From Acidobacteriaceae bacterium (lineage in GTDB: Bacteria; Actinomycetota; Actinomycetes; Mycobacteriales; Mycobacteriaceae), in NCBI GenBank assembly GCA_903970215.1, contig CAJCHX010000382.1:1-33669 (forward strand): 33,669 nt of DNA, written 5' to 3'. The translations under genes and the position numbers were made by a program. Numbering within the stretch: the stretch's first letter is position 1; each line of letters starts with the position of its first letter. Below are positions 1 through 33,669 of the stretch, in pieces. Under the pieces are notes generated by a model. It was not told the origin of the DNA, ran no database searches, and saw only the letters and a list, made by a program, of their open reading frames with translations.

Positions 1-264
1 GGGCGGGAGGTCTTCGACGGCACCGGGGAGACCGTCTACTCCCCCGACGGCAGCTCCCACCACCTCGGCTGGGGCAGCTTCCAATCCGCTCCCACCCTCG
101 CCGCACTCCGCGCGATCCCCGCCGCGTCGACCCCGCCAGCCGCGACGCGGCACGCGGTCGGCGTCGACGGATGTGTGGCAGTGTCCATGTACACCAACGC
201 CTCCGGCGGCGTCTACGTCATCGAGAACTGCAACGGGCACGAGATCCACCGCCGGATGAACTGA
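1..264 (+). CDS. Unrecognised protein, C-terminal part only
   Basis: An open frame enters from the left edge in frame 1 and ends at TGA 262-264, giving 87 residues of a larger protein. It contains SPDGSSHHLGWGSF near the start and VYVIENCNGHEIHRRMN at the end. Two cysteines lie in the last 35 residues. I do not recognise the family. The next gene starts about 20 bases downstream with its own Shine-Dalgarno, so the two are probably co-transcribed. Codon choice is strongly G/C at the third position, which supports coding. Confidence 0.55.
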   Translation, partial: GREVFDGTGETVYSPDGSSHHLGWGSFQSAPTLAALRAIPAASTPPAATRHAVGVDGCVAVSMYTNASGGVYVIENCNGHEIHRRMN

Positions 265-280
265 CCCCCACCCGGAGAGG

Positions 281-649
281 ATGATGCGAGCAATGACCAA
301 CAGCGACAACGACACCCGGCCGCTGCGGATCCGCATAGTGGCCGAACTCAAAACCCACAACCCCGCAGCCCGATACGGCGACTACCCAGGCCGGACACTC
401 GGCGACTACATCACCGAGATCGGCGGGATCCGCGGCACCCTCATCGACAACTACGACCAACCCCGCGAGGTATCCCTCGCCGCATTCGACGGCGCCGACC
501 CGAACACCTACCTCGACCTGATGTTCATCGAACAGACGAGCCCGGACGCCGAGTTCGACCCACCCGAGGACGGCCAGGTCGTACTCGCCGAATACGACGC
601 ACCCACCGAACGACCGCCGTACATGCCACCGCGCAGCGATCCCCGATAA
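281..649 (+). CDS. Small acidic hypothetical protein
   Basis: A frame of up to 122 residues, rich in Asp, Glu and Pro, with no membrane segment or motif I recognise. GGAGAGG at 274-280 precedes three in-frame ATGs at 281, 284 and 293. The third, beginning MTNSDND, is spaced best from the Shine-Dalgarno; the coordinates give the longest form. It lies 16 bases after the preceding partial gene and is probably in the same operon. The high third-position GC and absence of rare codons support a real gene. Function unknown. Confidence 0.55.
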   Translation: MMRAMTNSDNDTRPLRIRIVAELKTHNPAARYGDYPGRTLGDYITEIGGIRGTLIDNYDQPREVSLAAFDGADPNTYLDLMFIEQTSPDAEFDPPEDGQVVLAEYDAPTERPPYMPPRSDPR

Positions 650-705
650 CCGGCTCATGCGCAGGCCGTCCACAAGCGGCGGATCTGAGAGACGCCGACC
701 AGTGG

Positions 706-870
706 ATGGAGATGGCCCGCGCAGCTCCGGGCGACGACCCGACCCGGCTGCAGGACATGCACGCACGCGACGTGCTGAGCACGGCGATCCAGCACCGCTA
801 CGCCGACACGTACGTCCTCACGCATCGCACTGGCACACCTGACAGCGGGATAGGTACCGCCCGGCCGTAG
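706..870 (+). other. Possible small ORF or gene remnant
   Basis: In frame 1 a readable segment runs from about 688 to TAG 868-870 (MEMARAAPGDDPTRLQ from ATG 706). It looks like protein sequence (amphipathic, Arg/Asp/Gln rich), but no Shine-Dalgarno precedes the ATG. It may be the tail of a decayed gene. Nothing else convincing lies between 650 and 927. Confidence 0.2.
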
Positions 871-927
871 CCGAGAGCCTCCACTCTGCCTCGGATCAGA
901 TGATCGAACAGCGGTATACACTCGAAC

Positions 928-1341
928 ATGATGTTCGAATCCTGGTTCGCCTCCCCGGACGTGTACGCCCGGCGGGTGCTGCAGGTCTTCGACCCTCCAC
1001 GGGCCGTCCTCGTGAATATGGCGGTCAGCCTGCCGGGCCCCATCGGCGAGGAGATCGCCACCCGTTCGCCCCCGAACCTCGCCGTCCGCGCCGCCGGTCT
1101 CCGTCTCGAAACCTGGATGCCCGGCCGCCAGATCGCGTGGGCGAGAACCTCGACGGGCCGATTCTGGGCAGTCGTGGCCGTCGAAGCCTGGTCCTCGAAT
1201 GCCTTGTCACGCCTCACGATGCACCTGTGGACGACCCCGGAGGCGATCGTTCTCGACACGCCGGCGACCCGCACGGAGCGGCGCATGCACGAGATCACCA
1301 CCGCCCCATGGAACCGTCCCCCGAGGTTCTCGCGCCAGTAG
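928..1341 (+). CDS. Hypothetical protein, 137 aa, family with a decayed copy downstream
   Basis: Encodes MMFESWFASPDVYARRVLQV and ends APWNRPPRFSRQ. I do not recognise the family. Its last 50 codons recur, diverged, at 2348-2502. Several differences between the copies before the first indel are synonymous in this frame (for example TCG/TCA, AAT/AAC, TCA/TCG), which indicates the frame has been under coding selection. There is no Shine-Dalgarno. A TATACACT box lies only a few bases before ATG 928, so a leaderless transcript is possible. No membrane segments. Confidence 0.5.
   Translation: MMFESWFASPDVYARRVLQVFDPPRAVLVNMAVSLPGPIGEEIATRSPPNLAVRAAGLRLETWMPGRQIAWARTSTGRFWAVVAVEAWSSNALSRLTMHLWTTPEAIVLDTPATRTERRMHEITTAPWNRPPRFSRQ
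1188..1340 (+). repeat. Direct repeat, copy A (3' end of the 137-aa gene)
   Basis: About 153 bases aligning with 2348-2502 in the same orientation at roughly 80 percent identity by eye. The copies share long blocks such as CGGCGCATGCACGAG and GGTTCTCGCGCCAG. Copy A is in frame within the 137-aa gene. Confidence 0.75.
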
Positions 1342-1414
1342 CGGCAGCGTGTGCGTGCGCAGCAGCATCCGCCGGCCGGGCCACAATGTCCGATTCCAAG
1401 CTTGAACGGTTGCC

Positions 1415-1565
1415 GACGCGACCACGCGCTGAGGTTCTTCGGCCTCGCAACCTCCACCAGAAGACGCTTCTCCGCCTCGCTCACGCGCACGTCCACGCTC
1501 GTCCAGCTGCTCCTCCTCCGACTTCGGAGGCCTGCCGGTTCGCGCCGAACCGGATCTCGCGGAGG
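1415..1565 (-). pseudogene. Frameshifted ribbon-helix-helix (MobC-like) remnant
   Basis: Read on the minus strand, one frame gives RTGRPPKSEEEQLDER and the next gives VDVRVSEAEKRLLVEVARP followed by KNLSAW. Joined, they match the N-terminus of ribbon-helix-helix proteins of the plasmid-mobilisation accessory type (GRPPKS...ERVDVRVSEAEK...LSAW). A one-base frameshift sits near 1497, between the DER and VDV codons. Similarity stops after LSAW, so the 3' part is also lost. This is probably a dead relaxosome or regulatory gene and supports plasmid ancestry. Confidence 0.5.
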
Positions 1566-1568
1566 ATT

Positions 1569-2327
1569 TCAGATCTTGCGCTGGTGTCGCTTCGGCCGCA
1601 GCGGGCGGGGGATCTTCTCGGGCTCGTAGTGGTCGGTGATGAGCCAGACACGTCCGGTTCTGTCGCTTACCACCACTTGGATCCACCGCACTGATCGGTC
1701 GCTGTGAGCGTGCTGGTCACTGTCTGCGATCCACTGTGTATCCCAGACTTCATCGGGCTTGATCTGCTTTTTCTTCGCGAGCGCGCTAGTCAGGAACGTG
1801 AGGTTGCCTAGTTCGGTAACTGATATTGAGCGAAGCCATTTCGGTTCTTCTTTGTCGTTGACCTGCGCCCGGAATGCTAGGACCTGGATGTCGTAGACGC
1901 TGGCGTCACTCCGGTTCTCGATGTGCAGCCACCAGCTGTAACTGCCCTCGTGCATCTCGCCGGTCGTATGCAACAGGCGCAGAAGGCGTACTTGCGCGGC
2001 CTGGTCCTCAGTCTCCGATCTCTGCTGCAGTCGGAAGACGTTGACCGCTAAGACCACACTGACGAATGTCGCCGCGCTGCCGCCGGCCGATACCCACGCC
2101 GGTACCGTCCCTAACTGCAAGCCGTGCCACAGCCCCAGGATCACGACCACGACAAAGGCGACGACCGCGAGCACAATAGCCGCGACCCGATGCTGTCGGA
2201 GCCGTGTCACGCTACTCGACCAGAATCGCAAGTGCAGGAACTTATCCCACGCATCGAACGCAAACGTCTTCCGCACTACGCCATCATCCTCGTTCGATCC
2301 GAGGCGTCGACTGCGAGGACGAATCAT
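1569..2327 (-). CDS. Two-helix membrane protein of unknown function
   Basis: 252 residues. After about 48 residues come two hydrophobic segments: roughly residues 49-68 (AAIVLAVVAFVVVVILGLW) and roughly 77-97 (VPAWVSAGGSAATFVSVVLAV). A charged linker (LQQRSETEDQ) follows, then a soluble C-terminal domain of about 140 residues with a beta-rich look (SYSWWLHIENRSDASVYDIQ), ending in a basic tail. The arrangement suggests an inner-membrane anchor with a cytoplasmic domain; I do not recognise that domain. The gene lies between the two direct-repeat copies at 1188 and 2348, so it may have arrived as an insertion or been bracketed by a duplication. Confidence 0.65.
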   Translation of the reverse strand: MIRPRSRRLGSNEDDGVVRKTFAFDAWDKFLHLRFWSSSVTRLRQHRVAAIVLAVVAFVVVVILGLWHGLQLGTVPAWVSAGGSAATFVSVVLAVNVFRLQQRSETEDQAAQVRLLRLLHTTGEMHEGSYSWWLHIENRSDASVYDIQVLAFRAQVNDKEEPKWLRSISVTELGNLTFLTSALAKKKQIKPDEVWDTQWIADSDQHAHSDRSVRWIQVVVSDRTGRVWLITDHYEPEKIPRPLRPKRHQRKI

Positions 2328-2347
2328 GCGTGCAGCGGCTGCGGCAA

Positions 2348-2502
2348 GTGGTCCTCAAACGCCGAGTCGCGCCTCGCGATGAACCTGTGGACGGGTCCCA
2401 GAGGCCGATCGTTCTCGACACGCCCGTGGCGCGCACTGAGCGGCGCATGCACGAGGTCATCACCGCCCCATGGAGCCGTCCCCCAAGGTTCTCGCGCCAG
2501 GA
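2348..2502 (+). pseudogene. Direct repeat, copy B: frameshifted fragment of the 137-aa gene
   Basis: Matches 1188-1340. The copy begins in frame as KWSSNAESRLAMNLW. It gains two bases at about 2394-2406 and continues in another frame as IVLDTPVARTERRMHE to APWSRPPRFSRQD. It is therefore a broken gene fragment with no start of its own. Confidence 0.6.
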
Positions 2503-2559
2503 TTAAGACACTCCGCACCGCGACCTCACCTACCGATCACCACACCAGCGACCCGTGTT

Positions 2560-3909
2560 CTACCGTTCGGGTCCGCCGCGCTCCGTCGGCTGTTCCGGTC
2601 CGCGGTACACCTCGGGTGCGGCGGCGGGGCTGGGGAGCTCGACCGGCGACGCCGCCGACGGTGCTTGGGTCGCGGCCAACAGATCGCTGATCCGCGCGCG
2701 GGTATCCGCCGGCGCGGGAGGCTCGGGGCGATCGAGGCCGAGGATCTCGGTGCGGATGTAGGCGGCGAACCCCGGCGCGGTGAAGCTGAGTCTGCCGTAG
2801 CCGGCGTCCTCGATCAGGCCCTTGTCCTTGAGTGATTGTCGAGGCTTGCTGATGGCCTCGGTGCGCACGTTCAGGGCGGTGGCGATGTCTCGGCGGCGCA
2901 CGCTCGTGTCACCGAGCCCCGCCATGGCGACGAGCATCTGCATCTCGGATTCGGTGGCCTTGGACCACCGGGCCCGGAAGAACGCCGCCCGGGCCGGGGT
3001 GAACGTGGCGGCAGCCAACTCCACATGGTCGATCGTCAGCACGGAACCAGCCGCGGGGAACCCGGCGGCGGTCCACGTCTCGTCGCCGATGAGCTGAACG
3101 AAGAACGGATAGTTCTGGGCGAAGCCCAGCGCGCGCTCCGCCGCCGCGGGACTCCACGTGACACCGCGGCGCCCCGCCGGACCGGTCAGCGCGGTGATCG
3201 CGGCACCGTCGTTGAGGTTGCCCAGATGCACGTACTGGAATCGCTCGGCGAAAGAGACGGCGTCGGTGATGACGTCCTGGCTGTGGCTCAGGCCCGCAGC
3301 GAACAGCGCGGCCGGTAGAGCCGCGTCGTCGGCCTGCATGTTCTGCCACGCGTAGCCCAGAGCACGCAGGCCATCGGCATCGGCCGACTGGATCTCGTCC
3401 ACCAACACCACCAGGCCGGTCGCGTCGCTGCGCTGGGCCTGCTCGGCCGCGGCCCGGATCAGCCCCTGCAGCTCCCGACCCGCCGCGCGGCGGTAGGCCG
3501 TCGCGGCCGGATCGGTGGCCGTCTTGATCGACACCGGGCCGATGCCGATGCTCAGGTTCTTCACCGCCGCGTGGATCTGCTCCCGGGCGGAGTCCTGCCA
3601 GCGGCGACCCAGCGCGGTGAACTCCGCGCTCACCGTCTCCAGGAACGGGCGATCGCCGGCGGTGATGAACACCGTGGCGAATCCGCGACTCTGCGCGGCC
3701 TGCTCGTACGCCCTCAGCAGGCTGGTCTTGCCCACCCCGCGCGGACCGACGTCGACCCGGATGCGGCCGTTGAGCTTGTGGAAGGTCTGAACGTACGACA
3801 GACGTTCGTCGATCGCGTGCAGCTGGACGGCCCGTCCGGGAAGCTCCACCGCGAGGTCGGCGATGACCCCCGGCGTGTACGGGCTGGGCTGCTGCGACGA
3901 GGTCACCAT
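2560..3909 (-). CDS. AAA+ ATPase with winged-helix tail, copy 1
   Basis: 449 residues. Walker A GPRGVGKT at 55-62 and Walker B VVLVDEIQ with DE at 171-172 place it in the ATPase group with an AAA_16/Orc-like P-loop and a C-terminal winged helix (about 315-390, containing RRRDIATALNVRTEAI and LIEDAGYGRLSFTAPGF). The Pro/Ala-rich tail ends EVYRGPEQPTERGGPER. A close paralogue is encoded at 29867-31231. ATG 3909 and GTG 3906 are alternative starts. The gene is monocistronic, with a 20-bp perfect palindrome starting 18 bases upstream, so autoregulation or use as a plasmid-specific DNA site is plausible. The molecular role is unknown; plasmid maintenance or a regulatory ATPase are guesses. Confidence 0.8.
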   Translation of the reverse strand: MVTSSQQPSPYTPGVIADLAVELPGRAVQLHAIDERLSYVQTFHKLNGRIRVDVGPRGVGKTSLLRAYEQAAQSRGFATVFITAGDRPFLETVSAEFTALGRRWQDSAREQIHAAVKNLSIGIGPVSIKTATDPAATAYRRAAGRELQGLIRAAAEQAQRSDATGLVVLVDEIQSADADGLRALGYAWQNMQADDAALPAALFAAGLSHSQDVITDAVSFAERFQYVHLGNLNDGAAITALTGPAGRRGVTWSPAAAERALGFAQNYPFFVQLIGDETWTAAGFPAAGSVLTIDHVELAAATFTPARAAFFRARWSKATESEMQMLVAMAGLGDTSVRRRDIATALNVRTEAISKPRQSLKDKGLIEDAGYGRLSFTAPGFAAYIRTEILGLDRPEPPAPADTRARISDLLAATQAPSAASPVELPSPAAAPEVYRGPEQPTERGGPER

Positions 3910-3927
3910 GCCACCCTACCCACACCA

Positions 3928-3974
3928 CGGGATAGGTTGGGATAACTAGGGCCGAGTTATCCCAACCTATCCCG
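3928..3974. promoter_or_regulatory. 20-bp perfect palindrome upstream of ATPase copy 1
   Basis: CGGGATAGGTTGGGATAACT (3928-3947) is repeated as its exact reverse complement at 3955-3974 around a 7-base spacer. The same architecture, with 18-bp arms and the same spacer length, precedes the paralogous ATPase at 31258-31300. Conservation of the palindrome outside the coding region suggests a protein-binding operator or centromere-like site. Confidence 0.7.
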
Positions 3975-4116
3975 CCGGGCCGAAACGGGTCATCACGCCC
4001 GCCTGGGTCGGGTAGATCGATGGCGGCGCCGGTGTCATACCCAGCGTGTAGAGAGGAGAGTCAGGAAGGAAGTCTCATGGGTCCACGGACGATCCGCAAA
4101 AGGTGAGCACGAGAGG

Positions 4117-4497
4117 ATGGATGATTCAATGAGTTCACAGACCGAGACAGAAGCGGCTTCGCAACTGCGTGCATGGGCGAAGGGCATCTACCCCACGGAG
4201 GCCGGCGTCGAACTGCTCGTGCGCCACGGGCGCATCGTCTACGAGGCCGCGCCGTGGGTCCGCCGCGCCGACGACGGGTCGGCCGCGTGGATCGACCCCA
4301 CCAGTCTGCTCGAAGACGCGGGCCCGCTGTCAGGCAGCGAACAGCGCGTCGTGGCGATCGCCGCGAGTCTGCTCGGAGGGCCTCCAGTTGACCTGTCCGA
4401 AGTGCTCAGCAGCCTCGACCCCGCCACCTCGGACCTCGTCCTCGCCTCGCTCGCGCACGCCGCCGGCGGGGCACGCCGTTATCCCACCGCCCGCTGA
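4117..4497 (+). CDS. Hypothetical soluble protein, 126 aa
   Basis: Encodes SQLRAWAKGIYPTEAGVELL then LVRHGRIVYEAAPWV and a C-terminal helical part (SGSEQRVVAIAASLLGG, DLVLASLAHAAGG). GAGAGG at 4111-4116 abuts ATG 4117, so the in-frame ATG at 4129 (MSSQTETEAA) is the better-spaced start. No membrane segment or signal peptide. I do not recognise the family. It is transcribed away from the ATPase gene, with the palindrome between them, so the palindrome could influence both. Confidence 0.6.
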   Translation: MDDSMSSQTETEAASQLRAWAKGIYPTEAGVELLVRHGRIVYEAAPWVRRADDGSAAWIDPTSLLEDAGPLSGSEQRVVAIAASLLGGPPVDLSEVLSSLDPATSDLVLASLAHAAGGARRYPTAR

Positions 4498-4542
4498 GAC
4501 GTCGACAAGGCACTAGTTGTCGGGTACACCTAGTGGGCTGGC

Positions 4543-4597
4543 GTGGACGCGATCTACGCAGCAATGCGGCACACATCCCGGCTGTGCTAGCAGTAGG
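4543..4597 (+). repeat. Decayed gene-end segment shared with 26215-26269
   Basis: The first 20 bases (GTGGACGCGATCTACGCAGC) are identical to 26215-26234, and the remainder is similar. Translated, this copy reads VDAIYAAMRHTSRLC then stops early; the other reads VDAIYAAVRHVSRLREQ stop. Both look like the C-terminus of one unidentified gene left behind at two loci. Confidence 0.5.
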
Positions 4598-4629
4598 TAG
4601 GCCTCGGCAGAGCTTCGATCCAGCCGAAG

Positions 4630-4725
4630 ATCACGGATGGCGAGCTGCGCGGCGAAGTCCAATTCGCGGGTATCAAGAAGTTCGCGTTGCATGGTCGACC
4701 AGAACGATTCCATCATGGTGTTGCA
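4630..4725 (-). pseudogene. IS3-family transposase fragment
   Basis: The minus strand reads CNTMMESFWSTMQRELLDTR followed by ELDFAAQLA. This matches the conserved NAMMESFWSTMQRELLD stretch near the C-terminus of IS3-type OrfB transposases. Only about 30 codons remain. The fragment ends against a 19-bp perfect hairpin (4720-4761). No terminal repeats are identifiable. Confidence 0.6.
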
Positions 4726-4761
4726 CCCCGGGTTTGGTGAAGACCAAACCCGGGGTGCAAC
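4720..4761. other. Perfect 19-bp inverted repeat with 4-base loop
   Basis: GTTGCACCCCGGGTTTGGT (4720-4738), loop GAAG, then the exact reverse complement (4743-4761). It sits at the broken edge of the IS3 transposase fragment. There is no T-tract on either side, so a classical terminator is less likely than a rearrangement scar or fold-back junction. Confidence 0.6.
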
Positions 4762-4843
4762 AGGGTGTGTCCGACGTCCGGTATAGGCGTCCTCGCCCGA
4801 CCGCGGTTTCCGCGTACGTGATCTACGCCAATCCGGGGCAACG

Positions 4844-5398
4844 TCAGCCGACTGGCGTCCCGCTAGTCGCGAGGAGCCTGCAGTATTCTTTGGCGTCCAA
4901 GACGAGGTCCTCGTCTGATGGGTTGAGCATCATGCCGTAGACAGCGTGAACACCCTGATAGTCGAACTGGCAGAACTCCAGTGTTTGACTGACCGGGGCG
5001 AGGTACTCGTCGAGAGTCCGTCGGGCGACGCCTTCCGCGGTGTACGTGTCCAGGGTACTGCCGACCGAGACGGCCAGCCACGCCTTCTTGCCGCGCAGCT
5101 CGGAGGCGGAACCGTCGAGGGTGAAGGCGAAACCATAAATCAGCACCGCATCGAACCATGCCTTGACCATCGGGGTCACGTTGTACCAGCACAGCGGGAA
5201 CTGCAGAACCAGGGTGTCGTGCTCGCGCAGCAACTGCTGTTCGCGCGCGACATCGATGTCGAAATCGGGGTAGGTCTGATAGAGGTCGTGGACGGTGACG
5301 TTGCCCAAGTTCTCGATCTCGGAGAGCCGGGTGGCGTTGGCGCGGGAGTTCGTGAGGTCCGGGTGGGCGACAATGACGAGGGTGCGATTGGTGGGCAA
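4844..5398 (-). CDS. NAD(P)H:quinone oxidoreductase (flavodoxin-like fold)
   Basis: 184 residues. It starts MPTNRTLVIVAHPDLTNSR, the KefF/MdaB-type flavodoxin-like N-terminus in which TLVIVAHPD forms the first strand and FMN-phosphate loop. It continues with LVLQFPLCWYNVTPMVKAWF (about 66-85), the family's active-site WY segment and helix, and FAFTLDGSASELRGKKAWLA. Such enzymes use FMN or FAD and NAD(P)H for two-electron reduction of quinones. Here it could reduce or detoxify redox-active phenazines, but that is inference from location. It is monocistronic, flanked by an IS3 scrap and a 430-base gap. Confidence 0.85.
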   Translation of the reverse strand: MPTNRTLVIVAHPDLTNSRANATRLSEIENLGNVTVHDLYQTYPDFDIDVAREQQLLREHDTLVLQFPLCWYNVTPMVKAWFDAVLIYGFAFTLDGSASELRGKKAWLAVSVGSTLDTYTAEGVARRTLDEYLAPVSQTLEFCQFDYQGVHAVYGMMLNPSDEDLVLDAKEYCRLLATSGTPVG

Positions 5399-5830
5399 AA
5401 GATGGTTCCATTTCTCGTGTAGGACGCGAACCCGTGTGCGTCCTTACTGTCAATGATGGTGGGCAGGTAGGTCCGGGCCGGGTCATGCTCTCTCTTGGGA
5501 GCTTTGAATTGGTGACCGATTTCGGAACGAGCACCTACGTCTTCAAGTAAAGGCGGTCAGTGATCCGAGTGGTATTTATGACGCAATATTGACCGACTCA
5601 TTCCACCGGCGACCGTCCGGGCGGTGGATATTCACGCTCGCCTGCCGCCTGCCACCTGCCGCTACCCAGGGGACAGTCCCGAACCGCCCTGCCGGACTCA
5701 ACGCGAGGATCCTCACGGCGCTACGCGACAGACGGGTCTGCTGAGGGTGGTGGAGCTTTGACCGAAAGACTCCTCTACACCCCACGCGAATGGTGATCAG
5801 AACAGCGCCGAGCCGAACAACTCCAGTTTG
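5399..5830. other. Intergenic region with no gene recognised
   Basis: 432 bases between two minus-strand genes. The right half holds the end of the MmcB-like gene's downstream region and the left half should hold the quinone reductase promoter. No transposase scrap, RNA gene, long palindrome or convincing short ORF was seen. Third-position GC bias is absent in all frames. Confidence 0.5.
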
Positions 5831-6478
5831 TTATCGAACGTTTCGGGCCGCGGCTCGCGGTTGGTGGATCATGCATGGGACGGCCTCGCCGCATAGCGCG
5901 CACCGGCGGTGGGGCTCGCGATCGAGGCGCGCGGTGACGGCATCGCGGCGCAGCGGTTCACGGCTCGCGGTGCGCCCCGCGGCAGCCATGAGGGAGACGG
6001 ACAGTTCCGCCGGCAGTGGCGCGGGCTCAGAGCGGATCGCCTTCGTCTTTGCTCGCAGTCCCGCCTTTCCGGGCACCAGCAGCCCCCAGCCCCCCGGAAG
6101 CTCGCCCTCGCGAACGATCGCCGGGTCGGAGACCACCAGCCACCAGTAGTGCATGTACGGGGTGAACGCCGCCGCCTTCGACGGGTCACGCAGCTCGGCC
6201 AGCCAGTCCGACCGGGAGACCTTCACCTCGTGGCCGTGGATCGCCAGGCCGCTACTGGGGTACCTGTCGACCGCGATGAAGTCCGCGACCCGATCACGGA
6301 AGTTGCCCAGTCCCACGGCCACATGCTCAGCCCGCACCCACCGGTCGGCGATCGTTCCCTCGCGTACAGCGGTGTACCGCTCAAGGAGCAAGTCGAGGAG
6401 GTCCCGCTCGTTGGCAACCGAGCGCGCCCCGGTGAGCCGACCGCGCTGCGGAGCGGTCTGGAACAGTTGCTCGGGCAT
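5831..6478 (-). CDS. MmcB-like, PD-(D/E)XK nuclease-fold protein
   Basis: 215 residues. The core LGNFRDRVADFIAVDRY ... GLAIHGHEVKVSRSDWL ... FTPYMHYWWLVVSD resembles the MmcB family of putative DNA-repair or nuclease-fold proteins common in actinobacteriophages and plasmids. Candidate catalytic residues are Asp66 or Asp71, Glu84 and Lys86 (the D...E-x-K arrangement). The C-terminus has a possible metal knuckle (CALCGEAVPCMIH). It is a stand-alone gene. A role in DNA processing of the mobile element is likely, but substrate and activity are unknown. Confidence 0.65.
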   Translation of the reverse strand: MPEQLFQTAPQRGRLTGARSVANERDLLDLLLERYTAVREGTIADRWVRAEHVAVGLGNFRDRVADFIAVDRYPSSGLAIHGHEVKVSRSDWLAELRDPSKAAAFTPYMHYWWLVVSDPAIVREGELPGGWGLLVPGKAGLRAKTKAIRSEPAPLPAELSVSLMAAAGRTASREPLRRDAVTARLDREPHRRCALCGEAVPCMIHQPRAAARNVR

Positions 6479-6744
6479 GGGCAGATCTCCTTCTTGGTTC
6501 GACCACCGGGTACAGCCTTTTGGGGCTCTGGTCGCTGGATTTCGTCCGCAGCTCGCGCGGCTCCCCTCGATGATCAGGCGTACCAGGCAGTTCCGATTTT
6601 CTGATGGGTAGCTGGCCGTGTATCGCAGGCTACAGCCGGAGGAACAGGGGAGCGGTCGTCGGCGAGGACGCGATAGCGGTGTTCAATCCGGTCCGGTCCG
6701 ACCGATCGGATCCGACTCGGCCGCAGGACCCGGTTTCAAACCCG

Positions 6745-6830
6745 CGCCGCCGACACTCCCCGGTCCCGGCTACCACTCACCCATCGACTACGAGAACAAC
6801 TACCACCACACCCGCCGCCGCGGCGTCCTG
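6745..6830 (+). pseudogene. Probable IS3-type transposase 3' end remnant
   Basis: The plus strand reads LPGPGYHSPIDYENNYHHT, which resembles the terminal LGY.SP.dYE motif of IS3-family OrfB transposases. Nothing upstream in 6480-6744 restores a transposase. Together with the minus-strand scrap at 4630-4725 it brackets the quinone reductase and MmcB-like genes. Support is one short motif only. Confidence 0.4.
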
Positions 6831-6853
6831 AAACCTGGACTGGACGCGAAGGT

Positions 6854-7915
6854 CTACGCCAACCTGAGGCTGCTGTGCAGGAACGGACTGCAGGTTTTCA
6901 GGGTCTTCTGGACAGGGCTCGTCTCGAGCGTGCGGATGGAGTCCAGCGTGCTGAGACTATGGGCCAGGTAGTCATGCAGTTCAGCGGGAGTCCTGCACAA
7001 GACGAGGGCCACCAGGTTGGTCGGGCCGGTGGTAGAGGCCAGGAAGGCTAGTTCCCTGTGTTGGATCAGGGTTCTCGCTACCTGGTCCAGGTGCGCGGGG
7101 GCGACCGACATCCACAGCAGGGCTTGCGTTGTTATGCCGTATACTTCCGCACCGATCTCGACGTCAAAGGTGAGAATGCCGCCCGCCCGCAAAGCAGCGA
7201 GTCGGCGCGTAACGGTCGACGATGACAGGCCGGTCTCGGCGGCGAGGTCTGTGTAGCTGATTCGGCCGTTACGCTGCAACGTGGCCAGCAGGTGCCAGTC
7301 CGTCTGGGTCAGGGACGTGAGGGGCTCGTGTTCCTCAGCGCCATCTGACGAGTGGAATGCTTGGTGGAGTTCCTCCTGCTGCCCGTCGGTGAGAGCGGTC
7401 GTGTGCCCCTGCCATGCGGTGGGACCGCCTAGATAGGCATGCAGCAGGCGGTGCGCCGACACCTCGGTGATGCTGACCGCGCGAGGAATCTCGTGGAACA
7501 GCAGCGAATGGTGCGCCGCAGAGTCCGTGACCGTGACGAAGCAGATTTCGTTTCCCCCGGACATGCGCCGTACCCATGTGGTGTCGTCACGCCGAGCCAG
7601 GCTCTCCGCCACACGCTGAGCGGTGTTCGGGCTGGCCGTGAGTCTCAGAATCCATTTCTCGCCTGACGACCGACGCGGGTTCACCACCCCGACAACGCGA
7701 AGCGACATCTCGCTGCTCAGCCGCCGGTAGCGACGGGCGACGGTCTGCGTGGAGACGTCCAGAACCTCGGCGATCCGGCTGAACGGCACCCGACCGTCTA
7801 TACGCAGGGCATGAATAATGCACTGGTCCAGTTCATCGACTCTGGAGACCACTGTCTCAGCAAAATGGCCCTCTGGCCGCCTCGGGCCGGGGACGCTCAG
7901 TAAGGTTTGCGACAC
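6854..7915 (-). CDS. Lrp/AsnC regulator with two tandem AsnC modules
   Basis: 353 residues, about twice the usual Lrp length. Module 1 has a helix-turn-helix at about 27-66 (VDELDQCIIHALRIDGRVPF, IAEVLDVSTQTVARRYRRL) and a ligand-binding RAM-like half. Module 2 repeats the pattern from about residue 201 (LTQTDWHLLATLQRNGRISY, LAAETGLSSSTVTRRLAAL), followed by a second effector half. Both HTHs look intact. Lrp proteins bind DNA as oligomers and respond to amino acids or other small molecules. It lies immediately downstream of the phenazine operon and is transcribed separately, with its own TATAAT box, so it is the best candidate pathway regulator in the window. The effector is unknown. Confidence 0.85.
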   Translation of the reverse strand: MSQTLLSVPGPRRPEGHFAETVVSRVDELDQCIIHALRIDGRVPFSRIAEVLDVSTQTVARRYRRLSSEMSLRVVGVVNPRRSSGEKWILRLTASPNTAQRVAESLARRDDTTWVRRMSGGNEICFVTVTDSAAHHSLLFHEIPRAVSITEVSAHRLLHAYLGGPTAWQGHTTALTDGQQEELHQAFHSSDGAEEHEPLTSLTQTDWHLLATLQRNGRISYTDLAAETGLSSSTVTRRLAALRAGGILTFDVEIGAEVYGITTQALLWMSVAPAHLDQVARTLIQHRELAFLASTTGPTNLVALVLCRTPAELHDYLAHSLSTLDSIRTLETSPVQKTLKTCSPFLHSSLRLA

Positions 7916-7931
7916 CCGTTTTCCTAGTTCC

Positions 7932-7966
7932 CGCTAATAGCGATTGTCTGGGTTGGAACGATTATA
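7932..7966 (-). promoter_or_regulatory. Promoter of the Lrp-type regulator gene
   Basis: On the minus strand a perfect TATAAT lies at 7966-7961, about 45 bases before ATG 7915. A small palindrome CGCTAATAGCG (7932-7942) sits between it and the start codon, where an autoregulatory site could be. No good -35 hexamer is visible. The rest of 7967-8159 shows nothing else. Confidence 0.4.
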
Positions 7967-8159
7967 GCAGTGCTTATTAATTGGTGTTCTGCGAAGTCCG
8001 CTCCCGCCAGGCCGAGACCAGCGGGGTGTTGCCGTACGAAGCGGTGCTCGACCGACTCGTACAGCGCCCGAGCTTCTTTGCTGCGGGTGGTCGGGCCTCT
8101 GTGCTGTCTTCAACTGAGAGCTGCACCTCCTATAGGAACGGCAGAGAACCTGTGACGGT

Positions 8160-9542
8160 TCACATCGTCGACGTGGCGATGCCTTTGCTCCACATGAGGA
8201 AGTCGCCGAGGAACCCGTCGTGGGGGACCCCGGTCGCCATCCAGTAGGTATGCCGGTCGCCGAGGTAGACATTGCGGATCGTCGGCTCGTCCACCAGGCG
8301 GCCCACCAGCTCGCCGTCCCGAGTAAGTACGGTGAGTACCAACGTGTCGCGCAATGGTGCTACATCGGCGGTGCGTGTCCAGGGGGCGACCCAGACACAG
8401 GGGAACGGCAGCTCGATGCCGATCTGCGGGGCGGTGGGGTCGCCCACCTCGAACACGGCCGGACGGAGGGCCGCACTGCCGTCGCCGAGCTCGTCGACGA
8501 CGCCGTCGCCGCCGAGCCAGGCCCGCGTGCCTGTCGCAGTCTTCAGGAGGTAGCTCTCAATCGCCCGGGCGGCTCGCACCTGCTGAATCGGGAGGATCGC
8601 CTTGGGGTGCTCTGGAGGCAGGCTGGGTATCACTGCCAGTCGCTCGGCGATGGCCTCGGCGAGTGGCCCTGGGTCGCCCTCGATGAGCACGGCACTGGTG
8701 TTCACGCAGCCGGTGCCTCCGTGGTCGGCCGCCGACTCGACGATAACGTCCAGGTGCCGCCGCCAGTCGGTGTCAGCGGTGATGAGGATTTTCGACCGCC
8801 CCGGTCCTTGCGGTAACACCTGGCTGCCTCGGTACTTCTCCACGACGTCGGCGCCGCCGTAGACCATCCCCAGGTCCGCGCCGGTTAACACCGCGTCGGC
8901 ACCGACGTGGTCGGTGGGCAGCAATACCACGTGGTCGGCCGGGAATCCGGCGGTGCGCAGCGCGGTGATCAGCCGATACGGGGTGAACGGATCCCGACTG
9001 GACGGGCGGACCGCAACCCGGTAGCCCAACGCGAGCGCCTCCGGCCAGATGGCGTGGGTGCCCGGATGGTTTCCTGCCGCATGGACCGCGAACACCGACC
9101 CACGCCGGACCCAGACAGCTCCCCCGGTTCGCGTGGAAGGATCCCGCCAGTCCGTCGACGCTCCCATGGGACGGGCTTGGTGAGCGCTGTCGAAGGCGTT
9201 TGCCACCCGCTGCGCCACTGTGCCGTTCGCCTCCCGCACCGACGAGATCGGCACCCCGCCGGCCCGGCTGACTGCGTGCTGGTAGTCCGCAGGGGAAAGC
9301 CCGCCGATGGTGGCGTGCTCGAACAATTCAGCTGCCTCCGCCAGTAGGGCAGCTCGGTCTGCCGCCGGCAGCGTCTCGGCACGGTGCAGCGCGGCCATCG
9401 CTCGATGGACGAACAGCGGCGGGACCAGGCTCACCTCGGCGAGGCCGGCACCGCTGACATCGGTGACCGACAGCCGGTTCGCCGCCCGGAACTCACCGGA
9501 CGGCCCCAGTGCTGGAATTTCGATCGGGGCACAGCCGATCAT
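8160..9542 (-). CDS. LuxC/EhpG-like acyl reductase (phenazine carboxylate reduction)
   Basis: 460 residues with the aldehyde-dehydrogenase-like fold of LuxC acyl-CoA reductases. The probable catalytic cysteine is Cys279 in HGGTGCVNTSAV; the nucleotide-binding part includes VFAVHAAGNHPGTH (150-163) and the middle has LGMVYGGADVVEKYRG. Its start overlaps the stop of the EhpF-like gene (TGATG), so the two are translationally coupled. In Pantoea, EhpF and EhpG are proposed to convert phenazine-1,6-dicarboxylate to the 6-formyl compound via an adenylate. By homology and position this protein should do the NAD(P)H-dependent reduction step. Substrate identity here is inference; a fatty-acyl substrate is the alternative. 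Confidence 0.8.
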   Translation of the reverse strand: MIGCAPIEIPALGPSGEFRAANRLSVTDVSGAGLAEVSLVPPLFVHRAMAALHRAETLPAADRAALLAEAAELFEHATIGGLSPADYQHAVSRAGGVPISSVREANGTVAQRVANAFDSAHQARPMGASTDWRDPSTRTGGAVWVRRGSVFAVHAAGNHPGTHAIWPEALALGYRVAVRPSSRDPFTPYRLITALRTAGFPADHVVLLPTDHVGADAVLTGADLGMVYGGADVVEKYRGSQVLPQGPGRSKILITADTDWRRHLDVIVESAADHGGTGCVNTSAVLIEGDPGPLAEAIAERLAVIPSLPPEHPKAILPIQQVRAARAIESYLLKTATGTRAWLGGDGVVDELGDGSAALRPAVFEVGDPTAPQIGIELPFPCVWVAPWTRTADVAPLRDTLVLTVLTRDGELVGRLVDEPTIRNVYLGDRHTYWMATGVPHDGFLGDFLMWSKGIATSTM

Positions 9543-10642
9543 CAGTACACACCCTCGATGACGGCCTCGTCCTCGAAGGTTGCGACCGGCGCGATGTCAG
9601 CCACCGAGTCGCCGACGGCGCCCATGACGGTCGTCATCCGGGTGGCCAGATCCCGTTCGAGGTTGTTGGGGAGAAGAAAGGACTTGCTCACGTGGTTGAC
9701 GACAACCTGGCCGCGCTGCCCGTACGGCACGGGCTCGCCCGTCGTCGCGTCGACGACAGTGAAGGTGATGTATGGCGAGAAGGCGTCGAAGACGCACGGC
9801 GAGCCGCTGTCCAGGCCCACGCGTTCACCTGCGACGCCGATCATCATCGTGCTGCCGTACTCACCGCATATCGCCGTGTCCGGGAAGATCTCGTTCTTGA
9901 ACAGATTGCGGGAGTCCGGGTCCATCTGTGTCCCGCCCCAACGGATTGCCCTGACCTTGGAGTTCACCAAGTCGACCAGCGCGTCGTCGCGGGCGATGCG
10001 CTCGAGCAGCGGAGGGGTGATCGTAAGTAGGCCGACATCCTGGGTGCGCAGCACGTCGACAGCTTGGTCGATGACATGCCCGGCATAGGCGTCCGCGTCG
10101 TCGAACCGCTTGTCGGCGATGAGCTTCTTGACCCAGCGTGGATCCAGGTCGACCGAAAAGCCGTGCGTGCCATGCGTGCGGGCGTGCCGATCGAACAGCG
10201 CGGCGACGACATGGGGACCGGTCGGGATGATACCCAGCCAGTTCACGCCGCGCGGGACTCCGTGCCGGTCCAGACGCGCGTTACTCCAGGACACCATGCG
10301 CTCCAGCCAGTCCCTCATCACCACGACCCTCTTCGGGATGCCCGTGGTGCCGCCGCTCTCGTAGAACCCGATCACATCCGGCACCTTCCCGTAGCCCTTC
10401 GGAATCAGGTCCTCGGCCCGGGCCTCGCGAAGCTCGGGGGCGACGTTCGGGAACAGCCGCAAGTCCGCGTGGGTACGCACGTCGGCTCGCGGGTCGAACC
10501 CGAGCGTCTTCGCCCGCTCCAGCCAGAACGCGCAGCCGGTCTCAGCGTTGAAGTGCCATTCCATCGCCGCCCGAATGAACTCGTCTGGGTCGGGCGCGAC
10601 ATCGAAGGGGAGATCCAAGATCTCCTCGGTCACATTGATCAT
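9542..10642 (-). CDS. EhpF/LuxE-like adenylating enzyme, truncated ANL fold
   Basis: 366 residues. The ANL-superfamily P-loop is GFYESGGTTGIPKRVVV (92-108), with later motifs IRWGGTQMDPDSR and CGEYGSTMMIGVAG. The length (about 41 kDa) matches EhpF of the D-alanylgriseoluteic acid pathway, described as an ANL enzyme lacking the C-terminal domain that normally handles CoA transfer. It is expected to adenylate a phenazine carboxylate and pass it to the coupled LuxC/EhpG-like reductase. It is the penultimate gene of the phenazine operon, 51 bases after phzG. The alternative is a LuxE-type acyl-protein synthetase acting on fatty acids. Confidence 0.8.
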   Translation of the reverse strand: MINVTEEILDLPFDVAPDPDEFIRAAMEWHFNAETGCAFWLERAKTLGFDPRADVRTHADLRLFPNVAPELREARAEDLIPKGYGKVPDVIGFYESGGTTGIPKRVVVMRDWLERMVSWSNARLDRHGVPRGVNWLGIIPTGPHVVAALFDRHARTHGTHGFSVDLDPRWVKKLIADKRFDDADAYAGHVIDQAVDVLRTQDVGLLTITPPLLERIARDDALVDLVNSKVRAIRWGGTQMDPDSRNLFKNEIFPDTAICGEYGSTMMIGVAGERVGLDSGSPCVFDAFSPYITFTVVDATTGEPVPYGQRGQVVVNHVSKSFLLPNNLERDLATRMTTVMGAVGDSVADIAPVATFEDEAVIEGVY

Positions 10643-10693
10643 CGGCTGTATTGCCTTTCTCGGTGTATCGATTGAGCCGGTTCTCGGTCGCTC

Positions 10694-11374
10694 TTAGGGC
10701 TGAAGTCGGCTTGTCTGCCAGCCGTCCGGACCGAGGTCGTACCGCAGGCGTCGGTGCAGACGATCGGACGCCGCGCACCAGAACTCGACCACCGCCGGCC
10801 GCAGGCAATAGCCGACGAAGGAATCCGGCCGCGGAAGCGCTCGGTTCAGCATCTCGAGCTCGAAGGCTTCGGCCCGCAGCGCGGCTACGTCAGCCAGGGG
10901 TGCGCTCTGATGACTGACGCTCGACATGGCGTGCAGCGGGATCGGCCGGGCCTCCCACAGCGCGTCGGACTCGCATTCCGGCACCGGCGTCACCGGACCG
11001 GACAGAATGAGTTGCTGGCCGGTCTCCCGCCAGTAGAGCAGCCCGGACGCCCAGCCTGTCGCGGCCATCTCACGGCCCTTCTGGCTGCCGCTGTGACTGG
11101 CGAAGACCAGTCCTTGATCGGTAATCGAGATGATCACCACGATGCGGTTGGAGGCGATGCCACGGACATCTGCGGTGGCCAGTGCCAATGCCCTCGGTTC
11201 GCGGACACCGCGCTCGACGGCTTCTTCCAGCCAGCTGCGCACCAGGTCCAGCGGGTGCGTCGGTGGCCGGTCGTACTCGGGGAAGTCGAGATCGACGACT
11301 CCCCCGAGTGACTCGAACCGGCTCGATGTCGAGCTCGTGCCTTCTAGTTTCGTATCGTACCGACCCGTGACCAT
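10694..11374 (-). CDS. phzG: PhzG, FMN-dependent phenazine-forming oxidase
   Basis: 226 residues from ATG 11374 (MVTGRYDTKLEG), chosen because AAGGAG (11386-11381) sits six bases upstream; the frame stays open much further but only antisense to phzF. The fold is that of pyridoxamine 5'-phosphate oxidases: LALATADVRGIASNRIVVI, LVFASHSGSQKGREMAATGW, and the C-terminus VVEFWCAASDRLHRRLRYD. PhzG oxidises the unstable tricyclic intermediates to phenazine carboxylates using FMN and oxygen. It follows phzF by 29 bases and precedes the EhpF-like gene. Confidence 0.92.
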   Translation of the reverse strand: MVTGRYDTKLEGTSSTSSRFESLGGVVDLDFPEYDRPPTHPLDLVRSWLEEAVERGVREPRALALATADVRGIASNRIVVIISITDQGLVFASHSGSQKGREMAATGWASGLLYWRETGQQLILSGPVTPVPECESDALWEARPIPLHAMSSVSHQSAPLADVAALRAEAFELEMLNRALPRPDSFVGYCLRPAVVEFWCAASDRLHRRLRYDLGPDGWQTSRLQP

Positions 11375-11403
11375 GCAGGGCTCCTTGTTGAATTCGGGTA
11401 CTA

Positions 11404-12237
11404 CTAGATGCAGAGAGTTCCGCGGGCGACCACGACGCCGTGGCCACTGACGTTCACGGCCGAGACCTGCCCGCCACCACCCCAGGCGATGGCCCGCATC
11501 AGCGAAGGACGTCCCAGTTCGATTCCCTGTTCGATCTCGATGTCCTGCTCCCATCCGGCCAGACCGTGTCTGGCTAGGTGGATCGCCAGCGGTCCGGCGG
11601 CGGAACCTGTCGCCGCGTCCTCGACCACCCCGTAGGCCGGCGAGAACATCCGGATTCGCCATCGCGCTCCGGCACCGGCGAAGCAATTGACCGCCATGTC
11701 CGGGAAGCGGGCCAAAGCCCGGTGGTCGGGGAACAGCGCGGAGAGCGCCGGAGTGTCCGGCAGTCCGACGAACACGTGCCGCGGGCCGTTCCGATATGCC
11801 TCCACCGGCGCGATCGAGGTCTCCACGCCGAGCGCCTCCAGCAGTTCGGGGCCGTGCTCGTACAGCTCCCAGCGGGGCAGCGGCTGCTCCATCCAGACCT
11901 CGGTGGCGCCGTCGTCGGTGTCGATCCGGAACGGGATGACACCAACTTCGGTCTCCAGTCGCAGCTTGTACTGGCCGAACCTCTCGGCGAGCGCCACGGC
12001 GGTGCCGAGCATCGGATGCCCGGCGAAAGGCAGCTCGTTGACCGGAGTGAAGATGCGGATGTGAGCGTCGCCGCCGCACTTCGGCGGCAGGACGAAAGTG
12101 GTTTCGGAGAGGTGCATCTCATTGGCGATGCGCTGCATCAGGCCGGTGGTGAGGTCCTCGCCGTCGAAGAACACCGCGACTGGATTGCCGTCGAGCGGCC
12201 GACGGGCGAACGAGTCGACGACCACATAATCGTGCAT
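11404..12237 (-). CDS. phzF: PhzF, DHHA isomerase
   Basis: 277 residues from ATG 12237 (MHDYVVVDSF), matching the roughly 278 of Pseudomonas PhzF. The upstream in-frame extension is rejected because it runs into the 97-aa gene's end. The catalytic glutamate is exactly Glu45 in MHLSETTFVL, and the C-terminal signature VVEDAATGSAAGPLAIHL carries the conserved Asp. PhzF converts trans-2,3-dihydro-3-hydroxyanthranilate to the ketone that dimerises to the phenazine skeleton. It lies 43 bases after the YdhR-like gene and 29 before phzG. Confidence 0.95.
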   Translation of the reverse strand: MHDYVVVDSFARRPLDGNPVAVFFDGEDLTTGLMQRIANEMHLSETTFVLPPKCGGDAHIRIFTPVNELPFAGHPMLGTAVALAERFGQYKLRLETEVGVIPFRIDTDDGATEVWMEQPLPRWELYEHGPELLEALGVETSIAPVEAYRNGPRHVFVGLPDTPALSALFPDHRALARFPDMAVNCFAGAGARWRIRMFSPAYGVVEDAATGSAAGPLAIHLARHGLAGWEQDIEIEQGIELGRPSLMRAIAWGGGGQVSAVNVSGHGVVVARGTLCI

Positions 12238-12280
12238 GCTGATTCCGCTCGGATTGCCGGTAATGGATGGTGGCCGAGGT

Positions 12281-12574
12281 TCACGAGTGATTCCCCTCGG
12301 CAGTGCCGACCACATCGAACCGAGTCCGGTGGGTCGGTGGGCGGCCGATCAGCTCCGCTGCCCGGTTCGGTGGCAGCAGCCGATCGGCGGGAACGTAAAG
12401 GTCCCACCACATCACGGCACCCCAACGGCGGTTCTCGCGGTCCGCGATCCAGAGCTTCACACGCAGGCCCTCGACCTCGTACCAGGCATCGATCGAGTTC
12501 CGCATATCCTGTTCGAGCGCCTCGATCGTCACGTCGGAATCAGTCAGGTCCCACCACGCGATGGTGACTGTCAT
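12281..12574 (-). CDS. YdhR-like dimeric alpha/beta-barrel protein within the phz operon
   Basis: 97 residues, [20 protein letters not shown] onward. The middle, EVEGLRVKLWIADRENRRWG with a following MWWDLY strand, fits the pattern of YdhR-type putative monooxygenases (GL.wK.Wi......G..yl). The C-terminus FDVVGTAEGN matches the last barrel strand. The ATG overlaps the phzE stop (TGATG), so translation is coupled to phzE. It is not part of the core phz set known from Pseudomonas. It could be a small oxygenase, a cyclisation helper or a protective protein; no catalytic residues can be assigned. Confidence 0.65.
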   Translation of the reverse strand: MTVTIAWWDLTDSDVTIEALEQDMRNSIDAWYEVEGLRVKLWIADRENRRWGAVMWWDLYVPADRLLPPNRAAELIGRPPTHRTRFDVVGTAEGNHS

Positions 12575-14448
12575 CAGTCGAGCACCCCCCGGATCGAATC
12601 CGCGATCAGGCGCGGCCCATCGACGGTGAGCACCGACTCCGCATGGAATTGCATCGACGCGAAACGCGGGCCGCGCAAGGCGTACACCTCGCCAGTCTCG
12701 GGGTTCTGGCTCACCTCGACCGGGCCGATGCCATCGACCTCGATCTTGTCCTGATCGCAGAAGGCTGCGAAGGTGTTGTAGAAACCGACCCGCTCGCGGA
12801 CGCCGAACAGATCGAGCTCCCGCGCTAGACCTTGGTTGGGCGGCTGCAGGCGACGTAGTTCGAGGCCGAGCCGGATGCTCAGTACCTGGTGACTCAGGCA
12901 CACAGCAAGCAGTGGCCGATGTGCCGCCAGTGCGGCATCCAGCGCCGACCGAAGGTGCGCGATCTTGGGGTGTGCGGCGATCTGCGGATCCCCAGGACCT
13001 GGACCCAGCACGATCAGGTCGTACCTGTCGATGTCGTAGGGCTCATCGAAGCGCCGCACCTCCACCGCTAGCCCGAGCGACTCGAGTTGCGCGGCCAGCA
13101 TCGCGGTGAAGGTGTCCTCGGCGTCGATGATCAGGGCCGACACACTCGGCAGCTTCGGCACTCCCGAGCAGAGCTGGTCGCGTTGCCCGATCCAGAAGTC
13201 GGAGACCCTCTCGTTCCGGCGCAGCAGCGCGGCACGAACCTCCGGGTGCGTCCCGAAACCGGTGGTGCCTGCCTGTGGCGGCTCCAACGCGTCGAGCAGG
13301 CTGGCGATCTTGGCTCGGGTCTCGGCTGCCTCGGCCGACGGGTCAGAGTGGCGGACCAGGGTTGCGCCGACGTCGATCCGCATCCGGCCGCCGACGTCGA
13401 TCTCGGCCGTGCGGATGAGGATCGAGGAGTCGAGCTGGCGATCACCCTGCGGGTTGCGGCCGATCAGGGCGACGACGCCACTGTAATAGCGGCGACCGTG
13501 CGGCTCGTACCGCGCGATCACTCGGGCGGCGCTCTCCAGCGGGCTACCTGTGACTGTGGGAGCGAACATCGTCTCCCGCAGGATCTCCCGCACGTCCATC
13601 TCGGTCTGGCCCTCGATCAGGTACTCGGTGTGCGCTAGTCGTTTCATCTCTTTAAGGTCCGGACCGACTATCCGACCGCCGTTAGGACAGATCCGCGACA
13701 TCATCTTCAGTTCCTCGTCGACCACCATGAACAGCTCGTCCGTCTCCTTGCCGTCGGCCAGGAAGTCCAGGACACCTTGGAGGGTGGGCCCGCTGCTCGG
13801 GTACCGATAAGTACCGCTGATCGGATTCATCACAGCGGTCCCGTCGCGCAGCGAGACATGCCGCTCGGGTGTCGCGCCGATCAGCGACCTCTTCCCGTCA
13901 TGGATGATGAAGGTCCAGTAGGCTCGCTGTTCTCGCTGTAGCAGCCGCCGGAAGAACGAGAGCGCGGCCTGCGACGTCCAATCGCTGATGTCTGCCAGGA
14001 AGGATCGTTTGATGACGAAGTTGGCACCCTCACCCCTGCCGATCTCGTCGCCTACGATCCGCCGAACCAGATCTGCGTAGGTGTCGTCGTCGAGATCGAA
14101 GTGTCCCCCGACCGGAACGGTCGGTGAATTCGGCAGGCGAGATAGCGCGACGGCGACCGGCACCTGGTCCTGGCTCCCGACGGTCATCACCAGCAGCGGG
14201 GTTCCGTCCTTCGGTGCATCGAATCCGCGCTCTGCCAGCTGCTGGTACGGCACGACCGCCAGGACATCCCAGCCCTCGGCATCGGCCGCGAGCGGGATCT
14301 CCGACAACGACTCAACCTCGCTCACCTCGCCCACCAGCACGTCGAGCATGCCCGCGACGCCACTCTCGGGCCGGCTGACGAGCGCGAAGGCGGGGGTCTG
14401 GGCCGTGAGGATCCGGCCGAGCAGATCACGGTCGGCGGGCGCCGTCAC
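12574..14448 (-). CDS. phzE: PhzE, ADIC synthase (chorismate amination)
   Basis: 624 residues from GTG 14448, which overlaps the phzD stop (GTGA); the longer frame upstream is antisense-like read-through inside phzD. The N-terminal chorismate-utilising domain has [37 protein letters not shown] and [20 protein letters not shown]. It is fused to a class I glutamine amidotransferase with VLGPGPGDP, nucleophile Cys517 in LAVCLSHQ, and His602/Glu604 in MQFHAES. The length compares with about 637 for Pseudomonas PhzE. It makes 2-amino-2-deoxyisochorismate from chorismate and glutamine, the committed step. Confidence 0.95.
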
Positions 14449-15068
14449 TGGAGCACGTCTTCGGTCAGGACCACCATCGCGCAGCACAGAGCCGCATACG
14501 CGAGTGTGTGGTGGTGGTCTGCTTCGGTGAAGTCGCCGACAGCATCGGCGACCAGGAACGGCTGGATGTCGTGGCTGAACGCATCCAGCGCCGTTGTCAG
14601 CACGCCGACATGCGCGTACACGCCGGACAGGATGAGCTGGTCGCGACCGGCCGAACGCATCCGCGCCAACAGATCGGAGTTGTGGAACGCGCTGTAGCGC
14701 CACTTGGTCAGCGACCAGTCGGAAGCGGCCGGTGCCAGCTCGGGGACCACCGCGCGCTCGTTGGGTTCGGTGCTCATGCCGGGTCCCCAGAAGTCCTTCA
14801 GCAGTCCCCGCTGTTGGTCGGTCATCCGCCCGGGTTGTGCCGTGTAGGCGACTGGCACGTCGAGGACGTCGCACTGCTTGCGCAGCAGTGCGACGTTGTG
14901 TACCAGTTCGTTACGCAACGGCGACGCCAGCGGCTTCAGGAAGAAGCTCTGCATGTCATGCACCAGGAACACGGCGCGTTCCGGATCGACGGTCCACTGC
15001 GCGACATTGGCGGGCAGCGTTGCTCGGGTCGGCATCGGATACGAGGGGATCCGTGGGATTTCAGCCAT
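14445..15068 (-). CDS. phzD: PhzD, ADIC hydrolase (isochorismatase family)
   Basis: 207 residues, [19 protein letters not shown], the usual PhzD length. The catalytic residues fall at the canonical positions: Asp38 in [10 protein letters not shown] and Lys122 in LTKWRYSAF. The SGVYAHVG segment has Tyr where cysteine-dependent relatives have Cys, as expected for a hydrolase acting without a nucleophile. It cleaves pyruvate from ADIC to give trans-2,3-dihydro-3-hydroxyanthranilate. A good Shine-Dalgarno (AAGGAG) precedes ATG 15068. It is 18 bases after phzC and overlaps phzE by four bases. Confidence 0.95.
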
Positions 15069-15086
15069 CGGGATACTCCTTCCTTC

Positions 15087-16397
15087 TCAGTTGTGGGTCT
15101 CTCCGCTCGGCACGGCAAGGGCCGCACCGACTCGATCCGCTGCTGTCGTCCACGCGCCAACCACGTCCGCGGCCTGGTCGGCGTTGAGCCGGGGGTCACA
15201 CAGACTCGTCCAGCGCCCGGAACCCCGCTGGGCCTCGAACGTGTCGGCGACGCATTCGAGCACGTCGTCCGGGGTCGTCTCGAGGTGCAAGCCGCCGGCC
15301 ACCCCGCCCGCCAGTTCGACCGCACGCCGGAAGGCGCGCACTTCCCTGATGATGGTGGTCAGGTACCTGGTCTTGCGCCCCTCAGGGGTAACGGTGTTGT
15401 TGCCGTGCATCGGGTCACAGAGCCAGATCACCGGGTGGCCGGCGGACCTCACGGCCGTCACGAGCCCGGGCAACTTGGTGGCGACGGTGTCGGCGCCCAT
15501 CCGGGAGATGAGGGTGAGCCGACCGGGTTCCCTGTTCGGATCCAGGAGATCGCATAGCAGGGTGATTTCACCGGCGCTCATGCTCGGGCCGACTTTGCAG
15601 GAGACCGGGTTGGACACCTGCGCGAGCAAGGCAAGATGCGGACCGTGCAGCTGACGGGTCCGCTCGCCGATCCAGGGCCAATGGGTGGAACTTAGCCAGA
15701 GCCTGCCATCGGAATGCTTCCGCACCAGGGGCTGCTCATAGTCCAACAGCAGAGCCTCGTGACTGGTCCACACGGTCGGCCGACTCGACTCTGCTCCGTC
15801 CGGTCGCCAACCCAGCCGCGCCATGATCTCTCCGGCCGCGCTGAAGCCGGAGAGCAGCCGCAACGGGTCGGGACGACGGCTCTCGAGATCTGGCTCGGGG
15901 CCGTTGATGAGCTGGCCGCGGAAAATCGGCAGCTTCACTCCGTCGATCGACTCTGTGTCCTTTGACCGGGGCTTAGCGAATTGCCCGGCGATCCGCCCGA
16001 CCCGCAGCACAGGTATCCCCGCGGCATGCTCCAGCACGTCGGCGAGCCGTTCGAGCAGTTCGGTCTTGGCCGCGACGTGTTCTGCGGTGCGTTCCGCCGG
16101 ATCCTCCGCACAGTCTCCGACTTGCAGCACCAGCAGTTCGCCGCGGGCAGCATCGGAGAGTCGGCGGTGAAGCCTGTCGACGTCGGCGAGTTGGACCAGC
16201 GGGGTGCACGACGCCAGGAGTTCGCGCGTCAACCGGATCTGCTCCGGGTTCTCCCAGATCGGCTGTTGGGGGGCCGCCCAGCGGATCTCCAGGCCGAGGA
16301 TGTCCCCGATCGACTGATTCTCTCTCTTGGTTGGTGCGCCGCGGATTCTGTCGCGTATTGTTACTCGATCGATGTGAGTGTTCCGCTGCGGAGTCAT
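15087..16397 (-). CDS. phzC: PhzC, class II (plant-type) DAHP synthase
   Basis: 436 residues. Class II DAHP synthase signatures are present in order: VLQVGDCAED with a metal-ligand Cys, RVGRIAGQFAKPRS, THWPWIGERTRQ, NPVSCKVGPSMS, LISRMGADTV, VIWLCDPMHGNN and GGLHLETTPDDV. It condenses phosphoenolpyruvate and erythrose-4-phosphate, boosting shikimate flux to chorismate for the pathway. ATG 16397 overlaps the phzB stop (ATGA). The N-terminus is short, lacking the long regulatory extension of primary-metabolism enzymes, which may mean relaxed feedback inhibition (inference). Confidence 0.93.
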   Translation of the reverse strand: MTPQRNTHIDRVTIRDRIRGAPTKRENQSIGDILGLEIRWAAPQQPIWENPEQIRLTRELLASCTPLVQLADVDRLHRRLSDAARGELLVLQVGDCAEDPAERTAEHVAAKTELLERLADVLEHAAGIPVLRVGRIAGQFAKPRSKDTESIDGVKLPIFRGQLINGPEPDLESRRPDPLRLLSGFSAAGEIMARLGWRPDGAESSRPTVWTSHEALLLDYEQPLVRKHSDGRLWLSSTHWPWIGERTRQLHGPHLALLAQVSNPVSCKVGPSMSAGEITLLCDLLDPNREPGRLTLISRMGADTVATKLPGLVTAVRSAGHPVIWLCDPMHGNNTVTPEGRKTRYLTTIIREVRAFRRAVELAGGVAGGLHLETTPDDVLECVADTFEAQRGSGRWTSLCDPRLNADQAADVVGAWTTAADRVGAALAVPSGETHN

Positions 16398-16885
16398 GTC
16401 GGGATTCCGGCACGCCGGATGGTTGGTATAGCGATGCCCAATGCTCGGTACTGCTCGATTGGGTTCATGAATTCGCGCTGCTGCTTGATCTTCCCGTTCT
16501 CGAACAGGAAGGAGTGCAGGAAGTGGTTGCGGTAATAGCCTATCGGGTAACCTGGGAACACGATCTGGCCTTCGCCGTCACACTCGGCCCAGAATCGGTT
16601 CGGGTCCTGGGTGTCGAATATCTCGACGTTGGTCCAGGCCCAGTCAGGAAAGCACTGCAGCGACCATACGCCGTGCTCCCCCAGCCGGTCCCGGCCGGTG
16701 ATCGCGATCGGCTGGCCGGTGTCATTGGTCCAGAGGCCGCCGACGCCATCTTCAGTGAACAGCAAATGGCGACGCAACCGGTCTTCCCCGCGTGTGGTCA
16801 GATAGGTTTCGACGATCGCGCGGTTGTGCCGGCGCACCTCGTCATCGGTCGGCGGAACGTTCGTGGCAGGTTCGGTGTTGAGCAC
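16394..16885 (-). CDS. phzB: PhzB (PhzA/B family), phenazine condensation catalyst
   Basis: 163 residues of the NTF2-like PhzA/B family: DDEVRRHNRAIVETYL, RLLFTEDGVGGLWT-type segment (here RRHLLFTEDGVGGLWT), SLQCFPDWAWTNVEIF, and PGYPIGYYRNHFLHSF followed by QQREFMNP. His71 and Glu138 align with the acid/base residues described near 73 and 140 in Burkholderia PhzA. It catalyses joining of two aminoketone molecules to the tricyclic precursor. Only one A/B copy is present, as in most non-Pseudomonas clusters. It lies 153 bases downstream of the monooxygenase and overlaps phzC by four bases. Confidence 0.92.
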   Translation of the reverse strand: MLNTEPATNVPPTDDEVRRHNRAIVETYLTTRGEDRLRRHLLFTEDGVGGLWTNDTGQPIAITGRDRLGEHGVWSLQCFPDWAWTNVEIFDTQDPNRFWAECDGEGQIVFPGYPIGYYRNHFLHSFLFENGKIKQQREFMNPIEQYRALGIAIPTIRRAGIPT

Positions 16886-17038
16886 GCTCGTATCTCCCTA
16901 CTTGTGATGCGGTGGCCACAGTCCCAGCGCATGCCGGGACCTGAGGTAGGTGTGGTGGTGCGAATGGCGCGGTACAGAGCGACCCTGCCCCGACCGCGCT
17001 GGAATCGGTGTGCGATGAAAAAGGAGAAGCCGTTCTTG

Positions 17039-18409
17039 TCAGCGGCGACGGCGCAGGTTTCCGGCCAGGACCCGCGCCATAGTTCCGGGCCGCATCAGCG
17101 TGGTCGGAAGGACGAGTAGGTACTGCACCTTCAAGAACCGCTCCGCCAGAACACTGTCGCGCTCAGCGGCGGTCAAGACCATGTTGATATATGCGTTGAC
17201 CATCCGCACTGAGAGCGGGCGGGGTCCTTCGACTTGCGGAATGGACAGGTCGCTTCCAGTGGCCATCTGCCACGTGACACCTAGCGGCTTCGACACAGCC
17301 TTGAAAAACCGCTGGGCCAGCCGGTCCGTGCCGTCCTGAAGCGTTTTCTGGAGGGTCTCCGCCTGGATGGCGGCCACGGTCATGCCCTGGGCATAGATCG
17401 GGTTGAAACTGCAGATCGCATCACCGACGACAAGCAGGCCTTCTGGGAACCGGGACAGCTTCTCGTACCGACGACGTATGGTCGCCGGGAACCGATGCGC
17501 AACAGCCTCGCTTAGCGGCTCCGCGTCGCGGATCGACGCGAACACGTGTGGCGGGACGATCGGCTCGGCGAACGCCAGGAACCCGGCCTGGTCGGTCGGC
17601 GGGTGGTGGCCGCCGTATCCGATCAGGGTCAAAATCCAACGGCCGTCTTCCTGCTCCAGGTATTCGGCACCGGTCGGCCGCGTCGGAGTGTGCCCAATGA
17701 TCACGACCTTCTCCCTGCCCATCGAGCCGGGGGCAGGCCGAAGGTACTGGCTGACATACAGGAGGTCGACCTGCAGCGACTCCTCCGGCGGGAGTTGGTA
17801 CCCCATCGCGTCCAGCCACTTGGTAGCTCGTCCGGCGCGCCCGGTCGCGTCGACCACCAGGTCGGCGTGTACGAGATCGGTAGTACCGTCCCCGGCGTAC
17901 AGGACCTCGACGCCGAGAACCCGTGCATTGTCATCGGTCGTTTCCAGACCGACCACCTGACAGCCGTCGATCAGCTTGACATTCGGCAGTCCCATGACCC
18001 GGGTGCGTACCAAGCTCTCCAGGTGCGGCCGACTAGGCTGGTATGTGTCGGAAAGTTCGGTGTACTCACCCGTCATGCAGAGCAGATGGCCGCCCAGGTT
18101 GTTCCGCAATTCGGCGGGCGAACTGACGATCGGCGCCCCACCGGCCACGAAATCCTCAAGCAGCCCCGGAAACAGTTCCTCGAAAATCTCGGCTCCGCGA
18201 GAAAGCAGTCCGTGAGCGTGCCGCCCCTGCGGCACGCCTCGCCGAGCGGCGACGCCCACCTCCGACACCCGGTCCCGTTCGATCAGCGTGATGCGGTCGT
18301 ACACGTCCGCGAGGACCCTCGCCGCGAGAAGGCCGGAGACACTCGCGCCCAACACTACCGCGTGACCACCTACCCACCTGTTCGGCGCCGATACGCCGTT
18401 TTTGTCCAT
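17039..18409 (-). CDS. FAD-dependent monooxygenase, phenazine tailoring candidate
   Basis: 456 residues from ATG 18409 (MDKNGVSAPN), preceded by duplicated GAGGGGGAA elements; GTG 18427 is an alternative. The Rossmann FAD motif is HAVVLGASVSGLLAARVL (16-33), a GxSxxG variant. DLVVDATGRAGR lies at 184-195, and the second FAD motif GLLVVGDAICSFNPIYAQGM is at 324-343. PQGRHAHGLL near residue 60 is typical of the geranylgeranyl-reductase-like hydroxylase group. It is the first gene of the phz operon. It probably hydroxylates the phenazine ring or a precursor; decarboxylative hydroxylation like PhzS is one option, but sequence alone cannot decide. Confidence 0.82.
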   Translation of the reverse strand: MDKNGVSAPNRWVGGHAVVLGASVSGLLAARVLADVYDRITLIERDRVSEVGVAARRGVPQGRHAHGLLSRGAEIFEELFPGLLEDFVAGGAPIVSSPAELRNNLGGHLLCMTGEYTELSDTYQPSRPHLESLVRTRVMGLPNVKLIDGCQVVGLETTDDNARVLGVEVLYAGDGTTDLVHADLVVDATGRAGRATKWLDAMGYQLPPEESLQVDLLYVSQYLRPAPGSMGREKVVIIGHTPTRPTGAEYLEQEDGRWILTLIGYGGHHPPTDQAGFLAFAEPIVPPHVFASIRDAEPLSEAVAHRFPATIRRRYEKLSRFPEGLLVVGDAICSFNPIYAQGMTVAAIQAETLQKTLQDGTDRLAQRFFKAVSKPLGVTWQMATGSDLSIPQVEGPRPLSVRMVNAYINMVLTAAERDSVLAERFLKVQYLLVLPTTLMRPGTMARVLAGNLRRRR

Positions 18410-18412
18410 ACC

Positions 18413-18438
18413 ACTGTTCCCCCTCACTGTTCCCCCTC
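18413..18438 (-). repeat. Tandem 13-bp duplication of the ribosome binding site region
   Basis: ACTGTTCCCCCTC occurs twice in direct tandem (18413-18425 and 18426-18438), just upstream of the monooxygenase ATG. On the transcribed strand this gives two GAGGGGGAA Shine-Dalgarno-like elements. The nearer one is suitably spaced for ATG 18409 and the other for GTG 18427. Confidence 0.6.
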
Positions 18439-19439
18439 AGCCTTCCTGGTATCAGTTGTATGTTGCGCGCGATGACGGCGCCGGCGGCGTCACTACGCTG
18501 GGCGAATGTCATATGTCGAATTGATTGTTCACAACCCTGGCCGATTCGGATAGCAGACACCGATATCTGGCCGAAAAGTTCCATCGGGCATCACCGCCTG
18601 AAGGATCTGGTCCATAAATAACCTTCTGAAGACGCCTCATTCACCCGGAGGCCCCAGGGGGCTGGCGTTCTCGCGGTGGCGATTGGTTCGCCCGTTTTCG
18701 TGATCAGGTATCTGAGCGCATCGACACTGCGGGCGGCCGGTGGTCGGGCAGGCGCGGCGCCTCGCGTAGGGCGATGTTGGCTGACCGGTCAGGCGCACGG
18801 CTGGGATTCACGGGCACGCGAGACGCCCCGCAGTGGGAGGTCGCCCCCCGCCACGGCCGCGTTTGCAGGCGCGCCGCCAGTCGCGTTTACATTCGGCCTC
18901 GGTCTTCCTCCCGCGCACAGCGCGGCGTTGCTCGCGTTCGCACTCGGCGACCAGCGGGTCGGAGCGAGACGTCCTACGCCCAAGTCGGCCCAGCCGGATC
19001 CGCAGGGCGCCCGCCTCCAGGCCGTCGCCTTCCACACCCGAAAGCACCCGACGAGCCCCACCACCACACCCACACCCCGGCCGGACAGAACAAACCGGAC
19101 CTATCGCGAGAAGCCGGGCACCGGGAGACCCACCGGCCCTCGGTCACATGATGCCTGGCGCACTGACACGGCAACCAGGCAAACGACGCCGGTGCAGCAC
19201 TCAACCGACAGAGCCGCGTGCCCACCACAGCGGTTATAAGTGCCGCGAACGTGAATATCGGCCACGCGAGCCGCACTCGATGGAACGAATCAGCCAATAC
19301 TGCGCCACCTGCGGTGGCCGGACCTCGGGACACCATATATTCGCCGTGCATACCGGAAACCTCGATGGTGTCCGCATCGTTGTGCAAACTTGCGGCGTGC
19401 ATCGACCGCGATCACATTCACGTCAATGGAGGTAACCAA
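18439..19439. other. Long divergent intergenic region between the two arms of the cluster
   Basis: About 1 kb between the minus-strand phz operon and the plus-strand arm. AT-richer DNA at 18500-18630 is the natural place for the phz promoter, but no hexamer pair stands out. A minus-strand stretch near 18820-18950 reads like a charged protein fragment (AECEREQRRAVRGRKTEAEC) with no start or family, perhaps a relic. Open frames on both strands at 18676-19239 are low-complexity and look non-coding. A leader of more than 200 bases precedes the next gene. Confidence 0.4.
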
Positions 19440-20552
19440 ATGCCCATCTCCACCGCTGACAAACTGCTTCGGCTCTCCCTGACCACATTCCCGTTCATAA
19501 ATGAATCGCAGTTCTTCCCGGCGCTCTCGACTTACAAGGTTGACAGAGTCTTCGATCTTGCCCAATTCGAGGAGGCCATGGAGCACTTCTTTCGGGGGAA
19601 TCCACTCTTCTCCAAATGCCATCTGATAGAGCTGACCTTCGATTCTCCTCAGGATTTCCCCCTTTCATCCTTTCAAGGACTACTCTCGGAAAAATATGAA
19701 AGCTACTATGACGGCTTACTGGTCGCCTCCATCACCTATCGCTCCGAACCACACATGCAGGGAATTTTTACCTGCGTACCATTCCCGCTGCAAGACGGAT
19801 ACAAATGCTTCCGCTTCCATCAGGCGCTGATGAAGACCTTGAAGGCTCGCCGGGACGAATTCCAGATTGCCCGAGGCCTCGAAGATCTGGGGATCCGACC
19901 CGACGAGCTGGCGGACTTCGTGCCACCCGTCGAGAAATCGCACTCCAGCGAGGTTAAAGAACTCCCCGTCACGTTCATCGAAAGCCGTGGTGTGCCAACC
20001 AAGATAGGCCCCTATTTGGCTAAAATGAAAACGGAGTTCCTTGAACGCGACTGTGAAAATATGTTCATTCTCAAGAATAGTCTGTACTCACCAGGTCTGC
20101 CGCTCGGCAACTCCCTCCTCTTTCTGACAGTGCCGCGAAGCATCGTCACGCGAAGCACGGGACTCCAGATCCGTGACTATTACCACACCGAGGAGCAAAA
20201 GCAGATGGACCTACTGTCTCGCATCAGTCTGCGAGACGACTTTTTCGAGGCCGGCCAGGCCAGAATCGGCGGAATGATTGCCACGCCCAACGTCTTTTGC
20301 GTCAATAATTACGGCGATGTATCGGCGTGCGACGGCTCAGAAATTGCCGGAAACCAAGGCACGCTCACCAAGTATCAATGGCATATGCCGATGATCGTGT
20401 TGGGGCTCGCAGCGGGCGAGAGGTCCGGACTCTCCTTTACAATCACTATTCGAGACAAGGCTTTCAACTTCGAGACGGTCGCTCGTGCCTCCCATCAGGA
20501 GGACATCGGCAAAGGGGATGTCGAAATCAGCCGGACGGAGTCGGTCGCATGA
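19440..20552 (+). CDS. Condensation-domain-like protein with degenerate HHxxxDG motif
   Basis: 370 residues from ATG 19440 (MPISTADKLL), chosen for GGAGG at 19429-19433. The fold looks like the CAT/NRPS-condensation superfamily: FDLAQFEEAMEHFFRGNPLF (38-57) resembles the N-terminal FdleaLe.Al..l..rhp.L element, and VFCVNNYGDVSACDG near the C-terminus resembles the family's NyGrv strand. Where HHxxxDG is expected, residues 114-120 read PFPLQDG: both histidines are lost but DG is kept. Codon use is clearly more AT-rich than in the neighbours, which suggests separate acquisition. It may be a non-catalytic relative or an acyltransferase using another mechanism. Role in phenazine decoration is speculative. 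Confidence 0.6.
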   Translation: MPISTADKLLRLSLTTFPFINESQFFPALSTYKVDRVFDLAQFEEAMEHFFRGNPLFSKCHLIELTFDSPQDFPLSSFQGLLSEKYESYYDGLLVASITYRSEPHMQGIFTCVPFPLQDGYKCFRFHQALMKTLKARRDEFQIARGLEDLGIRPDELADFVPPVEKSHSSEVKELPVTFIESRGVPTKIGPYLAKMKTEFLERDCENMFILKNSLYSPGLPLGNSLLFLTVPRSIVTRSTGLQIRDYYHTEEQKQMDLLSRISLRDDFFEAGQARIGGMIATPNVFCVNNYGDVSACDGSEIAGNQGTLTKYQWHMPMIVLGLAAGERSGLSFTITIRDKAFNFETVARASHQEDIGKGDVEISRTESVA

Positions 20553-20930
20553 ATCGCCGGTGTCGGTAATATCTCTGTGCTGTTTCGCAGGCACGCCTGA
20601 ACGGCAGTCTCAGGCTCGTCCGATAGTGCGGGCGGCCACCACCGGCACCGACGGTCTCTGGACGACCGGTCTCGGGTAACTGGTCGTCCAGAGATCGACT
20701 GGGTGACCCCGCTGCTGGTCCGCTTAAGTGCTTCCCGGACCGGGGTCTGGTCGAACATCGAGACCTGCTCCGAACCGCCCGAAGCACTGAACCCGACGGC
20801 ACAACGCCGTGGGTCTCGTGACGGCCTATCGGCCATCACGGATGAAGTCTGTCTGGAGCGCGGTTCCGATGTCGCCTGCTGCAGCTCCGGCGCCCGGACG
20901 CTCCTCCAACGAGATTGAAAGGGTCCTGCC
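20553..20930. other. Intergenic region with a hairpin at 20655-20694
   Basis: TCTCTGGACGACC (20655-20667) pairs perfectly with GGTCGTCCAGAGA (20682-20694) around a 14-base loop. No T-run follows, so it is either a weak terminator for the condensation-like gene or an operator. The minus strand near 20720-20770 reads FDQTPVREALKR, faintly like a GntR helix-turn-helix, but no gene surrounds it. Confidence 0.45.
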
Positions 20931-22445
20931 ATGTCCCACTCCGTCGAACCGGCCGACGTCTTGATCGTCGGCGGCGGGTCTGCCGGCGCGGTGCTCGCTG
21001 CGCGGCTGAGCGAGAACCCTGCCCGGCGCGTCGTGCTGCTCGAGGCCGGGCCGGACTACGGCCCCACTCGGTTCCCCGCCGCGCTGCTCGACGCCAACCG
21101 CATCGCCGATCTCGATCACGACTGGGGATACACCTCAAGGGGCGGGCGACTGAGCCCCGAGATCGCCGCACTGCGCGGCAAGGTGATCGGCGGGTGTTCC
21201 GCGGTCAACGTCGGCGCCGCCCACCGCGCCCGCGCCAGCGACTTCGCCCGATGGGCCGAGCAAGGACTCGACGACTGGAGCTTCACTGACGTTTTGCCGT
21301 ATTTCCGCGCCCTGGAAAACACCTCCACCGGCCATGACGAGTTTCACGGGCGAAGCGGGCCGATGCCCGTGCACCAACTGACCGACACCGAGCTGACCCC
21401 CGCGCACATGGCCTTCATCGACGCCGCGGTCGCCCGTGGCAACAAACGGATCGCCGACTTCAACGGCACCGAGCAGGGCGGCGTCGGAGCCTTCGCAGTC
21501 AACGTCCGCGACGGGATCCGGCAGAACACAGCACTGGTCTACCTCACCGCTGAGGTGCGCGCTCGCCCGAATCTCACCGTGCACGGTGCCGTCACCGTCG
21601 ACCGGGTCCTGTTCCGCGGTACGAGTGCTACCGGAGTAGTCGCCGCCGACGGGACCGTGCACAACGCCGACGAGGTGATCCTTTCTGCCGGGACCTACGG
21701 AAGCGCCGCGATCCTGCTGCGCTCCGGCATCGGACCCGCCGGGGACCTGACGTCGCTCGGCATCGAGCCCCACGCCGACCTACCCGTCGGACAACACCTG
21801 CAAGACCACCCCTTCTTTCATACGATCTACGCACTTGCCCCGGGGCGAGCGGAGACGGCCCCTGCCCTCGGCGCGCTGCTGTGGACCGCCTCCAGCGAGG
21901 CCGCGGACGGCGAACTCGACCTGCACATAGTCGCCGTGCATCCCAACGGGGCTCCGTTCATGCCCACCGGCGGCGTCATCGCGCTGTCCACGGCTCTCGT
22001 GCTCCCCGACGCACACGGCGCACTGCGCCTCGCCAGCCGCGATCCGCTTTCCCAGCCTCTGATCGACCACAACTACCTCGGCACCGACCGCGACCGTCAG
22101 CGCATGCTCGAAGGCGTACAACTCGCCCGCGATCTGGCCCGTCACCCGGCACTCACGCCATCGCTCGCGGGGCTTCTGATCCCACGCGAACTGCCCGGCG
22201 AAGCCGCGCAACTGATGCAGATGGTCGAATCCAACCTCTCCATCTACGGTCACCCCACCTCCACCGTCCCTATGGGTGCAGCCGACTCGCCTCAGGCCGT
22301 CGTCGACTCCCGCGGAGCCGTGCACGGGTTCGCCGCATTGCGTGTCGTGGACGCCTCGATCATCCCGTACGTGCCCTCCAGCGTCACTAACCTCACCACG
22401 ATCATGCTCGCCGAACGGATCGCCCACCTCGTCTATAGCCGCTGA
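20931..22445 (+). CDS. GMC-family FAD alcohol oxidoreductase
   Basis: 504 residues. ADP-binding motif DVLIVGGGSAGAVLAARLSE (9-28), GMC signature 1 region LRGKVIGGCSAVNVGAAHRA, signature 2 around DEVILSAGTYGSAAILLRSGI, and C-terminal YGHPTSTVPMG with the catalytic His, then VVDASIIPYVPSSVTN. Choline-dehydrogenase-like GMC enzymes oxidise primary alcohols to aldehydes. In this cluster it might act on a hydroxymethyl-phenazine, opposing or completing the EhpF/EhpG reduction, or on an unrelated substrate. AAAGGG precedes ATG 20931. It stands between the condensation-like and Arr-like genes on the plus-strand arm. Confidence 0.88.
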   Translation: MSHSVEPADVLIVGGGSAGAVLAARLSENPARRVVLLEAGPDYGPTRFPAALLDANRIADLDHDWGYTSRGGRLSPEIAALRGKVIGGCSAVNVGAAHRARASDFARWAEQGLDDWSFTDVLPYFRALENTSTGHDEFHGRSGPMPVHQLTDTELTPAHMAFIDAAVARGNKRIADFNGTEQGGVGAFAVNVRDGIRQNTALVYLTAEVRARPNLTVHGAVTVDRVLFRGTSATGVVAADGTVHNADEVILSAGTYGSAAILLRSGIGPAGDLTSLGIEPHADLPVGQHLQDHPFFHTIYALAPGRAETAPALGALLWTASSEAADGELDLHIVAVHPNGAPFMPTGGVIALSTALVLPDAHGALRLASRDPLSQPLIDHNYLGTDRDRQRMLEGVQLARDLARHPALTPSLAGLLIPRELPGEAAQLMQMVESNLSIYGHPTSTVPMGAADSPQAVVDSRGAVHGFAALRVVDASIIPYVPSSVTNLTTIMLAERIAHLVYSR

Positions 22446-22631
22446 TACCGCTTGCTGCGTCTCCCAGAACGGTTGTCCCGTTGTACCGCTGTCACGTCAC
22501 GAGGCCCATGAGCCTTGCGCTCCACGGCATCTGGAACCACGCGGCGTGGCGCATGCCTTCCCGCGGATTATGAGTCAGCGTCCGGCAATCGAACAGATTC
22601 CGTAGTCCACCGACCATAAGGAGATGACCAA

Positions 22632-23381
22632 GTGAACACCAACAGTCCCCTCGCAGAGTACGTCGCAGGCGGTCTCACCCACCGGGACCCGGCGAGGAGC
22701 GGGGCGGTATACTACCACGGTTCCGGGGTGCAGCTTGCGGTCGGTGCCCGTCTCCGGGCGGAGCGCGACGGCTATGTCTATCTGAGCCGTACCAGGGATT
22801 GGGCGGACGCGTTTGCGTACAGGGATGCGGCGTCAAGGGCTGTGAGTGGCGCCATGAATACTGTTCTCCGGCAGGGTCCGTCGTCGGCCGCGGGGCTGCT
22901 CAACGCCACGGTCTCACACGTTGCAGGATATGTGTACTCATGCTCGACGGTCGGTGCGGTCAAACAGGATCCCGACTTCCCTGCGGAGCAGAGATCGGCC
23001 CGTACCTTGGCGCCGACGACGGTAACTGCCGTCACGTCGGGTGAGGTCCGGTCGTGGCGGGAGCTCACTTCGATCACCGGCCCTCACCAACGGTGGGACA
23101 CCCCAGCGGATCACGTGTACGACGCGGACGGATACCTGCTTCCGCCGCGATCGTGGGTGCAATGGGGTTACACCGCGGCGGACCTCCAGCCGTTGGGCAA
23201 GTGGTTCCCCAACCAAGGTGTCTGGGAGAACGCCGCGGACCAGGCTCTGTTCATCGTGAGTGAATTCTCGTTGCCGCTGATTCCTCATCCAGCGCGTACG
23301 CAGATCCTCGACGCTATATCGATGCGACTGCCGCTTAAGCCCGCCACAGTGAAGTTCGCAGGGTGTGCATGGTGGCCCTGA
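22632..23381 (+). CDS. Arr-like ADP-ribosyltransferase-fold protein
   Basis: 249 residues; AAGGAGATG at 22618-22626 serves ATG/GTG around 22632. The N-terminal 115 residues follow rifamycin ADP-ribosyltransferase (Arr): VYYHGSGVQLAVGARL with His29, GYVYLSRTRDWADAF with Tyr50, then GYVYSCSTVGAVKQDPDFP with Asp113. This gives the His-Tyr-Asp triad in the right order, and EVRSWREL follows as in Arr. Compared with Arr (about 140 residues) it has an insertion between the Tyr and Asp strands and about 100 extra C-terminal residues rich in Trp and Pro. It could inactivate an antibiotic, modify a target for self-protection, or be a toxin. Partner and substrate are unknown. Confidence 0.6.
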   Translation: MNTNSPLAEYVAGGLTHRDPARSGAVYYHGSGVQLAVGARLRAERDGYVYLSRTRDWADAFAYRDAASRAVSGAMNTVLRQGPSSAAGLLNATVSHVAGYVYSCSTVGAVKQDPDFPAEQRSARTLAPTTVTAVTSGEVRSWRELTSITGPHQRWDTPADHVYDADGYLLPPRSWVQWGYTAADLQPLGKWFPNQGVWENAADQALFIVSEFSLPLIPHPARTQILDAISMRLPLKPATVKFAGCAWWP

Positions 23382-23439
23382 AACCGCTCGGCGTTCGGTC
23401 GCCGCGTTCGGCACACTCAGGACCGAAATACAGAGCCCA

Positions 23440-23672
23440 AGGGCGAACGTCGAGTGGATATCCGATGTTCGGACAGTGGTCTTACTTCGAGTGTACTCGG
23501 TGATCACGACGCTAACTTCTGGTGGCAGCTCGGCCGCATACTGCGGGTAGACGACGCTGAAGCTGGGCGCAGTTCCTATGGCCGTGGTCACACAACCCAG
23601 CAGCGATGGGCTGTCAATCACCACGCCGATCGTCAAGGACGACATTCTCGGCGAAGTGGAACGGCTCACCAA
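23440..23672 (-). pseudogene. Possible response-regulator N-terminal remnant
   Basis: The minus strand reads SSLTIGVVIDSPSLLGCVTT, then AIGTAPSFSVV and VSVVITEY, resembling the start of a NarL/LuxR-type receiver domain. The expected remainder and the LuxR helix-turn-helix are absent; the frame then runs antisense through the Arr-like gene. A short remnant is the most likely reading. Otherwise 23382-23695 shows nothing. Confidence 0.25.
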
Positions 23673-23695
23673 TGGAAGTCCTCATTGCTTGGCCA

Positions 23696-24910
23696 CTAAA
23701 AGTGCGCGTCCGTGTGGCCATGGGTTGAGCTACTACGAAGACTTCTCTGTCGAATCATCAGAACAATCGCTGCCACTGTTAGTATGATTGCGCCGATAGC
23801 AGATACTGCACCGGCTGGTGAGGTCAGTTTGAGTGACGGCCCGAGCACGAGGCTACCGAGAGCAAAGCCGACGCCCAGTGCGGCGTACTGCAGAGAAAAG
23901 GCTGTGGCTCGCCGGTCAGGTTGGACACTTTGTTGGATGTGAAACGACAGCGCAGTGACCGTCGGCCCTTCGATGAATCCGGCCAACACGAATATGACGA
24001 CGAGCGAGAAAGCGTTGCCTGCGAATAGGCCCGCCGAAATGAGTACGATCGCCAACGACACGAGCAATACCGCTGCGTCACTTTGTGCGTCTCTGTGCGG
24101 TGGGCGGCGTGAGCCCACCGTTACGGCACCCAATCCGGTGGCGGCAGCATAGGCACCGAGCGCTATGACCGCTATGCCCGGATGGCCGGTCTGGGTGAAG
24201 GCAGGCACAGCCGCAACGGCCAGGACACCGAGCGAGAGTCGGAGTATCGCGGACAGCATCAGCGTGATCCGTAGGGGCTGGAGGAGAGGAGCGAATCCTC
24301 CGCTCGCGCGGTGTGGTTCGTCGAGACGGACGAATGGGCCGAGAAATATGCAGGCGAGGGCGGCAGCGAACGCAGGCATGGCAACGGCGGGAAGCAGCAT
24401 CGCTCGATCGGCACCGGTAGCCAGCGCTGCGATGATCACCGGCGCTGCGCCCCAGCAGAGTTGGTTGAGTGCGCTGTCGATGGACAGCGCGCTCACGACC
24501 GCCGGCGCGGGCACCAACCGGGTCAAGCGAGATCTCAGTGCGCCGGGTACCCCTGCAGCGATCACACCGACAAGCCCTCCAAGCACGACCGCCGCGGATA
24601 GGTGGTGGCTGTTGAGCGACCATGCCATCAGGGCGAACCCGGCACCTTGCAGGGCCAGGCAGAGCGCTAGCGCACTACGCGCAGGCCAGGCGTCCGCCAG
24701 TCGACCCATGAGCGGGGATCCGATGATCTCACCGACGGTGTGAGCGGCGACCAGGATCCCGCCGGCCCCGTACGACCCAGTGGCCTGCAGGGCGACCAGC
24801 ACCAGGGCCAGGGGTGCCATCGCAACAGGTAATCGTGAACCGACAGTGGCAAGAGCCCACGGCAAGAATCCCCGAGACCTCACCACTGCCGTGATGTCCC
24901 TCGTGCGCAT
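23696..24910 (-). CDS. MFS efflux transporter
   Basis: 404 residues with about 12 hydrophobic segments. The first TM follows a short basic N-terminus (MRTRDITAVVRSRGFLPWAL), and the loop between TM2 and TM3 carries GSPLMGRLADAWPAR, the MFS motif-A-like GxLaDr element. The C-terminal half has GFIEGPTVTALSFHIQQSVQ and ends in a short charged tail. It is probably a proton-coupled drug exporter, at the edge of the phenazine island, so export of or resistance to the product is plausible. It is divergent from the CGNR regulator gene, with an operator-like repeat cluster between them. Confidence 0.88.
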   Translation of the reverse strand: MRTRDITAVVRSRGFLPWALATVGSRLPVAMAPLALVLVALQATGSYGAGGILVAAHTVGEIIGSPLMGRLADAWPARSALALCLALQGAGFALMAWSLNSHHLSAAVVLGGLVGVIAAGVPGALRSRLTRLVPAPAVVSALSIDSALNQLCWGAAPVIIAALATGADRAMLLPAVAMPAFAAALACIFLGPFVRLDEPHRASGGFAPLLQPLRITLMLSAILRLSLGVLAVAAVPAFTQTGHPGIAVIALGAYAAATGLGAVTVGSRRPPHRDAQSDAAVLLVSLAIVLISAGLFAGNAFSLVVIFVLAGFIEGPTVTALSFHIQQSVQPDRRATAFSLQYAALGVGFALGSLVLGPSLKLTSPAGAVSAIGAIILTVAAIVLMIRQRSLRSSSTHGHTDAHF

Positions 24911-24957
24911 TGCTCCAGCTCCCCAGGATCGATTGCGGTCGGTAACCAGCAGTATGC

Positions 24958-25022
24958 CCTGTAGTGGTTACATGAGTTCTGATGTGATGTCCGAATGCAG
25001 ATCATCGGACACCTGTAGTGGT
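24958..25022. promoter_or_regulatory. Operator-like repeats between the MFS and CGNR genes
   Basis: CCTGTAGTGGT occurs as a direct repeat at 24958-24968 and 25012-25022. Between them GTCCGA (24989-24994) and TCGGAC (25005-25010) form an inverted repeat with a 10-base spacer. The symmetric arrangement in a divergent intergenic region suggests regulator binding. Confidence 0.45.
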
Positions 25023-25136
25023 CTCGTCGGTGAGATCTGCCAGGCAGCGACGCCTACCGGGGCCCGAGAGGAGGATCCCCAGGGGACCCCACCGAACATC
25101 GGGGCGCGGCACCCTACTTCATTCGCTGTTGCGGGT

Positions 25137-25706
25137 ATGATGTCAACTAGGATGAAGGAGTATGCGCGTAATTCGGCGCCCGGGTCATTAGACGCGGTGC
25201 GGACCCTTCTGAACACGTACTCGATCTCACATACAACCCGTGAGCCCGTCGATGAGTTGACCGATGTTGCGCGATCACCTGCGAGATGGCGGACCGAATT
25301 CTCCGGGTTCCTAGAGCCTCCGACCGAAGCAGAGGAGCCCGAGGTTCGCCGGCTGCGTAACTTTCTGAGGGCAACGCTCAACCATCGATTTCCAGCGGGG
25401 CTGCAGGCGTGGCTGGATGTGCATGCGGTTTCTCCGCAGATCGATCCGGCGTCCGGGGCGGTGCGTCACCGGGGCCCGAACGGGGACTGCACAGCCGGTA
25501 TCTTGGCGATCGTTGTTGATGCTGTCGCCGACAATCAATGGCGCAGATTGCGGGCCTGCCCTGGTTGTGATCGTGTTTTCTACGACCGTTCGCCGAATCT
25601 CAGCCGAATCTGGTGCGGTATGTACGCTGGCGGACCGAAAGGTCGAGCCTGTGGAACAATCGCTAAAGTCTCCGCCTACCGCGCCCGACAGCACGGCAGT
25701 CAATGA
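25137..25706 (+). CDS. CGNR/ABATE-type zinc-finger regulator (variant)
   Basis: 189 residues from ATG 25137; ATG 25140 and 25152 are alternatives, and the frame stays open upstream without coding character. The N-terminal ABATE-like region has DAVRTLLNTYSISHTTREPV and a helical core (EVRRLRNFLRATLNHR). The C-terminus is a zinc finger: LRACPGCDRVFYDRSPN, IWCGMYAGG, then GRACGTIAKVSAYRAR. The Cys pairs are intact, but the CGNR tetrad is CGTI. These proteins are predicted DNA-binding regulators. Divergent from the MFS exporter, it is the likely local repressor or activator. Confidence 0.75.
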   Translation: MMSTRMKEYARNSAPGSLDAVRTLLNTYSISHTTREPVDELTDVARSPARWRTEFSGFLEPPTEAEEPEVRRLRNFLRATLNHRFPAGLQAWLDVHAVSPQIDPASGAVRHRGPNGDCTAGILAIVVDAVADNQWRRLRACPGCDRVFYDRSPNLSRIWCGMYAGGPKGRACGTIAKVSAYRARQHGSQ

Positions 25707-25709
25707 CGT

Positions 25710-25946
25710 TTAACAACCGGTGTCATCGTCCTTTTTTGCGCCTAGCCGCTGGATAAAGTCTCGTGCGTTCACCCTGACTCGCGAATGACGTCCCTGGCTG
25801 ACGCCTTTGCCGTCATTTCTGACGACCGTGAACGCGACGTCGATACGTCGCCCGTCACCCGCAAACGCCTCAATCTCGTAGACAACAAAATCGCCCAGCA
25901 TCGCCGCGGATTCGTGAGTCATTTCCACTCCGGTACCGACTGTCAT
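25710..25946 (-). CDS. Small hypothetical protein, 78 aa
   Basis: Convergent with the CGNR gene, with three bases between the two stops. From ATG 25946 it reads MTVGTGVEMTHESAAM, then FVVYEIEAFAGDGRRIDVAF and a basic C-terminus with DFIQRLG. The alternation of strands suggests a small beta-rich soluble protein. The longer frame to 26138 lacks coding character. The Shine-Dalgarno is weak. I do not recognise the family. Confidence 0.45.
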   Translation of the reverse strand: MTVGTGVEMTHESAAMLGDFVVYEIEAFAGDGRRIDVAFTVVRNDGKGVSQGRHSRVRVNARDFIQRLGAKKDDDTGC

Positions 25947-26214
25947 TTCTTTCGTGTCGAGCGCTGGAGTGAGAGCCTCACCGGCAGCCGTGCGCGGCGT
26001 CACCAGCCTCCTCGGACCGGCACCCAACCGCCGCTGACACGGCGCGGTCGCCCATGTATCTGCTACCGGACCCGCAACGACCTTCTGACGCGGTCGATCA
26101 GCGTCGTTTGCCGCTCCTGACGCGATCCTTAACAGCACCCCATGCGAGCAGGCAGCCCCCCAGACCAGGGACGAGACCTCGGCGACCTAGTGTCACCAGG
26201 CCCTCGGGCTGCCG

Positions 26215-26269
26215 GTGGACGCGATCTACGCAGCGGTGCGGCACGTGTCTCGGCTGCGCGAGCAGTAAG
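26215..26269 (+). repeat. Gene-end segment shared with 4543-4597
   Basis: Reads VDAIYAAVRHVSRLREQ stop in frame. Upstream, the frame continues back only as far as a TAG near 26188 (CHQALGLP). This is the C-terminal remnant of an unidentified gene of which a more decayed copy lies at 4543. Confidence 0.5.
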
Positions 26270-26311
26270 TTCGGTAACCGTTACGAGGAGGGAAACCCCT
26301 ACACTGCTGCA

Positions 26312-26770
26312 GTGAGTGTGGAGAAGTTCGTCCGCGATCTGAAGTGGCGGAACAGGCACGTGACCGTTCCGGCAACCGTGAGCGCGATGACTGTAGCCAC
26401 ACTCCTACCGTGGGGGATCTATGGACAGTCTCAGCCCAGCGCTCCTCGACTGGTCGTCGCAGCGGTGGCCACCTTCGTGGTGATAATGGTGGTAGCGCAG
26501 ATTCTCCTCACTCTTCTCATACAGCGACGAATCCGAGAGAACCTGTCCGATTTCAGCGCCCAGTCGTTGGGTGGCATGCTCAGAGAAATCCTCGATAGAA
26601 GCTCTTGGCAGGCACTAATAGGCATAGCCATGGCGATTGTCACGGTTAGATGCTTTTATACGAGGTATGAGATATCTGCGTTGGCATGCGCAGGTTCCTA
26701 CTCTCTATGTGCAGCAGTAGACGAAGCTGTGCTATATCGACAGCTCAAGAAAGGCGTGTCGAAGCCCTGA
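26312..26770 (+). CDS. Small multi-pass membrane protein
   Basis: 152 residues from GTG 26312 (VSVEKFVRDLKWRNRHV). GGAGGG at 26288-26293 is further upstream than ideal, so the start is uncertain. There are hydrophobic segments near residues 19-38 (VPATVSAMTVATLLPWGIY), 46-70 (LVVAAVATFVVIMVVAQILL) and about 102-116 (LIGIAMAIVTV), with a possible fourth near 120-138. The ends are charged and cytoplasm-like. No domain is recognised. It stands alone between a gene-end remnant and minus-strand genes. Confidence 0.55.
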   Translation: MSVEKFVRDLKWRNRHVTVPATVSAMTVATLLPWGIYGQSQPSAPRLVVAAVATFVVIMVVAQILLTLLIQRRIRENLSDFSAQSLGGMLREILDRSSWQALIGIAMAIVTVRCFYTRYEISALACAGSYSLCAAVDEAVLYRQLKKGVSKP

Positions 26771-26821
26771 TAACGCGGGAGCCCCCACCGGGGAATACCC
26801 GAGCCCTTCGGCGAGACCGGC

Positions 26822-27244
26822 TTACCATTCGGCACCGTAGTCGCATGGGTGCTCGTCTGGGCCGCGGTACACCGCGGGCTGCGCAGTAATCGAGCGGGCG
26901 AGGCGGGTGGCAGGTGCCTCTGTCGCACGGAGCAGGTCGCGGACGGTCTGGGTTTGTTGAACACTTCCTTGGCGCAGTAGAGGATAGCGACGAGGGGATC
27001 TCGACGGCGGTGTGGGTTCGCCTCGTGCTTCGCGGTTGGCGGCGCGTTCTTGCGCCATCCACGCTTCGAGCCAGGCGGGCAGCGCGGGTGGATCACATTC
27101 GTCGTCGGTGCTCACATCGATTAGACGCTCCGGGTCGCCGGTCGGTTCCGAAATCCATTCAGGAGTCTCGTTCTGTCTCCACGTCGATGATGCCGGTCTG
27201 TTGGCTGGCGGTGCAGCGTTGCAGGTCCCTGTCATTCGTCCCAT
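26822..27244 (-). CDS. Hypothetical protein sharing the ATPase C-terminal tail
   Basis: 140 residues from ATG 27244 (MGRMTGTCNAAPP); ATG 27235 is an alternative. It contains an acidic middle (RLIDVSTDDECDPPALPAWL). The C-terminus RDLLRATEAPATR...AVYRGPDEHPCDYGAEW mirrors the tails of the two AAA ATPases (ISDLLAATQAP...EVYRGPEQPTER). It has no ATPase core, so it is either an accessory protein sharing a docking tail or a remnant of a third ATPase gene. It is downstream of the recombinase operon on the same strand, 152 bases away. No clear Shine-Dalgarno. Confidence 0.45.
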   Translation of the reverse strand: MGRMTGTCNAAPPANRPASSTWRQNETPEWISEPTGDPERLIDVSTDDECDPPALPAWLEAWMAQERAANREARGEPTPPSRSPRRYPLLRQGSVQQTQTVRDLLRATEAPATRLARSITAQPAVYRGPDEHPCDYGAEW

Positions 27245-27396
27245 AGGTTCTGCACTTCGACGTCGAATGCCGGACTTGGTTTGCTCTGGGGACTTGAGGC
27301 TTCGCCGCGGGTGGGTTCGTTGGTGCCCGTCCATCTTCGCCCTGCTCGTCAGTGCGACCGGACTCTGCCAGGACAGACGGCGACCCACCGGTTTTA

Positions 27397-28413
27397 CTAG
27401 GTCGAGCCTTCCCGCTCGGGGCCGACCGTATCGAGGATCGCGGCCAGGTCGGCGAGCAGTTTCTCCGCCTTGTCCTCCACCGCATCCAGAACGTCGGGGA
27501 CGTCGACGAGCGCCGCCAGGGCCGACCTGCGGGCGTCGACCCCGTGCCCGTAGCTGCGGGGGTCCAGCGGGCGCGTCGCGGCGACCGGGGCGGAGCTCTC
27601 CTCGACGGTCGACAGTCCGGGGCGGTGTGGCGCGCGGGGCGGGTGCGGCGCGGCGACACCGGCGAGGTGAGCGCGGACGATCGCGGCCGCCGCCGGCCCG
27701 GTGAGCGGTGTCGGCGCCAGCGGCGCGGCCCCCCACAGGTCGAGCGGTGTGAGCAGCGGAAGCTGCGACGGAGGCGGCGGCACCCGGGGCGTGGGATCAC
27801 CAACCAGATACGCGGCGAGGACCCGATCGCTGGGCAGGTGGTGCTGCAGCGCACGGATCCGAGCCCAGTCCTCGTAGATCCGTGCGGGATGCACACCCAA
27901 CACCGGCAGGCGCCGCGGCGTCATGACGGTCTCGGCGTCGCTGCGGATCCGCAGACCTCCGATGTCGGTCACATCCACCTGACCGCAGGTCAGTCGCGCG
28001 ATGGCGTGGAAGCTCATGCCGGTCGTCGCCAAGGTGAGCAGCATCGCGTCGCGGCGGGCGAACAGCAGGGTGGGCCAACCACTGTCGGGAAGCCGTGCGA
28101 TAGCCCGCGCAGCCGTGTCGGCACGCTCGGCGAGCCGCTCCGCGCGGCGCCCGTCGATCGCGCGCCGTACCGCCTCCGCCCGGCCGGGTTCCTCATGACC
28201 GGCCACGCGGTGCACTGCGTTGACGACGCTCACGCGGCGACGCTGCGTGCCCTGCGCGGCGGGATGCGCGGCCAGGAACGCCGCGAGTGTGTCCGGCCCG
28301 GCCGGAAGCGGATCGCGGTCGACCGCGACACACCAGTCCTCATAGAGGTTCCACACCGCTCGATCGCGCGCAGCTGTTGCATCTGATGCAACCCCACGCA
28401 TTTCCAGGGTCAC
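27397..28413 (-). CDS. Recombinase-like protein lacking the catalytic set
   Basis: 338 residues. The N-terminal half looks like the SAM-like core-binding domain of phage integrases (AVWNLYEDWCVAVDRDPLPA, DTLAAFLAAHPAAQGTQRRR). The start of the catalytic domain is recognisable (ARRDAMLLTLATTGMSFHAI), but the first catalytic Arg of the TGLR-type motif is replaced (TTGMSF). No HxLR or C-terminal RH...Y motif follows. The Pro/Ala-rich C-terminal part is unlike an integrase. The ATG overlaps the stop of the intact recombinase by four bases. It is likely a non-catalytic partner or accessory subunit. Confidence 0.65.
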   Translation of the reverse strand: MTLEMRGVASDATAARDRAVWNLYEDWCVAVDRDPLPAGPDTLAAFLAAHPAAQGTQRRRVSVVNAVHRVAGHEEPGRAEAVRRAIDGRRAERLAERADTAARAIARLPDSGWPTLLFARRDAMLLTLATTGMSFHAIARLTCGQVDVTDIGGLRIRSDAETVMTPRRLPVLGVHPARIYEDWARIRALQHHLPSDRVLAAYLVGDPTPRVPPPPSQLPLLTPLDLWGAAPLAPTPLTGPAAAAIVRAHLAGVAAPHPPRAPHRPGLSTVEESSAPVAATRPLDPRSYGHGVDARRSALAALVDVPDVLDAVEDKAEKLLADLAAILDTVGPEREGST

Positions 28414-29573
28414 AGCCCCAACTCGGTGACCGCGTTCCCGATCAGCGGCGCGGACTCGCGGGCATACCGCTCGACCATCGCCGGGGAGGCGTGCCGGGTC
28501 TGCCGCATGATCGCGTGGGTGTCGGCGCCAGCGCGGAACGCCTGGGTGACGAACCCCGCCCGCAGGCTGTGCCCGCCGAGCAACTCGACCGCCGCGGGAT
28601 CAAACCCGGCCCGGCCGGCGCGGCGACGGATCACCGCATGCACCGACGCCCCCGACAACGCGCTCTCGGACAGCAGCCCATTCTGCCGGATCGACCGGAA
28701 CACCGGCCGACGAACCGCCACACAGGGCGAGACACTGCTGCGGCACACATGCCCACTCCCCTGGTCGAAAGGCGCGGGGTCGGTGAGCAGCCGGATCACC
28801 GCCCGCCGCCCACCCCGATCGAACGCGACGACGGTCTGCGCCCAGCGGACCCACGCACACGGCGGACACCGCACCGGATCGGCAGCCCGCGGGACCGCGA
28901 CCACGGCGCCGCGGCCCTCCTGATCGGTCTTCGACCTCCGCAGCTGCAGATGCAACCCATCGAGGGGATGCAGCACGACGTCGCCGCCGGTCAGCGCTGC
29001 GAGCTCGCTGCGGCGCAGCGCCCCCGCGAACCCGAGCAACAGAATCGCGGAGTCGCGACGCTCGTGCACCGCAGCCGCCCACCCGTCGACCTGACCACGG
29101 GCGGCGGTCACGATCCCCATGATGTCGTCGGTGAGCAACGGCGCCCGCGGAACACGGGGCCGCTCCCCCGCCGCCGCGTACCGGCGGCGGATCCCCGCCA
29201 GTGTGGCTCGCACCAACGCGCTACCGGTCGGAACCGGCTCCACGCCGGCGCGGCGGTGCCGATCGGCGATCGCCACCAACCACTTCGCCATCGTCGCCGG
29301 CGCATACACCCGCTCCCCCGACTCCGGATCCACGGTGTCGGCGGCGTCGACCAGATACGCCGCCACCACCTCCGGCGCCGCCGGCAACGCCCGATGACCA
29401 CTGCGGCTGCACCAGCCCTCGAACCGCCGCCACGCCGACGCGTACGCCCGCGTCGTGCCGGGCGCCTGCGCATCCGCCACCGCGTCGGCGATCCGCGCCG
29501 CCGTCTGCACAGACAACACCGTCTGAGGCACCGGGCCGGTGAGGACAGCGGAGACGGGTACCGGCCGGGTCAC
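28410..29573 (-). CDS. Tyrosine recombinase/integrase
   Basis: 387 residues. The N-terminal core-binding domain is at about 35-130 (TTRAYASAWRRFEGWCSRSG). The catalytic domain has Arg in LGFAGALRRSELAAL, Lys in RRSKTDQEG, HSLRAGFVTQAF, then MRQTRHASPAMVERYARES, giving the R...H-x-x-R...H...Y set. Such enzymes catalyse site-specific recombination, used by plasmids for dimer resolution or integration. It has an unusual cysteine-rich insert (RCPPCAWV). It is the middle gene of three coupled genes, overlapping the zinc-ribbon gene and the recombinase-like gene by four bases each. Confidence 0.88.
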   Translation of the reverse strand: MTRPVPVSAVLTGPVPQTVLSVQTAARIADAVADAQAPGTTRAYASAWRRFEGWCSRSGHRALPAAPEVVAAYLVDAADTVDPESGERVYAPATMAKWLVAIADRHRRAGVEPVPTGSALVRATLAGIRRRYAAAGERPRVPRAPLLTDDIMGIVTAARGQVDGWAAAVHERRDSAILLLGFAGALRRSELAALTGGDVVLHPLDGLHLQLRRSKTDQEGRGAVVAVPRAADPVRCPPCAWVRWAQTVVAFDRGGRRAVIRLLTDPAPFDQGSGHVCRSSVSPCVAVRRPVFRSIRQNGLLSESALSGASVHAVIRRRAGRAGFDPAAVELLGGHSLRAGFVTQAFRAGADTHAIMRQTRHASPAMVERYARESAPLIGNAVTELGL

Positions 29574-29758
29574 CGGCCCGGCCGGACCTCACCGGCGGTC
29601 AGCCCCGACGCCGGACACACCGTCCGCGGCCGCGGCCCGGGCAGCGGATGAACCGCGAACACCGGCTCGTCCTCCCCCACCGGAACCGCCGCCGCCACCC
29701 GGCCGGCGCACCACGGGCACACCACCGACCCCGCCGCGGCCCCGACCTGCGTCACCAT
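29570..29758 (-). CDS. Small zinc-ribbon-like protein
   Basis: 62 residues from ATG 29758 (MVTQVGAAAG). VVCPWCAGRVAA supplies a CxxC knuckle, and a later VHPLPGPRPRTVCPASG could supply the remaining His/Cys ligands. AGGA precedes the start, and the stop overlaps the integrase ATG (ATGA). As the first gene of the recombinase operon it may bind DNA or assist recombination. The family is not recognised. Confidence 0.5.
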   Translation of the reverse strand: MVTQVGAAAGSVVCPWCAGRVAAAVPVGEDEPVFAVHPLPGPRPRTVCPASGLTAGEVRPGR

Positions 29759-29866
29759 ACAAAGATCCTACCGAACACACCATGTGACCTGGGCGGATGA
29801 CACACCTGCTGCGAGAAACCGATGCTGGCAGTCAGCGCCTCATCCCAGCGGCGACGGCGGCCGGGA

Positions 29867-31231
29867 TCAGCGCTCGAGCCCGCCACCGTCGAGGCCTCGA
29901 CCACGGTCCCGGTAGATCACCGGGGGGACGACGCGCGGCGGACGCTCGGCGCGTGACGCAGGGGGCGTGGGGGCCTGCGTCGCCGCGAGCAACTCGGTGA
30001 TCCGCTGCCGATCGCCCGCCGGCGCGGGCTCGGCCGCGGGCAGCTCGTCGCGGTCGACACCGAGGATCTCCTCCCGGATGTACGCGGCGAAGCCGGGGGC
30101 GGTGAAGCTCAACCGGCCGTACCCGGCCTCCTCGATCAGGCCCTTGTCCATCAGGGACCGCCTGGCGTCACTGATGGACTCGGTGCGGGTACCGAGCGCG
30201 GCAGCGATGTCCCGGCGCCGCACATCCGTGTCCCCGAGCCCGGCCATGGCGGCGAGCATCTGCGTCTCGGCCTCGGTGGCTTTGGCCCACCGGGCACGGA
30301 AGAAACTGTTCTGGGTGGTGGTGAACGCGGCGGCGGCCGCCTCGACGTGACCGGCGGTGAGCGTGTCGCCGGGTGCGGGGAACCCGGCCGCCTTCCACGT
30401 CTCGTTGCCGATCAGCTGCACGAAGTACGGGTAGTTCTGGGCGAACGTCAGCGCCGCCGCCGCGGCGTCCGGACTCCAGGCGACGCCCCGCCGGCCGGCG
30501 GGACCGACCAGCGCGGTGATCGCCGCACCGTCATTGAGGTTGCGCAGGTGGTCGTACTCGAACCGTTCCGCGAACGACACCGCCGAGGTGATCACGTCCT
30601 GGCTGTGACTGAGACCGGCGGCGAACAGCGTGGCCGGCAGATCGGCGTCGTCGGCCTGCATGTTCTGCCAGGCGTAACCGAGAGCACGGAGCCCGTCCGG
30701 ATCCGCGGACTGGATCTCGTCGACGAACACCGCCAGGCCCACCGCATCGTTGCGGCGGGCCTGCTCGGTCGCGGCACGGATCAAGGTCTGCAGTTCCCGG
30801 CCCGCCCCGCGACGAGGCACAGCCGCGGCGGCGGGACCGGTCGCGGTCTTGATCGAGACCGGCCCGATGCCGATGGTCAGGTGCGCCACCGCCGCATGGA
30901 TCTGCGCGCGGGCGCTGTCCTGCCACCGGTGGCTGAGCGCGGTGAACTCCGCGCTCACCGTCTCCAGGAACGGGCGGTCCCCCGCCGTGATGAACACCGT
31001 GACGAAGCCCCGGTCCTGCGCGGCGCGTTCATAGGCGCGCAGCAGGCTGGTCTTCCCCACCCCCCGCGGCCCGACATCGACCCGGATCCGACCGTTGAGC
31101 TTCTGGAAGGACTGGACATACGACAGACGTTCGTCGATCGCCTGCAGCTGCGTGGCCCGCCCGGGGAGATCGACCGCCAGATCCGCGATCATCCCCGGGG
31201 TGTACGGACTGGGCTGCCGTGGAGAGCTCAC
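29867..31231 (-). CDS. AAA+ ATPase with winged-helix tail, copy 2
   Basis: 454 residues from GTG 31231 (VSSPRQPSPYTPG), chosen because it aligns with the start of copy 1; GTG 31255 would overlap the expected leader. Collinear with copy 1 throughout, probably about three quarters identical. Walker A VDVGPRGVGKTSLLRAYE and Walker B VFVDEIQSADPDG are intact. The C-terminal winged helix has RRRDIAAALGTRTESI and LIEEAGYGRLSFTAPGF. The Pro-rich tail differs, ending RDRGRGLDGGGLER. The same 7-base-spaced palindrome lies upstream. Two intact paralogues suggest different partners, hetero-oligomers or a merger of two plasmids. Confidence 0.8.
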   Translation of the reverse strand: MSSPRQPSPYTPGMIADLAVDLPGRATQLQAIDERLSYVQSFQKLNGRIRVDVGPRGVGKTSLLRAYERAAQDRGFVTVFITAGDRPFLETVSAEFTALSHRWQDSARAQIHAAVAHLTIGIGPVSIKTATGPAAAAVPRRGAGRELQTLIRAATEQARRNDAVGLAVFVDEIQSADPDGLRALGYAWQNMQADDADLPATLFAAGLSHSQDVITSAVSFAERFEYDHLRNLNDGAAITALVGPAGRRGVAWSPDAAAAALTFAQNYPYFVQLIGNETWKAAGFPAPGDTLTAGHVEAAAAAFTTTQNSFFRARWAKATEAETQMLAAMAGLGDTDVRRRDIAAALGTRTESISDARRSLMDKGLIEEAGYGRLSFTAPGFAAYIREEILGVDRDELPAAEPAPAGDRQRITELLAATQAPTPPASRAERPPRVVPPVIYRDRGRGLDGGGLER

Positions 31232-31257
31232 CCCCGCCACGCTACCCACCCCCACCC

Positions 31258-31300
31258 CGATAGGTGTCGATAACTCCGCCCGAGTTATCGGAACCTATCG
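31258..31300. promoter_or_regulatory. Palindrome upstream of ATPase copy 2
   Basis: CGATAGGTGTCGATAACT (31258-31275) faces AGTTATCGGAACCTATCG (31283-31300) with a 7-base spacer; two of 18 positions are mismatched. It corresponds to the perfect palindrome at 3928-3974, with GATAGGT and GATAACT cores conserved. Confidence 0.7.
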
Positions 31301-31803
31301 AACCCGACCCGGACACGAACACAAGGCAACTGACCTCTACGGGCATCCACTTGGATGTCCTTCCCCACCACCGGGGGACCGTCGCACAGACCTCCCGGCG
31401 CGCCACGAGCATGCCACCAGCCCCAGCCTGGGGGCCTGACCTGCGTCGCCGCACCTCCGGTTCCATCGACAACCACGTGACCTGCACAGACGACGCACTT
31501 GCTGCGGGAATGACGATTCCCGACAGTCACCGCGCAGAAACATCGTGCGACCACCACGCAGCGATCGCACGGGGCACAACCGTGACCACCCGGACGCACC
31601 CGCCGCACCGGTGTCCCGGACGCTCTCCGCAGGTCAAAGACCCGCCTAATCGCCTTCGCCGGGTGTTCCGGATAGACGATCGTCATCCGGAAACCGATGT
31701 TCACGGGCGACGACATCCTCCGCGGGCACCCTCTCCACCTGCCCTGCATCTGACGACGGACCTGTTCCGGTGAGGAGCTCGTTGCGGCGCCAGGAGGTGC
31801 GCC
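31301..31803. other. Non-coding region with two further palindromes
   Basis: No convincing gene on either strand. Palindrome 1: CGGGAAT (31506-31512), spacer GACG, ATTCCCG (31517-31523). Palindrome 2: TTCCGGAT (31666-31673), then A and the self-complementary GACGATCGTC, then ATCCGGAA (31685-31692), a near-perfect 26-bp dyad with one unpaired base. The location between the ATPase and partition genes makes an origin-like or regulatory role possible. Confidence 0.45.
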
Positions 31804-32222
31804 ATTCTGTGAATGCAGAAAGGCGGATGGTCGCCTTTCTGTATTTTGCCGACTCAGCGGGTTTCGCGCATGTAGTGCGCCGCGCCTTCTACCACGACGG
31901 GCGGCGCGGTAGAAGGCGCGGGGGCGACGATGTGCGCACCGCCATTCTGGCCTTCGAGGAGCTGACTCGGCGTACCACGATGCGCTGTCCGATCCGTGGC
32001 GTCGAGGACTTTCGGCGTGCTGGCTGCCAAGGCCGCTCGGACGCTCTTCCCCAACTGTGTGCCCACGATTCTGCGGGAAACCAGAAATACAGAAATAAGG
32101 TCTTCCTTGAACACGGAAGCCTCGTCGGCCCAGATGTCCGCCTTGGCGACGGCTGAACAGGGATCACGACGACATCGGCGGCGAGAAGGTTTCGACCTGG
32201 GGGATGCCGGTCGCTCGGGTCG
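31804..32222 (-). pseudogene. Decayed tandem duplicate of the partition locus
   Basis: Matches the intact locus at 32223-32950 in the same orientation, including the terminator-like repeat, the end of the RHH gene and the 3' half of parA. It has internal deletions (most of the RHH gene, and a stretch of parA where AGAAGTTTCAGCACC-type sequence is missing near 32130) and several frameshifts. The unit boundaries share ATTCTGTGAATGCAG (31804 and 32223 regions), consistent with tandem duplication followed by decay. Confidence 0.7.
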
Positions 32223-32229
32223 ATTCTGT

Positions 32230-32265
32230 GAATGCAGAAAGGCGGATAGTTGCCTTTCTGCATTC
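32230..32265 (-). terminator. Terminator-like hairpin after the parA-RHH operon
   Basis: GAATGCAGAAAGGC (32230-32243) pairs perfectly with GCCTTTCTGCATTC (32252-32265) around an 8-base loop, just past the RHH stop on the minus strand. A slightly diverged copy lies at 31811-31846 in the duplicated segment. It contains the CAGAAA core seen in the repeat array upstream of parA, so a second role as a binding site is possible. Confidence 0.5.
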
Positions 32266-32272
32266 GTCCGAC

Positions 32273-32563
32273 TCAGCGGGTTTCGCGCATGTAGTGCGCC
32301 TCGAGGATCTCCCGGATCTCCTCGACCATCTTCGTACCGCGCTCGGCGCAGCCAACCTTGATCCGTGTGTGCAGCGACACCGGTATGTCCAGTGTCAGGC
32401 GCTTCGTCCGTTCCGCCGCCTCCTCCACGACGGGCGGCGCGGTAGGAGGCGGCGCGGGGGCGGACGAGGGCGTACCGCCGCTCCCCCGTCCGCCGTGGAT
32501 CCATTCGTCGGCACCGGCCTCGGAGGGCCGGCCTCCTCCGACAGGCGACAAGCTCTTAGCCAT
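32273..32563 (-). CDS. Ribbon-helix-helix partition protein (ParB-like)
   Basis: 96 residues. A Gly/Pro/Ala-rich flexible N-terminus (about 1-50) is followed by a ribbon-helix-helix domain: KRLTLDIPVSLHTRIKVGCA with LTLDI as the DNA-contact strand, then MVEEIREILEAHY. This matches small centromere-binding proteins paired with Walker-type ParA on plasmids. ATG 32563 overlaps the parA stop by eight bases. The flexible N-terminus would contact and stimulate the ParA ATPase. It probably binds the repeat array upstream of parA and autoregulates. Confidence 0.8.
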   Translation of the reverse strand: MAKSLSPVGGGRPSEAGADEWIHGGRGSGGTPSSAPAPPPTAPPVVEEAAERTKRLTLDIPVSLHTRIKVGCAERGTKMVEEIREILEAHYMRETR

Positions 32564-33212
32564 TCAGATTCACCAGCTCTCGGGTCAGGTCACGGATCTC
32601 TTCGGCGGCGGCCGACGCGGGGTCGACCTCGGTCACGGTCTGGCCTTCGAGGAACGACTCGGCGTACACGATGCGCTGTCCGATCGTGGCGTCGAGGACT
32701 TTCGGCGTGCTGCCTGCCAAGGCCGCTCGGACGCTCTTCCCCAACTGTGTGCCCACGATTCTGCGGGAAACCAGAAATACAGAAATAAGGTCTTCCTTGA
32801 ACACGGAAGCCTCGTCGAGAAGTTTCAGCACCTCGGCGGTGGCCCAGATGTCCGCCGGCGACGGCTGAACAGGGATCACGACGACATCGGCGGCGAGGAG
32901 GTTCGACCTGGGGATGTCGGTCGCTCGGGCCGGATTGTCGATGACGACATGGTCGTAGCCGCGTGACATCTCAAGGAGCTCCTTGTGTAGGCCGACTCGG
33001 GGGTATCCGACGACGGTGAAGAGGGTCGGATGCTCGGCCGTGACCCGCGCGGCCGACCAGTCGAGCGCGGTGCCCTGCGGGTCCGTGTCGACGAAGAGAA
33101 CGCGGTTGCCGTCCAGTGCGAGCTGGCCGGCGAAGTTGACTGCGGACGTGGACTTTCCCACCCCGCCCTTCTGGTTCACGAAGTCGAAGACAGTCACAGA
33201 AACACAGTACAT
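32556..33212 (-). CDS. parA: ParA, Walker-type plasmid partition ATPase
   Basis: 218 residues from ATG 33212 (MYCVSVTVFDFVN); GTG 33197 (VTVFDF) is the alternative and matches the usual start of small ParAs. The deviant Walker A is FVNQKGGVGKSTSAVNFA with both lysines. Walker A' is VLFVDTDPQGTALDW, and the Walker B region is YDHVVIDNPARATD. No N-terminal HTH, so it is a type Ib ParA working with a ribbon-helix-helix partner, encoded next. The ATPase moves or positions plasmid copies on the nucleoid. A partial duplicate of its 3' half lies at 31951-32222. Confidence 0.92.
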   Translation of the reverse strand: MYCVSVTVFDFVNQKGGVGKSTSAVNFAGQLALDGNRVLFVDTDPQGTALDWSAARVTAEHPTLFTVVGYPRVGLHKELLEMSRGYDHVVIDNPARATDIPRSNLLAADVVVIPVQPSPADIWATAEVLKLLDEASVFKEDLISVFLVSRRIVGTQLGKSVRAALAGSTPKVLDATIGQRIVYAESFLEGQTVTEVDPASAAAEEIRDLTRELVNLNG

Positions 33213-33390
33213 CGTGCTAACAGAAAAACGCAACCATAGAAATAATGGAATACAGAAATGAAGTAATCGCACAGACACCGCGGTCAGGGTGCATACACTA
33301 CAAGTACAGAAATACAGAACTGAGGCCTACTGTAGCCACAGAAATCTTTCGCCTTCGTCTGTGTTTCTGTACTTCTGTGTTTCTAGATCA
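33195..33390. repeat. ACAGAAA-type repeat array upstream of parA
   Basis: AT-richer DNA with repeated (T/C)ACAGAAA units: CACAGAAACACAG at 33195-33208, TACAGAAATG at 33251-33260, TACAGAAATACAGAAC at 33305-33320 and CACAGAAATC at about 33338-33347, plus inverted units TCTGTGTTTCTGTACTTC and TGTGTTTCTAG at 33358-33386. The position immediately upstream of parA fits a centromere or operator bound by the ribbon-helix-helix protein. An iteron-type origin is the alternative. Confidence 0.6.
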
Positions 33391-33487
33391 TCGTGCACTG
33401 CAACACTGGAGAGACTCCCAGAGCGTGCCCACGTCGTTTCGATCGCGTGTGCCGTGGTGATCCCGGCGAGGTGCCCTTCCTCAAGGT

Positions 33488-33508
33488 GCGGGCACTTTCA
33501 GTGCCCGC
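33488..33508. other. Short hairpin
   Basis: GCGGGCAC (33488-33495), loop TTTCA, GTGCCCGC (33501-33508). It lies between the parA repeat array and the gene starting at 33577. It could be a terminator or a leader structure. The remaining sequence 33391-33576 holds no gene I can support. Confidence 0.4.
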
Positions 33509-33576
33509 CGTGTACCGTCTAGCTCACACGTTCGAAGACACGTTCCAGACTTGCACGATGCGGTGGGCTTGCGATG

Positions 33577-33669
33577 ATGACTCTCATGCGGAATGCCGAC
33601 GTACAGGCAGCCAGGACCGGCCAGCTTCCCACTGGCGAGTGGGGGGACTGGTGGGCATACGCCGCCGTG
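33577..33669 (+). CDS. Unrecognised protein, N-terminal part only
   Basis: An open frame from ATG 33577 (or 33574 in another frame) runs off the right edge: MTLMRNADVQAARTGQLP then TGEWGDWWAYAAV. Thirty-one codons, with high third-position GC. Divergent from parA, so it could be a replication or transfer gene, but the family cannot be told from this length. Confidence 0.35.
   Translation, partial: MTLMRNADVQAARTGQLPTGEWGDWWAYAAV

Follow-up and report, generated by a model that had tools for sequence, protein, structure and literature searches.

Two genes for related AAA ATPases lie more than 25 kb apart in the window, by which we mean the whole 33,669-nucleotide stretch analysed here (contig C382 of a 4.99-Mb genome in 894 contigs), and each of them is preceded by a long palindrome built from the same short words. 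A preliminary description of this DNA proposed that gene and site belong together as a self-contained system, serving for example plasmid maintenance, copy control or a regulatory switch. Is this pairing kept in other genomes, which protein would read the palindrome, and which of the offered roles does comparison favor?

Two ATPase genes and the palindromes upstream of them

ATPase 1 (2560..3909, minus strand) is a protein of 449 residues with an AAA_16 domain, the Walker A motif GPRGVGKTS, the Walker B motif DE and a C-terminal winged helix. ATPase 2 (29867..31231, minus strand) has 454 residues when counted from the GTG at 31231, a start that was picked by homology; a longer form from the GTG at 31255 is possible. 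Comparison of the two window proteins gave 77% identity, so the related pair of the preliminary description is real. Against Pfam, they score 41.4 and 45.5 bits with PF13191 (AAA_16), above the curated cut-off of 32.6, and 27.6 and 26.1 bits with PF01637 (ATPase_2), below its cut-off of 33.2. No NCBIfam model exceeded its own cut-off for either protein, and defence-system models gave weak matches only, to the Walker or the winged-helix part. ParA-type ATPases carry a deviant Walker A motif, KGGxGK; a ParA-type partition identity was rejected for the window ATPases on the form of their Walker A motif and because no ParA model matched either of them at E 0.01. The Walker A and Walker B residues do not vary in any of the 78 aligned sequences (L094, L102 and L147 being left out of that family alignment), hence nucleotide binding by the ATPase probably matters. 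The protein ends soon after the winged helix in 18 of 25 aligned sequences, with no sensor repeats seen. Among the records examined, the family is annotated mainly as “ATP-binding protein” or “AAA family ATPase”.

Re-reading of the window sequence bore out the palindromes as first described, in position, arm length, spacer and cores. Putative operator 1 (3928..3974, no strand assigned) is an inverted pair of tandem half-sites with perfectly complementary arms of 20 bp around a 7-bp spacer. Its cores are GATAGGT (3931-3937), GATAACT (3941-3947), AGTTATC (3955-3961) and ACCTATC (3965-3971), all four preceded by G when each is read 5' to 3' on its own strand. Putative operator 2 (31258..31300, no strand assigned) has arms of 18 bp with two mismatches, again around a 7-bp spacer; its cores are GATAGGT (31259-31265), GATAACT (31269-31275), AGTTATC (31283-31289) and ACCTATC (31293-31299), all four preceded by C in the same reading. 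Beyond that description, the starts of GATAGGT and GATAACT are 10 bp apart within each arm, which corresponds to one helix turn, and the second arm of each palindrome is the inverse of the first across the 7 bp. Operator 1 ends 18 bp from the ATG of ATPase 1, and operator 2 ends 26 bp from the GTG at 31231 of ATPase 2. No sigma-70-type promoter was recognised near operator 1. Alignment of the two window copies (2713-3971 against 30035-31299) revealed 79% identity over 1270 bp, and the similarity ends at the outermost core of the palindrome.

A search of the own genome with the full four-core pattern, allowing up to 3 mismatches, found three places, all without mismatch, and the reversed-pattern control found none; the palindrome pair in the window is not due to chance. 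Two of these places are the window sites, and the third lies on contig C860 (L167, 1-214), where the reading frame behind it matches the ATPase solely in the winged-helix part, from residue 327 to the contig end. This segment is 91% identical to ATPase copy 1, with homology that begins at the outer edge of the operator; the frame may be the remnant of a decayed copy, or it may encode a small DNA-binding derivative. Searched for by itself, with at most one mismatch, the arm recurs at the same three places and at C226:6023-6039. This last match belongs to an orphan operator-like palindrome (L193, 6022-6063) with 17-bp perfect arms and a shorter centre, which has C before each core, as in operator 2; tblastn found no ATPase gene on this 7.1-kb contig. 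In the genomes with a match to the site pattern (the own genome, G808, G789 and G011), the site adjoins an ATPase copy, with the exception of the C226 variant. A strict Tsukamurella site pattern is present in one of seven further genomes. As for circularity of the contig, no terminal overlap of at least 15 bp was found.

Conservation of the gene-site pair among relatives

Relatives of the ATPase occur in 98 of 151 related genomes at an E limit of 1e-3, the other 53 having none, and at an E limit of 1e-20 in 209 of 401 genomes of the family and 114 of 394 genomes of the class; some genomes have two or three. Plasmid records with a relative number 113 of 72,556. Among phage records there is one in 50,697, an unverified 5.9-kb scaffold, and none of 208 candidate stretches in viral contigs encodes a relative. 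Contigs longer than 1 Mb carry 12 of the 79 named loci. Given this spread through genomes and these large contigs, the ATPase gene is not confined to plasmids. Clustering of the surrounding reading frames revealed no conserved neighborhood, the most frequent neighbor being shared by at most 9 of the 79 named loci and, among distant relatives, by no more than 6 of 20 regions, with a tRNA in one of those 20.

To score upstream sites, we used a tandem-dyad score, which requires a tandem pair of half-sites together with its inverse, at several offsets and with a cut of at least 20, in a stretch of about 110 bp before the start codon. The central gap was allowed to be 2-19 bp in the named set, of which 78 of 79 loci were counted (L122 dropped), and 2-11 bp in a mixed set from earlier searches that includes more distant relatives. 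The mixed set counts 78 of 84 loci, after removal of the truncated copy L003, the duplicate L033, and L039, L048, L049 and L067, which are matches lacking the N-terminus; the two sets overlap in some genomes. At the offset of 10, the cut is reached by 67 of the 78 named loci, by none of 312 shuffles and by 3 of 312 gene-body windows, and the offsets 7, 8, 9, 11, 12 and 13 give 7, 5, 1, 0, 13 and 3 of 78. In the mixed set, the cut is reached by 25 of 78 loci at the offset of 10, by 0-3 of 78 at six other offsets and by 1 of 234 shuffles. A general palindrome score without the tandem model is weaker: for 34 of 78 loci, at most 2 of 40 shuffles reached the value of the locus. The conserved pair of gene and site that was first suspected is thus upheld by both sets. 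It had also been stated that the proposal would fall if homologous genes elsewhere lacked an upstream palindrome, and within the near clade most of them have one. The conserved operator-like site directly before the own gene, as expected of an autoregulator, is likewise found at those 67 named loci.

Eleven of the 78 named loci and 53 of the 78 mixed-set loci remain below the cut, and of these 53, 46 are at most 34% identical to the query and 7 are nearer. Among eight further actinobacterial plasmid relatives, five reach 20 at the offset of 10 and none at six other offsets, as a raw count without shuffles. Of seven Proteobacterial plasmid relatives plus the phage record, three (Pandoraea, Polaromonas and Microvirga) beat all 60 shuffles at the offset of 10 and five do not; the Polaromonas match consists mostly of repeated TATA words, and Pantoea scores 24 at the offset of 9 and 17 at the offset of 10. 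In some distant relatives the dyads are of other kinds, with CTAG at their core, and did not fit a single model. By eye, five loci of Mycobacteroides and its relatives (L109-L111, L114 and L117) seemingly have two tandem dyads upstream of the ATPase gene. No description of this ATPase-site pairing came up in searches of the open-access PMC literature, subscription journals lying mostly outside the scope of that search. The pairing is more general than the window alone could reveal, and by these sequence comparisons the unit of conservation is the gene together with its predicted operator.

Half-site letters and the predicted recognition helix

The half-site has the consensus [T/G][T/G]A[T/C]A[C/G]nTC. 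Of 80 rows, 72 were kept for the symmetry counts and 8 fell under the symmetry cut, and the counts are to be read with the fact that the site finder itself rewards symmetry. In the 72 rows, the two inner half-sites have the same base 67, 65, 72, 71 and 69 times at positions 1 to 5, 57, 44 and 43 times at positions 6 to 8, and only 20 times at position 9. The spacing between the inner 9-mers is 3-5 bp in 68 of the 72 rows, and 15 bp, about one turn more, in two. The bases of the half-sites differ between clades, and the half-sites of one locus change together with symmetry and spacing kept. If the ATPase reads these half-sites, its recognition helix is expected to change with them.

We therefore related protein columns to half-site bases by APC-corrected mutual information, in a first scan of 69 loci and a second of 84, most of them the same. 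The 84 loci derive from 96 proteins, 12 of which were left out because no site exceeded the cut or was looked for; 18 near relatives from genome searches were added by choice, others seeming to be duplicates or incomplete. In the 69-locus scan, the three highest-ranked columns of the entire protein were residues 355, 363 and 354, and in the 84-locus scan of the inner half-sites, residues 355, 354, 363 and 351 rank 1, 2, 3 and 6 among 374 columns. In the AlphaFold model, residues 351, 354 and 355 lie in the helix 350-362, and residue 363 follows just after it. This putative recognition helix corresponds to 2824..2862 on the minus strand in ATPase 1 (TEAISKPRQSLKD, with Lys at residue 355) and, placed by alignment with ATPase 1, to 30146..30184 on the minus strand in ATPase 2 (TESISDARRSLMD, with Asp at residue 355). 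The helix, 13 of the 374 columns, holds three of the ten highest-ranked (P 0.003 by a hypergeometric test that treats columns as exchangeable), and the whole winged helix, 78 of the 374, holds five of them (P 0.037). The outer half-sites gave a weaker signal, with two of their top ten columns in the helix (P 0.043) and P 0.35 for the whole winged helix. The wider stretch 349-363 has P 3e-4, for bounds chosen after residue 363 had ranked high. In random halves of the data, residue 354 ranked first in three of three, and residues 351 and 355 ranked 6 to 34. The mean of raw mutual information over entropy for the whole winged helix is not above that for the rest of the protein. A correlation analysis of the same kind appears in a published study of MerR regulators (PMC5045206).

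The pairs behind this ranking are almost free of exceptions. In the 69 rows, Ser354 goes with T at position 4 in 58 of 58 cases and Gly354 with C in 11 of 11, Arg355 goes with G at position 1 in 14 of 14, and Val355 or Met355 goes with T in 37 of 37; Asn351 goes with G at position 5. Exceptions are L060, with Gly354 and no C, and L117, with Ala355 and G. Independent base changes were counted on a tree of the ATPase part only, as changes with, against and without the residue. The counts are 3:0:0 for residue 354 and position 4, for Asn351 and position 5 and for residue 351 and position 6, 2:0:1 for Arg355 or Lys355 and position 1, and 3.4:0:1.6 for Val355 or Met355 and position 1; looser pairs are Asp355 with C (2:0:3) and Glu351 with G (2.4:0:3.6). 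As each residue-base pair has about two to four independent changes and none is significant alone on the tree, the significance rests on the column ranking and not on any single pair.

The two window copies differ in the same manner, Lys355 going with G and Asp355 with C at all four half-sites each. Other rows with Asp355 have C at both inner half-sites in L139 and L063, whose half-sites are the same, and at one in L154. One contig of Nocardioides silvaticus carries L139 and L163, with the inner half-sites CTATACTTC/CGATACTTT and TTACACAAG/TTACACATC, and their helices differ. On these sequence correlations, the window copies would look like paralogues that avoid cross-talk, insulated from each other by joint change of recognition helix and half-site. 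Such a pair would offer a natural experiment in the joint divergence of a regulator and its operator.

Proposed mechanism and alternative readings

The AlphaFold model (pLDDT 89.2, pTM 0.84) places the ATPase in a fold group that includes replication initiators and immune receptors. A PDB sequence search with the family profile gave weak matches, mostly to the Walker region (best E 0.0017), and Foldseek alone ranked RuvB first. The two best fold matches are the archaeal proteins PABY2304 (PDB 2qen; Z 23.5, 320 residues, rmsd 3.8) and SSO1545 (PDB 2fna; Z 22.9, 318 residues, rmsd 3.5). Both are Walker-type/AAA+ ATPases and the matches span nearly the whole model; they differ from the window ATPase in sequence, with an identity of only 12-14%, and we know of no operator for either. 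They score better than Aeropyrum ORC2 (1w5t, Z 21.1) and the S. solfataricus protein 2qby (Z 18.4). Archaeal Orc1/Cdc6 proteins have a DNA-binding winged helix and a gene beside the origin, and the window ATPase, with its gene likewise next to a site, may be of the same AAA and winged-helix build. However, the window site is a short tandem palindrome at the gene start that showed no sign of an origin, and the ATPase gene is optional and multi-copy in some genomes. STAND proteins such as plant NLRs and CED-4 also match the fold (Z 16-20), whereas the window ATPase family has no visible sensor repeats. MalT is an ATP-switched activator that acts on arrays of direct sites, and its likeness to the window ATPase is a functional analogy. 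Autoregulated transcription factors share the conserved upstream palindrome and the co-varying recognition helix; by contrast, no effector domain was recognised in the present protein, an AAA ATPase, and its own gene is the sole predicted target. A fold shared by a predicted model is in any case no proof of function.

Taken together, the palindrome probably serves the ATPase gene as its operator and is bound by the ATPase, gene and site forming an autoregulated unit. The conserved pairing, the geometry and the co-variation are shown by comparison of the aligned loci, and from them we strongly infer that the ATPase binds its own palindrome. In the mechanism that we propose, the recognition helix of the winged helix would read each half-site; on tandem half-sites one helical turn apart, two subunits would sit next to each other on one face of the DNA, and with the inverted pair the number of subunits would rise to four. 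The assembly of subunits on the site is probably under the control of the AAA domain, through its binding or hydrolysis of ATP. Binding most likely represses transcription of the ATPase gene, because the site stands directly before the start codon, where it is predicted to overlap or border the promoter and the leader. Repression, ATP control and four-subunit assembly are what we infer from this layout, and gene and site would act as an autoregulated unit without a fixed partner gene. Autoregulation, most likely as repression under ATP-state control, is the simplest account. Of the roles initially offered, a regulatory switch is the best supported, through the conserved pairing and the co-variation, and plasmid maintenance or copy control is less likely, in view of relatives on contigs longer than 1 Mb and of the lack of a common neighbor.

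A related reading takes the site for an origin of replication or a partition site, with the ATPase as initiator, motor or helper of a par system in the manner of archaeal Orc1/Cdc6; it draws on the ORC/Cdc6-like fold and on neighboring genes. Within about 3 kb of the ATPase gene, a ParA-like gene is found in 4 of 18 annotated plasmid regions (pTpau01, pTC1, pPV15 and pVQ28-1; loci L033, L035, L222 and L229), which has P 0.011 if the chance rate is 5%, a rate that is itself a guess. These four genes match ParA-family models, all under the curated cut-offs; the window has a ParA gene above its own cut-off at 32559-33278, 1.3 kb beyond ATPase 2, and pCPRO01 has a replication initiation gene 2.6 kb away. 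Yet the other 14 of the 18 regions, examined over 2 to 5 kb on each side, have no ParA-like neighbor, and relatives are absent from 53 of the 151 related genomes, present two or three times in some and located on contigs longer than 1 Mb at 12 of the 79 named loci. In addition, the site is usually a single dyad before the start codon, with seemingly two at some Mycobacteroides loci only. We therefore regard an origin or partition role as unlikely.

That some other protein, a host regulator or a neighboring gene product, binds the palindrome seems more doubtful still. A small divergent gene (4117-4497) does lie beyond operator 1, and binding by the ATPase itself is a prediction from sequence, but the neighbors vary, since the largest common cluster of reading frames covers 9 of 79 loci and is found in Nocardioides and Pimelobacter only, and the letters of the site track the recognition helix of the ATPase itself. 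The arms could also pair in RNA beside the start codon. Such a leader hairpin would act by termination or attenuation of transcription or by masking the ribosome-binding site, and some relatives, L093 among them, have an AGAGG-like stretch within the downstream arm or next to it. Nevertheless, no T-run terminator was found at 3800-4200 around operator 1, and symmetry is not kept along the whole arm, falling from 65-72 of 72 rows at inner positions 1-5 to 20 of 72 at position 9. The fixed 10-bp tandem offset and the bases tied to a protein helix are likewise expected of DNA binding and unlike a hairpin, which makes an RNA role very improbable. Least credible to us is that the palindrome forms one end of a small mobile unit of gene and site and is also needed for its movement. 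The homology of the window copies, and that of C860 with copy 1, starts at the outer edge of the operator, in several pairs of relatives the homology has its left end within 3 bp of the operator edge and its right end close to the stop codon, and C226 carries an orphan site. Selection on gene and operator with decaying flanks would give the same picture, however, and many of the sharp pairs have further homology nearby; as the sharp edge fits such selection, it is no proof of mobility. An IS30 transposase adjoins the Curtobacterium relative.

Under the autoregulatory reading, a large ATPase family gains a definite, predicted target on DNA together with a proposed protein-DNA code. A member that is small and solo and has a predicted site would be a convenient model for ATP-state control of DNA binding, given the initiators and immune receptors in its fold group. 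It is conceivable, at perhaps one chance in a handful, that ORC/NLR-fold ATPases of this kind are solo self-reading units with their own diversifying sites, and maybe a minimal DNA switch, driven by ATP, whose task goes beyond mere autorepression, for example to the detection of invaders or the marking of a replicon. In that case, C860 with its winged-helix-only frame and C226 with its orphan site would carry working parts, and such units would spread without fixed partner genes while their paralogues do not interfere.

Several further features of the window were observed. At 33200-33380, repeated ACAGAAATACAGAA-like words stand before the parA-type gene, a candidate partition site recognised by eye, with one inverted pair detected. 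The segment 31804-32479 contains repeats of pieces of the ParA/ribbon-helix-helix region (32223-32932) that are 85-91% identical, and it is probably a decayed duplicate. Between the two ATPase genes lies a phenazine gene cluster (6857-24910) with PhzA/B, a class-II DAHP synthase, an isochorismatase (PhzD-like) and PhzF. Around it are an AsnC-type regulator, an aldehyde dehydrogenase that adjoins an AMP-binding protein (just under the cut-off), a GMC oxidoreductase and an MFS transporter. A second perfect 20-bp palindrome (TGTTGCACCCCGGGTTTGGT) with a 4-bp loop is located at 4719-4762 and is unlike the operators.
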